A program made the position numbers and the translations under genes. From Humisphaera borealis (GTDB lineage: Bacteria > Planctomycetota > Phycisphaerae > Tepidisphaerales > Tepidisphaeraceae), in contig NZ_CP063458.1 in the NCBI RefSeq assembly GCF_015169395.1, positions 5,208,001-5,272,000 of the forward strand: a stretch of 64,000 nt of DNA, in the 5' to 3' direction. Below are positions 1 to 64,000 of the stretch, in pieces; the stretch's first letter is position 1; each line of letters starts with the position of its first letter. The notes under the pieces are model-generated. The model was given only the letters and a program-made list of their open reading frames with translations. It searched no databases and had not been told where the DNA came from.

Positions 1-429
1 ATTCTCGCGATCGGGACGCTTCTCGGATTCCTGCTGCTAACGCGGTCTCCCGTCGACGTCGTGGTCCTGCGAGGACCGGGTCAGCCCTTCCTGGTGCTCG
101 CCGACGATCAGATTGCCAACGTGCTTCGCGTCAAGCTGACGAACCGCACCGACGAATCGCAGAGGCTCGTCATGACTGTCGTCGGCGCGGAGGGCATCCG
201 GGGTGTTGCTTCTCAGGCGGTGGTCGAACTGCCACCGCAGCAGACCTGGACCGAATCGGTCGAAGTCTTCGCCCCGCAGAGCATCTTCACCGGGAAAGGC
301 TCCACCGACGTGACGGTTCGCGTTACATCGGTGACTGGTGCGGCTGTACAGGTCGATCGCGCTTTCAAACTGCTCGGTCCGATGTCCAGACCAGTTCCTG
401 CCGCTACTCAACAGGGAGTCTTGCCATGA
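1..429 (+). CDS. ccoG: CcoG/FixG, C-terminal part (cut by window edge)
   Basis: The frame is open from the first base, so only the last 142 residues are visible. They match the end of CcoG (FixG/RdxA), the membrane ferredoxin-like protein that helps copper delivery to cbb3 cytochrome oxidase. What is seen is the end of a transmembrane helix (ILAIGTLLGFLLL), then the family's extracytoplasmic immunoglobulin-like domain beginning with SPVDVVVLRGPGQPF and LRVKLTNRTD. The Fe-S cluster motifs lie upstream of the window. The stop overlaps the ATG of ccoH (ATGA), and ccoI and ccoS follow, so the assignment rests on domain and on the ccoGHIS order. An internal ATG/GTG should not be taken as the gene start. 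Confidence 0.85.
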   Translation: MLAIGTLLGFLLLTRSPVDVVVLRGPGQPFLVLADDQIANVLRVKLTNRTDESQRLVMTVVGAEGIRGVASQAVVELPPQQTWTESVEVFAPQSIFTGKGSTDVTVRVTSVTGAAVQVDRAFKLLGPMSRPVPAATQQGVLP

Positions 430-947
430 TCTCGGGCAGTGTCGGACCCTCATCGGCCCAAAGCCCCCGTCCGTTCCCAAGGCGGTGGCTGAAGATCGTC
501 GTCGGTCTGCTCATTGGGCATACGGCGTTGATGATTTCCTTCGTCTTCATCGCCACCCGCGACGCCAGCTTCTCGGTCGATCCGGACTACTACGGCAAGG
601 CCGTTCGATGGGATGCCGATCAGGCCCGGCGACGGACGAGCGACCTGCTCGGCTGGAACGCCGCGCTGGAGGTTGTCGGCCCGGCCGGAACTGATGGAAG
701 CAGGGTCGTGTCGCTGGAGTTGACCGATGCCTCCGGTCGTGCGATTCCCAATGCCGTCGTCGCGGTCGGCTACTTTCATCACGCCCATGGTCGGGAGAAG
801 CGAACTGCAATACTGACGGTTTCCGGCGATCCACGGCGACACCAGGCGGGACTTCTCATGCCTCAGGCCGGGGAATGGGAGTTCGAATTGACCGCCCGAG
901 CAGGTGCCGACGAGTTCCTAAAGACTGTGACGATCAAAGTGCCCTGA
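426..947 (+). CDS. ccoH: CcoH/FixH family protein
   Basis: A 173-residue single-pass membrane protein of the FixH/CcoH family, needed for assembly or stability of cbb3-type cytochrome c oxidase. One hydrophobic helix lies at about residues 22-44 (LKIVVGLLIGHTALMISF), followed by the family's periplasmic signature DPDYYGKAVRWD and a beta-rich domain containing YFHHAHGREK and GEWEFELTA. It starts inside the ccoG stop (ATGA overlap), so the two are translationally coupled. The short gap to the TauE/SafE-like gene suggests one transcript with ccoI and ccoS. Confidence 0.87.
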   Translation: MISGSVGPSSAQSPRPFPRRWLKIVVGLLIGHTALMISFVFIATRDASFSVDPDYYGKAVRWDADQARRRTSDLLGWNAALEVVGPAGTDGSRVVSLELTDASGRAIPNAVVAVGYFHHAHGREKRTAILTVSGDPRRHQAGLLMPQAGEWEFELTARAGADEFLKTVTIKVP

Positions 948-971
948 ACACCCGACTGCTTTCTGACCGAA

Positions 972-1820
972 ATGATCGCTCTAGCCGCCGCCGTATTCGC
1001 CGCCAGTCTTCTCGGCAGTTTCCACTGCGCCGGGATGTGCGGTGCGTTCGTCGCACTCGCGTGCGGAGCCGCCGAGACCAACGCAGCAAAACAGCGCTCG
1101 CTCCAGGCGGCGTATCACCTCGGACGCCTTGCCACCTATGTCACTTTGGGTGCGGCGGCGGGACTGGCAGGACGACTGGTCGATCTCACCGGGGCGCTCA
1201 GTGGTGTCCAATCGGCCGCGGCGGTGCTGGCCGCTTTTGCGATGCTCGCTTTCGCCGTTGTTGCCCTCGTTCGTTCGAGGGGGGCATCACTCCCTAAGTT
1301 TCGGCTTCCCCTGGGATGGCAGTCGCTGATCTCGAAGGCACACCGCGCCGCGATGGACCGGCCACCAGTCGCCCGGGCCGTCGCCATCGGACTACTGACG
1401 ACGCTTCTGCCATGCGGATGGCTCTACGCGTTTCTGGTCACGGCGGCGGGAACAGGTCACCCCCTGAGTGCGGCACTAGTGATGGCCGTCTTCTGGGTCG
1501 GCACGCTGCCCGTCATGGTCGTGGTCGGTGCCGGTGCCCGGCTCATGCTCGGCACAGCGGGAAAGTACCTGCCGCTTGTCAGCGCCTCGGCAGTGATCGT
1601 GGTGGCCGCGCTTACGCTGATCGGCCGGATTCGGCTGGATGCTGCAGCCCTGGCGTCAGCGGTCGATGCTGCTGCCGGTGCTCGGAATGTGCAGGTTGCC
1701 GATCCCGCTGCAACGCCGGCTTGCTGTCAGGTTGCTGCACCCGACGCAGCGGAGCGCCAAGGCGAGCGCGCTCATGCCGATTCGGGCGCCGCCAGGATCG
1801 ATACGGAAGTCAGGCCATGA
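972..1820 (+). CDS. TauE/SafE (UreH-2 / DsbD-like) membrane protein of the cco cluster
   Basis: A polytopic membrane protein of 282 residues. The N-terminal helix carries the SFHCAGMCG motif (C19 and C23) and a second motif, LLPCGWLYAF, lies around residue 148; this pair defines the UreH_2/SafE family related to the DsbD transmembrane domain. In many bacteria this gene sits between ccoH and ccoI, and a role in copper or thiol handling during cbb3 oxidase maturation has been suggested; for this copy that is inference. The cytoplasmic tail contains a CC pair (ATPACCQVA) that could bind metal. The stop codon overlaps the ATG of ccoI. Confidence 0.78.
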   Translation: MIALAAAVFAASLLGSFHCAGMCGAFVALACGAAETNAAKQRSLQAAYHLGRLATYVTLGAAAGLAGRLVDLTGALSGVQSAAAVLAAFAMLAFAVVALVRSRGASLPKFRLPLGWQSLISKAHRAAMDRPPVARAVAIGLLTTLLPCGWLYAFLVTAAGTGHPLSAALVMAVFWVGTLPVMVVVGAGARLMLGTAGKYLPLVSASAVIVVAALTLIGRIRLDAAALASAVDAAAGARNVQVADPAATPACCQVAAPDAAERQGERAHADSGAARIDTEVRP

Positions 1821-4369
1821 CACTCGTGATTGATTCAATCTCCCCGGTTGAACCGGTTCGCAGGTCGTCTGCGACGGCGTCCGTCGCGTGTGCGCATTGT
1901 GGATTGCCGGTCCCTCCCGGACTGATTCTGGCGGATGCTGAAGCGCAGTTCTGCTGTGCCGGGTGCCAAGCCGTTTACCAGACGCTGCGTGCGTGCGGCC
2001 TGGAAGCATACTACCGCCTGCGAGACAACGCCGATGTTGTGGCGACGCCCGTACAACTTGCCGGGCAGAGCTTCGAGGCGTTCGATTCGCCGACGTACGC
2101 TGAGTCATTCGTCTTACGGCATCCCGACGGATCATGCAGCACCGATCTGACGCTGGAGGGCCTGACGTGCGCAGCCTGCGTCTGGCTGGTGGAGAAGCTG
2201 CCGCAGATCGCGCCCGGCGTTGTAGAGGCACGGCTGTCGTTCAGCGAGGCCACGGTTCGGGTGACCTGGGATCCTTCGCGGCTCTCCCTGTCTCAGGTTG
2301 CCGCCGCGCTCGCGCGTATTGGCTATCGGCCGCACCCTGTTCGCGGTGGCGCATCCGCGGAGATGCACCGCCGAGAAACCCGTCGCCGGCTCGTCCTCCT
2401 CGCGGTTTCCGGGGCGATCATGGCCAACACCATGATGCTTGGCCTGGCGCTCTACGCCGGTGATGCCGGGCACATGGAAGGCCCATTCCGTACATTCTTT
2501 CGCGTCCTTAGTGCCGGCTTGGGCCTGGTTTCGCTCGCCTGGCCGGGGGCGACATTCTTTCGCAGCGCCTGGATGGCGATCCGACTGCGCGTGGTGAACC
2601 TGGACGTGCCGATTGCCGCGGCCCTGCTCGTTGGCGGGTTGGCGGGGTTGGTCAATGTGATCCTGGATCGCGGGGAAATCTACTTCGACTCGCTAACCGT
2701 CCTGTTGTTTCTGCTCCTGGTCGGCCGATTCGTGCAGTACCGGCAGCAGCGACGCGCGGATGACGCGGTCGGACTGCTGTTCAATCTCACCCCTTCGACC
2801 TGCCACCTGCTTAAGGACGGTCGCACGACCGATGTGCCCGTTGACGCGATCCAATCCGGGGACAGCGTCGAGGTTCGCCCCGGCGAGACGTTCCCTGCCG
2901 ACGGAGTCATCCTTGCCGGGCGTTCCATGGTGAATCAGGCGCTGCTGACCGGCGAATCGACGCCGACGGCAGTGAACCCGGGCGCGCAAGTCTATGCAGG
3001 TTCGCAGAATGTCTCTTCTCCACTGGTCGTGCAGACCATGCGGACAGGTCGCGATACGCGCATCGGCAAGCTGATGCGCTTGATCGAGGACGGCGTCCGG
3101 GACAAGCCGCCAATCGTTCAGTTTGCCGACCGTGTGGGTGCGTGGTTTGTCGTTGTCGTGTCGGTGATCGCTGTGATCGTTTTTGCGGTGTGGGGCATGA
3201 AAGCGGGGCTCGAGCCGGCGATCGACCACACCGTCGCGCTGCTGATCGTCACCTGTCCGTGCGTGCTGGGACTCGCCACGCCGCTGACAATTGCCATCGC
3301 GATCGGACGCCTGAGCCGCCGCGACATCCTCGTCAAAAGCGGGGCGGCACTGGAGCGGCTTGCCCGTGGCGGCAGGTTGTTGCTCGACAAAACCGGCACG
3401 CTGACCGAGGGCCAACTGCAACTGGTTCGCTGGACCGGCGTCAGCGGGATCGATCACGCCGACCTCCGCCGGAAGACGGCGGAACTCGAACGCAGGAGCA
3501 ACCACCCGATCGGACGGGCCCTTGCCACGGCGTTGCTTACCGCCGACGGCGATTCCACGAACCCGTTCGGCCATGGCTTTGAAATCACCGACATCGTGGA
3601 ACGCAATGACGGCGGTATTTCCGGCTGGTTAAGCGGTCAGGAACTCCGCGTCGGCTCTCCCCGCTATACGGCCGCGGCGGGCATCGTGATTCCGCCAATG
3701 CTGGAATCCGCGGCGCGGGAACTGGAGCAATCCGGCGCGACGGCTGTCTACGTTTCAGTGGCGGGACAGGCCCTGGCGGTTGCCGGCATGGGCGACCGAG
3801 TTCGCGTGGATGCGGCCAAAGCGATCGCCGACCTCTCGCGTCTGGGTTGGACGCCGCAGATCCTATCCGGCGACGCCCAGGATGTGGTCGCGGCAACTGC
3901 CCGCGAAGTAGGAATCCATACCAAGGTTGCGTTCGGGCAGATGTCGCCGGAGGAGAAACTGGCGCGAGTGCATCGCCGGCCGGGCGAAACCGGCGCAGTG
4001 GTGATGGTGGGCGACGGCGTCAACGACGCGGCCGCGCTGGCCGCAGCAGAAGTGGGCATTGCTGTTCAAGGCGGTGCCGAGGCGTCACTTTCAGCCGCCG
4101 ACGTCTACATCGCCCGACGAGGCCTTTTGCCGCTGGTGGAACTGGTTCAGACCAGCCGACGAACGATGCGCCTGATACGCCGGAACCTGCTCGTGTCCCT
4201 TGGTTACAACCTGCTCGCCGGAAGTCTGGCGGCGGCTGGGCTGATGTCGCCGCTGGTCGCCGCAATCATCATGCCCGTGAGTTCGGCCACGGTGCTTACA
4301 TTGGTCGTGTTATCCATCAACCGCGCCATGCCTGCTCCAAGCTCGAAGGAACCCAAGCCATGGAAGTGA
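1817..4369 (+). CDS. ccoI: Copper-translocating P-type ATPase CcoI/FixI
   Basis: An 850-residue P1B-type ATPase that exports copper to the cbb3 oxidase assembly path. Features in order: an N-terminal Cys-rich segment (CAHCG ... FCCAGCQAVY) typical of CcoI, a heavy-metal-associated domain with GLTCAACVW near residue 115, the LTGES actuator loop, the copper-site motif TCPCVLG (C480/C482), the phosphorylation motif DKTGTLTEG (D524), and GDGVNDAAAL near 732-737. I chose the ATG overlapping the stop of the preceding gene; the frame stays open upstream for about 500 bases but that part is antisense-like shadow. The end overlaps ccoS by 10 bases. Confidence 0.93.
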   Translation: MTLVIDSISPVEPVRRSSATASVACAHCGLPVPPGLILADAEAQFCCAGCQAVYQTLRACGLEAYYRLRDNADVVATPVQLAGQSFEAFDSPTYAESFVLRHPDGSCSTDLTLEGLTCAACVWLVEKLPQIAPGVVEARLSFSEATVRVTWDPSRLSLSQVAAALARIGYRPHPVRGGASAEMHRRETRRRLVLLAVSGAIMANTMMLGLALYAGDAGHMEGPFRTFFRVLSAGLGLVSLAWPGATFFRSAWMAIRLRVVNLDVPIAAALLVGGLAGLVNVILDRGEIYFDSLTVLLFLLLVGRFVQYRQQRRADDAVGLLFNLTPSTCHLLKDGRTTDVPVDAIQSGDSVEVRPGETFPADGVILAGRSMVNQALLTGESTPTAVNPGAQVYAGSQNVSSPLVVQTMRTGRDTRIGKLMRLIEDGVRDKPPIVQFADRVGAWFVVVVSVIAVIVFAVWGMKAGLEPAIDHTVALLIVTCPCVLGLATPLTIAIAIGRLSRRDILVKSGAALERLARGGRLLLDKTGTLTEGQLQLVRWTGVSGIDHADLRRKTAELERRSNHPIGRALATALLTADGDSTNPFGHGFEITDIVERNDGGISGWLSGQELRVGSPRYTAAAGIVIPPMLESAARELEQSGATAVYVSVAGQALAVAGMGDRVRVDAAKAIADLSRLGWTPQILSGDAQDVVAATAREVGIHTKVAFGQMSPEEKLARVHRRPGETGAVVMVGDGVNDAAALAAAEVGIAVQGGAEASLSAADVYIARRGLLPLVELVQTSRRTMRLIRRNLLVSLGYNLLAGSLAAAGLMSPLVAAIIMPVSSATVLTLVVLSINRAMPAPSSKEPKPWK

Positions 4370-4506
4370 TCTACATCGTCCTGCCGATCGCGATCCTGAT
4401 GGCCGGCGGGTTTCTCGCGGCCTTCCTCTGGTCTGCGCATCGTGGCCAGTTCGACGACCTCGATACGCCACGACACCGAGCGATGTTTGATGACGACTCG
4501 AAGTAG
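4360..4506 (+). CDS. ccoS: CcoS, cbb3 oxidase maturation protein
   Basis: A 48-residue protein with one N-terminal membrane helix (VIYIVLPIAILMAGGFLAAF) and an acidic tail beginning WSAHRGQFDDLDTP. The WS-x-GQFDDLD-P pattern is diagnostic for CcoS/FixS, which is required for insertion of heme and copper cofactors into cbb3 oxidase. It begins ten bases before the end of ccoI, so it is coupled to it, and closes the cco maturation operon just upstream of a stem-loop. Confidence 0.92.
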   Translation: MEVIYIVLPIAILMAGGFLAAFLWSAHRGQFDDLDTPRHRAMFDDDSK

Positions 4507-4516
4507 GTGCAAGCCG

Positions 4517-4550
4517 TCGCACCCGACCGATTTCGCGATAGCGGGTGCGA
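4517..4550 (+). terminator. Stem-loop after ccoS
   Basis: A 9-bp perfect inverted repeat, TCGCACCCG paired with CGGGTGCGA, 16-base loop, starting 11 bases after the ccoS stop. There is no T-tract, so it may be a weak or Rho-assisted terminator or an mRNA 3'-end structure separating the cco and act operons. Confidence 0.5.
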
Positions 4551-4605
4551 GAATTGAACCTTTGGGGCCGTAAGTTCGTCTCCTCGGGGGAAGCCTCTAT
4601 CTGCC

Positions 4606-5325
4606 ATGCCTACTGAAGAACGGAATCCCCGCTGTCTCTTTCCCCGGTGGTCGAACCATGCTCGTAAAGCAGTGGTCGTAGGGGTCATTGCCGGGACGAT
4701 CTTCATTTGTGTGCTGGCAGGCGCCGGGCTGAGTCCCAAGGCGACGGCCGTCGGATATCAGCCGACCCAGCCTGTGCCATTCAGCCATGCAGTCCACGCC
4801 GGCAAATTGGGCCTTGATTGCCGGTACTGTCACACAACGGTGGAGTCGGCAGCGTTTGCCGCGCTGCCCGCGACGCAGACCTGCATGAACTGCCACACGT
4901 CGATTCTTCCGGGCAGCGAGCCGCTCGCCCCGGTTCGCGACAGCTGGCAGAGTGGCAACCCGATCGAATGGGTCAAGGTCCATAACCTTCCGGGGTATGC
5001 CTACTTTAATCACGCCGCCCACGTTACCCATGGCGTATCGTGCGTTTCCTGTCACGGGCGGATCGATCGGATGGATGTGGTTCGGCAGGAGCAGCCACTG
5101 AGCATGTCCTGGTGTCTCGACTGCCATCGTGAGCCTGAGAAGCACCTGCGCCCCAAAGACCAGGTGACGAACCTGGCCTGGTCGCCGCTGGATCATCCGC
5201 TCGCCCGCGAGCGAGGCACGACCGGATTGGCCGAGGCGCAGTTGCTCGTCGGCAGAGCGATGAAGGAACAGTACCAGATCCGATCGGTCGGCTACCTGAC
5301 GGCGTGTTCCACGTGCCATCGCTGA
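4606..5325 (+). CDS. actA: Alternative complex III subunit A, pentaheme cytochrome c (ActA)
   Basis: A 239-residue membrane-anchored multiheme cytochrome, first subunit of alternative complex III, which passes electrons from quinol to periplasmic acceptors. An uncleaved signal-anchor helix (VVVGVIAGTIFICVLAGAGL) is followed by five CxxCH heme sites at residues 72 (CRYCH), 93 (CMNCH), 146 (CVSCH), 170 (CLDCH) and 234 (CSTCH). The interspersed His residues (FSHAVHAG, FNHAAHVTHG) are the expected distal ligands. The order A-B-C-D-E-F that follows is the standard act operon. No strong Shine-Dalgarno is visible; the ATG is chosen because it leaves a complete signal anchor. Confidence 0.92.
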   Translation: MPTEERNPRCLFPRWSNHARKAVVVGVIAGTIFICVLAGAGLSPKATAVGYQPTQPVPFSHAVHAGKLGLDCRYCHTTVESAAFAALPATQTCMNCHTSILPGSEPLAPVRDSWQSGNPIEWVKVHNLPGYAYFNHAAHVTHGVSCVSCHGRIDRMDVVRQEQPLSMSWCLDCHREPEKHLRPKDQVTNLAWSPLDHPLARERGTTGLAEAQLLVGRAMKEQYQIRSVGYLTACSTCHR

Positions 5326-5365
5326 GTGGGCTGACTTTCAACTTCATATACCCGGCGCATATCCG

Positions 5366-8300
5366 ATGAAACCCGACGGCAATGGCATTCAGTACTGGCG
5401 GAGCCTCGAGCAGCTCGCTCAAGCGCCGGACATTCTTGCCGCGATCGACCAGGAGTTCCCCGGCTACGACGCCAACGACCTCCAAACCACTTCCCGCCGC
5501 TCATTTCTAAAGCTGATGGCCGCATCGCTGGCGTTCGCCGGCATCGGACTGGCGGGGTGCCGCAGAGTGCCCGTCCAGAAGCTCGCCCCCTATGCCGCCA
5601 ACCCACGCGACCGGATGCCGGGTGTGCCCGAGCGATTCGCCACGCAGTTTGAACTTGGTGGTGTCGCCACGGGGCTGCTGGTGACCTGCTATGACGGCAG
5701 ACCGATCAAGGTCGAAGGCAATCCGTCGCATCCGTTCAGCTGGACGATCAAAGACAAGCTGGGGGCCGCCGACACACTCGCCCAGGCCAGTGTGCTCGAC
5801 CTATACGATCCCGCGCGCGCCCGGACGGTCGTCGAACGGCGGGATCAGCTGCGATTGATTTCGACTTGGGAAGCGTTCACCGCGTTCGCCGATCCTCACT
5901 TTGCAATGCTTCGCGCGGACTCGTCATCCCTGGCGGTATTGGCCGAGCCTGCGTCCGGTCCAACCGCGCTGGACATGAAGCGGCGGTTCTTCGAGACCTT
6001 TCCCAAAGCAAGCTGGTACGAATACGAGCCTCTGTCCCGCGACGCAGAGTTGGAAGCCTCACGGCTCATTTTCGGCCGGCCCCTGCGTCCGGTGCTGCAC
6101 CTGGATCGAGCGCAGGCTATCGTGCTGTTGGATGCTGACGTGCTCGGGAATGATCCCAGCCGCGTGAGAAATGCCGCCGACTGGGCAGCGACGCGACGAT
6201 CGGCCGACGTCGATGGCACCATGAGCCGGGTGTATCTCGCCGACTGCGGATTCAGTCTGACCGGCTCGGTCGCCGACGAACGGCTTCCCTTGTCACCGGA
6301 CCGACTGGAGCCGATCGCCCGCGCGATTGCCCGCGCACTGGAGATGTCCACCGGTGACGACGCTCCGACGCAGCTCTCGGTCGCCGAAACAAGATTCGTC
6401 GAGCGGGCCGTGGCCGATCTCAAGAACGCAGGTAATGCCGCCGTCATCGCAGCAGGGCCGACGGCATCGGTGGAAGTTCACGCCATCACGCTGCTGATCA
6501 ACCGGCGTCTGGGCGGTCTCGGGACGACCGTTACACTCCACGCCGACGCGGCCGGTGATCGGCCGACCCACTTACAGTCGATTCGCGAGCTGGCCGAGGG
6601 CATGAAGGCCGGCAAGGTTGGCACACTGGTGGTGATCGGCGGAAACCCCGCTTACGACGCGCCCGCGGATCTCGACTTTGCCCAGCTCCTTTCCGGAGTT
6701 GGAACCACGATCCGACTCGGAACCTACGATGACGAGACTTCGCTGCTTTGCGGATGGCAGCTGCCCCGTGCGCATTTCATGGAGACCTGGAACGATGCCA
6801 GGGCGATTGACGGCACACCGGGCGTTTGCCAGCCACTGATCGAGCCGCTGTTCGGCGGAAGATCAAACCTGGAACTGCTGGCCATGCTGACCGGTGACGA
6901 ACTGCTTACCGGCGAAGAGCTGATCAAACGAGCCTGGCAGCAATTGCTCGGGGAACAGGAGTTCGACAAGCGGTTTCGAGTGGTTGTCGAGCAAGGTATC
7001 TGGCCCGAAGGCAGTGAACCGCCCGCCAGTCCGCGACCCCGTCGGATGACCGTTCCGGCGACCACACCCGCTTCACCCAGGTCCACGACGCCGTACCTCC
7101 GATTCGATACCGACAGCCGCGTCTATGACGGACGATTTGCTAACAACGCCTGGCTGCAGGAAACGGCCGATCCGATGTCGAAGCTGGTCTGGGAGAACGC
7201 GCTGGTCATGAGCCACCAGGACGCCTCGGCGGCCGGCCTGGCAATGGGCGACTGGGCGGTGTTGCGTTCCGGCGAACGGGTTCTCTCGGTGCCCGTGTTC
7301 GTACTTCCCGGCCAGCCGGTGGGCGTGATGAGCCTGTCAGTGGGATACGGAAGATCATCAGCAGGACCGGTCGGCACAGGCCTGGGTGCCAACGCCTTCA
7401 CACTGCGCACCACTGCCGAGCCGCACTTCGCGTCAAGCGTTTCAATCGGCAAAGGGTACGGGCGGCGCGAGCTGGCGACGACCCAGAACCACCACATCAT
7501 GGATGCCGTCGGGAAGCATGGTTACGACGAGAAGGTTGGAGAGCGCGGCAAATGCGGTGAGGTCGTTCGCGAAGGCTCGCTGGCTGAATACAAAGCCGCT
7601 CCCCGGTTTGCCAGCAAGCCGGACGGACACAACGTACGGCTCCAGCTTTTCGAATCACCCGATAAGTTCAATTCGCCGCACGCATGGGGAATGTCGGTCG
7701 ATATGAATGCGTGCATCGGATGCAATGCCTGCACGGTCGCGTGCCAGTCTGAGAACAACATACCGGTGGTGGGGCGCGAGCAGGTTCTGATGCACCGGCA
7801 GATGAACTGGATTCGGGTTGACCGCTACTTCAAGGGCGACGCCACCGGCGACCCCGCCGACGTTGATGTGGTGTTTCAGCCGGTGATGTGCCAGCACTGC
7901 GAGAACGCGCCGTGCGAACAGGTGTGCCCGGCAACGGCGACCGTTCACGACACCGAGGGCCTGAACACGATGGTCTACAACCGGTGCATCGGGACGCGTT
8001 ACTGCTCCAACAACTGTGCGTACAAGGTCCGGCGGTTCAACTACTTCGATTTTCACAGCAAAGACCCGCGTGCCGCGACGGCATCGCCATACGTGGGGAT
8101 GCCCGACCGTCAGCAGGTGGAGCAGGTGGTTCCTGTCCGGCAGATGGCGTTCAACCCGGAAGTTACGGTGCGGATGCGCGGTGTCATGGAGAAGTGCACC
8201 TACTGCGTGCAGCGAATCCACGCCGCCACCACCGCCGCCAAAGTTGGAGGCCAGAGCACCGTCGCCGATGGCGACGTGATGACCGCCTGCCAGCAAACCT

Positions 8301-8461
8301 GCCCGACCCGTGCCATCACGTTTGGCAACCTGAACGATGCCCACGCCGAAGTGACACAGCAGCACCACAGCAACCGCAGTTACGAGCTGCTGGGCGAACT
8401 GAACAACCGACCACGAACCAAATACCTCGCCAAGCTGCGGAACCCCGCGACGCAGGCGTAA
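5366..8461 (+). CDS. actB: Alternative complex III subunit B, molybdopterin-oxidoreductase-like plus Fe-S domain (ActB)
   Basis: A 1,031-residue periplasmic subunit. A twin-arginine type export signal (SRRSFLKLM, near residue 44, preceding a hydrophobic stretch and a Cys) is followed by a molybdopterin-oxidoreductase-like domain which in ActB proteins does not bind the cofactor. The C-terminal ferredoxin domain starts near residue 783 with [11 protein letters not shown] and continues with [14 protein letters not shown], a CxxxYCxxNC group ([11 protein letters not shown]) and CTYCVQ...CQQTCP, giving the four-cluster pattern of the HybA/NrfC family. It belongs to the quinol-oxidising electron-transfer module between ActC and the ActA/ActE hemes. 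The stop overlaps the actC ATG (TAATG). Confidence 0.93.
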
Positions 8462-9975
8462 TGGCAAAGGCACCGTACGAGACTTTGTCGATCGATATCA
8501 TGGCACGAGACATAGACAACACCGCGGAAGACCCCCGACGCAGAGCGCCACTGGTGCTCGGCGGCCGCGACTTCACTTCGGTCACCGACTGTGTTTGCGC
8601 AGTCGCCGAGCGTCCCACCACGCTCGCTTGGAAGATCGCGTTTGCCGGATCTCTATCGCTCCTGGCTGTGCTGGGTGTTTGCCTGGCGTACCTGATATCG
8701 ACCGGAGTCGGTGTCTGGGGAAACAACCAGCCGGTGGGCTGGGCATTTGATATCGTTAACTTCGTCTTCTGGGTCGGCATCGGCCACGCCGGAACACTGA
8801 TTTCCGCCGTCCTCTTTCTGTTCCGGCAGAACTGGCGGACAGGCATCAACCGTTTCGCCGAGGCGATGACGATTTTTGCCGTCGTCTGCGCCGCGATGTT
8901 TCCTGGGGTGCACGTCGGGCGTGTTTGGCTGGCCTACTGGCTATTCCCGATTCCCAACCAGATGGGCATGTGGCCGAACTTCCGCAGCCCGCTGCTGTGG
9001 GACGTCTTTGCCGTGGGCACCTATGCGACCGTCTCGTTGCTGTTCTGGTACGTGGGACTGATCCCCGATCTGGCAACACTGCGCGACCGCGCTACGTCGC
9101 GCAGCAAGCAATTCCTTTACGGGTTGTTCGCGCTCGGATGGACCGGATCAAGCCGCGCCTGGCACCGGTTTGAGCGAGCCTATCTGTTGCTGGCTGCGCT
9201 CGCGACGCCCCTGGTGCTCTCCGTCCACTCCGTGGTGTCATTCGATTTTGCCACCAGTCAGGTCCCCGGCTGGCACACGACCATCTTCCCGCCGTACTTT
9301 GTTGCCGGGGCGATCTTCGGTGGGTTTGCGATGGTGCTGAACCTGGCGATCCCTGCTCGCGAGCTCTTCGGCCTCAATGACATTATCACCCGCCGCCACA
9401 TCGACAACATGGCCAGGGTGCTTCTGGGCACAGGGCTCATCGTGAGCTACGCATATGCGACCGAGTTCTGGACCGCGTGGTATAGCGCCAACGACGCCGA
9501 GCAGTTTGCATTTCTCAACCGCGCCTTCGGGCCGTTCGCCTGGGCCTTCTGGACGATGATTTTCTGCAACGTAGTTGCCCCCCAGTTCCTCTGGTCCAAG
9601 CGCGTCCGTTCCAACGTCTGGGCGGTCTTCGGTGTCGCGCTGCTGGCCAACATCGGCATGTGGTTCGAGCGATTCGTCATCATCGTAACTTCCCTGGCGC
9701 GGGACCATCTTCCGTCGAGCTGGTGGGGGTTTGTGCCGACCGCTGTTGATCTGCTTACCCTGGCCGGCAGTTTCGGGCTCTTCTTCACCCTGTTCCTGCT
9801 GTTCTGTCGGTATCTGCCGGTCGTCGCAATGGCCGAGGTGAAATCGATCATGCCGCAGGCGCACGGTCACGACCCCGAGCCCTCGACAGAATCTGCCGTC
9901 GCAGGGAGCACCGCGGTGACCATTCATTCCGCCGGTCAGTCGCGCTCAATACCGACAGGAGCGGTAACGGCATGA
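8461..9975 (+). CDS. actC: Alternative complex III subunit C, NrfD/PsrC-like quinol-binding membrane protein (ActC)
   Basis: A 504-residue integral membrane protein of the NrfD family with about ten hydrophobic helices (for example [22 protein letters not shown] and [20 protein letters not shown]). It is one of two quinol-site subunits of alternative complex III. Conserved family segments are visible: [34 protein letters not shown], and TEFWTAWYS. The ATG at 8461 overlaps the actB stop; upstream in-frame sequence lies inside actB and is not used. The stop overlaps actD by four bases (ATGA), so translation is coupled through the operon. Confidence 0.93.
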
Positions 9976-10541
9976 AGAAGACAGCTACAACACCTTCCGG
10001 CGCCGTCGAAGCCCCGAAGGTTATCGGGCTGCTCGCGGAGTTCGCGACCGTGACCGATGTCATCGAGGCCGCGCGGCGCGTTCGCAGCGCCGGCTACAGC
10101 CGATGGGATGTCCATTCACCGTTCCCGATCCATGGAATTGATCCCGTCATGGGAATCCGTCCGACCCGCCTGCCCTGGCTCGTGCTGACAGCCGGGCTGA
10201 TCGGGCTTGTCGGCGGCATCGCACTTCAGTGGTTCGCTAACGCCGAAAGCTACCCGTTTCTCATCAGCGGCAAGCCGATCTGGAGTTTGCCGGCGAATAT
10301 CCCTGTCGCTTTCGAGACCACGATCCTGTGTGCAGCGCTGACGGCCGTCTTTGGCATGCTCGGACTAAATCGGCTGCCGACGCACTACAACCCGCTGTTC
10401 AGGTCGGAACGCTTCCGGCGTGCGACCAGCGATCGCTTCTTCATCCTTGTCGATGCGTCCGACCAGCAGTTTGAAATCCACCGGACCATGCTTCTGTTCA
10501 CCGATGCCGGTGCAATCGCGGTCGAGACGGTGGAAGACTGA
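9972..10541 (+). CDS. actD: Alternative complex III subunit D, DUF3341 protein (ActD)
   Basis: A 189-residue two-helix membrane protein of the DUF3341 family, the ActD subunit. The cytoplasmic N-terminus has the family pattern ([36 protein letters not shown]), followed by two transmembrane helices around residues 60-82 and 105-130 and the closing [13 protein letters not shown] segment. The protein fixes the complex in the membrane; a direct catalytic role is not known. Confidence 0.9.
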
Positions 10542-10587
10542 GGTTGGCGCGAACGTCTGCCTGCCACGCGTTCGTCTTGAGTGAAAC

Positions 10588-11331
10588 ATGGCTCCCATGG
10601 CCGATCCGAACGTCAACATCCCGCTCTACACACACGGCCCGTCGCAGCCTGGCGGCGGTCGGCTGCCGATCGCGATTGTCGTAGGGTTGCTCGCGATCAT
10701 CGCGGCGTTACTGGTGCCGCTTGCGATCTCGGCGCGAGCACGTGTCAGCACGAGCGACGAACCCCGCATCCAGCCGATTCAGGATATGGCGCAGCAGCCC
10801 CGATACGGCCCCCAATCACCCAGCGCGGTCTTCAATGACGGCAGGGCGATGCGATCGCCGGTGAGTGGAACGGTCGCCCGGGGGCGGGCCGATGACGACG
10901 ACCACTACTATCGTGGCTTTCGAACCGTTACCGACGCCAACGGGAACGACACCACCACCTTCCTTGATGGTTTCCCACAACGCGTCACTCTGACCCCCGA
11001 GCTGATCGCCCGTGGTGAACAACGGTTCAACATCTACTGCGCAGCGTGTCACGGCAAGGACGGCTCCGGGAACGGCCCGATCCACCAGCGGGCGTCGGAA
11101 CTTGTCGTACTGCATCAGGCCAATTGGACGCCACCGGCGTATCTGCACAGTGACGTCGTCCGTACCCGCCCCGACGGGCATCTATACAACACGATCAATG
11201 TCGGCATCAGAAACATGCCTGCGCACGGCCCGCAGATTCCCGTCGCCGACCGTTGGGCGATCGTCGCGTGGGTGCGAACGCTGCAACTGCGGCAGAACCC
11301 ACCGACACCGGCCGCGGGCAAGCTTCCATGA
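10588..11331 (+). CDS. actE: Alternative complex III subunit E, monoheme cytochrome c (ActE)
   Basis: A 247-residue membrane-anchored cytochrome c. A hydrophobic anchor (IAIVVGLLAIIAALLVPLAI) precedes a periplasmic domain with one heme site, FNIYCAACHGKDGSG (first Cys at residue 151), and a Met-containing segment with VGIRNMPAHGPQIP that likely supplies the axial Met. It is the electron-exit subunit of the complex toward an oxidase or soluble cytochrome. An alternative ATG three codons downstream is equally possible. The stop overlaps the actF start. Confidence 0.9.
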   Translation: MAPMADPNVNIPLYTHGPSQPGGGRLPIAIVVGLLAIIAALLVPLAISARARVSTSDEPRIQPIQDMAQQPRYGPQSPSAVFNDGRAMRSPVSGTVARGRADDDDHYYRGFRTVTDANGNDTTTFLDGFPQRVTLTPELIARGEQRFNIYCAACHGKDGSGNGPIHQRASELVVLHQANWTPPAYLHSDVVRTRPDGHLYNTINVGIRNMPAHGPQIPVADRWAIVAWVRTLQLRQNPPTPAAGKLP

Positions 11332-12725
11332 ACGGCCCCGATGACTTCTGCGAGGTTGCTCAGCAAGTGAAATCACACACGGTTCAAACTTCTGACATCA
11401 CCCGGCTCGGCCCGGGGTCGGCAAAGCTTGTGCGCGTTGCCGGTGTGATCGGCGTCGTCGGCCTGGGTGCCGCGATCGCGTCGGGGCTGGTATCGGCCGG
11501 CGGATATCGCCGCTTTCTTTTCGCCTACCTTGTCGCGTTCTGCTTCTGCCTGACCATTGCCTTGGGGGCGCTGATCTTCGTCCTGTTGCAACACCTGACG
11601 CGCGCCGGCTGGAGCGTGACCGTGCGCCGACCGGCCGAAGCCATTGCCGCAACGCTTCCCGTGCTCGGACTTCTCTCCCTGCCGATCCTGTTCTCCGTTG
11701 CCTCGGCCGACGGCGCGCTCTATCGATGGGCCTTGCCGGTCGGTCAGGTTGGAGCCGAAGAACCTTCGAGCCACGTTGCCGCGAGCCCCCACAAGTCGCC
11801 GTCGACGACGGCCGGTGAAGCGGTCGTCCGTGCTGCCGACTCCGACCCGGCTCAACTCGCCAAGCCGGTCCTGGATTCCTTGATCCTGAGAAAGCGTGCC
11901 TGGCTGAATCCGGCGTTCTGGATCGTGCGCGTGGTGGGATATTTTGCCATCTGGTCGCTGATCGCCCGTTGGTACAGGGCACAGTCGGCAGTGCAAGATC
12001 GGACCGGCGACGCTGCCGTTTCCACACGCATGCAGTGGTGGGCACCTTTGGCCATCATCGCGACGGGGCTGACCGTGACTCTCGCGGCATTCGACCTGGT
12101 CATGTCGCTTGATCCGCACTGGTACAGCACGATCTTTGGCGTCTACTTCCTCGCGGGATCTTTCGTCGCATCATTTGCGGCGCTGATCGTCGCCGTGTTT
12201 GCGCTGCGGACGGCGGGATTCGTGCGATCGAGCCTGAGCACGGAGCACTTTCACGACCTGGGAAAGTACCTGTTCGCATTCGTCTTTTTCTGGGGCTACA
12301 TCGCGTTCAGCCAGTTCATGCTGCTTTGGTATGCCAATATCCCTGAAGAAACCCGCTGGTTCGCGCGGCACGGCGCGACCACGGTTCAGGCGGATATCTC
12401 CGGATGGTCCTTCGTCATCCTGGCGATTCTGTTCGGACACCTGCTGATTCCCTTTGCGGGGCTCCTGAGCCGGCATATCAAGCGGAGTGTTGGAATCCTG
12501 GTCTTCTGGGCGGTCTGGCTGCTGGCTTTTCACTACCTCGATCTTTACTGGGTCATCCTGCCGGAAGCGGGCGGTGACCTGAATGTTCACCTGGCCGATG
12601 TCGCGGCACTGGTCGGGGTTCTCGGTGTGTTTGTTGCTGCCGCCGTCCGCCTGCTGGCCTGTGAGAACCTGATTCCGACAGCCGATCCGCGACTGCATGA
12701 GGCGCTGGCGTTCCACAACATTTGA
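11328..12725 (+). CDS. actF: Alternative complex III subunit F, second NrfD-like membrane subunit (ActF)
   Basis: A 465-residue polytopic membrane protein related to ActC, described in the family as quinol:cytochrome c oxidoreductase quinone-binding subunit 2. About ten hydrophobic helices are seen; family landmarks are WYRAQSAVQDRTGD, FDLVMSLDPHWYSTIFGVYFLAGSF and FSQFMLLWYANIPEET. I use the ATG overlapping the actE stop (ATGA) rather than the longer in-frame opening, which lies in actE. It completes the act operon A-F. Confidence 0.92.
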   Translation: MNGPDDFCEVAQQVKSHTVQTSDITRLGPGSAKLVRVAGVIGVVGLGAAIASGLVSAGGYRRFLFAYLVAFCFCLTIALGALIFVLLQHLTRAGWSVTVRRPAEAIAATLPVLGLLSLPILFSVASADGALYRWALPVGQVGAEEPSSHVAASPHKSPSTTAGEAVVRAADSDPAQLAKPVLDSLILRKRAWLNPAFWIVRVVGYFAIWSLIARWYRAQSAVQDRTGDAAVSTRMQWWAPLAIIATGLTVTLAAFDLVMSLDPHWYSTIFGVYFLAGSFVASFAALIVAVFALRTAGFVRSSLSTEHFHDLGKYLFAFVFFWGYIAFSQFMLLWYANIPEETRWFARHGATTVQADISGWSFVILAILFGHLLIPFAGLLSRHIKRSVGILVFWAVWLLAFHYLDLYWVILPEAGGDLNVHLADVAALVGVLGVFVAAAVRLLACENLIPTADPRLHEALAFHNI

Positions 12726-12777
12726 GCGAGGTGCGACACGGCACAAGATCGCAGGCTTGTAACGCGTCGGAGAAGAC

Positions 12778-13518
12778 ATGGACCCCATCGAACATAATCT
12801 CGACGACACTCAGCGGGCCGCCGCCGCCAAACCTGCAACGGTCGGGAGCACCACGCGACGCCAGTCGGCGGGTGACATCAGTTCGGCTTTGGTCGTCGGC
12901 ATCGCAGCGGTGGCCGTAATGCTGCTGACCGCAGGCGTGATCGGTGGGCAAGCCTGGATGCGCTGGGGTGAGGTTCGCGCCCGATCCGAAGCCGATGCGT
13001 CGGCACCGGCGAATCGAACCTTGGCCACAGCAGCCAGCTATGAGCAGTCTGCCGATCCGCAGACGTCGCAAGCAATTCAGTTTCTTGTCGCCAACGCCGG
13101 CCGAACAGGTTGGCCGACGACACAGCCGGAACAGATTCAGGCCGCTTCGACCGCGCCGTTGGTCGCCGGCTTGAATAAGGCACGGGTGAAGACCGGCATG
13201 GCGGTTTTCCAGCGGTTCGGGTGCGCAGCCTGCCATACCACCGACGGCCGGGCGGGTGTCGGACCGAGCTTGTTAGATGTCTTCGGCTCGACGGTCGATC
13301 TGTCCACAGGCGCAAGTGTGGTGGCCGACGCCGACTTTATCCGCGAGTCGATCCGCCAGCCCGCGGCCAAGATTCACAGGGGGTATACGCCGGTCATGCC
13401 CGATTTCGGACCGCAGATCAAAGATCGCGAGATTGAAGGCCTGATCGAGTTTCTCAAGAGCATCAGCCCCTCGCCGCAGAGCCGCAAAGAGACGGGTCCT
13501 CTGCAGAACCCGACTTGA
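12778..13518 (+). CDS. Membrane-anchored monoheme cytochrome c, oxidase-subunit-II-like heme domain without CuA
   Basis: A 246-residue protein with one N-terminal helix (SALVVGIAAVAVMLLTAGVIGG) and a C-terminal cytochrome c domain: FGCAACHTTDGRAGVGPSL (first heme Cys at residue 149), then DADFIRESIRQPAAKI and GYTPVMPDFGPQI with the likely axial Met. This heme domain is the type fused to the end of caa3 oxidase subunit II, but the CuA-binding cupredoxin domain is absent; only about 90 unassigned residues lie between helix and heme domain. Placed 52 bases after actF, it probably shuttles electrons from alternative complex III to an oxidase. It could be a stripped-down CoxB or a dedicated cytochrome. 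Confidence 0.75.
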   Translation: MDPIEHNLDDTQRAAAAKPATVGSTTRRQSAGDISSALVVGIAAVAVMLLTAGVIGGQAWMRWGEVRARSEADASAPANRTLATAASYEQSADPQTSQAIQFLVANAGRTGWPTTQPEQIQAASTAPLVAGLNKARVKTGMAVFQRFGCAACHTTDGRAGVGPSLLDVFGSTVDLSTGASVVADADFIRESIRQPAAKIHRGYTPVMPDFGPQIKDREIEGLIEFLKSISPSPQSRKETGPLQNPT

Positions 13519-13613
13519 TAAGACTGTCGCAAGCGCGTCCGACATTTCGCGCTTATCGTGTTTGGTTCATCTGCCCTTGGCAGTTTCGAGCGCCCCTCAG
13601 GACCGACGCCCCC

Positions 13614-14572
13614 TTAAAGCTGTCGAGGCATCGTGCTGGGGCCGTCAACGCGTGGACCGTCGGCCGTCCAAGTAATCGGGTCGATGCACATCTGACGGCC
13701 GGAGTGGGCGGCATCCCACGCGTGATAAACCATAAACAGTGTCTTGCCGTCCGGACCTAGGGCAGTGCTGTTATGCCCGGGCCCCACGACCCTTCCGGGA
13801 TCCCCTTCAATACAACCGGGCCGTGCGCCGCAAAATCATCTCTCCACGGTCCCAGGGGGTGGGAAGCGACCGCGTACCCCACGCCATATTCCGTTCCGTG
13901 CCACGCGCCGCCGGAGTAGAAACAGTAATACTGCCCATCTCGAAACACGACGCTGGGCCCCTCAACGCAGTGCCACCTCTCCCACACACGCCCTTTGTAA
14001 TTCCGGTTGCGCTCGTAGATCTGCCAATCGGCAAGAGCGCGAACGACGGTCTGCGGTTCGCCAACGACAGACAGAAAATCATCAGCGAGCTCAACCACGC
14101 TGATCCCGGTTCCATGGGGCTCCGAGGTCTCAAAGTCGTTGGCGAAATAAAGGAAATACTTGTCCGTCGCCACATCATGGAATGGACTGGCATCGATTGA
14201 AAAGCCGATGTTTGGAAGCAATGACCGGCCGCAATCCTTGTAGGGGCCAGCCGGATTGTCGGACCGCGCGACACGTAGTCGATGATGCTCGTCAGACGTT
14301 GAGGTGGAGGCTGAGTAGAAAAGGTAGAAGCTGCCCTGTCGCTCAATCACCTCGGGTGCCCAATACGAGTGGGCGATTGGGTTGCTCAGAGGCGTTAGTG
14401 CACCGCCCAACGGTATCCAATGGACCAGATCGGTTGACCGCAAGACAGGAAACGGTCGTCCGTCAGAACCGGGGGCAGACGTTCCGAAGGCGTAGTACAG
14501 GTCGCCAGTCTTGAGCACGAACGGATCTGCAAAATCATGCGGGTAGACGGGATTGCAGTACTTCATCGTCAT
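13614..14572 (-). pseudogene. GH43 glycoside hydrolase (arabinanase/xylosidase type), interrupted by one frameshift
   Basis: The first frame (14572 down to about 13776) encodes a GH43 five-bladed propeller with the three acidic sites visible: FADPFVLKTG (base), GFSIDASPF (Asp) and HCVEGPSVV (acid). It then runs into an early stop at 13757-13759. Shifting by one base in the G/C run at 13776-13785 restores the family's ending: GPGHNSTALGPDGK, then MVYHAWDAAHSGRQ, WTADGPRV and a natural stop at 13614-13616, 53 codons later with no interruption. The intact enzyme would be about 319 residues and cytosolic (no signal peptide). Substrate cannot be set from sequence; arabinan or xylan side chains are usual. 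Either a real 1-base loss or a sequencing indel. Confidence 0.82.
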
Positions 14573-14762
14573 GATCGCTCTAGTCTTTCAGGGAGAGGCC
14601 TTCTTTCGGCGGGGGCATGTAAAAGTGGCGGTCCTTCAATCTTTCCAAGAGTTTCTACGTACCTACTTAGGTCACACCGCGGCCGACGCGGATATCGGTC
14701 TGAACAGCAACCGCGCACCGTGACGACCTCCGCCCGACAGAGTATTTCGTTGAGCAATCGAT
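14573..14762. other. Divergent intergenic spacer between the GH43 and GH1-like genes
   Basis: 190 bases separating the leftward GH43 gene from the rightward GH1-like gene; it must hold both promoters. I see no convincing -35/-10 pair, operator repeat or RNA motif. Confidence 0.35.
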
Positions 14763-16103
14763 ATGCCGTACATCAGCAAAGTCCAGAAGAAGCGCCGGCA
14801 ACGGATGGCCGTCCCACTAGCGGGGTTAAACGGATCGGCATCGCTGCACGGCAAAGAGAGCATTGCCAACAACCTGCATCTTCCGTCGCCGACGTCAGCG
14901 GAGATCAGCGACAGTCTTCGATTCATGTTCGCTGTTGGCATCGAGTGCTCGAATCCGATCGTTGCCGGCAATCACCGGGTGGACCAGCTCGAGTCCACCG
15001 GTCACTACGAACATTGGAAGAAGGATCTCCATCTCGTACGCGACTTGGGTTTGCGATATCTGCGGTACGGTCCTCCGATCCACCGCATTTTCACGGGGCC
15101 GGGCCAATACCGTTGGGACCTGCTTGATCCTGTGATGGAGGAGATGGCCAGGCTCGGAATACGGCCCATCATCGATTTCGTCCATTTCGGTCTGCCTGAT
15201 TGGCTGCGCGATTTCCAGAACCCCGAGTGGCCGAAGCACGTCGCCGAATACGCTGCGGCGTTTTGTCAAAGGTATCCGTGGGTACGGTTCTTTACGCCGG
15301 TCAACGAAATCTTCGTGACGGCGCAGTTTTCCGCCGCGTTCGGCTGGTGGAACGAGCAGCTCATGAGCGATCAGGCGTTTGTGACGAACATCAAGCATTC
15401 GGTAAAGGCATCAATGCTGGCGATGCGTGAGGTACTGCACCAGCGACCCGACGCGATCTTTATTTTCAGCGAGTCGACTGAATACGTTCACCCGGGTAGT
15501 CCGGCCCAGGTGGAACGGGCGACGTTCCTCAACGAGCGGCGGTTCCTCTCGCTCGATCTACTGTTCGGCCATGACGTTTCAGCGACCATGTATCGCTATT
15601 TGCTCCAGAGCGGCCTGACGCCTGACGAGTACCAGTGGTTTCGCGACCAAACCGACCTGCGCGCCCACTGCATCATGGGAACGGACTACTACATCACCAA
15701 CGAACATGTGCTCCGCGACGACGGAAGCACCATCGGCGCCGGCGACGTCTATGGCTACTACGTCATTACACGCCAGTACTACGACCGATATCGCCTGCCT
15801 GTGATGCACACGGAAACAAACCGAGTCTCCAACCTCGCCGTCGAGTGGCTGTGGAAAGAGTGGATGAACCTGCTTCGCCTGAGGCAGGACGGCGTTCCGA
15901 TTGTCGGTTTCACTTGGTACGGCCTTCTCGACATGAAGGACTGGGACAGCGCTTTGACGAAAGTGCGCGGCCACGTCAACAAGGTCGGCCTCTATACGCT
16001 TGACCGCCGGCCGAGAAAGGTCGCCCGCGAGTATCGGAAACTGGTTGAAAACTTCTCGTCGTTCCCGATCAGCAGCTCCAAGTTCCCGATACTGACCGCG
16101 TAA
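14763..16103 (+). CDS. GH1-like (clan GH-A) glycoside hydrolase family protein
   Basis: A 446-residue protein, no signal peptide, with the TIM-barrel landmarks of family 1 glycosidases: RYGPPIHRIFTGPGQYRWD, IDFVHFGLPDWL, the acid/base region FTPVNEIF (E182) and the nucleophile region VMHTETN (E351), then GFTWYGLLDMKDW. It is a distant GH1 branch in which the usual TxNEP reads TPVNEI. The same family forms the N-terminal half of the fusion encoded at 17754-20456, so the two are likely paralogues acting in one glycan pathway. The first ATG is used, but no good ribosome site is seen and a start up to about 55 codons downstream (FMFAVGIE) is possible. Confidence 0.75.
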   Translation: MPYISKVQKKRRQRMAVPLAGLNGSASLHGKESIANNLHLPSPTSAEISDSLRFMFAVGIECSNPIVAGNHRVDQLESTGHYEHWKKDLHLVRDLGLRYLRYGPPIHRIFTGPGQYRWDLLDPVMEEMARLGIRPIIDFVHFGLPDWLRDFQNPEWPKHVAEYAAAFCQRYPWVRFFTPVNEIFVTAQFSAAFGWWNEQLMSDQAFVTNIKHSVKASMLAMREVLHQRPDAIFIFSESTEYVHPGSPAQVERATFLNERRFLSLDLLFGHDVSATMYRYLLQSGLTPDEYQWFRDQTDLRAHCIMGTDYYITNEHVLRDDGSTIGAGDVYGYYVITRQYYDRYRLPVMHTETNRVSNLAVEWLWKEWMNLLRLRQDGVPIVGFTWYGLLDMKDWDSALTKVRGHVNKVGLYTLDRRPRKVAREYRKLVENFSSFPISSSKFPILTA

Positions 16104-16134
16104 ACAAGCGGGTTCCGACCCATCCATCTGCCCA

Positions 16135-17709
16135 TTAGCGCTTCGCCGTCTTCAAAGACTTCTCCGCTGAGGGGCCGACCGTTACGCCGAGTTCCTCTTC
16201 GGAGATGTGCGCCTCGTGTTGATCCCCGAGTTGGTCCGGGTTGGTCTTGGCAGGCCCCGTTGAAACAACCGATCTGCGAGGATCACCCGAGCCGGCGCGG
16301 GGACTACGCTCATGGACGGCGGCGTTACGACCGTCAGTCGTACTGCTGTAGGTCATCCCAATCGTCGTCTCGGGCTCATTGAGCAAAAGTCGATTAACAA
16401 GTTCGACACCCTGCATCAGCGAATGATCGGTATTTGACACTTCATACTTCCACATGCCGAAGCGCCCTCGGCTGTAAATCTGTTGACTCTCCAGGAAAGG
16501 AATCACCTCTGAGAGGATCTCGTCCCGTTCGACGCTTGGCGTCGGGTAACTGTACTTGGCATCGAAAACCCAAGTGTCGACGATATCTTTGCGATCTTCC
16601 TCCTTGATCAGCCCCGCATTGACCAAGCCTTGGATGGTTTCATCGACCACTCGCGTTTCATCCACGGGCTTGAACTCGCTGTAGCTCACCTCGCATAGCA
16701 AGCTGTAATACCTGCTGTTGTCCGGAGTCATATGCGGCGAATAGTTGGACAGATATGTGACCCTGTAGAAGGGGCAGTTGCTCTCGGGAAAGTACATCCA
16801 GCTCTTGGTGCTCGGACACGGCTGCTTAATCCCAATGCCGATCATGTATCCGCCGCTATGTCGCAGCGAAGCAGCAGCCTTCTTGATCTCGCGAGGAACC
16901 TCACCCGTCAGGACGTTGTTGCACAGCTTGTCCAGGGGAATGGTCGAGATCAGCTCGTCGTATGCGACGATCTCGCCGTCCTGGAAGCGAACTTCCTTCC
17001 TCGCCGGGTTGATGACGTCGACGGTCTTGTTGAGATGAACGTGGCCAGCCAGCGGTTTTTCGAACCGGCGGTAAAACTCGCCAGTACCGCCAAAGAGTGG
17101 GAACTTGAACTGATTGTTGGGACCCCAGCCAAAGTCATCCGAGCCGAGCACGACGTTTTTGATCGCCCGGCTGATATCGAGCACCGCGACGCGTTCGCCA
17201 ATCCATTCCTTGTTCATCATCGCCGGCGGATGCGCCCACACCTTGAAGTTGTAAGGCTTCATGAAGTGCTTTGCGATTCCGTCACCAAACACGGCGTCGA
17301 TGAATTCCTCGAAGTTCTTCGCTGCTTTCGGATTGCGACGGGTCTGCGCTTCCACAAGCCCGAGCAGGCACTCAAGGGTCACATCCTTGGGGAGGTAGCG
17401 AATATTGTTCTGAAAGGGATAGGGCACCCAGGTTTCGAACATGCGGACCCAGCATTCGCGCATGTTCAGCTGGCAATCCTTGCCCATCAGCTTGTCGAAT
17501 ACGTCGTCATAGTACTTGTAGTGACTGAACATCACATGGCCGCCGATGTCCCATGTAAAGCCCGCCGAATCCGTGAAACTGCTGGCCAACCCGCCGATGT
17601 AAGGAAGGCGGTCGTAGACTGCAAAGTTCTTATGGCCGAGTTCTTTGAGGCGGTATGCGGCACCCAGCCCGGTGGGGCCCGCTCCGATGATCACGATCTT
17701 CTTTTCCAT
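16135..17709 (-). CDS. FAD-dependent oxidoreductase, UDP-galactopyranose mutase/protoporphyrinogen-oxidase-like
   Basis: A 524-residue flavoprotein. The N-terminal Rossmann motif IIGAGPTGLGAAYRL, the GGLASSF loop and DIGGHVMFSHYKYYD resemble UDP-galactopyranose mutase and related amine-oxidase-fold enzymes; the C-terminal ligand segment reads GMTYSSTTDGRNAAVHERSP. The last 70 residues are a polar tail of unknown role. It is followed on the same strand by nothing, and preceded by the GH1-glycosyltransferase fusion 44 bases away, so the pair is probably co-transcribed. A function in modifying a nucleotide sugar for the neighbouring glycosyltransferases is inference; galactofuranose synthesis is not proven. 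Confidence 0.72.
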   Translation of the reverse strand: MEKKIVIIGAGPTGLGAAYRLKELGHKNFAVYDRLPYIGGLASSFTDSAGFTWDIGGHVMFSHYKYYDDVFDKLMGKDCQLNMRECWVRMFETWVPYPFQNNIRYLPKDVTLECLLGLVEAQTRRNPKAAKNFEEFIDAVFGDGIAKHFMKPYNFKVWAHPPAMMNKEWIGERVAVLDISRAIKNVVLGSDDFGWGPNNQFKFPLFGGTGEFYRRFEKPLAGHVHLNKTVDVINPARKEVRFQDGEIVAYDELISTIPLDKLCNNVLTGEVPREIKKAAASLRHSGGYMIGIGIKQPCPSTKSWMYFPESNCPFYRVTYLSNYSPHMTPDNSRYYSLLCEVSYSEFKPVDETRVVDETIQGLVNAGLIKEEDRKDIVDTWVFDAKYSYPTPSVERDEILSEVIPFLESQQIYSRGRFGMWKYEVSNTDHSLMQGVELVNRLLLNEPETTIGMTYSSTTDGRNAAVHERSPRAGSGDPRRSVVSTGPAKTNPDQLGDQHEAHISEEELGVTVGPSAEKSLKTAKR

Positions 17710-17753
17710 ACCAGTAGTCCTGTAGGTTTATGAATGAACTGCGTGGCGGTCAG

Positions 17754-20456
17754 TCAGGAGCCTTGGGTTGCCACGTAGCTGAATTCGAGTTCTGCTTCGT
17801 TCAAAGGTGCTACGGGCGTCGCACTGCGACGGTCGTCTGCAGCCAGTGCATCCCGAATCAGCCCCTGCATGTTCGCGACGGTCTGTTCCCAACTGCACTG
17901 TTTCGCCAGCTCAAGGCCGCGTTGCACACGCGGGTCATTCCCCCGCGACCGCAGTGCGTCTTCGATCGCAGCAACGAACTCTGAAGCGCCACTGGCGATG
18001 CGGACAATGTCACTCCATTGGCGGACCACATCACGAACGCCTGTGCCGACAATCGGCTTGCCGGTCGCCATGTACTCAAGTCCCTTGGTCGGGTTGATAA
18101 ATTGAGTGGCGGCGTTGATCGCAAAACACATCATGTTGACGTCAAACGCGCGGCAGTAGTTGGGCAACTGCTGGTAGTCGCGTCCGCCAAGCCAAAACAG
18201 ATTGGGTGCGTGCGGCAGCGTATTCGGATCGACCTTGACGACCGGGCCCACCATTGCAAAAGACCAGTTCGGCCGCATTCGCGCCATTTCTCCGACCATC
18301 GCGTAATCGACGCGCTCGTCCACTACACCGAACCAGCCAATGACCGGCTTGGCCATGAAGTCGATGTCGGGGGGCACTGCGGTCGTCGCGTCGGATGCCT
18401 TGGAAAAGTGCCCGTAGTCCACGCCGCAGCCAAAGGGATGGACGTTCGGATGCTGCTTGCTCTTTTTCTCGCCGAGCTCATAGCCTCCGGTAAAGACGAC
18501 GTCCGCAACTGTCATCAGCCGCGCCTCGTTCTCGACCAACGCCATGGGCGCGCCGGTGAATTGCGAAAGCTCGTCCATGCAGTCGTAAACGATGCCGCGA
18601 TTCTGGAAGTGCCCCAGCGACCACGCCGAATCCATCGGCGAGTAGTACCAAAGAAGCGGCCGGTCAAAGTCACCTCGCTCGTTCATCGCGGCAATCGATT
18701 GCTTGGTGAACTCCCGGAGTATCTGCGGCAGCTTCGGGTTGCGATTCCAACTCGGTGCTACATGTGGTGCAGCCACGGTCACGTTCGGCATGACCTTGTG
18801 CAATTCGACACGCGGCTCTTCGCCTTCCCGGAGATCGAAGAACGGCTCCTCCACAAAAAGGATGCGGTGTTTGCGGGCGAATCGGGACAGGAACTGCTGC
18901 GGCCGCTGCCAGACAAACCCCCACCGGAGGTGGCTGAACACCACGATGCCATACTTGTCGAATGCTTTCGTGTCGCCAAGAGCGTTGGACACTGCACCCG
19001 CCGGTGCAACGCTGGCGGCAACCTCCTGCGGCGTCGTGGAAGGTGCATTGCCGTTACGGGCGGGTGGCGATGCAACGCGGGACGTTCGAGTGGATGTCTC
19101 CGCATTTTCCGTTTTCGACATCGGCGGTTCGATGCCGATCGGCGGTCCCTGGTCAGCTTCGTCCGACGGCTCGCTGATAAAGTCCAGCGTTCCGACCGAA
19201 TCGTCTCCGCCGGCCACGAGTAACCGGTACTGCTCGACCAGCGGACTGGCACTGCGCTTTAGTGTCCCATCGGGTTGACGGCGCAGGTTATAGAGCCCCA
19301 CCTCGTGCACCTTGCCGATACGGTGCGTCAATGCTCCGTCCCAATCGAGCTGGTCGATCAGTGGCCACCAGAAGCAGCCCAGCATCGGGAGGCCCTCAGA
19401 ACGGAGTCGATTGCAGTCTTCGACCACCTGGTCGAGCCATATCTCTCGATTAATCGATTGTCCGTCCGCGCTCGTTTCGGTCAGCATCATCGGCAGCGCA
19501 AATCGGCTGTAGTACGCTTTCGCCGCGCCGTAGAGCCCGACCGGTGTATCGGCCCTGCGCTGACGAATGCCATCGGCGGTGCGTTCCAGTTGCCACTCGC
19601 TGTTCGGGTAGTAGTCCAGCCCGAGCACGTCGGGGCGCTGCGGGTGAGTGCGAAACCACTCAAGATCGATTTCGCTCATCCCGTATGCCGTCACCCACTG
19701 ATGGAGCGGATGGTCGGAGCCGAAGCGACCCGTCAGGAGGTCCATCGCCAGGAACCTTCGCATGTTGCGGCGATCAACTTCTGCCGAGAGCAAGGGGTCA
19801 CGAGTTTTGAAGTTCTCCACGTTGTCGCAAAGCAGAACGGTGGCCTGCGGATCAGCGCGACGAATGGCGCGAATGGCCCGGCTGGTCGCCTGCACGACGC
19901 GACTGAGCAGCGGCATATAGCCGCGCCACTTTCGCGAGTGCGGTGGCCAAAAACCAAAGTCGCCGCTGAAGAGCGCCAGGATCAGCGGCTCATTGCAGGG
20001 GGACCACGTATGTATCACGCTTCGGTAGCGCTCAACCAACGCCGTCGTGAAGCGTTCCAGGCTTTCCGGGAACTCAGGATCGCCGGCCGCTTGCCGCAGC
20101 CAAGTCGGCGTCCCAAAGTGCATGACGTCGAGGTAGAGTTCGAGTCCCAACTCGGCCGCAAATGCCACACGTTCATCGGCAGCTGACCAATTGAATCGAC
20201 CGGGCTGGACTTCGATTTCATGCCACGGCAGGGCATACCGAAGGGCGGAGACGCCGACCTCGTCCCTGGCCCGACGAAAATCCTCTTTCCAAAACCGGTT
20301 ATGCTGCGTCCATTCGAACTGATCGACTTCCAGATGAGGAATGAACGAACACTCGATTCCCGCTCCCCAAATGAACGTTTTCGACGCAGCCGCTGTTGGC
20401 GGCTTTGTTACGTTACGGGGCGAAGCAATCTGAAATCCTGTAGCTGTCGAAGACAT
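17754..20456 (-). CDS. Bifunctional fusion: GH1-like domain plus GT-B glycosyltransferase
   Basis: A 900-residue protein with two domains. Residues about 15-440 form a GH1-like barrel with acid/base SPCNEPLI (E156), nucleophile MLTETSADG (E327) and FWWPLIDQLDWDGALTH. A Ser/Thr/Pro/Ala-rich linker (about 445-500) leads to a glycosyltransferase domain (about 505-890) starting VVFSHLRWGFVWQRPQQFL, with YDCMDELSQF, GWFGVVDERVDY and the sugar-nucleotide site FINPTKGLEYMATGKPIVG. I chose the ATG at 20456 because GGAAGGA lies six bases upstream; the frame is open 43 codons further but that extension is unlike coding sequence. Its neighbours are a UGM-like flavoprotein and the NdvB-like synthase, suggesting one exopolysaccharide or glucan pathway. 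Confidence 0.8.
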   Translation of the reverse strand: MSSTATGFQIASPRNVTKPPTAAASKTFIWGAGIECSFIPHLEVDQFEWTQHNRFWKEDFRRARDEVGVSALRYALPWHEIEVQPGRFNWSAADERVAFAAELGLELYLDVMHFGTPTWLRQAAGDPEFPESLERFTTALVERYRSVIHTWSPCNEPLILALFSGDFGFWPPHSRKWRGYMPLLSRVVQATSRAIRAIRRADPQATVLLCDNVENFKTRDPLLSAEVDRRNMRRFLAMDLLTGRFGSDHPLHQWVTAYGMSEIDLEWFRTHPQRPDVLGLDYYPNSEWQLERTADGIRQRRADTPVGLYGAAKAYYSRFALPMMLTETSADGQSINREIWLDQVVEDCNRLRSEGLPMLGCFWWPLIDQLDWDGALTHRIGKVHEVGLYNLRRQPDGTLKRSASPLVEQYRLLVAGGDDSVGTLDFISEPSDEADQGPPIGIEPPMSKTENAETSTRTSRVASPPARNGNAPSTTPQEVAASVAPAGAVSNALGDTKAFDKYGIVVFSHLRWGFVWQRPQQFLSRFARKHRILFVEEPFFDLREGEEPRVELHKVMPNVTVAAPHVAPSWNRNPKLPQILREFTKQSIAAMNERGDFDRPLLWYYSPMDSAWSLGHFQNRGIVYDCMDELSQFTGAPMALVENEARLMTVADVVFTGGYELGEKKSKQHPNVHPFGCGVDYGHFSKASDATTAVPPDIDFMAKPVIGWFGVVDERVDYAMVGEMARMRPNWSFAMVGPVVKVDPNTLPHAPNLFWLGGRDYQQLPNYCRAFDVNMMCFAINAATQFINPTKGLEYMATGKPIVGTGVRDVVRQWSDIVRIASGASEFVAAIEDALRSRGNDPRVQRGLELAKQCSWEQTVANMQGLIRDALAADDRRSATPVAPLNEAELEFSYVATQGS

Positions 20457-20947
20457 GCGCAGTCCTTCCGGGGTCGCGATCGCCGCGACTGACGAATGAT
20501 TAATTTTGCAAAGATTTCCCCTGATGGAGCCGATTAGCGGCCGCGGGCGAACTGACGCAGACGTGAGTCGCGGTACGCGTGCCAATCTGCACGAACCTTG
20601 GCGTCTGAAGGTTCTACAACGCGCCGATTGGGAGTCTCGTGCCTGTCAACGAGCCGGAAGCTTTGAGTGTGAGTTTTGTGAGTGAGTTCAGCTGGCTTGG
20701 GCATGTCTTGGCTCAAGCAAATGTAGTGCCGCGACCCGCCATATGAGCAGGAGCTCATCAACCCTTTATGACGGCGACCTCAACAACCGATTCGGTCCAG
20801 AAGAGGTGGCGGAGGTGGTCGGTTCCTCCGCCATTGCTTTGCAATCATGAGAATCTGATATGGTCGGCATCGACGGGCGATAAATCGCGCGGTGGGCTGA
20901 CAAATTGTCCAGTCCTCCGCTGGAGGTGAAGACGCCATGATCGCTGT
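20457..20947. other. Spacer between the glucan synthase and the GH1-GT fusion
   Basis: About 490 bases with no supportable gene. G+C is visibly lower than in the flanks (runs such as TTTGAGTGTGAGTTTTGTGAG near 20660-20690). An imperfect inverted repeat (GCTTGGGC ... GCTCAAGC, about 20693-20717) is present. It should hold the promoter for the leftward fusion gene, and perhaps the 3' end of the synthase... the synthase reads away from it, so no terminator role for this spacer is required on that side. Confidence 0.35.
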
Positions 20948-23900
20948 CTACGTTGGCGTTGAGGCTTTCGGTGCTTCCTCGGTTTCGGCCCGATCGGACG
21001 GCAGCACGATTTCAACGTGATGTTCCCTGCCGTCATTAGCGAGTGTGAGTAAGGGTTCAGCTTGCTCGCGTGCGTCCACCAAAACGCGAGTGAAATCGGT
21101 TGTGAGATCCGACCGGACTGTCACGTGATACACTGAATCTCGGTATCGATAATGGACCTTGAAGGACGTCCACGAGTGTGGCATTTTCGGCACGACCTTG
21201 AGCCTGTCGCCTTCCAGCGTGATTCCCAGGAGCGATTCGGTGATCAGTCGATACATCCAGCCCGCCGAACCGGTGTACCACGTCCAGCCACCTCGCCCCA
21301 CATGCGGGGCAACACCATAGACATCCGCTGCGATGACGTACGGCTCGACCTTATACCTCGCGATTCCCGCCTCGGTCGCACCATGATTGACCGGGTTAAT
21401 GATCGAGAATAGTTCCCACGCCCGCTCCGAGTCGCCCATCGCGGCGAACGCCATCACGGTCCAGATCGCGGCGTGCGTGTACTGCCCGCCGTTTTCGCGA
21501 ACACCCGGAACGTAACCCTTGATGTAGCCGGGATTGAGCGACGATTTGTCGAACGGCGGATCGAACAGGCGAATCTGTCGGTCGTCGGCGCGGACCAGCC
21601 GTTGGTCGACGCTCTTCATCGCGATCTGCGACCGCTCGCGCGTGCCCGCGCCCGACAGCACCGACCAGCTTTGCGGCAGCGCATCGATCTGACACTCTTC
21701 GTTGGTCGAAGATCCCAGCGGCGTGCCGTCGTCGAAGTAGGCGCGACGGTACCACTGCCCGTCCCAGGCGTTCCCTTCGATGTGCCCGCGCAGGCGGCCA
21801 GCCTCTACGGTGTAGCGATCGGCAAGGCCGAAATCGCCCCGACGGCGGGCCAGATCGGTGAATTGGTTCAGCACGTCGAACAGGAAGAACGCCAGCCAGA
21901 CGCTTTCGCCCTTGCCGTGCTGGCCGACAAGGTTCATGCCGTCGTTCCAGTCGCCGCAGCCCATGAGTGGCAGACCATGGCTGCCGAAGCGAAGGCCGTT
22001 GTCGATGGCGCGAACGCAGTGTTCGTACAGGGAAGCGCTGCCGCCGACGCCCGGCAGGTCGTAGAACGATTCTTCGTCGGCCCGCAGAAGTCGGGCGTTC
22101 AGGAACGGTGCCTGCTCGTCGAGGACGGCAGTGTCTCCCGTAACCGACACGTAACGGCAGGCGGCGTACGGAAGCCAGAGGTAGTCGTCGGAGAAGTGCG
22201 TGCGGACGCCGCGTCCAACTGGAGGGTGCCACCAGTGCTGAACGTCGCCTTCGGCGAACTGCCGGCCTGCCGCGCGCAGAAGATGTTCCCGGAACAACCC
22301 CGGCTCGGCGTGAACAAGGGCCATCGCGTCCTGCAATTGATCGCGGAAGCCGAATGCACCACCGGACTGGTAGAACCCGGTCCGCGCCCACATGCGGCAG
22401 GCGAGCGTCTGGTAGATGAGCCAGCCGTTGGCCAGGAAGTTGACCGAAGGGTCGGGCGTCTCAACGTGGACCGCGCCCAGCGTATGGCTCCAGTAGTGCC
22501 AGACGCCTTCCAGGGCACGATGCGCATTGGCAATGCCGCGGAACCGGTGGATCAGGTGCCGGGCCTGTTCCTCGTCGTGGCCGACGCCCAGGGTGAAGAT
22601 GATCTCCTTCGTATGGCCGTCATCGAGCGCGAACGGAACCTGGATCGCCGCGCAGGGGTCGAGGCCGGCGCCGAGCCTGCCCGACAGGCGGACCCTGCGC
22701 AATGCGGCGGGGGAGGCGGGCCGGCCGTTGCGACCCAAGAACTCGGTCCGGTCGGCGGTCACACTGCGGTCAGTCTCGCTGCAGTCGACGAATGCGATCC
22801 GGCCGGGGAACTCGGTGTTGTAGGCATTGCGGGAGAACAGCGCACCGGTGGCCGGGTCTGACTCGGTCAGCACGTGCATGAGCGACTTGTCGCGCAGCTC
22901 GCCGAGCACCCACTCCCAGTACGCGGTCGCGGAGAACTGCCGCGCCCGACCCGAGCGGTTGGTCACGCGCAGCTTCGCAAACTTCACCGGAGCGTCGGTC
23001 GCGACATAGACACATAGCTCGCTGGAGATGCCGTCCTCTTCGTACTCGAAAATGCTGTAGCCGAAACCGTGCCGGATGACGTACGGCATGTGCCCGCGGG
23101 CCGGCAGCGGCGACGGCGACCAAAACCGGCCGCTCTCTTCGTCCCGAAGGTAGAACGCCTCGCCGCTGACGTCCGACACCGGATCGTTGTACCAGGGGGT
23201 GATGCGGAACTCGTGGCTGTTTTCAGCCCAGGTGTATGCGCCGCCGCTCTCGGAGATCACCGTTCCGAAGTGCGGATTGGCGATGACATTGACCCACGGC
23301 GCCGGCGTGGTCTGGCCCGGGCGAAGCACGGTGATGTACTCGCGTCCGTCCTTGCTGAACCCGCCGAGCCCATTAAAGAACATCAGTTCACTATCGGGGA
23401 CTTCCGTCGCGACCGGCGGCTCGGGCTTGCGTCGCACGGGCATGAAGGGGGGGATCGCAACTTCGGCCCGGCCGCGCCGCTCGACCTGCTCGGCCAGGGT
23501 GCCGGCATCGTCCAGCAGGACCACTCGCGCCACGGTCTGAAGCAGCGCGCGATCCTCTTCCGACATCTGCTCGCCACGACGGACGAAGATGCCGCCGGGC
23601 TTGTCGACCATCGCGGCCTCGGGGCTGGCGGCGACGAGATTCATGATCGCGTCCTGCGAGGTCTGGCGGTAGACGGAGTCGTCCTCGTTCCAGATCACCA
23701 GGTCGACCGCAAGTCCCTTCATCCGCCAGTAGGCGTGAGCCTGCACCGCCTGGCGGACCAGTTCGATTCGCGTGATGTCGCGAATGCGCACGAGCACGAT
23801 CGGCAGATCGCCGGAGATGCCATAGCCCCAGAGCCCTGACTGCCCGCGCCGGTTGCGCGTCAGCACGGCGGCCTTGGCACGGCGGAGCGACGACGCATAT

Positions 23901-26900
23901 ATCACCGATCCGGCGAGCCGTCCGAACGACTGCGCGTCGGCCTCGGTGATGTTCAACTGCCGCAGCAACACGTGGGCATGGGTCCATGCCAGTTCGAACA
24001 CACGATCGGCCAGGCGCGGATCGTGGTACTTGTCCATCATCGCGGTGGCGGCGTCGCGCGTTTCGGCGACGCCGGTCACCAGGTCGATCCGCACCGTTTC
24101 GCCGGGGGAGAGGCGTACCACCTGGCGGATGCTCATCACCGGGTCGAGGACGGATCCCTCGCTGTTGGTAAGCGGCGCGACGCCTTCCATCGCCGCCGGC
24201 GCGGCGACCGTCCGGCCACGGCCGATGAACTTCATGCGATCCGTCTCGAACGACACCTCGCCCGAAACGGTCCCCTGCACCGTCATCAGGTGTGTCATCC
24301 AAGGTGGCTTTTCCTCCGCCGATCGCGGCCGACGCGTGCACAGGATTGCCTGGCGGTCGCGAACGAGTTCGGTCTGCACAAACAGGTTGCTGAATGCCGG
24401 GTGAGCCAGGTCCTGCGACCGCGCGGCAAGCACGACCTCGGCGTAGCTGGTGACCTCGATCGTTCGGACGGAATCGGACCGGTTGATCAGCGTCACGCGC
24501 CGCAACTCGATATCGTCCTCGGGCGATACGCTGATTTCGCTGTGCGTCTCGATGCCGTCGTCGCGACGGCGAAACTCCGCCCGGGCCTGCGTGAAGATCG
24601 CTTCGTAGTTGCGCGACGGTTTGAGCGTCGGCTGCCATGACGTCGACCAGAGCAAACCCGACTCCAGATCGCGCAGGTAGCAGAAGGTGCCCCAGGCATC
24701 GCGGGTCGCGTCTTCGCGCCAGCGGGTGACGGCCGTGTCGCGCCAGCGACTGTAACCGCCGCCGGCACTGGTGATCGCGACGTGGTAGCGGCCGTTGGAT
24801 AGCAGATGCACTTCCGGCGCGGCACCGCCGACGTCGGTGAAGACGCGCATCGTGCCTTCATCCTCCGCCGATGCCGTATGGCGTGTGCCCGCCTCGGCGG
24901 CATGGGGGAAGGCGAGAGCCGATGCCTTGGGGATACGCTCCTGCAGCAACAGATCCGCCGCTCGAAGCATGGGGTCGGATTCAAACCGTCGCTGCATCGG
25001 CTTGTCGAGCAGCACATACGCGATCGACAGGAGGCTCATACCCTGGTGGTGAGCCATGAATTGCCGAACCGTGACGCTGGTGGCGCCGGGCGTCAGTCGT
25101 GACGGCGTGTAGTCGATCGCCTCGTAGAAGCCGTAGTCTCCCTGTTGGCCGTCGGCGTCGAGTCGTTCGAGATTGCGGCACGCCGCCTCCGGCGCCACCA
25201 TGAGCGCCATCGCGGTCGCGTACGGGGCGATGACCAGGTCGTCGGCCAGGCCGCGTTTCAGTCCCAGTCCCGGCACGCCGAACGCGCGGTACTGGTAGGT
25301 CAGGTGCTGGTCGGTGGTGTTGTAGCCCGATTCCGAGATACCCCACGGCACGCCGCGCTGCTTCCCGTAACGAATCTGCCGCCCGACGACCGCCTTGTAG
25401 GTCTGGTCGAGCAGCGTGTTGTCGTACGTCGGCATGACCAGCAGGGGCATGAGAAACTCGAACATCGAGCCGCTCCAGCTCAGCAGCGCCGGCACGGCGC
25501 CCGTCGCTGTGAGTAGACGGCCGAGGGCGAACCAGTGTTGCTGGCCTACCTGTCCCTGTGCGATGGCAACGAAGCTGCCCAACCGTGCCTCGGACGCCAG
25601 CAGGTCGTAGTACCCGCCGTCGAGCCGCTGGTCGGTAACGTTGTATCCGATGGAAAACAGGTCGCGCGACGAGTCGTACAGAAACGACACGTCCATGTCG
25701 GCCAGATCCTGGCACTGCTCGGCGATGTCCTGCAGCGCCCTGATGCGGCTGGTCGCATGGTGCGACGACGTAGCGACGGCACGGCGGAGTTCGTCCAGCG
25801 CGGCGACCATCGCGTTATCGCCTTCGGATGCCTGCACGGCCGAATCAATCAGCGGCACCAGGACGGCCGGCAGTCGGGCCACCTCTCCCAGGCTCAGCCC
25901 GGCATCAAGCCGGCCCAGGGCTTCGTGCAGCTTGTGCAGGGGGGCCGGCGCCGCATCGCCCGCCGGAATGATTGCCGGCAGGGCGGCCCAGGCGGCCGCG
26001 TGCAGAAGGTCGGTGTGATGGTCGGCGCACGACCGCTCGAAGGCATCGACCCACCAGCGGGTTTCGCCGATCTGTCCGACGGCGTCGGCGATGTCCGAGG
26101 CGGACGCCTGCAGTCGGGACAGCAGCGCCAGCGAGGCACGCAGCGTGGTCGGTGCCTTGCCCAGCTCGGCGTCGATGCGTTCAAGCCGGCGCAGCACGTC
26201 GCCAGTGACCGCAACTTGCTGCGCCGCTGCCGCCGGCGGGTAAACGCCGCGGGCCGAATCGAGCAGTACGCGTATTGTGTCGCGCAACCCACCGAAGATG
26301 CGGGGCGGCAGCACCGGCGCATCGGCAATCTCCAGCAAGCCCCGGCGGAGCACCAGCAGATGCCCGGCAAGATTTCCACTGTCGACCATCGATACATACG
26401 CCGGCGACAAGGGCCGAAGCGATCGCGTGTCGTACCAGTTGTAGAAGTGCCCGCGATATCGCTCCATCCGGCCGAGCGTGGAGAAGGTCTTTTCCGTGCG
26501 GTCGAGCAGCCGGGCGACCGAGCAGTAGCCGAAGTCGTACGCGGCAAGGTCGGCGAGCAGTCCCATGCCGATGTTGGTCGGGCTGGTGCGCGGGGCTACG
26601 ACCGCCGTCGGGTGCTCCTGAAAGTTGTCGGGCGCGAGCCAGTTGCTGTCTGCCGTGACGAACGTTTCGAAGTACCGCCAGGTGCGCCGGCCGACCTTTT
26701 CCAGGAAGCCGCGCTGCTCGTCGGTCAGACGGACCGGTGTCGGCCGGATCGGACGGCTGAGCCACCAGGCGACAATCGGCGATACAACCCAGAGGTACAG
26801 CACCGGCCCGGCGATGAGTAGCATGTCCGGGCGGAGCAGGGCGAGAACCGTCGCGGTGATGATCGCCAGCGCCGGCGCGAAGCCCATCGACCGGAAGAAG

Positions 26901-29779
26901 CCGATCAGGTCTGTCCGGGCGCTGCGCTGGGCATCGCTCGAGGTCTTCCATTCCAGGAGGTTCCGCCGCGTCCAGAGCATGCGGACGGCCGTCCGCGCCA
27001 CCGCGTCGATGCTGATCCAGGCGTCATACGGGAGGAAGACGAGCGAGAACAGGAGCTGGGCCAACTGCTTGCCGAAGCCGCGCGCGGTCAGCCGCAAATG
27101 GGCGATGAGCGGCACATCGGACGGCTTGCGGACCATCGCGTGCAAAGTCGAAAGCACGCCCCCGGCCATGATCGCCGCCAGTACCAGCGCGGTAGCCGCC
27201 AGGGCAGCCTGCGGGGCGGCCAGCCACGACAACAGCAACAGCACGAGCATGGCGACGGGAACCAGGCTCCGCCGCAGGTTGTCGAAGATCTTCCACCATG
27301 ACAGGGCCGAGACCGGGTTGGGCACCTTGCCGGATTTGCCGGAAGGCACCCGGGGCATCAGCCAGCCGGCGATCTGCCAGTCGCCGCGAATCCAGCGGTG
27401 TCGCCGACTCACATCTGCCGGGTAGCGCGTCGGGTAGGCCTCGTAGAGTTCGACATCGCTCAGCAAGGCCGAGCGGGCGTAGGCGCTTTCGAGCAGGTCG
27501 TGGCTCAGGATCGCATTCTCGGGGAAGTCGCCGCAGCTCTGCTCGAACGCGTCGATGTCGTAGATCCCCTTGCCGATGAACGAGCCTTCGCCGAAGCCGT
27601 CCTGGTACAGGTCGGAGACGACGCGGGTGTAGGGATCGATGCCGGTCTCGCCGGCGAACAGTCGGACGAACCAGCTTCCCTGCGCGTCGGGCAGGCTGAC
27701 GCCGACCCGGGGCTGGAGAATGGCGTAGCCTTCGACGACACGGCCCCGCGCCGGGTCGAACACCGGCCGGTTCAGCGGATGCGCCATCGCGCCGGTCATC
27801 TGCCGGGCCGAATCGCGCGGAAGCTGAGTGTCGGTATCCAGCGTGATCACGTACCGCACGTCGGCAAGCCGCGCGATATCGCCGACGATGCGCGAGAATC
27901 GGTCGGCCGGCGGGGACGCGCCTTGGCGCTGGGCGCGCAGCAGGGCGTTCAGCTCGGCGAGCTTGCCGCGCTTCCGCTCGTAGCCCATCCAGACGCCTTC
28001 CTGCTCGTTCCAACGGCGCGGCCGGTGGAAGAGAAAGAAGATGTCCGTCCGGGTGTCCTCGTACTTTCGATTGAGCTGCTCGATCCCGTCGACCGCCCGC
28101 TTCAGCAACGCTTCGTCGCCGGGCCGGGTCTCGGTGGCGGCGTCTTCATAGTCGGTGAGCAGGCCGAAGTGCAGGTTCTCGTCGCGGTTGGCGAGATATC
28201 GCACCTCCAGGCCGTCCAGCAGATCGTCGATCGCGTCGGCGCTCGATAGCATCGTCGGCACGACCACGAGCGCACGGTGCGTCGCCGGAATGCCCTTGCG
28301 AAAGTCGAGCTTCGGAAGCGGCCTGGCATCGACCAGCACGCTGGCGCACCAGTTAACGACGCCGATGCCCAGGTGCGCCGCGCACATCGCTGCGGCGACA
28401 CCCAGCAGCGTGGCCGTCACGACGCCGACGCCCGATGCCAGCACGACTGCGACAAAGCCGGCCGTCGCCGCCGCGGCGATGACGGTCACCGGCACCAGAT
28501 AGAACGCCAGCGGGAAGCTCGCTGCGACGCTTGCCGCGACCTTGCGGACGGAGCGACGCATGCCGGCGGCGCGTTCGAGCGTGCGGCGGCCTTTGCCGAT
28601 CAGGTAATAGCCGACGTGCGACGCAGGCCCGCCTTGCTGGCCGCCGGCCTCGGCGTCGGCAAGCCCGATCGCCCGGCGAGCCACTTCCTGCTCGGGTTGC
28701 CTGCTGTGGCGGGCGATTTCTTCCACGCCATGGCGATAGCGGTCGCGGGTAGCGAACTCCATGCTGCTGTAAACGCCGGCCGGATCGCCTTGCAGCGTCT
28801 TTTCGACCACGCTGTGCCGTTCGACGAAGTCGCGCCAGTCGGTCGAACTGAGAAAACGCAGACTGGTGATGCTGTTGCCGATCGACACCTGGTCGGCCGC
28901 CTGCGCGTTGGCGTCGGCGCGGACGAGTTGCTCGATTGTCTGCCCCTGTTCCGACAGTCGCTGTTCGAGCCACCCAGTCGCAAAACCGAAGTACGGACTC
29001 TGCCCCTGCAGATGGCGCGTCAGTTCGGCGAGGAACGCGCCGGTCAAAGGCGGATCGGCCCGGGCCATGTCGGCCAGCACGAGGATCAGGTTGGTCGGGG
29101 CCCGCTCGACCACGCTCACCATGCGCTCGGCCCAGTCGATCGCCGAATCGCGATCGCGCCGCGTCGAGCTGATCCGTACCGCCACCCGGCGAAGGTTCTC
29201 AATCAGCGCCAGCCGCAGCACGATCGGCACGGCCCAGAGCTCGCCGAGCTTCAACGGCTGTACGGTCTGGTACGACGCGACGAAAGCATCCAGGCTGACG
29301 GCATCGAGCCGGCCGTCCACGTGGGAGATCAGTTCAAGGGCAATCGCATAGACCCGCGGCAACGTCGCGTTGGAGCCCCGAGCGAGGCGCGGTAGTTCGC
29401 GGCCGTAGGACCGCGGCAGATGCCGCCTGGCCGTGCGAATCTGTTCTTCAATGAGGTAGAAGTTGTCGAGCAGCCACTCGGCGGCCGGCGAAATCCGCCG
29501 GTCGGCGGCGACGGCGGCCGTCAGCAGATCGTACGTCTGGACCAGCACATGTTCGTTGTCGTGCAGACGACCGATGAGCTTGTCTGGAGCGCCTGAGGTC
29601 GCCAATTCGTGCGATTCGGCAAGCCGGCGGGCGTGGTGCTGCAACTGGTCGACGCTGAACAACTCCGACCGCAGCGGCGCTTCTTCGCCCGTCAACGGTG
29701 ATCGCGGTGCGACGAAGGTCGACCGCTTCCAGAACGAAAGTTGCTGCAGGCCTTTGGTGATTCCGGGAACGTTCAACAA
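20948..29779 (-). CDS. Cyclic beta-glucan synthase homologue (NdvB/ChvB type: GT84 + glucoamylase-like + GH94)
   Basis: A 2,943-residue membrane protein with the whole architecture of NdvB/ChvB cyclic beta-1,2-glucan synthases. A cytosolic N-terminal domain ([22 protein letters not shown]) precedes two helices at about 426-478. The GT84 domain has the DTDTQLP metal motif near 648 and [11 protein letters not shown] near 798, followed by helices at about 840-880, 906-933 and 963-1010. A glucoamylase-like domain ([14 protein letters not shown] near 1480) comes next, then the GH94 phosphorylase-like repeats with [15 protein letters not shown] and catalytic [10 protein letters not shown] near 2610, which set glucan length. 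In this family UDP-glucose is polymerised and cyclised for export. Linkage in this organism is inference. The gene is intact, though so long. Confidence 0.9.
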
Positions 29780-29814
29780 CAGCTCACTTTCGTTGACAGG
29801 TCAGTCCTATTAAA

Positions 29815-29840
29815 TGGAAAGAGCCGCAGCGATGCGGCTC
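29815..29840 (-). terminator. Rho-independent terminator of the RRM gene
   Basis: GAGCCGCA-tcgc-TGCGGCTC (8-bp perfect stem, four-base loop) on the minus strand, followed by TTTCCATTT. It lies 26 bases after the RRM gene stop and 42 bases before the start of the glucan synthase, so it insulates the two leftward genes. Confidence 0.8.
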
Positions 29841-29866
29841 TCTCCGGCAAAAGTTGATCGGTGAGA

Positions 29867-30205
29867 TCAGCGATCGCGATTGCCGCCGCCGTAGCCACCA
29901 CCGCCGCCGCCGTAGCCGCCACGGCTACCGCCGCCGCCACCGCCGCCGGTGCGGTTTTCCTTCGGCTTGGCTTCATTGACGGTCAGGGCGCGGCCGCCGC
30001 TGTCCTGTCCGTTCATGGCGCCGATCGCCGCCTGGGCTTCCTTGTCGCTGCCCATTTCCACGAAGCCAAAGCCCTTGCTCTTGCCCGTGTCACGATCGGT
30101 GATGATCTGCGAGCTTTCGACGGTCCCGTGTGGGGTGAACATCTCCCCCAGGGCCGAGGAATCCACGTCGTAGCTCAGATTTCCAACATACAACTTCTTA
30201 CCCAT
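29867..30205 (-). CDS. Glycine-rich RNA-binding protein, single RRM
   Basis: A 112-residue protein: one RNA-recognition motif with RNP2 LYVGNL (5-10) and RNP1 KGFGFVEM (44-51), then a basic linker and a Gly/Tyr/Arg-rich tail (residues about 88-112). This is the layout of the cyanobacterial Rbp and plant GRP proteins, often cold- or stress-induced RNA chaperones; such genes are common in planctomycetes. AAGGAG lies seven bases before the ATG. The gene has its own terminator, and 277 bases upstream are free of genes, space for a regulated leader. Confidence 0.93.
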   Translation of the reverse strand: MGKKLYVGNLSYDVDSSALGEMFTPHGTVESSQIITDRDTGKSKGFGFVEMGSDKEAQAAIGAMNGQDSGGRALTVNEAKPKENRTGGGGGGGSRGGYGGGGGGYGGGNRDR

Positions 30206-30482
30206 GAGATTCTCCTTATGAGAATGGGCAAAATGACCCGCGTTTTTACTTTCGAGGTCGGACGAAAGGGACCGACATATCGGCCCGAACAGGCAGGAGG
30301 GCGATTGGAAAAGAGACGGCGGGCAGAAATGAAGCTGCGGGCGAATCTGATTCGATCAGCGGACCAACCACCACGACTGTAGACGGACAGGGTGATCCTG
30401 TCTACGTCGAATATCCGGTGATGCTCGTAAGCTGTGTCGGCAGCAGGCCCAGGCGGTCAAGTGCCGCAGGGCAACACCCCAC
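30206..30482. other. Upstream region of the RRM gene
   Basis: 277 bases between the RRM gene and the next leftward small gene. The last bases before the RRM start contain its ribosome site (AAGGAG on the minus strand). The rest could be a cold-shock-type untranslated leader, but I see no diagnostic cold-box sequence. Confidence 0.35.
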
Positions 30483-30854
30483 TCAGCCCTCGAGCTCGCA
30501 CGACACTTTCTCGAGCAGAAGGTTTGCCCCGGTAAGTGCTACGTCCCCCGTGGCAGGCACGATTTGCTCAACACGATGAACACTGCCTGACCAATCGCTG
30601 CGAGCGATCATCCGGAGAATGTCATAGGGAGAGGAACTCACGAACGTAACGTCGACTCGATAGCCAAAAGACTCGATGCGGCTGAGAACCCGCCTCGCTT
30701 CAACGCTACCGACGGTCGATGAACCGCGCGGCCGCCGCCCCCTCGTGACCGATTGAAGAATGATGGTCGACAAGGAGCGGCGCAGAGGTCGAGCCTGGTC
30801 CATGGCAGGGTGGCGAGGGGCGTGCGACGGGGATACCAGACCATGGAAGATCAT
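30483..30854 (-). CDS. Small hypothetical protein
   Basis: A possible 123-residue protein, or 106 residues from an internal Met (MDQARPLRRSL). The basic N-terminal third is followed by a folded-looking part (EARRVLSRIESFGYRVDVTFVSSSPYDILRMIARSDWSG, split by eye into alternating helix and strand), and an acidic end. I do not recognise the family. The sequence has no signal peptide or membrane helix. Its reality is supported only by plausible composition and by the A+T-richer upstream stretch (30855-31000) that could be its promoter. Confidence 0.4.
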   Translation of the reverse strand: MIFHGLVSPSHAPRHPAMDQARPLRRSLSTIILQSVTRGRRPRGSSTVGSVEARRVLSRIESFGYRVDVTFVSSSPYDILRMIARSDWSGSVHRVEQIVPATGDVALTGANLLLEKVSCELEG

Positions 30855-31108
30855 TGGGGCTGTCCTCTTGGAGTAGCGGACAAGATAGCGCGTTCGACTT
30901 TAATAGTCTATAGGATTTGTAGGAATGTCCAGAATGATCGACTTGCAGTGGTTTCGATAGTGCGTACAAATTACATAAACGTTTTCGCAACATGGCGTTA
31001 CGCCTCCATTAAGACGCTCGAAGTAGGCAAAACGTAGACTCCTTTAGACATCATTGTCGCTGGTACCATCTTGCAAGCGGTGGATTTGTGGGTAGACTTC
31101 TGCCAATC

Positions 31109-31136
31109 TCCTACTAAAACGACTGTACTGGTAGGA
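31109..31136 (+). promoter_or_regulatory. Inverted repeat just upstream of the XRE gene, candidate autoregulatory operator
   Basis: TCCTAC (31109-31114) and GTAGGA (31131-31136) form a perfect 6-bp inverted repeat with 16 bases between, centre spacing about two helical turns. The right half overlaps the ribosome-binding region of the XRE gene. A weak promoter pair (TTGCAA 31071-31076 and TAGACT 31093-31098, 16-base spacer) lies immediately before it. This geometry suits repression by the dimeric regulator encoded downstream. Confidence 0.4.
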
Positions 31137-31140
31137 ATTG

Positions 31141-31680
31141 ATGATGTCGAACGCCCGTCGCAACCTCGCTCCCGCCGACAACGACGTTGTCGCCCCCCAG
31201 CGACTCGAGCCGCACGCAGTCGTCGTTGCGCGAAACCTTGTCATCGCCCGCGACTTGGCGGGGTTGACGCAGAATGACCTGGCCGCTCGGTCGGGGGTGA
31301 GTCGGGCGACGATTGCTCAGATCGAGACCGGACACGCGGACCCGAGGTTGTCGACGCTGGTCGAGATCGCGCGAGCTCTGGGTTTGTCGGTCATTGTCCT
31401 GCTGGCGACGCGGACAGACATCCAGGCGATCACGGGAATCGGCCCGGCACTGGGGACAACTCCGGTCGCAATCGATCAGCGCGATCTGGCCCGGATGAAC
31501 GAGTACTCCGACAGCACACTCATTCGCGACTGGCGGCGGGCGGCTCGGATCGGGGCATCCGTCGGTCGGTCGGCCGGGTGTAGAAGTCCCGGCGCGGCGG
31601 CGACGGCGGGACTTTTCTCCGTCGCCGTTCCCGGCCGGGGAACCGCCGTTGGTGCCACCTTGGGTCGACTGCTCGAATGA
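31141..31680 (+). CDS. XRE-family helix-turn-helix regulator upstream of the sulfate transport genes
   Basis: A 179-residue DNA-binding protein. The HTH sits at about residues 29-82: VIARDLAGLTQNDLAARSGVSRATIAQIETGHADPRLSTLVEIARALG. The C-terminal 90 residues have no recognised domain; they include a basic segment (IRDWRRAARIGASVGRSAG) and a Gly/Ala-rich end. ATG-ATG is used as start; a TTG immediately before is less likely. It is the first gene of a same-strand run leading to the sulfate ABC transporter, so it may control sulfur uptake, a role usually held by LysR-type CysB in proteobacteria. That link is by position only. Confidence 0.72.
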   Translation: MMSNARRNLAPADNDVVAPQRLEPHAVVVARNLVIARDLAGLTQNDLAARSGVSRATIAQIETGHADPRLSTLVEIARALGLSVIVLLATRTDIQAITGIGPALGTTPVAIDQRDLARMNEYSDSTLIRDWRRAARIGASVGRSAGCRSPGAAATAGLFSVAVPGRGTAVGATLGRLLE

Positions 31681-31744
31681 TCGATCGGGACGACCGCCGT
31701 GGCAGACCTCCACTTGTACTGCCAGCTTTCTACCGGTCAGTCCC

Positions 31745-32095
31745 ATGCAATCGACAAGCGTTGTTTTACGTGCGCCAGCCCCTGCTTTGGCGGCGGGCCC
31801 TTCGGGCGATGTTTCCGACGATGGCATTGAAGTGATTGAGCTTCCCGATGCCCCGACGGCTGCGATCGGCGGCGTCTTCGATCTGTACGAGAGACACGGC
31901 TTCGAAACCGGCCGCCGGCGCGGCTTCCGCGAGGCCCAGGCGCTGGTGTCGCTGGCGGTTGAGGAACTGATTGCCGACAGCGGCATGGGGGACGTACCGC
32001 CGTCGGTCCTCCGGTCGCTCGCGGCCGCGGTCTCGGCGAGGTTGGACCGTTACACCCCCAGCGAGCCGTACCTGGAAGGGGGGCTGGGGATCTGA
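31745..32095 (+). CDS. Small hypothetical protein between XRE regulator and sbp
   Basis: A 116-residue acidic protein from the ATG at 31745 (MQSTSVVL). The middle contains GIEVIELPDAPTAAIGGVFDLYERHGFE, followed by a basic helix (GRRRGFREAQALVSLAVEELI) and another helix (PPSVLRSLAAAVSARLDRY). No signal peptide or metal motif. Not recognised. It lies 64 bases after the regulator and 92 before sbp, and may belong to the same transcript. Confidence 0.5.
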   Translation: MQSTSVVLRAPAPALAAGPSGDVSDDGIEVIELPDAPTAAIGGVFDLYERHGFETGRRRGFREAQALVSLAVEELIADSGMGDVPPSVLRSLAAAVSARLDRYTPSEPYLEGGLGI

Positions 32096-32187
32096 CGTTC
32101 CGATTTGCCTGTCCGCGGTACCGGCCGACGCCGCCCGCACTGAGAGATTCACTTTTGGCACCTGTCTGAATGAAAGGAACTGGAACC

Positions 32188-33279
32188 ATGCGTTTACTGA
32201 AAAAGATTGTCGCGCCGGCTGTGCTGGCGTTGTCCGCGATCGGTTTCGTGCATCACGCTTCGGCGCAGGAGAAGAGCGCTACGCTGCTGAACGTCTCCTA
32301 CGACCCCACCCGAGAGCTCTATGACGAGGTCAATCGCCTCTTCGCCAAGCAGTACAAATCAACCGCCGGCGTTGACGTAAAGATCGAGCAGTCGCACGGC
32401 GGGTCGAGCAAGCAGGCGCGGTCGGTGGTCGACGGCCTCAAGGCTGACGTTGTCACACTCGCCCTGGGGTATGACATCACCGCGATCGAGAAAGCCGGTC
32501 TGATCGAGAAGGGCTGGGAGAAGGAGTTCCCCGGAAACTCCAGCCCATACACCTCGACCATCGTCTTTGTCGTTCGCAAGGGCAACCCCAAGGGGATCAA
32601 GACCTGGGCCGACCTGGTCAAGCAGGGCAACCAGGTGATCGTTGCCAACCCCAAGACCAGCGGAGCAGCGCGCTGGGCGTTTCTTGCCGGCTGGGGCGAT
32701 GCGGCCAAGGCCAAGACGTATGACCTTTCCAAGGCCGATCAGGTCAAGGCGTCGACCGATGCAGCCGCTGCCGCGAAGGATCACCCGGCTTACAACAGCG
32801 CAGAAGCCCGCGCCTACGTCGCAGCGCTTTACAAGAACGTACCGGTGCTCGACAGCGGCGCTCGCGGCTCGACCGTGACCTTCGCCCAGAAGAATGTCGG
32901 CGACGTGCTGCTGAACTGGGAGAATGAAGCGCACCTGGTCCTCGAAGAGTTCGGCAAGGATAAGTTCGACATCATCTATCCGCCGGTCAGCATTCTGGCC
33001 GAGCCGCAGGTGGCGATCGTCGACAAGACGGTCGACGCCAAGGGCACCCGCAAGATCGCCGAGGCGTACCTGAACTTCCTCTACACCAAGGAAGTGCAGG
33101 ATGTCGCCGGCCAGCTGCACTACCGCCCGCGTGACACCGAAGTGCTGGCCCGCTACAGCGACTCGCTGCCGAAGATCCAGCTGTTCACGATCGACGAGAC
33201 GTTCGGCGGCTGGGACAAGGCCACCAAGGCATTCTTCGCAGATGGCGGTGTGTTCGATCAGATCTACGCCGTCAAGTAA
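32188..33279 (+). CDS. sbp: Sulfate ABC transporter substrate-binding protein
   Basis: A 363-residue periplasmic sulfate/thiosulfate-binding protein. Signal peptide residues 1-26 (RLLKKIVAPAVLALSAIG...HASA|Q). Family motifs: LLNVSYDPTRELYDEVN, the anion loop IEQSHGGSSKQARSV, DVVTLALGYDI, and FVVRKGNPKGIKTWADLV. The stretch around residues 170-225 (KTYDLSKADQVKASTDAAAAAKD, split here) is longer than in typical Sbp, adding a helical insert before VPVLDSGARGST. I chose the ATG at 32188 because AAGGAA lies at the right distance; an ATG six codons earlier is also in frame. The permease genes follow. Confidence 0.93.
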   Translation: MRLLKKIVAPAVLALSAIGFVHHASAQEKSATLLNVSYDPTRELYDEVNRLFAKQYKSTAGVDVKIEQSHGGSSKQARSVVDGLKADVVTLALGYDITAIEKAGLIEKGWEKEFPGNSSPYTSTIVFVVRKGNPKGIKTWADLVKQGNQVIVANPKTSGAARWAFLAGWGDAAKAKTYDLSKADQVKASTDAAAAAKDHPAYNSAEARAYVAALYKNVPVLDSGARGSTVTFAQKNVGDVLLNWENEAHLVLEEFGKDKFDIIYPPVSILAEPQVAIVDKTVDAKGTRKIAEAYLNFLYTKEVQDVAGQLHYRPRDTEVLARYSDSLPKIQLFTIDETFGGWDKATKAFFADGGVFDQIYAVK

Positions 33280-33408
33280 GGGTCGCAATATCGAGCCGTT
33301 TCCTCCCTTCCCACGAAAGCCGGGAGGCGGGCCAGGCCGTCGGGGGCACAGCCGTACCGTGCCATTTGAAAGACCGACACCAGCCCGCTTCCCGGCGACG
33401 GTGAATTC

Positions 33409-34290
33409 ATGTCCAAGCGTCGACGTGTACTTCCCGGGTTCCCCTTCGCGATGGGGTACTCGATGTTCTATCTCTCGATCATCGTGCTGCTGCCGTTGGC
33501 CGCACTGATCCTGAAGTCCGCGCAGTTGAGTTGGGATGACTTCTGGAAAACCGCTAACAGCGATGTCGTCCGGGCCTCGTATCGATTGACGTTTCAGGCC
33601 TCTGCGGCCGCGGCGCTGATCAATGGGCTGTTCGGCCTGATTATTGCCTGGGTGCTGGTCCGCTGTCCGTTTCCTGGCTGCCGGCTCTTCGACGCGGTGG
33701 TCGACTTTCCGTTCGCGCTGCCGACGGCCGTCGCGGGGCTGACTTTCGGCAGCCTGTACGCAGGAATGCCCTGGATCGAGCAGATTCTTATCGGCGACTG
33801 GGTGACGGCCGCCTGGAACTCAACCGCTGGTCGGATTGACGCATTGACGCTGGGGCCGCGGACATTGTCCGGTCTCAACGAATTGCGTGTCGTGCTGATG
33901 CTGACGTTCGTAAGTCTTCCGTTCGTCATTCGAACCGTCCAGCCGGTGCTGCAGGAGTGGGAGATCGAGACCGAGCAGGCCGCCCACAGCCTGGGAGCGA
34001 GCAACTGGCTTACGTTCCGCCGAGTCATCATGCCGGAACTGATGCCGGCCTGGCTCAGCGGAATGGCATTGGCATTCGCCCGATCGGTCGGCGAGTACGG
34101 ATCTGTCATCTTCGTGACCGGCAACATCCCGGGTAAGAGCCAGATCGCCCCGGTTCAGATCATGCAACAGCTGGAGGAGTACCGTTACGCCCAGGCGACC
34201 GCAATCGGAGTGGTGCTGCTGGGTGTCGCGCTGCTCGTTCTGTTGCTGGTGAACGTGCTCCAGTGGTGGGCCAATCGGCAGGCCAGATGA
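33409..34290 (+). CDS. cysT: Sulfate ABC transporter permease CysT (CysU)
   Basis: A 293-residue inner-membrane permease, the usual length for CysT. About six helices are seen, from MFYLSIIVLLPLAALILKSA to ATAIGVVLLGVALLVLLLVN, and the ABC-interaction (EAA) loop reads EQAAHSLGASNWLTFRRVIMPEL near residue 188 (broken at 20 here: EQAAHSLGASNW...). The GEYGSVIFVTGNIPGK segment is typical of sulfate permeases. A short inverted repeat (CCTCCC ... GGGAGG, 33302-33327) lies in the 129-base gap after sbp and could set the sbp:permease ratio. Confidence 0.92.
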   Translation: MSKRRRVLPGFPFAMGYSMFYLSIIVLLPLAALILKSAQLSWDDFWKTANSDVVRASYRLTFQASAAAALINGLFGLIIAWVLVRCPFPGCRLFDAVVDFPFALPTAVAGLTFGSLYAGMPWIEQILIGDWVTAAWNSTAGRIDALTLGPRTLSGLNELRVVLMLTFVSLPFVIRTVQPVLQEWEIETEQAAHSLGASNWLTFRRVIMPELMPAWLSGMALAFARSVGEYGSVIFVTGNIPGKSQIAPVQIMQQLEEYRYAQATAIGVVLLGVALLVLLLVNVLQWWANRQAR

Positions 34291-34360
34291 CCTGGTGAAT
34301 CAGTGACCGGCGGCGGGGTGCTACTGCCTTTGCCACGAATTGTTCCCCTGCAATCGCGAT

Positions 34361-35743
34361 ATGACTTCAATCCAGCATAGTTCCGTCTCGCCGGCTATCA
34401 CGCCTCGCCGAATCCAATCCGGCATAGGATTCCCGCGCATCGCCCTGACGACCATCGCCGTCGCGTTCCTGACGCTGTTCGTCATCGTGCCGGCGGCCAA
34501 TGTCTTCGCGCAGGCACTGTCCAACGGCTGGCAGTCTTATCGCGACGTCTTCTTCCCGCCACCGATCGACCAGGCCAGGCTCGCACAGATCGAAGCCCGG
34601 CTCGATGAAATCAACAGTCTTCCGCTCCTGAAGCGGCGTGCATTCAACGACGAGCGTCGGCTGCTCATGCGCGAACAATCCGCGATTCTGGCTTTACCCG
34701 ACAGTGCCAGGCAGAACTGGGCCTCCGTCCGGCTGACGCTTTGCATCGCTGCAGTCGTTGTCCCGCTGAACATCTTCTTCGGGGTGGCGTTCGCGTGGTC
34801 CGTGACGAAGTTCAAGTTCAAGGGCCGATCGCTGCTCATTGCAATCACGGAGCTTCCGTTCTCGGTATCGCCCGTCGTTTCGGGACTGATTTTCGTTCTC
34901 CTGTTCGGTGCTCAAGGGTTCCTGGCCGATGTGGCCAAGTCCGACCGGGCGGTGTGGCTGGCGCCGGCGATTCGGGCCCTGCTCTGGCTGCCACCGCTGT
35001 TGCTGGCCGGCTGGTCTGTGTTGCTGGCGTCGCACGCAGCATTGGTCTGGTTCTATCCGGAACTGAAGGAACGCGAGCCGTTTTCGCTCAAGGTCCGCCG
35101 CATCGTCAGATGGGCTTCCCTGCTGGTTTTCGCGGCGATCGTGATCTACGCGTACACGCAGCCCAATCCCGGCTGGCGCTGGTTGCTCCCCACCGATTGG
35201 AAGTGGCCTGATCCGACATCACTCTTCTGGCGCGGCTTCTCCGTCGAACACTGGTGGCCGATCGGCGCTGCGAGAATGAACGAGGGTGTCATCTTCACCC
35301 ACCTGTCGATCGTGCTGGCGTCAATCTTTGTGACGTTCCCGTTCGTCGCGCGGAACCTGATACCGCTCATGGAATCGCAGGGCGCCGAAGCCGAGCATGC
35401 GGCGCTGACCCTGGGGGCGGGCGGATGGTACACGTTCCGGCGGGTGACGCTTCCGAGCATCAAGTGGGGCCTGCTTTACGGAGCCATTCTCTGCTCGGCT
35501 CGCGCGCTCGGTGAGTTCGGCGCGGTGTCGGTCGTGTCCGGCCATCTCGATGCCAATGACACCATACCCCTTCGCATCGAAAAGATCTGGCAGTCCTACC
35601 GAACCCAGCCCGCATTCACCGTCGCATCGCTGTTGGCCTTCACCGCCGTCCTGACGCTGGTTCTTAAGACGTTTGTCGAATGGATGACCAGGCGGACCAG
35701 CTCCGACGATCAGAAGGTCGCGCGCGCGGCACCTGGTCATTAA
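34361..35743 (+). CDS. cysW: Sulfate ABC transporter permease CysW, unusually long
   Basis: A 460-residue permease; CysW is usually near 290. The core is clear: N-terminal helix (ALTTIAVAFLTLFVIVPAAN), GVAFAWSVTKFKFKGRSLL, LPFSVSPVVSGLIFVLLFG, the EAA loop EAEHAALTLGAGGWYTFRR near residue 344, and ALGEFGAVSVVSGH. Two insertions explain the size: a charged helical segment at about 60-110 (ARLDEINSLPLLKRRAFNDE) in the first periplasmic loop, and about 100 residues at roughly 190-295 that add two probable helices (IRALLWLPPLLLAGWSVLLA and WASLLVFAAIVIYAYTQ) and a Trp/Pro-rich loop. Start at the ATG 34361; a TTG seven codons earlier is less likely. Confidence 0.88.
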   Translation: MTSIQHSSVSPAITPRRIQSGIGFPRIALTTIAVAFLTLFVIVPAANVFAQALSNGWQSYRDVFFPPPIDQARLAQIEARLDEINSLPLLKRRAFNDERRLLMREQSAILALPDSARQNWASVRLTLCIAAVVVPLNIFFGVAFAWSVTKFKFKGRSLLIAITELPFSVSPVVSGLIFVLLFGAQGFLADVAKSDRAVWLAPAIRALLWLPPLLLAGWSVLLASHAALVWFYPELKEREPFSLKVRRIVRWASLLVFAAIVIYAYTQPNPGWRWLLPTDWKWPDPTSLFWRGFSVEHWWPIGAARMNEGVIFTHLSIVLASIFVTFPFVARNLIPLMESQGAEAEHAALTLGAGGWYTFRRVTLPSIKWGLLYGAILCSARALGEFGAVSVVSGHLDANDTIPLRIEKIWQSYRTQPAFTVASLLAFTAVLTLVLKTFVEWMTRRTSSDDQKVARAAPGH

Positions 35744-35826
35744 GCCAGACGGCGAAACACGGGAGGCCCCGTGCAGCCGCCTGATACACGAAGCGCCGAA
35801 CGCCGCGGTCCTTGCAGAATCAGCTT

Positions 35827-36918
35827 ATGAGCATTGAAGTCCAAAACGTCACCAAGTCCTTCGGGACGTTTAAAGCGCTCGACAACGTCTCCATCGAGAT
35901 CAAGACGGGCGAGCTTGTCGCGCTGCTCGGGCCGAGTGGCTCGGGCAAGACGACCCTGCTGCGCATTATCGCAGGCCTCGAACAGGCCGACCCCGGCGGG
36001 CGGATCAACTTCTGGGGCGAAGACGTCGCGGATTACCACGTGTCAGCGAGGAAGGTGGGCTTCGTCTTTCAGCACTATGCGCTGTTCAAGCACATGACGG
36101 TCTTTGAGAACGTCGCGTTCGGCCTGCGCGCCCGTCCCTGGCGATTGCGGCCCCGCCGCAGCGAGATCGCCGACCGGGTCCACAGCCTGCTCAAACTCGT
36201 GCAGCTCGATACGCTGGCCAAACGCTACCCCTCTCAACTGTCGGGCGGGCAACGGCAGCGGGTGGCGCTCGCCCGCGCGCTGGCGGTGGAACCCAAGGTT
36301 CTGCTGCTGGACGAGCCGTTTGGCGCCCTCGACGCCCGCGTTCGTCGCGAGCTGCGTCGCTGGCTCCGTCGACTGCACGATGAGGTCCACATCACCAGCG
36401 TGTTCGTGACCCACGACCAGGAAGAAGCGCTCGAAGTCGCCGACCGCGTAGCGGTGATGAACCATGGGCGCATCGAGCAGCTCGATACACCTGAAGCCGT
36501 TTACGAGCGGCCGGCTTCCCCTTTCGTCTACCAGTTCCTGGGAACGGTGAACCTCTTCCACGGACGGGTCCACGAGGGAGCCGTCCGGATCGGCGATGCC
36601 GCGTTCCCGATGTCGGCCGACGGCATCGTGACATCGACCGATTCGCCCGACCGCGCCTCGGCGACGGCCTTCGTTCGGCCGCACGAGATCGATCTGTCTT
36701 CTCAGCCGAACGGATTCCCTGCCGTGCGTGTCCGGGTGCTCCACGTGAGCGCGGCCGGGCCGATTGTCCGCCTCCATGCCGAGCGGATCGACACCAACGA
36801 CGCGGTCGAAGTGGAACTGACCAAGACGCGATATCGCGAACTCAAGATCAAGGCCGGCGACGAGGTCTGGGCGCACCTCAAATCGCTGCGTGTCTTCGGC
36901 GAAGACTATTCGATCTGA
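35827..36918 (+). CDS. cysA: Sulfate ABC transporter ATP-binding protein CysA
   Basis: A 363-residue ATPase that powers sulfate import through CysTW. Walker [10 protein letters not shown] (35-43), Q-loop [20 protein letters not shown], signature [15 protein letters not shown] near 138, Walker [12 protein letters not shown] and switch [13 protein letters not shown]. The C-terminal third is the TOBE-like regulatory domain ([11 protein letters not shown] ... FVRPHEIDL). The ATG at 35827 gives the usual [13 protein letters not shown] start. An inverted repeat CACGGG-aggc-CCCGTG lies in the gap after cysW. Confidence 0.93.
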
Positions 36919-36996
36919 GTCAGGACGGGCATCGGTCCGGGCGCCAATCCCGGATCGATAGCTCTTCCAGGTACCAAGAAACTCAATTTAGTGGCG

Positions 36997-37077
36997 GAAA
37001 CCACCAAGGTCTCGTCGACCGGTGAAGTTGCCGCCAGCCGGCGCCATCGCGCCACAGGGAGGTGGCTTCAAGCCACC
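36997..37077 (+). promoter_or_regulatory. Structured leader before the porin gene
   Basis: The 172-base gap between cysA and the porin holds three elements that can pair in two ways. GGTGGC (37061-37066) and GCCACC (37072-37077) form a hairpin that ends five bases before the AAGGAG ribosome site. Alternatively GGTGGCTTC (37061-37069) can pair with GAAACCACC (36997-37005) at eight of nine positions, which would free GCCACC. An upstream TCCGGG...CCCGGA hairpin (about 36936-36954) may end the cysA transcript. Mutually exclusive pairing next to a ribosome site is what a translational switch looks like, but no known riboswitch class was recognised. Confidence 0.35.
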
Positions 37078-37090
37078 CAAGGAGATCCAG

Positions 37091-38437
37091 ATGACTAGCA
37101 GGAACCAGCGGCGTCGGGCGAGCAATTGGCTTGTCGCGACGGTTGCAATCGTCGCAACGCCGGTCGTTGCGTTGGCAGACACAAAGCCGTCCTACGAGGA
37201 CTTGCAGAAGCGCATCGAGCTGCTCGAGTCGCGCGTGCAGGCGACCGAAGAACAGAAGCGAGCCGACGCTGCCGCGGCCAGACAGGTTGACGCCACGATT
37301 GATGCCGTCGCGAGGGATGCGAACAAGCGCAGTCAGATGCTCGCTGAGGGTGGCCTGACCGCCGGCTATGACAAGGGCTTCTTCATCAAGAGCGAGGACG
37401 GCAACTTCCTGTTCAAGCCTTCAGCCATCTTCCAGTTCCGGGGCGTCAGCAACACCAATGATTCGGGCAGCGACGACGAGACGGTCGCCGGCTTCGAGAT
37501 TCGCCGGGCAAGGTTCCGCTTCGACGGCCATGTCGTCACGCCAGATCTGACGTACAGTTTCGTTTGGGATACCAATCGCCAGGGCGGCGCGGTGACGCTG
37601 CTGGACGCCTGGGCCGCTTACAAGATCACTCCCGAGATCTCGGTCAAGGTCGGCCAGTTCAAGGAATCCTGGTCGCACGAGAAGGACATCTCGTTCACCA
37701 ACCAGCTCGCCGTTGACCGTACACTGGTCGACACCGTCATTGGTGGCAACCTTACCGATCGTGTTCAGGGCGTCAGCGTGACCTACGGCGGCACCAAGAA
37801 CAACCCCATCCGGGCCGAAGTCGCGCTGCACGATGGTGCAAACTCCAAGAACACCGACTTCCGCGATTTCGTCGGTACCACGGCCAACCCGGCCAACTTC
37901 GGTGCCGGCGGCCGGTTCGAATACAAACTCTTCGGCGACTGGGCCAACTACCGGGACTTCACCGCCAAGGGGAACAAGGAAGACCTTCTGGTCGTCGGCG
38001 GTGGCCTGGACTGGACCCAGCGCGGCGATCTCGATACGACCATCGCCGGGATCGACGCCCAGTATGAAACCGCCTGGGGCCTGAATGCTTTCGCCGGCAT
38101 CGTCGGCAACTTTGCCAACACCGGCGCGGGCAACCGTTCCGATTACGGTGTCTTCGGACAGGTCGGCTACCTCGTCGCTCCGGCGTGGGAAGTCTTCGGC
38201 CGGTACGACGTGCTTCTGCTCGACGACAACTTCACGGATGACGATACCTTCAATGAGATCACCGTCGGCGTGAACTACTTCCTTGGCAAGGATGGGTCGG
38301 CGCTGCACCGCGCCAAGATCACGGTCGATGCCACCTTCCTTCCGGACGGAGCCCCATCGACACAGACCGGCATCGGCGTACTGGCGGGCAACGACCAGCA
38401 ATTCGTCTTCCGCGCACAGTTCCAGCTTCAGCTGTAA
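37091..38437 (+). CDS. Phosphate-selective-type porin (OprO/OprP family)
   Basis: A 448-residue outer-membrane protein. An N-terminal signal peptide (WLVATVAIVATPVVALA|D) is followed by a short coiled coil (YEDLQKRIELLESRVQATEEQK, read as heptads to about residue 75) typical of trimeric OprP-like porins, then a beta-barrel with alternating strands (AIFQFRG, RRARFRFDGHVVTPDLTYSF) ending in the aromatic/hydrophobic C-terminus FRAQFQLQL. I use the ATG at 37091 because AAGGAG lies eight bases before it; an in-frame GTG upstream lies within the leader hairpins. Downstream of sbp-cysTWA it may serve sulfate entry across the outer membrane, by context; OprP itself takes phosphate. Confidence 0.85.
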   Translation: MTSRNQRRRASNWLVATVAIVATPVVALADTKPSYEDLQKRIELLESRVQATEEQKRADAAAARQVDATIDAVARDANKRSQMLAEGGLTAGYDKGFFIKSEDGNFLFKPSAIFQFRGVSNTNDSGSDDETVAGFEIRRARFRFDGHVVTPDLTYSFVWDTNRQGGAVTLLDAWAAYKITPEISVKVGQFKESWSHEKDISFTNQLAVDRTLVDTVIGGNLTDRVQGVSVTYGGTKNNPIRAEVALHDGANSKNTDFRDFVGTTANPANFGAGGRFEYKLFGDWANYRDFTAKGNKEDLLVVGGGLDWTQRGDLDTTIAGIDAQYETAWGLNAFAGIVGNFANTGAGNRSDYGVFGQVGYLVAPAWEVFGRYDVLLLDDNFTDDDTFNEITVGVNYFLGKDGSALHRAKITVDATFLPDGAPSTQTGIGVLAGNDQQFVFRAQFQLQL

Positions 38438-38481
38438 AGCTAGATTTGAAAAGACGTTGCAGTTCTAAGATGGGTTGGTGC

Positions 38482-38514
38482 CACTCGCCCGCGACCACCG
38501 GTCGCGGGCGAGTG
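38482..38514 (+). terminator. Long hairpin after the porin gene
   Basis: CACTCGCCCGCGACC (38482-38496) pairs perfectly over 15 bp with GGTCGCGGGCGAGTG (38500-38514), loop ACC. No T-run follows, but the stability is high and the position, 45 bases after the porin stop, fits the end of the sulfate operon. The 5'-truncated reading frame of the next protein begins just behind it. Confidence 0.7.
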
Positions 38515-38746
38515 CGTTGGGTGGAAAGGCATCGTCAAACGGGCAGCCCATCCGAGCCGGTCCAGCTGGAAGGTCCAATCATCCGGCGCGCTCAACGGCA
38601 ATCTCGTCACCGCCAGCGGTACGACGGGCCTCACGTGGAACGGTCACGAGGACGACCTGTCGGCCCTGATCAAGCTCGCCGACGGTGCGGCACTTTCGGT
38701 CAACGTCACTAACACTGCCGGCGTCAATACCACGTTCGCCACCGCC

Positions 38747-41700
38747 TTGCAGACCGGTCCTCTGGGTACCGCCAGCTTGACCAAGGGCAACGCCGGCACC
38801 CTGACCCTCACCGCCGCCAACACCTGGACCGGCGGCACCCGCATCAATAACGGGCGGCTCGTTCTCGCCGGCGGCGACAACCGGCTTTCGGTCGCCGGAG
38901 GGTTAACCTTCGGCAATGCCGCCAACAGCGGCATTGTGCAGCTCGGCGACGCCGCCGCTGCGAGCAACCAGACCGTCACCAACCTGACGATCTCCGGCAC
39001 CGGCGCCGCCAACGCCGTCGTGGGTGGACATACCAGCAACTCCGTCCTCACGATCAACAACTCAGCGGCGATCACCGCGTCGCCGATCTTCGGCGGCGTT
39101 GGCACCAACGAGAACAATCTGTCACTGGTCAAGACCGGCACCGGCAGTCTGACGCTGGACAAAAGCAATTCCTTCGCCGGCAACCTGGACGTGCAAAGCG
39201 GCCAGGTGACGATCACCAACGGCAGCGCCCTGGGCACCGGCACCAAAACGGTGTCACTCAGCACGGCCGGTGCAGCAGCCCCCAGCCTGCGCCTCAACGC
39301 CGCGGCAGGGTTCGGACTCGATGCATCGATCGCGCTCGTCACCAGCAACGATGACGCGACCGCGCCTGCCATCCTCAACGCCGGCGGCACCAACATCATC
39401 GGCGGCACCATCGGCCTGGCCGGCGGGGGCTTTGGCGGAGGCCACACCCGCATCGGCATCGCCGCCGGGTCGCTCGCGATCAACGGAAACATCACCCCGA
39501 CCGCATCGGCGGGCGCGGACCGGGTTCTTACGCTCGACGCCGCTGCCGCCACCTCCGGAACGATCAACGGCCTGGTCAACGACAACGCCGGATTCAAGAT
39601 TTCAGTCGTCAAGGAAGGCGCTGGCACCTGGACCCTTTCCGGGGCGAACAACTACGGCGGATCGACGACCGTCAACACCGGCCGCTTGAACATCACGACA
39701 GCCCAGACCGGCAATGGTGCGATTTCCGTTGCTACCGGTGCTTCGCTGGGCGTCTCGCTCGCCTCGGCGGGGCAGACCCTGAACGCGCCATCGCTCACAC
39801 TTGCCGCCGGGGCTTCGCTCTCGCTGAACCTCGGCGGGTTCGGCAATCCGTCCGTCGCCGCTATCACGCCAACGACCTTCTCGACCGCCGCCGTGAACCA
39901 GATCAACGTCGCCGCGACCGGGCTGGCGATCGGCGCTTTCGACCTGATCGATTACGCCGGAAGCATCGGCGGTTCCGGCTTTGCCGGGCTCTCGCTGGGT
40001 TCCCTGCCGGCACGCGTGTCGGCAGAACTGGTCGATGCACCCGGCGTCGTGCGGTTGAAGATCAACTCTTTCGATCTGCCGCGCTGGACCGGCGCAGTCG
40101 ATGCGGTCTGGGACCTTGACCCCGACGGCACAGGCGCTACCGGCACTGCCAACTGGGCTCTGGCCGGCGGCGGCGCAACGAAATACCTCCAGGGCACCGG
40201 AGGGACCGATAGCGTTGTGTTCGACGACTCGGCAACAGGTTCCACCACCATCTCGCTCTTCGCTACGACGCCACTGACGCCGGCTTCGATCAAGGTCGAT
40301 GCTTCCTCCAAAACCTACACCTTCGTCGGAAGCGGAAGAATCAGCGGCTCGTCCAGCCTACTGAAAACGGGAACAAGCACCCTTATTCTCGCCAATACCG
40401 GCGGCAACGATTTCAATGGCGTCACGTCCATCGTCGGCGGCACGCTCCAGATCGGCGACGGATCGACCCCGCTCGCCGGACAACTGGGAACCGGGGATGT
40501 CATCAACAACGCGGCACTCGTCTTCAATCGCCCCGACGACCTCACCGCAGCCAACTCCATCAGCGGTTTGGGTTCGGTCACAAAGCAGGGCGCGGGCGTC
40601 CTGACACTGTCGGGTGTGAACGCGACCTATACCGGGTCGATCACCGTCGCGGCCGGCACTTTGAAGGTCGGCAACGCCGCCGCCTTGGGGACTGCTTCCG
40701 GCAACACCGCCGTCGCCGCCGGCGCGACACTCGACATCACCGGCTTCAGCCTGAGTGAGCCCATTCAACTCAACGGTGGCACGATCAAATCGCTCAGCGG
40801 AACGGTCACCGCAACGACCGGCACGCTGACGCTCAACGGCGGTGGAACGGCCGACGTCACCGCCGGAACGTTCACCATCAGCGGCCCAGTCGGCGGGACC
40901 GGCGGGTTTTCAAAGAGCGGCGCCGGCACCACCGTGCTGGGTGGCACGACGAGCTTCGCCGGCGGACTGACCGTCAACGCCGGTACGCTCATCCTTTCCA
41001 CCAATGCAGGCTACACCGGCGGAACAACCGTCACTGGTGGCACGCTTCAGATCGGAGCGAGTGTCTCCGCCACCGCCGGCGCGCCGGGAACGGGCGACAT
41101 CGCCCTCAACCCCGCCGCAGCCGGCATCGCGACGCTGAACATTCTTCGCGGCGACAGCCTGGTGATCTCGAACAACATCACCAGCAGTGGTGCCGGCACC
41201 AACGCCGTCACGATCGGCGCGGCCGGAAGCGGTACGATCACCTTCAGCGGAACCAATACCTTTACCGGCAACGTGACCGTCAACGCCGGTTCCCTGGTGA
41301 TCACCAACAGCAGCGCGCTAGGCATCGGCCCCAAGTCGGTCAGTCTTGCGAACGCTTCGCTGCCGAGCCTGCGGCTCGACGGCTCGGCCGGTCCGATCAC
41401 ACTCGCGGCTGGCATCAACTTCCGGGCCAGCAGCGACGGTTCGGGCACTAACCCCGGAGCGATCGTCAACGTTGCCGGGAATAACATCATCAACGGCGAC
41501 ATCGCGCTGGTGAACGGCGGTGGCGGCCAGGGCAGGGTCGTCTCTCTCGCCGACACACTTACCCTCAACGGCCTTATCGACGCCAACACCGCCACCGGTG
41601 CGCGGACGCTGCTCATCGGCGGTCCGGGCAACGGTATCGTCAACGGCGCGGTCGCCGACTGGCTCGATACGGCCACCAGCGCCAACCGCGTGGTTTCCGT

Positions 41701-43105
41701 CACCAAGGACGGGACCGGAACCTGGACGCTCGCCGGAACCAACACCTTCACGGGCGCCGTCGCCATCCAGAACGGAACCCTCCGGGTCGGCAGCGTCGCG
41801 ACGAACGGCACGGCACAGCCACTCGGCGTCGCATCGAGCGCCATCACGCTCGGTGCAGCGACAACCAGCGGCACCTTCGAGTACACCGGGCCGACCGCGA
41901 CCCTCGATCGGCCGATTACCGTCGTCGCCAACAGCATCGGCAGCGTGGTCCGCAACAGCGGCGGCGGTGTTCTGACCCTCGGCGGAGCAATCACCAAGAA
42001 CGGTACCAAGCTCACGCTGACCGGCGGCACCTTTGTCGTGAACGGCAACATCACCGGTGCCAACGCCAACTCAGACCTGATCATCGACGCCGCCACGGTC
42101 ACTCTTGCGGGCGCGGCCAGCACCTATAACGGACCGACGCTGGTGTACGGCGGGGCGACACTCAAGAACGGCGTACTCAACGGCATTCCAGTCGGTTCCA
42201 CGCTGACACTCGGCCAAGCCTCGAGCAACACCGCCGGCACCTTTGATCTCGGCGGGTTTGACCAGACCCTCAGTGGCATTGCCTCGGCCGGATCGGCCGT
42301 CAGCCAGGTCACCAACTCGGCCGCATCCGGCACGGCGACACTGACCATCACCGGATCGAGCAGCTTCGGCGGTCTTCTGAAAGACGGTCCGACCGCGTCG
42401 CTGGCGCTGGCCAAGAGCACCGGCGGCGTCCTGACCATCACGGGTGCCAACACCTACGGCGGCCCGACTTCCGTGACCGCCGGCACGTTGCTCGCCAACA
42501 ACTCGACCGGATCGGCTACCGGCTCCGGAGCCGTATCCGTCAGTGGCGGCGGCACCATCGGCGGCTCGGGCAGCATCGCGGGAAACCTCACCATCGCCGG
42601 CCTCGGAACACTTTCGCCGGGTAACAGCGTCGGCACGATCACCACGAGCGGCGGACAGGAATGGCAGGGCGGCGGCACCTACCGCTGGGAAATCGCCGAC
42701 CCATCGCTCGCACCCGGCACCGGCTGGGACCTCGCCGAACTCGGCGCAGGCACGCTGAAGATTTCGGCTACGCCCGCGTCGAAGTTCAAGATCGACATCG
42801 TCCAGCAGGGCTCGGCAGCGCCCGCAGGGGCCGTTGACCCGGACGCCTGGTTCACCATCGCACACGCCGGCGCGCTCACCGATGCGGCCGGTGCCCCGCT
42901 CGACCTCCTGACGGTCTCCAATCTCTTCGACTTGCCGAGCAATGTCGGCGAAGCGTGGGAGGTTCGAGTTCAGGATGTCGGAGGGGGCGGCGGGTACAAC
43001 ATCCAGCTCAGCGCCGTTCCCGAACCCGCGTCGCTCGCCGGCATCGCCGTCGCAGCAACCGGCCTTCTGTCCCGCCGCCGACGGGCGCGTCGCCTTCGCT
43101 CTTGA
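38747..43105 (+). CDS. Autotransporter-associated beta-strand-repeat protein with PEP-CTERM tail; 5' end missing
   Basis: At least 1,452 residues of Gly/Thr/Asn/Ala-rich beta-helix repeats of the autotransporter-associated type (repeating patterns such as KTGTGSLTLDKSNSFAGNL, GAGVLTLSGVNATYTGS and KDGTGTWTLAGTNTFTGA). The end is a PEP-CTERM sorting signal: VPEPASLAGIAVAATG then LLSRRRRARR. Such proteins are exported and anchored or processed at the surface. The first start-like codon is an internal TTG at 38747; the frame is open back to 38450 with coding-like sequence from about 38561 (SSGALNGNLVTASG), yet contains no ATG or GTG and no signal peptide. The real beginning is therefore absent, so this may be a pseudogene or a rearrangement product. 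Confidence 0.75.
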   Translation: MQTGPLGTASLTKGNAGTLTLTAANTWTGGTRINNGRLVLAGGDNRLSVAGGLTFGNAANSGIVQLGDAAAASNQTVTNLTISGTGAANAVVGGHTSNSVLTINNSAAITASPIFGGVGTNENNLSLVKTGTGSLTLDKSNSFAGNLDVQSGQVTITNGSALGTGTKTVSLSTAGAAAPSLRLNAAAGFGLDASIALVTSNDDATAPAILNAGGTNIIGGTIGLAGGGFGGGHTRIGIAAGSLAINGNITPTASAGADRVLTLDAAAATSGTINGLVNDNAGFKISVVKEGAGTWTLSGANNYGGSTTVNTGRLNITTAQTGNGAISVATGASLGVSLASAGQTLNAPSLTLAAGASLSLNLGGFGNPSVAAITPTTFSTAAVNQINVAATGLAIGAFDLIDYAGSIGGSGFAGLSLGSLPARVSAELVDAPGVVRLKINSFDLPRWTGAVDAVWDLDPDGTGATGTANWALAGGGATKYLQGTGGTDSVVFDDSATGSTTISLFATTPLTPASIKVDASSKTYTFVGSGRISGSSSLLKTGTSTLILANTGGNDFNGVTSIVGGTLQIGDGSTPLAGQLGTGDVINNAALVFNRPDDLTAANSISGLGSVTKQGAGVLTLSGVNATYTGSITVAAGTLKVGNAAALGTASGNTAVAAGATLDITGFSLSEPIQLNGGTIKSLSGTVTATTGTLTLNGGGTADVTAGTFTISGPVGGTGGFSKSGAGTTVLGGTTSFAGGLTVNAGTLILSTNAGYTGGTTVTGGTLQIGASVSATAGAPGTGDIALNPAAAGIATLNILRGDSLVISNNITSSGAGTNAVTIGAAGSGTITFSGTNTFTGNVTVNAGSLVITNSSALGIGPKSVSLANASLPSLRLDGSAGPITLAAGINFRASSDGSGTNPGAIVNVAGNNIINGDIALVNGGGGQGRVVSLADTLTLNGLIDANTATGARTLLIGGPGNGIVNGAVADWLDTATSANRVVSVTKDGTGTWTLAGTNTFTGAVAIQNGTLRVGSVATNGTAQPLGVASSAITLGAATTSGTFEYTGPTATLDRPITVVANSIGSVVRNSGGGVLTLGGAITKNGTKLTLTGGTFVVNGNITGANANSDLIIDAATVTLAGAASTYNGPTLVYGGATLKNGVLNGIPVGSTLTLGQASSNTAGTFDLGGFDQTLSGIASAGSAVSQVTNSAASGTATLTITGSSSFGGLLKDGPTASLALAKSTGGVLTITGANTYGGPTSVTAGTLLANNSTGSATGSGAVSVSGGGTIGGSGSIAGNLTIAGLGTLSPGNSVGTITTSGGQEWQGGGTYRWEIADPSLAPGTGWDLAELGAGTLKISATPASKFKIDIVQQGSAAPAGAVDPDAWFTIAHAGALTDAAGAPLDLLTVSNLFDLPSNVGEAWEVRVQDVGGGGGYNIQLSAVPEPASLAGIAVAATGLLSRRRRARRLRS

Positions 43106-43139
43106 GCGTTGTCAGTCCGGCAAGGTCGCTAGGCGTCAG

Positions 43140-43246
43140 GCCGAACGAACCCAAGGCGATCGCCTACTCGCCAAACGAACCCGAGGCGGCGGCTCAAACT
43201 GCCGAACGAACCCAACGGGTTCCTGATTTCGCCGAACGAACCCGAG
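43140..43246. repeat. Four direct repeats GCCRAACGAACCCRA, period 30-31 bp
   Basis: Copies begin at 43140 (first base variant), 43170, 43201 and 43231. The 13-14-base core is nearly invariant while the 15-17 bases between copies differ. On the minus strand this reads as recurring GFVR/GSFG peptides, and on the plus strand as NEP/ERT peptides, which I associate with a dispersed repeat found in intergenic DNA of planctomycetes; that association is from memory and not checked. Confidence 0.65.
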
Positions 43247-43338
43247 CCAACCCTCGACGTCGGCTTCCTATGGTTGCCTTCTACCTCCCGAAACAAGACC
43301 GCTCGGCTCGATCCTCCACCGCGCATGACGCTCCGAGA

Positions 43339-43419
43339 GAGCCGCGCACGAAGTAAGCCGGAACGGCGCGGAAACGGCGCGATGCCGCGTCCCACGCCCG
43401 CCTACTTCGTGCGCGGCTC
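43339..43419. repeat. 17-bp perfect inverted repeat, 47-base loop
   Basis: GAGCCGCGCACGAAGTA (43339-43355) and its exact reverse complement (43403-43419). The loop contains a direct duplication of ACGGCGCG. It could be a transcription end structure for the PEP-CTERM gene, a non-autonomous mobile element, or a structured RNA; nothing decides between them here. Confidence 0.6.
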
Positions 43420-43780
43420 CTTGAAATGTCACAGCCGCTGTCGAATCGTCCGAGTCGATACGCCAATGCCGCGTCCGCGACGAGCCACGCGACCCGCCGA
43501 CAGAAAACCTTCATCCCGCCATACGCCACCCGGTCCGACACCCCGACCGACGACGGATCACACCCGCGACGACCAGGCACCAACCAGCGCCAGCCAAACC
43601 CCGAACGACCGCCAAAGGCGGACGATCTGGGCAGGCCTATTAGTACGGTATATGTTAAGTTCAAATGCTCGATTTGCAAGCGAAAACCTTGAATCCAGCA
43701 CGGGCCTTGAATGCTGTGGTTGGGCGGCCTACTTTGCGCCTTGGGGCAGGTACTTTGCGCCCGGCATCTGCGCGCACTGG

Positions 43781-43807
43781 AAGCCCGGCCTTTCGGCCCG
43801 GCTTTTT
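43781..43807 (+). terminator. Rightward terminator-like hairpin without an obvious gene
   Basis: AAGCC-C-GGCC-TTTC-GGCC-C-GGCTT followed by TTTT: a hairpin with one C-C mismatch and a T-run on the plus strand. No convincing plus-strand gene precedes it within 600 bases, so it may end an unrecognised RNA or the PEP-CTERM transcript. Confidence 0.55.
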
Positions 43808-43849
43808 AAACTGACCTCGAATGTCGATTGAAGCACGTTCGATCGGGCT

Positions 43850-44332
43850 TCAATCCGTCCCCTTCTCTCGCCTCAGCGCGGGTAGAACCACCGCGTTAAG
43901 GAACCGCCGGCAGTACCTCAGAGTTGGCACTGCCCATTTCTTTGACTTCGCTTCATCCACTGTGAGCTGGTAGCAGACCCGAGCCGATAGCAGCCCGCCG
44001 CCGAGATACCGCCGCCGTAGCTCGGCCAAGAAGGGGTGATAGTCCTCCTGGCCGCTCACGGCCGCCGAGCGTTCATCGTGGAGGCCGCGTAGGCCGTTCG
44101 CCAGGTATGACCGCCGCCAGCCGAACAGCGTGGACCGCGACAGCTCCCAACCGATCGCCGAAACCATCAGGAGGAAGCCCGCCGTCACTTCGGGTTCCCG
44201 CCGGCCGTTCCGCTTGCCTTCCTGGCGGGCCTCTTCCCACCACTGAACGATCCGCCGCTTGCGAAGCAGTTCCAGCCGCTCACTCTCGGTCAGGCGGGTC
44301 ATCCAGAGGTTGTCATCGGGTGTCTCCGTCAT
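43850..44332 (-). CDS. Hypothetical protein at the end of the Mu-like early operon
   Basis: A 160-residue basic protein starting four bases after the MuB-like stop. The N-terminal part is Arg/Glu/Trp-rich helix (RLELLRKRRIVQWWEEARQEG); the middle WELSRSTLFGWRRSYLANGLRGLHDERS resembles a winged or helix-turn-helix segment of transposase DNA-binding domains, and the end ARVCYQLTVDEAKSKKWAVPTLRYCRRFL continues that theme. It probably binds DNA and assists transposition or its control, by position. No family name can be given with confidence. Confidence 0.62.
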   Translation of the reverse strand: MTETPDDNLWMTRLTESERLELLRKRRIVQWWEEARQEGKRNGRREPEVTAGFLLMVSAIGWELSRSTLFGWRRSYLANGLRGLHDERSAAVSGQEDYHPFLAELRRRYLGGGLLSARVCYQLTVDEAKSKKWAVPTLRYCRRFLNAVVLPALRREKGTD

Positions 44333-44335
44333 GAT

Positions 44336-45490
44336 TCAGCCGATCTTCGCGGTGACTACGGGTCGCGCCTCTTCCATCCGGGCCTCGACCTGTTCGAAGG
44401 CCCGCCGATTGACCAACATCGCGTGTACGCTCCGCAGCATGTCGGCCGTCAATTCGCTTGCTCGGCTCTGGTGAATCTTCGTCGCCATCACCACGATGTT
44501 TCGGCATGCGCGCAGCCCGCCGGATCCGGGGAGGTTCGCCAGTTGCATCAGGTAGCCGACAGCGTCGGACGCCAGCCGCATCTTTGATTTCGCGAATACC
44601 TTGCGAACCTCCTCGGCGCTGAACAGCGGAGCGCCGAGCGGTCCGCCGTCGCTTCCGCCGCCGGACCGCTCGCACAGATCGCGGCGGATACCTATGCGGG
44701 ATCGGATTTGGCCCAACGGCTCACGCCCGCCGGTCTGGCGGCGTTCCAGGTAAGCCACCAGGTCCGTGCTGCCACTCAGCAGGATCGGGATTTCCGTGTG
44801 GTCGTGAAGGTCGCGAATGACGTTCAATGCCCTGTCAGAATCGCTGTCCGAGCAGAGCTTGTGAACCTCATCGATAATCAGCAGGCGTGGAGTCCCCTTG
44901 AGCTGCTCTTTGATCTTCACCAGCGCCTGTCGCGACTGGTGCCACTTCGCAAGCGACGTCCCGCAAATCTCGTGGCCGATCGCCTCTATCAGCCCGTGAG
45001 ACGATGCGCACGCCGTTTCGACCGACACAAACACGGTGCCAGGCTTCTCGGCTGCAACGGCCTTGAGAGCGAGCGTCTTGCCGATGCCTGTGTCGCCGTA
45101 GACAAGGCCGATTGTCTTCAACTCGATGGTCGCTTCCGCGACGGCCAGCACTTCCTCGGCAACGGTCGTCCATACGAAGTCTGTCGGCTTCGGTGCGTTC
45201 TCCCGCTTCAGTTCGTCTTCAAGCCAGCGGTCCAGATCAACGGCCAGGTCTTGCCAGTTGCCGTCTCTCTCGCCCCTGACCATCGCAGTCAGTGCGGCCT
45301 CGCTCGCTCCAATGGATCGGGCGGCTTTTGCATTGCTGATGCGCGTGCGCATCTGGAATTCCGTGTAGGCTCGGACAACGGCCGATGCCTGCTCCGGCGT
45401 CACGTTTGCCGGGTCGCGGATGACGCGTCCGGAACCGAGCGTGCGGCTCTGGTCAACAAGGCGATCGATTGGCTTGTCTCGGTTGTTCAT
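44336..45490 (-). CDS. MuB-like AAA ATPase (transposition target protein)
   Basis: A 384-residue protein with MuB layout: an N-terminal helix-turn-helix at about 55-95 (NAKAARSIGASEAALTAMVRG, then WQDLAVDLDRWLE) followed by an AAA+ domain with Walker A GDTGIGKT near 135 and Walker B LLIIDEVHKL near 205, sensor region PILLSGSTDLVAYLERR. In Mu, MuB binds target DNA and activates the transposase. The frame stays open upstream through the transposase gene, but the ATG at 45490, four bases after the transposase stop, is the evident start. Co-transcribed with the genes on both sides. Confidence 0.85.
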   Translation of the reverse strand: MNNRDKPIDRLVDQSRTLGSGRVIRDPANVTPEQASAVVRAYTEFQMRTRISNAKAARSIGASEAALTAMVRGERDGNWQDLAVDLDRWLEDELKRENAPKPTDFVWTTVAEEVLAVAEATIELKTIGLVYGDTGIGKTLALKAVAAEKPGTVFVSVETACASSHGLIEAIGHEICGTSLAKWHQSRQALVKIKEQLKGTPRLLIIDEVHKLCSDSDSDRALNVIRDLHDHTEIPILLSGSTDLVAYLERRQTGGREPLGQIRSRIGIRRDLCERSGGGSDGGPLGAPLFSAEEVRKVFAKSKMRLASDAVGYLMQLANLPGSGGLRACRNIVVMATKIHQSRASELTADMLRSVHAMLVNRRAFEQVEARMEEARPVVTAKIG

Positions 45491-45494
45491 GGGG

Positions 45495-47681
45495 TCACCC
45501 GATTGCCTCTCGCCGGCGCATGATCTCTCCCAGGGACAACGGCTCTTCCGCCTCTGCCTCGGGTTCCTCTTGCCGGTCGTAAATGAACCGCTGGCGGAGC
45601 TGCTCGAACGGGTCGCCTTGCACGCCGAGCAGGTCAACGGTGGATTCGCCGCCGGACGCCTGAATCGGCAGCGGCCCCTTGGCGAAGATGTCCAGCAAGT
45701 CGATTTCGGCGGACTCGCCAGGCTTCGTACGATCGGCCGGACGTTTGAGCGCGTTCCCGAGCTTGGCAAGCTCCGGGTCGTTTTCGGTCTGGACGATTCG
45801 AAGGTTCGGCGCGCCCGCAGCCCTGGCGGCGACTTCCGCCCGAACGCGTTCGACGTTGATGGAGTGCAGATGATCGGTCGTCGTGAACCCCTGGCGATCG
45901 CGTGATTCGAAGTATCGCCGGCGATCCTTCCGCACGGTTCGCTGTCGGGCGATCGCCTCACGCACCGACTGCTCATCCTTGGCCGCGAACGGTAGCCGCA
46001 CGTTCGACGCGGTGACCGCGATGAACTTCCGATCCGGCGTGTACACGGCGACGCGCGTAAGGTCCGCCGGGTCAACCCGCAACCGAACCTCTTCCCCGAA
46101 CCGCTGAACCATCGCGGCATCGAACTGGCCGTAGCGGATGCCTCGGTACTGGACGCCGTTGCGTCCGACCTTCTGAATCGGTGTCCACTTCCACCGCAGC
46201 ATCGCCCGCTGATCCGCCGTCGCCACGCGTCGCGTGGTCTGGCAGGCCGCGTAGACCTCCGCCGGCGTCCGACCTTCCATCGCGTCGCCGGTGTGGGCCT
46301 TGGCGTGATAGTCAGCGTCAAGCCACGCGGAGAAGAGCCGGGAAAACTCTTCCAGCGTCGGCGCTTCGCCTTTGTCGAGATGGCTTTGCAGAACTTCCGG
46401 CCGATTGTCCGGCTTGTTGCCGCAGTAGGTCGTGAACCGCTTGCCGAAGCCAAGCTCCAGCGTGCCGAAGAATCGCTCGATGGGTTTGGCGCGGGCGTTG
46501 TAGGGAAGGGAGTGCTGCCGGGCGATCTGCAGCTCGGCGAACAGGCCGGCCACATCGTCGGCGTCGAGCTGCAGACGGAATGACTTGCTCCGGATGAACC
46601 GCTGGGCCCGCGTCTCGCCTGTCAACGCGTATGAACGGTAGTCGCGGCCGTTGTCGATGTAGACACCCTCGGGAATGCCGAAGTGCTCAAACCCGGCGTC
46701 CAGCGCTTCCAGAATGACATCCTGATTCGGGTCGTGCGCGAAGATCTTCCAGCCCACGATCATCCGGCTTCGCAGGTCTTGCCAGGCCGTGAGCCACGGA
46801 CGCACCAACTTGCCGCCCGCGCTCACCCATACGTCGAACTGGTGATGATCCGCGCACCAGAGTTCATTGCTGGCAAGCTGGCCGAAGTCCCGCTCGATGA
46901 ACGGCTCGGCCTTGTCCCCGTAAGCCTTGTCGCCTTCCCGATGCATCAGCACGGCCGCCTTGGGCAGCGATCGGATGTAGCGTTTGCTCTGATCGTAAGA
47001 CCGCTGGCCGACGCCCTGCTCTGCGGCGATCTCCCGCGCGTCGCTCCAGCACTGTCGCAGGCTCGGCCGCCGGGTTGAGAAGTAGAGATCGCGGAGGATG
47101 GTAAAGAACGGGTCGACGTCGTCGCCCGGCCCCATCACCTGGCCGGACTCCACTTTCACCGACCGTCGATCGACAAGCCCGATTCGGCCGTCGCAACGGT
47201 ATGCCGTCGCCCACAATTCGAGCGTGCGCCGGCTCGGGACCTTCGCGGCGGATGTCTTTGCCGCCAGCATTTGCCGCTTGCGGAGAAAGTCCGCGGTCAC
47301 CTGATCGCGTGTGCGGCCCGCCGCCAGGCCCGCCGCCAACTCGCCGTGCCAGGCTTTCAGGATTTGCTCCCGTTCGATGACGGTGGCACGCTGGGCATCG
47401 GTCAACGTCCGCAGGTCCGCCGGAAGCTGCTCGGCGAACAGCACGCGGGCGAATCGCGGATCGGCGTCCTCGCGAACCTCCCACCGCGATCGGCGACCCT
47501 GACCGCGCACCTGGCGAGCCAAGCCCGCCGCCAGCCATCGCTCGGCGCACTCGCGGCGAACGTGCCGTTCGTCCAGGCCCGATCGCCTCGCTGCTTCTGT
47601 GGCTTCGATCCAGGCGACACCCTTTGGGGCCGGCGGTGGGACCGCCGCCGGCAAAGAAGAGGTTGGCAGTGATTGCGTCAT
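45495..47681 (-). CDS. MuA-like DDE transposase
   Basis: A 728-residue transposase. An N-terminal Mu-type DNA-binding segment (WIEATEAARRSGLDERHVRRE) precedes the RNase-H-like catalytic core with the three acidic residues in expected context: ELWCADHHQFDVWV near 275, VYIDNGRDYRSY near 340 and KPIERFFGTLELGF near 400. The Mu C-terminal beta domain (WTPIQKVGRNGVQYRGIRYG, ... RVDPADLTRVAVYT) follows. It cuts element ends and joins them to target DNA. I use the ATG at 47681; longer in-frame sequence upstream lacks coding character and enters the preceding gene. All catalytic residues are present, so activity is possible even though the element looks truncated. Confidence 0.88.
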   Translation of the reverse strand: MTQSLPTSSLPAAVPPPAPKGVAWIEATEAARRSGLDERHVRRECAERWLAAGLARQVRGQGRRSRWEVREDADPRFARVLFAEQLPADLRTLTDAQRATVIEREQILKAWHGELAAGLAAGRTRDQVTADFLRKRQMLAAKTSAAKVPSRRTLELWATAYRCDGRIGLVDRRSVKVESGQVMGPGDDVDPFFTILRDLYFSTRRPSLRQCWSDAREIAAEQGVGQRSYDQSKRYIRSLPKAAVLMHREGDKAYGDKAEPFIERDFGQLASNELWCADHHQFDVWVSAGGKLVRPWLTAWQDLRSRMIVGWKIFAHDPNQDVILEALDAGFEHFGIPEGVYIDNGRDYRSYALTGETRAQRFIRSKSFRLQLDADDVAGLFAELQIARQHSLPYNARAKPIERFFGTLELGFGKRFTTYCGNKPDNRPEVLQSHLDKGEAPTLEEFSRLFSAWLDADYHAKAHTGDAMEGRTPAEVYAACQTTRRVATADQRAMLRWKWTPIQKVGRNGVQYRGIRYGQFDAAMVQRFGEEVRLRVDPADLTRVAVYTPDRKFIAVTASNVRLPFAAKDEQSVREAIARQRTVRKDRRRYFESRDRQGFTTTDHLHSINVERVRAEVAARAAGAPNLRIVQTENDPELAKLGNALKRPADRTKPGESAEIDLLDIFAKGPLPIQASGGESTVDLLGVQGDPFEQLRQRFIYDRQEEPEAEAEEPLSLGEIMRRREAIG

Positions 47682-47755
47682 GAGGTACAGTCCCGTGGTC
47701 TTTAATGCCGGTCCGACCGCTTTCGCGGAGAGCCCGGTGTTAATGGAAGTCTGAT

Positions 47756-48706
47756 CTACGCGACCGCCGACTCCTGCTCTCTGACATCGACGTTGCCGCC
47801 AAGCTTGGCGATGTCTGGAGCTTCCGGCGGTCGTTTTATTTCCGCTGTGGACGTTGGGCCGTACGCGATCCGCAGCCGAAGCAACCGGCTGTCGAGCTTC
47901 GACGCGGATGCCGCTTCCTGAAGTCGTTTTGTCGCCGACTCGCAAGCCTGCGAATCTGAGGTTTCTGTGTAGTCGCCTCCTGCCGGCCAAAGCCGGAGTT
48001 GCAACACCGGCACGTTCGCCAGAACAGCCGGAACACGAGTCCGAAGATCGATTGCTTCCGGGCGGCTCGCCAACTGAGGGCGGCGAGCGATTCGGCGAGC
48101 CCGTGCCAGATCAACGTCGGGGTCGCATCCACCAACGAAAGCCCACGGGCGGCCGGTCTCGCGATCGCTCACGACATAGCCAATCGCCTCGCCGGAAGAC
48201 CTCTGCGCGGCCATCCAGACTTTGCCGACAGCGTCTCCGGCACGCTGCAACTCTTCCCGCACTGTGCGGCGATCTTCGATCAGTTCTGGCGTCCCCAGCG
48301 GGCTTATCATTGCCAGGCTGCCACGCGTGATCAGCGAGAACCCTTCGATCGATGCGATCCCTACGTACATCCCGGCCTCGAATGCCGCTCGCGCGGTCCT
48401 GATTCGCTGGCCGCTCTCGCCGATCGGGATCAACGGGAGATTCAACATCCATTTCGGGAACCGCCGAAGGCTGAGCGTCAGCACGTCGAGTCGGCCCGAC
48501 TTCCTCACATTTCCACGATCGCGAATGGACCTTGCCAGGGCGAAGTCTTCCGCACCGGTGTCAGGCACGAATGCGACCGGTCTCGGAAAGCGATCGCCCG
48601 TCGTCACCAAGTAGCCGATGGCTTCGCCGAGCCCGCCCACAGCCCATTCGTGCAGCCGCCAGATCGTCCAACCGGAATAGTCCGGCTTGCGTCTCTTGCG
48701 TTTCAT
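47756..48706 (-). CDS. Hypothetical protein of the Mu-like early region
   Basis: A 316-residue protein with AAGGAAGG upstream of its ATG. It seems to contain an internal duplication: GEAIGYLVTTGDRFPRPVAF ... DTGAEDFALARSIRDR in the first third and GEAIGYVVSDRETGRPWAFVGG ... DPDVDLARARRIARR in the second half, suggesting two copies of a small domain. No catalytic motif recognised and no membrane segment. Situated between the zinc-finger gene and the transposase in the leftward operon. Confidence 0.65.
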   Translation of the reverse strand: MKRKRRKPDYSGWTIWRLHEWAVGGLGEAIGYLVTTGDRFPRPVAFVPDTGAEDFALARSIRDRGNVRKSGRLDVLTLSLRRFPKWMLNLPLIPIGESGQRIRTARAAFEAGMYVGIASIEGFSLITRGSLAMISPLGTPELIEDRRTVREELQRAGDAVGKVWMAAQRSSGEAIGYVVSDRETGRPWAFVGGCDPDVDLARARRIARRPQLASRPEAIDLRTRVPAVLANVPVLQLRLWPAGGDYTETSDSQACESATKRLQEAASASKLDSRLLRLRIAYGPTSTAEIKRPPEAPDIAKLGGNVDVREQESAVA

Positions 48707-48795
48707 CACACACCTTCCTTGCTGCTCCAGTTCGGAGCCGTTGCCGCGATCGCGGACGGCGGCCCACTCGGGCCGTCCTTGGCCGCTCGCGTGGT

Positions 48796-49323
48796 CTATT
48801 GCTTTGCTTCTCTCCCGGCCTCCAGAGCGTTTTGAGGCTTCGAAGGCCCTTCGATGCCCGCTTGAGCGGGCGACGGCCCTGCGTTCGAGCTGGCCGCTTT
48901 GCCGGCGGCGAACGCTCCGCCCGTGGCTTTGTCGAATGCCGCCGCTTTCTTGCGCTTCGCCGTGATCGCACCAAAGGCGTCGCCGAAGTTGCTGGCCGGC
49001 ATCGCCCGAATGTCGTCGGCGTGAATCGATGCGTAATGCCGACGCAGCCCGTCGAACCCGTTCTTTGCACTGCCACACCAGCGACAGAGCAGCTTGCCCG
49101 GCGTCGCGGCGGAGACGGCACGGGCGGCGAGGAAGCCGCTTCGCCGCTGAATCTCTTCCCGCGTCACCAGCTCGGGCTCGGCGGCGCTCTTCGCCGTCGC
49201 AAGCTCGCCGGCCAGGAGGCCGCACAGCGTCCGCAGCTCGGCGGCGGTGAAAGTCCCGATGATCGTCGCGGCGGCCATGACGTTCAGTGACGAGTCCGAC
49301 GTGTTGCTGCTGTTCGCATCCAT
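48796..49323 (-). CDS. C2H2 zinc-finger protein of the Mu-like early region
   Basis: A 175-residue protein whose centre holds a C-x2-C-x12-H-x4-H motif (LLCRWCGSAKNGFDGL RRHYASIH) with the Leu three before the first His, as in classical C2H2 fingers. The C-terminal third is Ala/Lys-rich and disordered-looking. Start at 49323 (MDANSSN) is preferred because GAGGAA lies upstream; a Met four codons earlier is too close to its purine run. It is likely to bind DNA or RNA and to act in control of the early operon, by position only. Confidence 0.65.
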   Translation of the reverse strand: MDANSSNTSDSSLNVMAAATIIGTFTAAELRTLCGLLAGELATAKSAAEPELVTREEIQRRSGFLAARAVSAATPGKLLCRWCGSAKNGFDGLRRHYASIHADDIRAMPASNFGDAFGAITAKRKKAAAFDKATGGAFAAGKAASSNAGPSPAQAGIEGPSKPQNALEAGREAKQ

Positions 49324-49376
49324 GCGATTCCTCATTCCCTTTTTGCTTGCCGACCCTCACGGTCGCCATTGCTCTT

Positions 49377-49700
49377 TCAGAACTTTCTCTTCGCTCGCCG
49401 AGTTTTCGCCCTGTGCTTTGCCGCCCGGCTGCCAGGCGCAGGGCCGATGATCGACATGACGTCGCGCATCCCCTTTTGGTTGTCCCGCAGTAGCAACTGC
49501 AGCGCGAGGTAAACCAACATCCGCAAGCGGTTCTCGTAATCGCTTTTCGAAGACTTGGACATACGAGAGTTGTTTGCCGGTATCCCCCAGATGCCATCGG
49601 CACGGATCGGCGCGCAGTGCCGACGCGAGCTAGGCCGGTGCGGCGGATTCGCCAGGCTGCCGGGCGTCGCGGCGGAGATGGACTTAATTGAGCGTGTCAT
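49377..49700 (-). CDS. Small protein, partly a degenerate copy of the zinc-finger neighbour
   Basis: A possible 107-residue protein. Its first 45 residues (ISAATPGSL ... RRHCAPIRADGIWGIPANN) align with the zinc-finger region of the next gene (VSAATPGKL ... RRHYASIHADDIRAMPASN), but the Cys pair and both His spacing are lost. The second half, from an internal Met at 49562 (MSKSSKSDYENRLRMLVYLAL), is helical and basic, and could be the real 61-residue protein. I cannot tell which start is used. Confidence 0.45.
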   Translation of the reverse strand: MTRSIKSISAATPGSLANPPHRPSSRRHCAPIRADGIWGIPANNSRMSKSSKSDYENRLRMLVYLALQLLLRDNQKGMRDVMSIIGPAPGSRAAKHRAKTRRAKRKF

Positions 49701-49820
49701 CTCATCTGGTGTTTCAAAGGCCCGGCCGGGACGACTGCCCCGGCTCGGGCCTGCCTCTCTCGCGAGCGTCTTACGCCCGCGTTGTCACCCGTTCATCCGG
49801 GCCGGTGACCCGCCGACGTA

Positions 49821-50093
49821 TCATGCGGCGCGAATCGGCTCGTTGGCCTCTCGCGACTCGGATCGCTCGGAAATGTCAGGGACCATCAAAGGCGGCCACG
49901 ATCTTCGGTCATCCATCAGCCATGCAGGATCGACGCCGAGCACTCGCGCAAACGCGGCGGCCATGTCGGTAGTCACCCCGGATCTCCGAGCGAGGGTCGT
50001 CGCAAGCGTGGCGGTGCCGAATCCAGCGGCTTTGGACACAGCTGATCGGCTAGCAAATCGCGTCAGTCGTTCAAGCTTCTCATGGATTGTCAT
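49821..50093 (-). CDS. Small XRE/Cro-type repressor (Ner-like position)
   Basis: A 90-residue helix-turn-helix protein from the ATG at 50093 (MTIHEKLERLTRF); HTH about 14-60 (SAVSKAAGFGTATLATTLARRSGVTTDMAAAFARVLGV, shown in pieces). It ends its DNA-binding part with DPAWLMDDRRSWPP, very like PLEWLVDDDQDWPP in the divergent repressor, so the two share ancestry. First gene of the leftward early operon leading to the transposase, as Ner is in Mu. Confidence 0.75.
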   Translation of the reverse strand: MTIHEKLERLTRFASRSAVSKAAGFGTATLATTLARRSGVTTDMAAAFARVLGVDPAWLMDDRRSWPPLMVPDISERSESREANEPIRAA

Positions 50094-50253
50094 CAAGCAT
50101 CCTCCGCGAACGGGAATCGTCCAAGGCCCAATGAATACATTGATCACACAGAAAACTCAAGCATAAGTGTGAAACTTGGTGCATTTGTGTTGATTGGGCT
50201 CTTTCGCCGCTGCCGTGTAGATAGTCGTGACTCAAGTGAGGTAAGGTCGAATT
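50094..50253. promoter_or_regulatory. Operator/promoter region between the two divergent repressors
   Basis: 160 A+T-richer bases. TCACAC (50144-50149) and GTGTGA (50167-50172) are a perfect inverted pair; TTTGTGTTGATT at 50184 is a related third half-site. ACTCAAG occurs twice (50155 and 50230). Such spaced related half-sites between divergent repressor genes are the expected layout of a lysis/lysogeny switch. Confidence 0.55.
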
Positions 50254-51039
50254 GTGAAGATCACGGAGAAACTTCGAAAGGCATCGGCGGGACGGAACAA
50301 GGCCGACGCTGGACGATCGGTAGGGTTGCCCGACACGGCAATCAGCAACTACATCGCGTCTGGCTCGATTCCCCGGGCCGACATCGCGCTCAAGCTAGCC
50401 CGCGCGTTAGAAATTCCACTTGAGTGGCTTGTCGACGACGATCAGGACTGGCCGCCGCCCACCAGCTCAACACAGCCGGGTTTGTCGATCGTCTCAGACA
50501 ATGACCTGTTGCACGAACTGGCTACACGTTACAGGCGGGACATTGTTCGGTTTCTGGAGACAGTGGAGCATGCCGAGACAATCCCTTGGGAAGTCGTCGC
50601 AGAAGAACTCCTCCAAATCCCCCTGGAAGAAGGAATCCCGATCTCTCTGTCAGACGCTGCAATAACGATAGCCGGTCCAGGCATGGATCGAGTTGGATTG
50701 GACTTCGATCTTGAGTACAGCGTTCCAAAGTATGCGGCGGTTCACCATCTAGAACTGCCCGGTCGGAACCGAAAGCGAGAGGACTTAGACCCGGTCGCGA
50801 TCTTGGGTAAAGTGCGGCAATCGCTCCTCAGTAATCCGTTCTACCGACTGGTCGAAAAGTACATGAGTCTTCGCGCTGAATGCTATTGCGAGGATCCATC
50901 TGTCGCCCACACCCGGATAGCGGAATTCGATGCCAAGCGTGCCGAGCTCAAAGACCAGCTTTCGAAGCTGAAGCCACGAGCGATCGCCGGACCGAAAAAA
51001 CAAGACCTAAAGGCCTCGCGAAAGCAACGTCGAAAATGA
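50254..51039 (+). CDS. XRE-family repressor (phage c-type)
   Basis: A 261-residue protein beginning with GTG (GAGG 11-14 bases upstream). The N-terminal HTH spans about 5-60 (LRKASAGRNKADAGRSVGLP, DTAISNYIASGSIPRADIALK). After WLVDDDQDWPPP comes a region of about 170 residues without a peptidase motif: it includes ATRYRRDIVRFLETVEHAE, a hydrophilic middle, and a Lys/Arg-rich tail. Absence of a LexA/CI-type Ser-Lys protease suggests it is not cleaved in an SOS response. Divergent from the Ner-like gene; expected to hold the element quiet. Confidence 0.75.
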   Translation: MKITEKLRKASAGRNKADAGRSVGLPDTAISNYIASGSIPRADIALKLARALEIPLEWLVDDDQDWPPPTSSTQPGLSIVSDNDLLHELATRYRRDIVRFLETVEHAETIPWEVVAEELLQIPLEEGIPISLSDAAITIAGPGMDRVGLDFDLEYSVPKYAAVHHLELPGRNRKREDLDPVAILGKVRQSLLSNPFYRLVEKYMSLRAECYCEDPSVAHTRIAEFDAKRAELKDQLSKLKPRAIAGPKKQDLKASRKQRRK

Positions 51040-51137
51040 CGCAATTCCCCCTTGTTTTTTGATGTTCTCCCGATTCCGCATTTCGTGCGGATTCGAGAGA
51101 TGACCGCTAGCCTCCTCTGGCCACTTGCCTTGGAAAC
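51040..51137 (+). terminator. Possible repressor-gene transcript end
   Basis: Shortly after the repressor stop lies CCCCCTTGTTTTTTGATG (51046-51063) and then an imperfect hairpin TCCGCA-tttcg-TGCGGA (51076-51092). The T-run precedes rather than follows the hairpin, so a proper intrinsic terminator is not established. Confidence 0.3.
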
Positions 51138-51167
51138 TTGACAACAGGCGTCGATGTCTGGTATCCC
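51138..51167 (+). promoter_or_regulatory. Candidate promoter for the sigma-like gene operon
   Basis: A perfect -35 hexamer TTGACA (51138-51143), an 18-base spacer and TATCCC (51162-51167), about 170 bases before the sigma-like gene. The -35 box is ideal, the -10 box poor, which is common for activator-dependent phage promoters. Confidence 0.35.
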
Positions 51168-51339
51168 CCTCCCGCCTGCTCTCGCGAGCTTCTAACAGGC
51201 CGGCGGCAATGGACTTCCCGCCCACGCCTGACACGCCAACCTGACTCCTGAGCATCCGCTCAGCACGCCAGCACGCTCGGCTCACCGCCGACGCCCGCGC
51301 TCTGTCCGATCGCATGACGCAACGGCAGAGGCCCCACGG

Positions 51340-52503
51340 ATGGCCGACGGCAACCCAACCGCATTCCACCTCGCCGGGAAGCAACTGCGCGACCTCTGGC
51401 AGGACCTTCCGCCCGCTTACGCGCGCAAGCTCTCCGATCACATTCGGGACGCTTCATTCGAGCCGCTCCTGGCGGCGTACCTGGCAGACCCCGAGAACGA
51501 TCAGCGATTCCACGCCGTCACCGAAGCGGCCTTGCCGATAGCGGTCTACCTGGCCTACCGCGAGTACAAGCGCCACGCTTGGCGATGGCAGAACCCGTCG
51601 CCGGATGACGTGGTACAGGACGCCGTAGTTGAGCTGATCGTTTCGCTCCGCGACTGGGGTTGCAAAACCATCGCCAACGCCAACCGCCAGGGCCTCTTCC
51701 GATACGTCGCCGGGCGGGTTGCTCACGCGGTCCGCGACGGCCAGCGACGCGGACGCCCGGGCGCATACGCCACGCGACGCAAGCTCATCATGCGGCGGAT
51801 TCGGAAGCGGTTTGTCCGCGTCAACGGAAGGCTGCCAACGAAGGAAGAGGCTTACGAGCAGCTTCGGGCGCTGTTCTCCAACCCCAACATCCAGATCGGC
51901 GACGGCGGCGTGGATGACATGCTGAAGCCGTCGCGCTGTCGCACGTTCAGCGTGCTGTCGATGTCGGCCAGCGATGACATCCACCGCGACGCACACGCCG
52001 TCGCCGACGAACGTTGCCCGTCACCAACCCGATGGATCGACGCCAGCACTGACGCGGTGGAGCTTGCCGAAGCCGCGTTGGACGACGAAGGGCGGGAGAT
52101 TCTCCGCCGCACATTGGCCGGAGAAAGCCAGGCGTCGATCGGCGTATGGCTTGGCATCTCGGAAGGAACCGCCCGCAAACGCGTCAACGCTGTGCTGTGG
52201 CAGCTCCGGACCCGCGCTGACCTGGCCGAATCGCTTGGCGTGAAGCCCGCCGTGCAACCGAGCATAAAGGTCGGCAAAACGACACTGAATCGCACTCGGA
52301 AAAAGCCCGGCAAGCGGAGCAAGATTTCCGGGCTTGAGCCGCAGACGCTGAGCGAGTTTCACCTGGCGGCGATGAAGCCAGGAGCGACGGTCAGACAGTT
52401 GATCGACTGGCTGAAGGTTCGCGGAATGACGATCACCAGGCCCGCAGTGTCGCGATACGTGGCCAATCTCAAGATTGAGACGCCGTCGCGCCGAGCGGGA
52501 TGA
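51340..52503 (+). CDS. Phage-associated sigma-70-like protein with extra C-terminal HTH
   Basis: A 387-residue protein. Residues about 85-105 (NPSPDDVVQDAVVELIVSLR) resemble sigma region 2; about 245-300 (LDDEGREILRRTLAGESQAS, IGVWLGISEGTARKRVNAVLWQL) are a clear region 4 helix-turn-helix. A basic linker (KTTLNRTRKKPGKRSK) leads to a third module (MKPGATVRQLIDWLKVRGMT, ITRPAVSRYVANLK) resembling the small DNA-binding domain of Mu-type gp27/DUF3486 proteins. It may direct transcription of the late genes that follow. Between regions 2 and 4 is an unusual 90-residue insert with VRVNGRLPTKEEAYEQL. Confidence 0.7.
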   Translation: MADGNPTAFHLAGKQLRDLWQDLPPAYARKLSDHIRDASFEPLLAAYLADPENDQRFHAVTEAALPIAVYLAYREYKRHAWRWQNPSPDDVVQDAVVELIVSLRDWGCKTIANANRQGLFRYVAGRVAHAVRDGQRRGRPGAYATRRKLIMRRIRKRFVRVNGRLPTKEEAYEQLRALFSNPNIQIGDGGVDDMLKPSRCRTFSVLSMSASDDIHRDAHAVADERCPSPTRWIDASTDAVELAEAALDDEGREILRRTLAGESQASIGVWLGISEGTARKRVNAVLWQLRTRADLAESLGVKPAVQPSIKVGKTTLNRTRKKPGKRSKISGLEPQTLSEFHLAAMKPGATVRQLIDWLKVRGMTITRPAVSRYVANLKIETPSRRAG

Positions 52504-52540
52504 CTTAACGCCGGCCGGACGGCCGGGAAGGACACGACCG

Positions 52541-53002
52541 ATGGGAATGAAGCTGATCAGCATGGCGACGGCAACCACTGAGAAGTGCCGCACGTCCGCT
52601 TACAAGACCTACGTGGAGTTGCTGGAATCCGACAGCAAAGACCCCAAGGATGCCGAGCGACTGAAAGAGGCCGCCGACACGCTGGGCAAGGACGCCGCCG
52701 CGATGGGGGCAGACCTGCGGACGTTGCAGCAGGTTCAGACGTTGAAAGAGCGAATTGCTCACGGCAGCGACCTGGCGAAGGCACGCACGGAAGCGGCGGC
52801 GGCCGTCGAGGAAAGCGTGAAAGAGACTCAGCGCGTAATGGAGGAACGACGGCAAAAGCACTTTGAGGTGCTTCAAGCGCAATCCGATCTGGAACAACGC
52901 GTCATGGGAGCGGAACAATCGCTCCGAACCTTAAAGGATCTGAAGATTGCCAACGGCGAGCTGCTCGCTGGCGTGGACCTTCCCACGGGCATCGGACACT
53001 GA
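52541..53002 (+). CDS. Phage hypothetical protein, coiled coil (paralogue 1)
   Basis: A 153-residue helical protein with GAAGGA nine bases before its ATG. It opens with MGMKLISMATATTEKCRTSA and YVELLESDSKDPKDAERLKE, and continues as a long heptad-rich helix (VEESVKETQRVMEERRQKHF). The opening and the LLESDS-K-DAD-LKE pattern recur in the protein at 53743-54201, so these are duplicated genes. Function unknown; a scaffold or tail-assembly helper is possible but unproven. Confidence 0.65.
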   Translation: MGMKLISMATATTEKCRTSAYKTYVELLESDSKDPKDAERLKEAADTLGKDAAAMGADLRTLQQVQTLKERIAHGSDLAKARTEAAAAVEESVKETQRVMEERRQKHFEVLQAQSDLEQRVMGAEQSLRTLKDLKIANGELLAGVDLPTGIGH

Positions 53003-53020
53003 CCCTTCGGTGAGGAAGCG

Positions 53021-53218
53021 GTGCAAGTTTTCAAGATCGAAACTGCGGACAAGACTTTCACTGGCGAAACGTGCGGCGTGAAGTTCACAAATGGCACGGC
53101 GACGACGACGGATGCCAACGCTGCCGAGCGATGCCGTCAGGCCGGGATGGCAGTCCGCGAAGGCAGCGTAGACCCGTCTGTCACCGCGTTCCTCTCTAAG
53201 AGCTGGCAGAAGTGGTGA
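53021..53218 (+). CDS. Small phage hypothetical protein
   Basis: A 65-residue protein starting with GTG behind GAGGAAGC. The N-terminal half looks like a beta hairpin (VFKIETADKTFTGETCGVKF), and the end is SKSWQKW. Not recognised. It sits 18 bases after the preceding gene in the plus-strand phage operon. Confidence 0.55.
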   Translation: MQVFKIETADKTFTGETCGVKFTNGTATTTDANAAERCRQAGMAVREGSVDPSVTAFLSKSWQKW

Positions 53219-53236
53219 GCAAAGGGAAGGCAAGCG

Positions 53237-53674
53237 ATGCGAACACTGAGCACTGCCGATCAGGCGAGATTAAAGACACTTCGAACGCAGTTTGAATCGG
53301 GTAGGAACATCAGCCCCGCCGAGTGCATGGAGTTGGATTTTCTCGCCAAGACGGCTGGCGTAAACGTCGCATCGCCCCCTCCGCCTTCCGTGCCGCCAGT
53401 CAGCGCGCCGGTTGCGCGGCAGCCTTCGTCGCTTGAGCTGATTCAAACCTCGCTCGCCACACCCACGCCGGCGGCGGAATCGCGACCTGTCTACTCTCTC
53501 ATTCCAGGAGGGCTGGTGCCGGGCCGTCCTTCGAACACGCTCGGCGGCGACTTCGTCACAAGTGACCAGATGTCCAAGATGTCGCCCCGCTCGCTGATGA
53601 TGTTGCACTTCGGCGACGGACGCGGAGTGCCGAAGCCGCCGCCGAAGTTCGGTGGCTTTGAGCGCGACGAGTAG
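53237..53674 (+). CDS. Phage hypothetical protein with Pro-rich linker
   Basis: A 145-residue protein. The first 40 residues are helical (LSTADQARLKTLRTQFESGR), followed by a Pro/Ser/Ala-rich linker (SPPPPSVPPVSAPVARQP) and a second part with YSLIPGGLVPGRPSNTLGG and MMLHFGDGRGVPKPPPKFGG. No known motif. AAAGGGAAGG precedes the ATG. Confidence 0.55.
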   Translation: MRTLSTADQARLKTLRTQFESGRNISPAECMELDFLAKTAGVNVASPPPPSVPPVSAPVARQPSSLELIQTSLATPTPAAESRPVYSLIPGGLVPGRPSNTLGGDFVTSDQMSKMSPRSLMMLHFGDGRGVPKPPPKFGGFERDE

Positions 53675-53742
53675 CTGCAGCAACCTGAAAAGACCGCTGG
53701 AGCATGTTGCTCCGCTATCGAAAACCGAAAGGACGATGGAAA

Positions 53743-54201
53743 ATGGGAACGAAGCTCATCTCAATGTTTTTGTCTCGCGGCGAGAAGAATCGCGGCCAGG
53801 CACTTAAGGCCTACGCGGCTCTTCTGGAGTCGGATTCCACGAAACCAGAGGACGCCGATGCACTGAAGGAGACGGTAGACCTACTCGGCAAGACTCCCGA
53901 CCAGGTGTACGCCGACGCAGAAGCGATCAAACTCGCCCGCGAGTTGCTGGCTACGGTGAAGAAAGGGGTGGGCCTGGATAGCGGCGTTGAAAATGCACGA
54001 GAGGCGATCAGGGAACTCAAGGAAGAGCGCGAGCGCGTGCTGCGAGAACTGGACAATCGACATCAGGCTCTGCAGCAGAAGTATTCCGAACTGCACAACC
54101 TGCAGGTCAACGCCAAGGCGAGCCGGCTGAGGTTTGAGGAGCTTCGGCACAAGCACCCGGAGGCGCTGGGACACATTCCTGTCCCCGACCCGATCGACTA
54201 G
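53743..54201 (+). CDS. Phage hypothetical protein, coiled coil (paralogue 2)
   Basis: A 152-residue protein from the ATG at 53743 (GAAAGGA 11 bases upstream); an in-frame ATG 13 codons earlier gives an unlikely basic extension. MGTKLISMFLSRGEKNRGQA and YAALLESDSTKPEDADALKE align with the protein at 52541. A long charged coiled coil follows (AIRELKEERERVLRELDNRH). It ends PVPDPID. Duplicate of paralogue 1, diverged, with two unrelated small genes between. Confidence 0.65.
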   Translation: MGTKLISMFLSRGEKNRGQALKAYAALLESDSTKPEDADALKETVDLLGKTPDQVYADAEAIKLARELLATVKKGVGLDSGVENAREAIRELKEERERVLRELDNRHQALQQKYSELHNLQVNAKASRLRFEELRHKHPEALGHIPVPDPID

Positions 54202-54248
54202 CGGACCGGTGTTTCTGTACAAAGCCACCGATCAGCCCGGAGGTTCGA

Positions 54249-54413
54249 ATGAGTGCAATGACCTTGATTCACGGCGCGTCCCTCGGCTTCAACATGAGTC
54301 GCTTGCTGCTGATCGAACGGCTGATCGCCGACGGTTCGGCCACGGAAGCGGAGCGAAGCGAGCTTTGTGTTGCCCTTCTGCAGATCGCGTTTAATGGAGT
54401 AGCGAAGCGATGA
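54249..54413 (+). CDS. 54-residue phage protein
   Basis: A small gene overlapping the next start (ATGA). The peptide MSAMTLIHGASLGFNMSRLL leads to a predicted helix-loop-helix (IERLIADGSATEAERSELC, VALLQIAFNGVAKR). The tight coupling with the next gene supports that it is real. Function unknown. Confidence 0.55.
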   Translation: MSAMTLIHGASLGFNMSRLLLIERLIADGSATEAERSELCVALLQIAFNGVAKR

Positions 54414-57400
54414 GCGCAACCCGCAACAATCTTTGCTACTTCGAAGCCAGCGAAGGGCCGCAGACGGTGGCGCTCGCGTTGCTTCCAGAGGGGCCGATCG
54501 TCTGGGAGCCGGGCCTCAAGCCGAACGTCTGGAGCTTTCGCACGCCGTACACCGAGCTTGCCAAGCTCGGGAACGAAATCGGGAGAACGGGCCGCCTTTC
54601 ATTGTGCGATTCCACCGATCAGCCGGCCCTGGCGGACGTGAAGATCGACAATTGCCGGATCGTCGATTGCCAGCCACTGGACTTGAGCGAGGTCGTCAAC
54701 GCCCAGGGCGTGAGCAGCCCGATCTTTGCTGAGTATCGGCTCACAATCGCTGATTGGCGGGACAAGTTCGTTTCGCCACGGGGGGGGCGACTGAAGGTGG
54801 GACTGGTCATGACCTCGTTCGTCGACGAAGTCGCAATTCAGTCAATGACCGATCCCGTCCGTGGCGACACCTGGACGCTCGAGTCCTCCAACGGCGGCCT
54901 GAACTGGACGAAGACCTTCTTCGACCGCCTCGGCCGCCCCTATCGGGTCGAGAAGTCTGCCCCGGCCGATGCCGGCACGGACGCGATCGCCTTCGCCACG
55001 ACCGAGTATGACGGAAACGGCCGGGTCAGCCGCACCCGCGGGTTCGATGGCACGATCACGCTCTACCGCTTCGACTTCAACACCGGCCTGACCGACGTCA
55101 TTCTCGACATGGACCGCGACGGCAAGTACACGCCGGTGGTGGATCGCAAGAGCACCACGCGCATCGCCGACAGCGGCGACCAGAGCGGAATCGTGACCAA
55201 GTCACTGGCCGACAGCGGGGTCTCGACTTCCACCACCACGACTTCCAACCACGGCCTCGACGGCAAGGCAGTCGTCAACGGCCAGACCGCCACGTCCGCC
55301 GTCGAGTTCCTCTCGCCCGGTGAAGGCGAAGGCTACCGCGTCACCACCAAAGCGCCCGACCTCACCCGGACCGTCGAAACCTACAAGTCCGGCTTCCTGA
55401 TTTCGACCGAGCGATTCGGCACCAGCGGCTCGACGCCGATTACCTCCGAGTTCTACGGCTACGACGCTCTCGGCCGGCTGGAAACCGTCTACGACCCCGC
55501 CTGGGGCACCACGACGTACGAACGCCGGCCCGACGGCACGGTCAGCAAGATCACCTTCCCCGACGGCCGCACGCAGGTCTTTGCCAACTTCGATGACAAG
55601 ACCAACGCACCCACCGCCGTCACCCGGCCGGGCGGCGGCGAGCAGTCGCAGACCCTCAACGATCAGGGCCGGCAGGCCACACAGGAAGGTTCAGGTCTGC
55701 TGCCGCTGCGGATGGCGTACCACGCCCAGACCGGGCAGATGACGTCGCTGAAGACCTTCAGGTCGGGTGAACTCGACGGCTCCGGGGCTGCCACAACCCA
55801 GTGGAGTTATGACAACCGCACCGGCTTGCTCAAGACCAAGACCTGGGCCGACAACTCGCAGGACGTCTACACCTACAACGGCGGGTTCCAGCAGACCGGC
55901 CTCACCCGGCCGGGGCAGTCAGCGCGGCAGTCGGCGACGTTCACGTACAACAACGCCGGCGAATCCCAAGGCAGCACCTACGCCGATTCCAGCTACGGCA
56001 GCATTATCAACGGCGTCCTCACCCGCGACGACGCCGGTCGGGCGCTGCTGGCCAGCCAGTTCAGCCAGGGCGTCGGTCTGGAAGGCGGGAGCAATCTCGA
56101 CACCTCCGTCGCCGCGTACACGAACCTCGACCAGCTCAAGCTCGACAAGTCCGGCGGCACCGGCGCCGGCGTGGTGTACGAGTACTACGGACCTGCGGAG
56201 AACGCCGCCGGCCAAGCCCCCGGCGCGCTCAAGTCGATCACGCTCAAGCGGGGAGCCACCGTCTTCCAGAAGCTGGAGTATGCTTACGACTCGGTGAGCA
56301 AACGGCTGGCGACCATCACCCTCAAGAGCGGCAGCGGCACGACGCTGCAATCCTTCGACTACGCCTACAAGGCCCAGACCGACCTGGTCGAATCACTCAC
56401 CATCCCTGGCGTCGGCCAGACGAGTTGGACGTACGAGCCCCAGACCGGCCGGCTGCAGAACCTCTCGGTTACGAACGTCCTGGACGACACGCCTTACCAG
56501 GCCGGCTACAGCTACAACGGCCACGACCAGCGCAGCGGCGAGACCGTCAGCTACAGCACGCCCGGCGGCGGATCGGTCTCCTACGCCGGTGAGTTTGGCT
56601 ACGACGCCCACGACCAGCTCGCCACCGCCGCCAAGACCTACACGTCTGGTGGCCTGACGAACGAGAGCTATTCCTACACCTACGACGGCGTCGGCAACCG
56701 CACGTCGGCCAACGGCGCCGCTTCGGCGTTCAACAACCTCAACCAGAACACCGACTTCAACTACGACGCCCGCGGCAACCTGCTCGGCGACGGCGTGCAG
56801 ACCTACACGTGGGACGCACTCGACCGCCTGACGAGCGTCACCAAGGCCGGTGGCCTGTCGCGCGTCGAGTTCGAGTACGACGGCCAGAACCGCCGGACGG
56901 AAAAGCGGGTGTACGGCCGAGCCTCGGTCGGCGATCCCTGGTCGCTGACCAGCACGATCCGCTACGCCTGGGAAGGCGAACGGCTGATCGCCGAGTTCGA
57001 CAGCAACAACACGCTGCGGACGAGCTACGTCTGGGGCATGGGCGGCCTGGCGGGTGGGCTGCTAGCCGTCACCGATCACACGCCCTCCAGCGGGCCGCAA
57101 ACCTACACCGCCATCCACGACGCGACGGGAAGCCTGGTCGGCTACCTCGACAGCACCGGCGCCGTGGCGGCGACGTTCCGCTACGACCCCTACGGGGTCC
57201 TGCTGTCCGCCGACGGAACGGCGAACAACGTCGGCAGCTACCGCTATGCCGGCGGGCAGTTGGATGAAGAGACCAACCTGCAGTACCACCTGAACCGGTA
57301 CTATTCGCCGGGCCAGGGCCGTTTCCTGAACCGCGACCCGATCGCCGAGGGGGGTGGGGTGAACGTGTATGCCTATGCGGGCGGGGATCCGTTGAACTCC

Positions 57401-58459
57401 ACGGATGCGAAAGGACTTGAGCCCAGCGAGCCACAACCGGTACATACTTGGGAGAACTTCGGCAAAGGCCAGCTCCGAAGTGATGGACGATTTTTCAAAC
57501 TCTCAGAACCGGTGCCAGACATTAACGGAATGGCAAAGCACTACGTACACATGAAGGGGCGCGTGCCGAATTTCTCCCAATGGTCGCAGCAAACTATCAG
57601 AATGTACATATCAGGGGATCCTAGCTTTGATCGAATTCAGTCACAGCAGTTTTTTAAGCAGGCCTATGGGACAGTCATTGATCTTGATGAACTGAGAATC
57701 CATCACGATGGCCTAAATTTGCAAAAAGTACGGACTTCCCATGGAATTGAAATCTACAAGAGCGAAATGCAAGCGGTGCCAAAATTGGTCAATCAAACTC
57801 CACATATAGGTTCGGCTTCGATGGCGCGTCAGCTTCGCGAAGTTCAAAACATTAGCCCATCGCAATACAAGGAATTGGTGGAGCATCTCAACTCCAATCT
57901 TCTGAAGCAGATGAGCTCGGCACCCAAGCCGGTTACTCAATCAGCTATTGCCGTCCCTGCGAAGGCAGTCTCGAATAGTGCTTCAAAAATAGTTTCTCCT
58001 GCTAGCGCGGGTGTGACCCTCAAAGCAATCGGCGTGATCGGTGTTTTCACCAGCCTGCGGGACGCTGCGAAAGAAGCTGGAATAGGTGGCTACGCTTTTG
58101 GAGAAATTAACGCTCCCTACTATTTCACAGACAACTCGGGTTCGGTATTCGTTGCTCGTACCTGGAAAGACGGAATAGCGAACCTCTGGAAACAGCATTA
58201 CGAAATTGAGTATATTGCCGGACCACGCACAGGGCACAAAGAAGAAGTAGACGAGGAGAACTACAATATTTATCAATGGACCGCTCGTCAGAAGTGGGGC
58301 GAGCTTATCAAAGGTGGTATATTCACTGAACCGAGGTTTAAGCCTGGGACAGATAGAGAATCGCTACCAGTCGTGGATCCGGTCTCCGGTGCAGTAAATG
58401 GCTGGGTCGATGAGGATGGGGTTCATATTGTAAACTACGATTTGCGAGGAAGAGTATGA
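54410..58459 (+). CDS. Rhs/YD-repeat toxin with HNH-type nuclease tip, N-terminus fused from a phage protein
   Basis: A 1,349-residue chimera. Residues 1 to about 130 (TVALALLPEGPIVWEPGLKP, SPIFAEYRLTIADWRDKFV) look like the start of a phage gene in series with the preceding ones. From about 135 on it is an Rhs/YD-repeat shell (YDALGRLETVYDP, YTYDGVGNRTSANG, YDPYGVLLS), ending in the Rhs core hallmark QYHLNRYYSPGQGRFLNRDP and DPLNSTDAKGL near 1000. The variable tip (about 1003-1349) has IHHDG (H1098-H1099), MQAVPKLVNQTPHIG (N1128, H1132), the pattern of HNH/ENDO VII-type LHH/WHH nuclease toxins, then a hydrophobic stretch and an unassigned end. The tip is lower in G+C. No N-terminal secretion signal. 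Confidence 0.8.
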   Translation: MSATRNNLCYFEASEGPQTVALALLPEGPIVWEPGLKPNVWSFRTPYTELAKLGNEIGRTGRLSLCDSTDQPALADVKIDNCRIVDCQPLDLSEVVNAQGVSSPIFAEYRLTIADWRDKFVSPRGGRLKVGLVMTSFVDEVAIQSMTDPVRGDTWTLESSNGGLNWTKTFFDRLGRPYRVEKSAPADAGTDAIAFATTEYDGNGRVSRTRGFDGTITLYRFDFNTGLTDVILDMDRDGKYTPVVDRKSTTRIADSGDQSGIVTKSLADSGVSTSTTTTSNHGLDGKAVVNGQTATSAVEFLSPGEGEGYRVTTKAPDLTRTVETYKSGFLISTERFGTSGSTPITSEFYGYDALGRLETVYDPAWGTTTYERRPDGTVSKITFPDGRTQVFANFDDKTNAPTAVTRPGGGEQSQTLNDQGRQATQEGSGLLPLRMAYHAQTGQMTSLKTFRSGELDGSGAATTQWSYDNRTGLLKTKTWADNSQDVYTYNGGFQQTGLTRPGQSARQSATFTYNNAGESQGSTYADSSYGSIINGVLTRDDAGRALLASQFSQGVGLEGGSNLDTSVAAYTNLDQLKLDKSGGTGAGVVYEYYGPAENAAGQAPGALKSITLKRGATVFQKLEYAYDSVSKRLATITLKSGSGTTLQSFDYAYKAQTDLVESLTIPGVGQTSWTYEPQTGRLQNLSVTNVLDDTPYQAGYSYNGHDQRSGETVSYSTPGGGSVSYAGEFGYDAHDQLATAAKTYTSGGLTNESYSYTYDGVGNRTSANGAASAFNNLNQNTDFNYDARGNLLGDGVQTYTWDALDRLTSVTKAGGLSRVEFEYDGQNRRTEKRVYGRASVGDPWSLTSTIRYAWEGERLIAEFDSNNTLRTSYVWGMGGLAGGLLAVTDHTPSSGPQTYTAIHDATGSLVGYLDSTGAVAATFRYDPYGVLLSADGTANNVGSYRYAGGQLDEETNLQYHLNRYYSPGQGRFLNRDPIAEGGGVNVYAYAGGDPLNSTDAKGLEPSEPQPVHTWENFGKGQLRSDGRFFKLSEPVPDINGMAKHYVHMKGRVPNFSQWSQQTIRMYISGDPSFDRIQSQQFFKQAYGTVIDLDELRIHHDGLNLQKVRTSHGIEIYKSEMQAVPKLVNQTPHIGSASMARQLREVQNISPSQYKELVEHLNSNLLKQMSSAPKPVTQSAIAVPAKAVSNSASKIVSPASAGVTLKAIGVIGVFTSLRDAAKEAGIGGYAFGEINAPYYFTDNSGSVFVARTWKDGIANLWKQHYEIEYIAGPRTGHKEEVDEENYNIYQWTARQKWGELIKGGIFTEPRFKPGTDRESLPVVDPVSGAVNGWVDEDGVHIVNYDLRGRV
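55973..56986 (+). repeat. Rhs core repeat, copy 1 (1,014 bp)
   Basis: Aligns without gaps to 58944-59957 at a constant offset of 2,971 bases. The outer parts differ at many, mostly third-codon positions, but 56294-56768 (475 bases) is identical to 59265-59739. Confidence 0.92.
57420..58459 (+). other. Low-G+C variable tip of the Rhs gene
   Basis: Downstream of the DPLNSTDAKGL core end the composition drops: two 60-base lines counted by eye give 45 % and 53 % G+C, against clearly above 60 % in the core. Together with the following immunity gene this is the swappable toxin-immunity cassette. Confidence 0.75.
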
Positions 58460-58926
58460 TTAATTTCAGATCAGGCGGACTAGGAACGATTCGTCCGCGA
58501 ACTTCCGGGGCGGATGACAGTGAATTGCGCAAATTCGAGGGCGAATTTGGATATCGGATTCCCAATACGTATAGACATTTCTTGGCGACAGTGAATGGCG
58601 GAACGTTCACCGATCCATTTCCGATATCGCTTCCAGCCGGTTCGTTTAGCGATGCTACCTCTCTCTTTACGTTGTATTCTCTCGATTCAAAAAATCCTAG
58701 GAGCGGCGCCGATGTGCGCGAGGTACTGCGACTACACGCCACGCGCATTCCTACGGGCAGTCTCCCCATAGGCGATGACGGCGACAACCTGTTGTTGATC
58801 CACTGCATTCCGAATCGCGCCGGTCACATTTCGCTTTGGGTCCGCGAGGATGAGTGGGACAAAGCACCTGAAGAGAACTCGGTGCCCGTCGCAGACTCGT
58901 TCGAATCATGCTTTGGCTTGTCATAG
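58456..58926 (+). CDS. SMI1/KNR4 (SUKH) family immunity protein
   Basis: A 156-residue cytosolic protein overlapping the toxin stop (ATGA). SUKH features: LRKFEGEFGYRIPNTYRHFL then NGGTFTD, and later GDDGDNLLLIHCIPNRAGHI and LWVREDEWDKAPE. SUKH proteins are the usual immunity partners of HNH/ENDO VII-type Rhs and contact-dependent nucleases, so it should bind and neutralise the nuclease tip just upstream. Translational coupling guarantees co-expression. Composition is lower in G+C like the toxin tip. Confidence 0.82.
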   Translation: MINFRSGGLGTIRPRTSGADDSELRKFEGEFGYRIPNTYRHFLATVNGGTFTDPFPISLPAGSFSDATSLFTLYSLDSKNPRSGADVREVLRLHATRIPTGSLPIGDDGDNLLLIHCIPNRAGHISLWVREDEWDKAPEENSVPVADSFESCFGLS

Positions 58927-60707
58927 ATATTCTACACGTTCACAGCACCTACACCGATTCAAGCTATGGCAGCATCGTCAACGGCGTCCTCACCCGCGAC
59001 GACGCCGGGCGGGCGCTGCTGGCCAGCCAGTTCAGCCAGGGCGTCGGCCTGGAAGGCGGCAGCAATCTCGACACCTCCGTCGCCGCGTACACGAACCTCG
59101 ACCAGCTCAAGCTCGATAAGTCCGGCGGCACCGGCGCCGGCGTGGTGTACGAATATTCCGGCCCGGCGGAGAACAGCAGTGGTGCTGCCCCGGGTGCGCT
59201 CAAGTCGATCACGCTCAAGCGGGGTGCCACCGTCTTCCAGAAGCTGGAGTATGCTTATGACTCCGTGAGCAAACGGCTGGCGACCATCACCCTCAAGAGC
59301 GGCAGCGGCACGACGCTGCAATCCTTCGACTACGCCTACAAGGCCCAGACCGACCTGGTCGAATCACTCACCATCCCTGGCGTCGGCCAGACGAGTTGGA
59401 CGTACGAGCCCCAGACCGGCCGGCTGCAGAACCTCTCGGTTACGAACGTCCTGGACGACACGCCTTACCAGGCCGGCTACAGCTACAACGGCCACGACCA
59501 GCGCAGCGGCGAGACCGTCAGCTACAGCACGCCCGGCGGCGGATCGGTCTCCTACGCCGGTGAGTTTGGCTACGACGCCCACGACCAGCTCGCCACCGCC
59601 GCCAAGACCTACACGTCTGGTGGCCTGACGAACGAGAGCTATTCCTACACCTACGACGGCGTCGGCAACCGCACGTCGGCCAACGGCGCCGCTTCGGCGT
59701 TCAACAACCTCAACCAGAACACCGACTTCAACTACGACGTCCGCGGCAACCTGCTCGGCGACGGCGTGCAGAGTTACACGTGGGACGCACTCGACCGCCT
59801 GACGAGCGTCACCAAGGCTGGCGGCCTGTCGCGGGTCGAGTTCGAGTACGACGGTCAGAACCGCCGGACGGAGAAGCGGGTATACGGCCGAGCCTCGGTC
59901 GGCGATCCCTGGTCGCTGACCAGCACCATCCGCTACGCCTGGGAAGGCGAGCGGCTGGCCGCCCGCAATGCCGCCGCCCGGCCTCGGGGCATCCTGCTGC
60001 TGGGCGTACCAGGCAGCGGCAAGAGCGCGTTCTGTAAAGCGCTCGGCAACGAGACCGGCCGGCCGACACTGATCTTGGATATCGGCGCCATGCTGGGCAG
60101 TCTGGTCGGCCAGACTGAGCAGAATGTCCGCCAGGCCCTGCGCATCGCCGACGCCATGGCTCCGTGCGTCCTGATGGTCGATGAAGTCGAGAAGGCCTTA
60201 AGCGGTGTCTCGGGCAGCGGCGACAGCGGCGTTTCGGCCCGGCTGTTCGGCACGCTTCTGACCTGGCTCAGCGATCACACCAGTGACGTATTCGTTGTCT
60301 GCACGGCCAATGACGTGAGCAAGCTGCCGCCGGAGTTCAGTAGAGCTGAGCGCTTTGACGGGATCTTCTTCCTGGACACCCCCGGCACGGCCGAGAAGTC
60401 GGCGATCTGGCCCATCCACCAGACGCGCTACGGTCTCAATGCAAATACCAAGCGGCCCGAGGACCGGGAGTGGACGGGTGCCGAGATCCAGTCCTGTTGC
60501 CGCTTGGCGGCGCTGCTGGATGTGCCGCTTCAGGAAGCAGCCAGGCACGTCGTCCCGGTGGCCGTGACCGCCGCCGAGGGTGTCGAACGGCTGAGGACCT
60601 GGGCGGCGGGGCGGTGCCTCGATGCCAGCCGACCGGGGGTGTACACCCGCACGACGGAGCCAACATCTCCTACCTCGCGTCGGGTAACCCGGGCATCGGC
60701 CAACTGA
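58908..60707 (+). CDS. Orphan Rhs core fragment fused in frame to an AAA+ ATPase
   Basis: An open frame of 599 residues. The first dozen residues overlap the immunity gene. Residues about 13-348 are an Rhs core piece, a copy of the middle of the upstream Rhs protein, beginning mid-repeat without a leader. At about 59958 it changes to an AAA+ ATPase: RPRGILLLGVPGSGKSAFCK (Walker A near 365-372), APCVLMVDEVEKAL (Walker B), FVVCTANDVSKLPPEFSRAE (sensor 1) and RFDGIFFLDTP. The ATPase lacks its usual N-terminal part. DUF3150 and DUF932 genes follow. Whether this chimera is expressed, or the ATPase uses an internal start, is unknown; the fusion could also be an assembly join. Confidence 0.68.
   Translation: MLWLVIDILHVHSTYTDSSYGSIVNGVLTRDDAGRALLASQFSQGVGLEGGSNLDTSVAAYTNLDQLKLDKSGGTGAGVVYEYSGPAENSSGAAPGALKSITLKRGATVFQKLEYAYDSVSKRLATITLKSGSGTTLQSFDYAYKAQTDLVESLTIPGVGQTSWTYEPQTGRLQNLSVTNVLDDTPYQAGYSYNGHDQRSGETVSYSTPGGGSVSYAGEFGYDAHDQLATAAKTYTSGGLTNESYSYTYDGVGNRTSANGAASAFNNLNQNTDFNYDVRGNLLGDGVQSYTWDALDRLTSVTKAGGLSRVEFEYDGQNRRTEKRVYGRASVGDPWSLTSTIRYAWEGERLAARNAAARPRGILLLGVPGSGKSAFCKALGNETGRPTLILDIGAMLGSLVGQTEQNVRQALRIADAMAPCVLMVDEVEKALSGVSGSGDSGVSARLFGTLLTWLSDHTSDVFVVCTANDVSKLPPEFSRAERFDGIFFLDTPGTAEKSAIWPIHQTRYGLNANTKRPEDREWTGAEIQSCCRLAALLDVPLQEAARHVVPVAVTAAEGVERLRTWAAGRCLDASRPGVYTRTTEPTSPTSRRVTRASAN
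58944..59957 (+). repeat. Rhs core repeat, copy 2 (orphan)
   Basis: Second copy of the 1,014-bp Rhs core segment; begins 17 bases after the immunity gene stop and ends exactly where the AAA ATPase sequence starts. Contains the 475-base tract identical to copy 1 (59265-59739). Confidence 0.92.
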
Positions 60708-60811
60708 ATCGCCACGGCAACACACGCCTCGCGCTTCCGCTCTCCCTTTCGTCTCCTCGCCTCAACATCTCCCACGTTCTGATCTCTTCTCGAACTTTGT
60801 GAAAGAACCTT

Positions 60812-61834
60812 ATGACGACCACCTTAAACAGGCGGGCCGCCGCCGGTGCGCCCGCATCCGCCCGTGTTCTGCCCGAAAACGCGATCTCCGACCCCGCCGC
60901 CGCCCAGCGACTGCGGCGCAGCTTCGCCGCTGTCCGGGTCGCGTTCACCTGGTTCGGCGTCCGCAAGAGCCTCAGCGCCGAACAGAAGGCCCAGGCTGCC
61001 GAGCACTTTGGTGCCGAGGGACAGTATCTGTCCGCCGCCAAGAAGCTGCTGGACACGAAGCATGAGGCCTTCCAGCAGGTGACGGCCTTACGGTCACAGA
61101 TCGTCAGCTATTGGAAAGCCGTGACTCTGCCGTACCCCGACCCGGGCATCCGGCTGATCCGACAGGACGACATCGAGGCCTTCAACACCCGCCTGACCCA
61201 GTTCCGCTCCGAGCTAGATGCCGCAGTGGCGAACTTGGACGACCATTTCGGTCAGCTCAGGTCCGCCGCTGCCGACCGGCTGGGGCGGCTCTACAACCCC
61301 GCCGACTACCCGCCCACCCTGCGGGGTCTCTTCGCCGTCGACTTCGATTTCCCCAGCGTCGATGCTCCGGAGTACCTGGCCCGGCTGAATCCCGAGCTGT
61401 ACCAGCAGGAACGTCGGCGAATCAGTGAACGGTTCGACGAGGCGGTTCGCCTGGCGGAAGAAGCGTTCGTGGGTGAGTTCAGCAAGCTGGTGTCGCACCT
61501 GGTCGAACGTCTGACTGCCGGGCCCGACGGCGAACGCAAGGTGTTCCGGGACTCGGCGGTCAACAACTTGCGTGAATTCTTCGACCGCTTCAAGCATCTG
61601 AATGTTCGCAGCAACGCCGACCTGGACCGCCTGGTCGAAACCGCGAGCCAGACGCTGTCGGGGGTCGACCCGCACATCGTCCGCAACAGCAACTCACTCC
61701 GGCAGCAGGTGACGACCCAACTCTCGGCGGTGCAGTCGGTGCTGGACGGCATGCTGGTCGACCAGCCGCGGCGACGGATTCTTCGTCAAGGCCGTGGCAA
61801 CAACGGCGCCGGCGGGGAGGGGGCGGCGGCATGA
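60812..61834 (+). CDS. DUF3150-like protein
   Basis: A 340-residue mostly helical protein. Landmarks: AAVRVAFTWFGVRKSLSAEQ, KKLLDTKHEAFQQVTALRSQ, YWKAVTLPYPDPGIRLIRQD and FRDSAVNNLREFFDRFKHLN. It fits DUF3150, a family found on plasmids, phages and integrative elements beside AAA ATPases. Biochemical role unknown; as partner of the upstream ATPase it may be its substrate adaptor. Stop overlaps the next start (ATGA). Confidence 0.7.
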   Translation: MTTTLNRRAAAGAPASARVLPENAISDPAAAQRLRRSFAAVRVAFTWFGVRKSLSAEQKAQAAEHFGAEGQYLSAAKKLLDTKHEAFQQVTALRSQIVSYWKAVTLPYPDPGIRLIRQDDIEAFNTRLTQFRSELDAAVANLDDHFGQLRSAAADRLGRLYNPADYPPTLRGLFAVDFDFPSVDAPEYLARLNPELYQQERRRISERFDEAVRLAEEAFVGEFSKLVSHLVERLTAGPDGERKVFRDSAVNNLREFFDRFKHLNVRSNADLDRLVETASQTLSGVDPHIVRNSNSLRQQVTTQLSAVQSVLDGMLVDQPRRRILRQGRGNNGAGGEGAAA

Positions 61835-62079
61835 CGCTGCTCATTCTGCCCGACGGGACTGCCAAATGTGTCTATGCCGAGACGATCGACCTGAACCGCC
61901 TAGGAGATATCGCCGTGACCCGGGCGAGCCACGTCGAGCCCGACTCGCAGGGACAGTGGTGGGCCGACCTCTCGCCCGTGTCGGGGCCAGCGCTCGGTCC
62001 GTTCACCCGCCGCAGCGATGCCTTGGCCGCCGAGACTGACTGGCTCGGCCGGAACTGGCTCACACCTTCGCACACCTGA
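61831..62079 (+). CDS. Small protein of the AAA-DUF3150-DUF932 cassette
   Basis: An 82-residue protein coupled to the DUF3150 gene. Beta-rich start (MTLLILPDGTAKCVYAETID), Trp-containing middle (QGQWWADLSPVSGPALGPF) and a helix (RRSDALAAETDWLGRNWL). The pattern of a short strand-rich sequence followed by RRSDALAAE is common to small proteins of plasmid-like cassettes. Function unknown. Confidence 0.6.
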   Translation: MTLLILPDGTAKCVYAETIDLNRLGDIAVTRASHVEPDSQGQWWADLSPVSGPALGPFTRRSDALAAETDWLGRNWLTPSHT

Positions 62080-62141
62080 CAGGGGACATTCCCATCCTCT
62101 GTCTCGACTTCCTCTTCACCCTCTCAAGAAAGGACTCACCT

Positions 62142-63182
62142 ATGACCATGACCACGATTAACCCTCAAGACTCCACCGACCTCGATAGCGACCTTCCCGA
62201 TATCGCCACGATCACACCGACACCGCCGTCCCCTGTTTGGGAACGCCTAGGCGTCGACATCAGCCGCGCCCGTACCGCGGTCGACGCCCTGAAGGCTGCC
62301 GGGCTCGACTGGCAGGTGGAACAGTGGCCCGTGCAGGCGACTGACCCGCAGAGCTGGAAGACCACTCCGCTGCCTGATCACCTCGCCAACGTCAGGTCCG
62401 ACACTCGTAACTTGCTTGGGGTCGTCGGCAAGACGTATCGCGTGTTCGAGAACCGACAGTTGTTCGAGTTCCTGGGCGCCCTGGTCGCCGACCGGCTGGT
62501 CTCGTTCCATTCCGCCGGCTGCCTGCGTGGCGGCCGGCGGGTTTGGGCACTGTGCCAGTTGCCTCGCGTGTACCAGGCCGCCCCCGATGACACGGTTAAG
62601 CCCTTCCTGCTCGTGACCAACACGCATGACGGCGACGGCCCACTTCAGATGGTGCCTGCCACCGTGCGGGATGTTTGTGCCAACGCGTTCAATCTGCCCT
62701 TAGACGTCGGCGGAAGCGGCAGCCGGGGCCTGACGATCCGGCATCACGCTGGGCTCACGCAGAGCTTAGCTGAGGCCCGGCGGAACCTCCGTGCCATCGC
62801 CGCCCGGTTCGAGCAGTTCGAATCCGAGCTGGCGACGCTGGCGGCGACGCCGCTGTCGCGCTGGCAGGTTGGTGAGTACTTCGCATCGGTACTCGCTGCC
62901 GCCGATGGCAGTGGCGATCAGCCGACTGACAGCCGAGACCGCCTACTGACCCGCCTGCAGGAGAACTTCGACGGGCCGACCAACACGATTCCGGGCATCG
63001 CCGGCACGGCTTGGGCGGCGTTCAACGCGGTGGGCGAGTGGGCCGACAGCCAGCGCTCATTCCGGGGCCGCGACGACCTGGCCCGTGCCGAGGCGCGGCT
63101 CGACGCGATCTGGTTCGGGAGCTCCCACCGACTGAAGCAGGCTGCATACCGCTCCGCCCTGGGTTTGGCGGGCCTGAACTGA
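62142..63182 (+). CDS. DUF932 (phage/plasmid-related) protein
   Basis: A 346-residue protein of DUF932, widespread on phages, plasmids and integrative elements. Features: VRSDTRNLLGVVGKTYRVFEN (read around residues 86-106), FEFLGALVADRLVSFHSAGC, RRVWALCQLP, and the late motif TAWAAFNAVGEWADSQRSFRG. Its biochemical role is not established. In the same orientation behind the AAA and DUF3150 genes; starts after a 62-base gap containing AGAAAGGA. Confidence 0.82.
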   Translation: MTMTTINPQDSTDLDSDLPDIATITPTPPSPVWERLGVDISRARTAVDALKAAGLDWQVEQWPVQATDPQSWKTTPLPDHLANVRSDTRNLLGVVGKTYRVFENRQLFEFLGALVADRLVSFHSAGCLRGGRRVWALCQLPRVYQAAPDDTVKPFLLVTNTHDGDGPLQMVPATVRDVCANAFNLPLDVGGSGSRGLTIRHHAGLTQSLAEARRNLRAIAARFEQFESELATLAATPLSRWQVGEYFASVLAAADGSGDQPTDSRDRLLTRLQENFDGPTNTIPGIAGTAWAAFNAVGEWADSQRSFRGRDDLARAEARLDAIWFGSSHRLKQAAYRSALGLAGLN

Positions 63183-63246
63183 ACTCAGCTGAACCGGACC
63201 GGGTCTTCCGATCTCGTTCAGAAGTCTTGTTAAGCAAGGAGGTCAG

Positions 63247-63312
63247 ATGAAAGAGACGATCGCATTCTGGCTGCTGCTGACGCTCGTCGTATTGCTGCTC
63301 TTGACCGGGTGA
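63247..63312 (+). CDS. 21-residue membrane peptide
   Basis: An ideal AAGGAGG ribosome site (63236-63242) stands five bases before the ATG of a 21-codon frame, MKETIAFWLLLTLVVLLLLT followed by G and stop. It encodes a single hydrophobic helix with a charged start, like a small membrane protein. The ribosome site and composition support translation. Ends before a strong terminator. Confidence 0.55.
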   Translation: MKETIAFWLLLTLVVLLLLTG

Positions 63313-63338
63313 CCGGTCGAAGCAACGACGACGACCGA

Positions 63339-63379
63339 AGGGCGTGCCTGCCGACTTCCGGCGGGCACGCCCTCTTTTC
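63339..63379 (+). terminator. Rho-independent terminator of the AAA-DUF3150-DUF932 operon
   Basis: AGGGCGTGCC (63339-63348) pairs with GGCACGCCCT (63364-63373), with an inner GCCG/CGGC stem, followed by CTTTTC. A strong intrinsic terminator that also lies 12-50 bases before the DUF4230 gene. Confidence 0.82.
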
Positions 63380-63390
63380 ATGGAGGACTT

Positions 63391-63999
63391 ATGTGGAGCA
63401 GATGTATATGGATTCTTGCGCTGGGCCTGTCCCTGGCGCTCACCGGCTGGGGCGTCATCGGCCTGTATACCCACAGACCATCCGGGTCAGGCAGTCAGCC
63501 GCCGCCATTCACCAACCATCACGTCGGTGTGTCAATCGCGGACCTGCAGGAACTGGCCGAGCTGACGATCCTGAAAGTCGACTTGGCCGACGTCCAAGAG
63601 ACGACCCTGACCGGCAACACCGGCACAGCCAGAGCAACGCTGCTCATCGCCGGCGATGCCCGCATCGGCACCGACCTGGCCAAGGCCAAGATCATCAAGT
63701 GCGACGAGGCAACCCGGACGCTGGTGCTGCAGCTGCCGCTGCCGGTCGTCCAGTCGGTCCGACTCGATCACGCCCGCACCCGGCTGACATCCATCCGCCG
63801 AACGGGATTATGGCGGCTGATGCCGTCAGAGGAGACCCGAACGGACCTGGTCAACGCGGCGTTCGCCGAGGCCCAGCGGCAACTGGAGAAGGCGGCGGGG
63901 CGGTTGGAGTTACGGGAGAAAGCCCAAGCAAAGGCTGAGGCGATACTGCGGGATCACTTGAAAGTGGCACATTGGGATCTGGGCGTGGACTGGCGGTAG
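63391..63999 (+). CDS. DUF4230 membrane-anchored protein
   Basis: A 202-residue protein with an N-terminal helix (WILALGLSLALTGWGVIGLY) and an exported domain fitting DUF4230: ELAELTILKVDLADVQET, TLLIAGDARIGTDLAKAKII, LVLQLPLPVVQSVRLDHART. A C-terminal helix (AEAQRQLEKAAGRLELREKA) follows. Usual length for the family. The role of DUF4230 is unknown. TGGAGG precedes the ATG. Because a terminator separates it from the DUF932 gene it may have its own promoter or depend on read-through. It ends at the last base but one of the window. Confidence 0.75.
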   Translation: MWSRCIWILALGLSLALTGWGVIGLYTHRPSGSGSQPPPFTNHHVGVSIADLQELAELTILKVDLADVQETTLTGNTGTARATLLIAGDARIGTDLAKAKIIKCDEATRTLVLQLPLPVVQSVRLDHARTRLTSIRRTGLWRLMPSEETRTDLVNAAFAEAQRQLEKAAGRLELREKAQAKAEAILRDHLKVAHWDLGVDWR

Positions 64000-64000
64000 G

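Follow-up and report, generated by a model that had tools for sequence, protein, structure and literature searches.

A putative cytosolic galactofuranose cassette with a GH1-glycosyltransferase fusion and a eukaryotic-type mutase in Humisphaera borealis

We propose that a gene group on contig NZ_CP063458.1 of Humisphaera borealis encodes a compact cytosolic galactofuranose (Galf) cassette, composed of a UDP-galactopyranose mutase (UGM), a glycosyltransferase (GT), a GH1 barrel tethered to that transferase and a second GH1 protein with an accessory role, a reading that we hold to be probable. Coordinates refer to the window, by which we mean the whole 64,000-nucleotide stretch analysed (positions 5,208,001 to 5,272,000 of the contig).

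The fusion protein (900 residues; 17754-20456, minus strand) is encoded by a frame of 900 open codons, with an ATG start codon and GGAAGGA immediately 5' of it. Pfam recognizes Glyco_hydro_1 at residues 66-288 (44.3 bits, reaching the cut-off of 22.6) and Glyco_trans_1_4 at residues 721-836, the latter slightly below its cut-off (26.0 bits against 27). In an AlphaFold model of the full-length protein, for which 29 related proteins served as input (mean pLDDT 84.9), two confident domains, a GH1 barrel at residues 25-419 (19200-20384, minus strand) and a GT-B domain at residues 497-880 (17817-18968, minus strand), flank a low-confidence segment at residues 423-496 (18969-19190, minus strand; pLDDT below 50), and the model suggests that this interdomain linker of about 75 residues is probably disordered. 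Equal in-frame fusions with 56-73% identity are present in five other genomes, those of L003, L004, L005 and L007 belonging to Phycisphaerae and that of L006 to a Lentisphaerae genome, which rules out a frameshift or assembly artefact as the origin of the fusion. Open frame, domain matches, model and relatives thus all agree with the original prediction that a single protein combines a GH1 barrel with a separate GT-B transferase.

Superposition of the model on solved GH1 enzymes (VIA-align) identifies the N-terminal domain as a GH1-type (beta/alpha)8 barrel, with a Z score of 41.3 and an rmsd of 2.4 over 378 aligned residues relative to the T. maritima beta-glucosidase TmGH1 (1od0/2j7h; values for 2j7h). 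The two share the barrel fold and both catalytic glutamates, which in the fused domain are the acid/base E156 in a CNEP motif (19989-19991) and the nucleophile E327 in an LTETS motif (19476-19478), but are only about 20% identical, and the cassette GH1 differs further in having no signal peptide and in being joined to a GT or, at other loci, to an RmlD-type reductase. In GH1 enzymes the glutamate of the NFEW motif is a sugar contact; in the fused domain it is replaced by D371, and relatives mostly carry Asp or Gly at this position, so that the preferred sugar may not be that of ordinary GH1 glucosidases, while the family assignment is independent of this residue. This substitution, together with the overall divergence of the domain (identity of about 16-21% to GH1 enzymes of solved structure), could be taken to mean that the barrel is a non-catalytic scaffold or an acceptor-binding module for the transferase. 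We regard this as quite unlikely, however, as all 68 of the GH1 domains aligned, which come from related loci in many phyla, keep both catalytic glutamates, and R73, H113, N155, Y283 and R318 are likewise invariant across the set. The catalytic pair already noticed by the original prediction is therefore real, the structural model gives no sign of a lost catalytic pocket, and the barrel looks like an intact retaining beta-glycosidase.

The adjacent flavoprotein (524 residues; 16135-17709, minus strand) is encoded by a gene that begins 44 bp downstream of the fusion, and the two genes are probably co-transcribed; a scan for promoters and terminators returned sites no more numerous than in shuffles. 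In phmmer comparisons the protein matches T. cruzi UGM (4dsg) over residues 3-451 with an E value of 1e-123, and A. fumigatus UGM (3ute) with an E value of about 1e-108 and identity at 193 of 453 residues (43%). Active-site mapping, based on the FAD and UDP-Galp contacts listed in PMC3624792 plus Y334 and the G61- and V64-type neighbours of H63, shows 20 of 22 positions identical to the A. fumigatus enzyme, the exceptions being G456 and Q458; among those kept are the equivalents of R182, R327, Y317, Y419, Y453, N207, W167 and H63. By contrast with this full-length homology, the eukaryotic and bacterial UGM classes share 14-18% identity and have been set against each other as eukaryotic versus prokaryotic (PMC3624792), and the profile of the bacterial class, PF03275 (GLF), finds no match in this protein or anywhere in the genome. 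What had been described as a nucleotide-sugar-type, UGM-like flavoenzyme can accordingly be named more sharply: its sequence marks it as a putative eukaryotic-type UGM. It is distinguished from the T. cruzi and A. fumigatus enzymes by its bacterial host and by its place in a cassette that elsewhere mostly carries the bacterial class. Four genomes from the taxonomic class of H. borealis (L107-L110) encode mutases 63-64% identical to it and have no GT homologue at the threshold used. More distant homologues are carried by Streptomyces plasmids, on one of which (L123:2765-4186, 36% identity) the gene lies near one annotated for natural-product biosynthesis. In the single plasmid record inspected no cassette GT stands alongside, so that this mutase class also occurs outside the cassette.

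Genome contigs queried with the fusion yielded 79 loci with transferase homologues, in 68 of which a mutase of either the bacterial (60 loci) or the eukaryotic class (8 loci) is located no more than 4 kb from the GT, mostly adjoining it or fused to it; since the mutase was absent from the query, this linkage is unselected. Both a mutase and a GH1, the latter within 5 kb, are found at 54 of the 79 loci, a figure to be read with the caution that the query contained both the GH1 and GT domains and so inflated their co-occurrence. Of the 11 loci with no mutase within 4 kb, three (L009, L010 and L012) reach a contig edge at most 0.8 kb from the GT. In four of the five genomes that share the window-type fusion (L003, L004, L005 and L007) the mutase lies directly downstream of it. 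More widely, a GT with a bacterial mutase and either a GH1 or a GH1-RmlD fusion occurs in Cyanobacteria, Bacteroidota, Pseudomonadota, Verrucomicrobiota and myxobacteria, and GT-mutase fusions, 25 in the set of GTs counted, are found for instance in Cyanobacteria and sphingomonads. The Gemmatimonadota loci L008 and L011 combine a GH1, a GT, a GH1-RmlD fusion and a eukaryotic-type mutase (class checked for the L008 mutase), and single polypeptides join GH1, GT and eukaryotic-type mutase in a member of the Methylococcaceae (L019:9845-13783, 1312 residues) and in Pantoea (L096:10834-14589, 1251 residues). Other genomes of the Planctomycetota show both kinds of partner: the GT is accompanied by a eukaryotic-type mutase in G217, G275, G316 and G382, a pairing that thus extends to other families of the phylum, and by a bacterial one in G221 and G232.

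In a tree built quickly from 92 GT domains, the partner mutase changes class at least four times. GH1-GT fusions occupy two separate places on it: one is the clade of the H. borealis protein, the other contains L019, L040 and L096. Between L019 and L040 the GH1 domains share 54% identity, and their identity to stand-alone GH1s from a different subfamily is 40-50%, against only about 24% to a window-type GH1, so that the two fusions look independent. In annotated plasmids the cassettes mostly stand alone, and a setting within large exopolysaccharide clusters was rejected for this reason. At a Sinorhizobium meliloti locus, a 758-residue protein encoded downstream of a GT-mutase fusion (L095:17528-19804) combines a GT4 domain with a weak GH1-like match, and is possibly a GT-GH1 fusion in reversed order; the intervening gene encodes joined GT, Gfo/Idh and Zn-dehydrogenase domains.

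The GT domain modelled alone (pLDDT 93.9, pTM 0.90) adopts the two-Rossmann GT-B fold, with Z scores of 24-32 against the 50 matches listed, GT-B transferases and synthases throughout. The closest folds are GT4-type enzymes, many of them users of UDP-sugars, led by sucrose-phosphate synthase (Z 32.1) and MshA (31.5) and followed by HepE and BshA, so that this group as a whole scores 28-32. Despite the shared fold, the domain is only 10-15% identical to these enzymes and differs from them in its linkage to a mutase. It may also differ in the EX7E motif, where our reading of the alignment finds the second glutamate invariant (E299 of the domain) and Phe as the consensus at the first position. 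Neither phmmer nor a profile search finds a solved sequence relative, and the profile of TuaH, a protein of teichuronic acid synthesis (NF047676), matches weakly and distantly (85.8 bits, cut-off 550), and for these reasons we infer both donor and acceptor indirectly. For the donor, gene linkage points to UDP-Galf as the likely substrate, and the strongest evidence is that two mutase classes so dissimilar alternate beside one GT family. One could instead suppose that the GT takes an ordinary UDP-sugar and that the mutase belongs to another pathway, in line with the use of UDP-GlcNAc, UDP-Glc and other donors by the nearest folds and with the loci at which a GT has no mutase nearby; the 25 GT-mutase fusions and the same alternation of mutase classes make this alternative unlikely in our view. 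The domain is accordingly designated here a proposed galactofuranosyltransferase, on the combined basis of domain model, fold matches and mutase linkage.

The remaining member is a second GH1 protein (446 residues; 14763-16103; Pfam 51.1 bits) with catalytic glutamates in NEI and TET motifs, whose gene is the only one of the four on the plus strand and is convergent with that of the mutase, the fusion, mutase and NdvB-like genes all being on the minus strand. The original prediction spoke of a second copy of the barrel; a GH1 neighbour is indeed there, but at only 33% identity to the fused domain it is a copy in a loose sense. Its orthologues adjoin the fusion in the same convergent arrangement in L003 and L006, and in L008, L010, L011 and L012 the GT gene is immediately preceded by a homologue. 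In a hydropathy test, which we used for signal-peptide calls in place of a trained predictor, no hydrophobic N-terminus was seen in the fusion, the mutase or the second GH1, nor in any of the 56 GH1 proteins of the set with a barrel starting near the N-terminus. Fusions of the GH1 to an RmlD-type reductase, a nucleotide-binding enzyme of a cytosolic kind, also recur across many genomes. The lack of a signal peptide and the joining to a transferase or a nucleotide-binding reductase argue for action in the cytosol and against the trimming of a secreted glycan. As far as sequence can tell, the GH1 therefore probably acts in the cytosol, and a role in trimming an extracellular glycan is unlikely.

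These data bear directly on the proposal of the original prediction that four genes, including an NdvB-like cyclic glucan synthase homologue, may together make and trim a single extracellular glycan. Spelled out, the NdvB-like enzyme would lay down a cyclic beta-1,2-glucan backbone for the other proteins to decorate and trim. The homologue itself is present (20948-29779, minus strand): it has GH94 domains and a glycoamylase domain above the Pfam cut-off, Glyco_trans_2_3 slightly below it, and hydrophobic segments by hydropathy, and thus the membrane transferase, glycoamylase-like and GH94 regions of the NdvB domain set, as in the NdvB/ChvB cyclic beta-1,2-glucan synthases. Its gene is the next on the same strand and is conserved in the genomes of relatives, as the proposal would have it. 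Against this, a gap of 491 bp separates it from the fusion, the flanking regions of the 79 loci contain no homologue, and all five fusion-carrying relatives have it on another contig, away from the fusion; the L003 genome, for instance, has it on a contig of 83.8 kb and the fusion on one of 37.8 kb. The adjacency is thus not conserved, and we exclude the gene, single-copy in H. borealis, from the cassette as what is best read as an ordinary, unrelated neighbour. The fusion, mutase and second GH1 do stay together in relatives, so that three of the four genes survive as a set, and NdvB does not. Given further that the GH1s have no signal peptides, extracellular trimming does not hold up, and we consider the four-gene glycan very improbable.

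Returning to the cytosolic Galf cassette, a three-step route can be envisaged. The eukaryotic-type mutase would convert UDP-galactopyranose to the rare sugar nucleotide UDP-galactofuranose, a step well supported by homology. The GT-B domain would then, as gene linkage suggests, move Galf from UDP-Galf onto a cytosolic or inner-leaflet acceptor, for example a small molecule or a lipid-linked sugar. The tethered GH1 may work on this acceptor or on the product, most likely by taking off a wrong or temporary beta-sugar or by shifting one through transglycosylation, with the flexible linker presumably holding the GH1 and GT active sites together and the second GH1 acting as an accessory. In Gloeothece and Methylomagnum, galT and galK, together with genes for GH2 enzymes, lie close to the cassette, as would suit the provision of UDP-galactose. 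They might also be read as signs of salvage, in which the GH1 cuts imported galactosides or galactofuranosides, the sugar enters the Leloir pathway, and mutase and GT recycle it. Such a role seems improbable to us: GT and mutase form a biosynthetic pair, galT and galK were not found at the remaining annotated loci examined, and where present they could equally provide UDP-Gal for synthesis.

In its broadest form the proposal is that a widespread cytosolic line makes a Galf glycoside, with a retaining GH1 as a dedicated biosynthetic rather than digestive step and with the mutase class exchanged several times; we put this forward tentatively, as a possibility short of an even chance. The cassette occurs in Cyanobacteria, Bacteroidota, Pseudomonadota, Verrucomicrobiota, Gemmatimonadota, Deinococcota and Planctomycetota, a spread that points to a common Galf compound. 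To our knowledge, known bacterial Galf products are few, and the product of this cassette appears to be undescribed. A literature search by title and abstract, largely outside the subscription journals, found no paper on the cassette, on such a GH1-GT fusion or on eukaryotic-type mutases in such loci. Each domain is of a known fold and family; that no description turned up of their combination, of the cassette or of the exchange of mutase class is weak evidence of novelty. Among bacterial Galf loci, Kingella pamABCDE likewise has a mutase gene beside transferase genes for a Galf-containing surface polymer, but there the predicted Galf transferases are GT111 and GT2 and the five genes include no GH1 (PMC12269835). 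The argument for the donor sugar that comes from the exchange of mutase class is a genetic one, and ready-made constructs exist in the natural GH1-GT, GT-mutase and GH1-GT-mutase fusions. Galactofuranose is not found in humans, and work on its enzymes treats them as potential drug targets (PMC3624792, PMC3308961).

Other parts of the window hold further gene groups. Upstream of the cassette, 5366-13518 carries an Alternative complex III-type cluster with a fused molybdopterin-like/Fe-S protein, ActD and two cytochrome c proteins. A sulfate-type ABC importer (binding protein, two permeases and a CysA-like ATPase) followed by a Porin_O_P protein occupies 32170-38437, and 38747-43105 encodes 1452 residues that include ten passenger-associated transport repeats and probably form a large autotransporter-like or surface protein.
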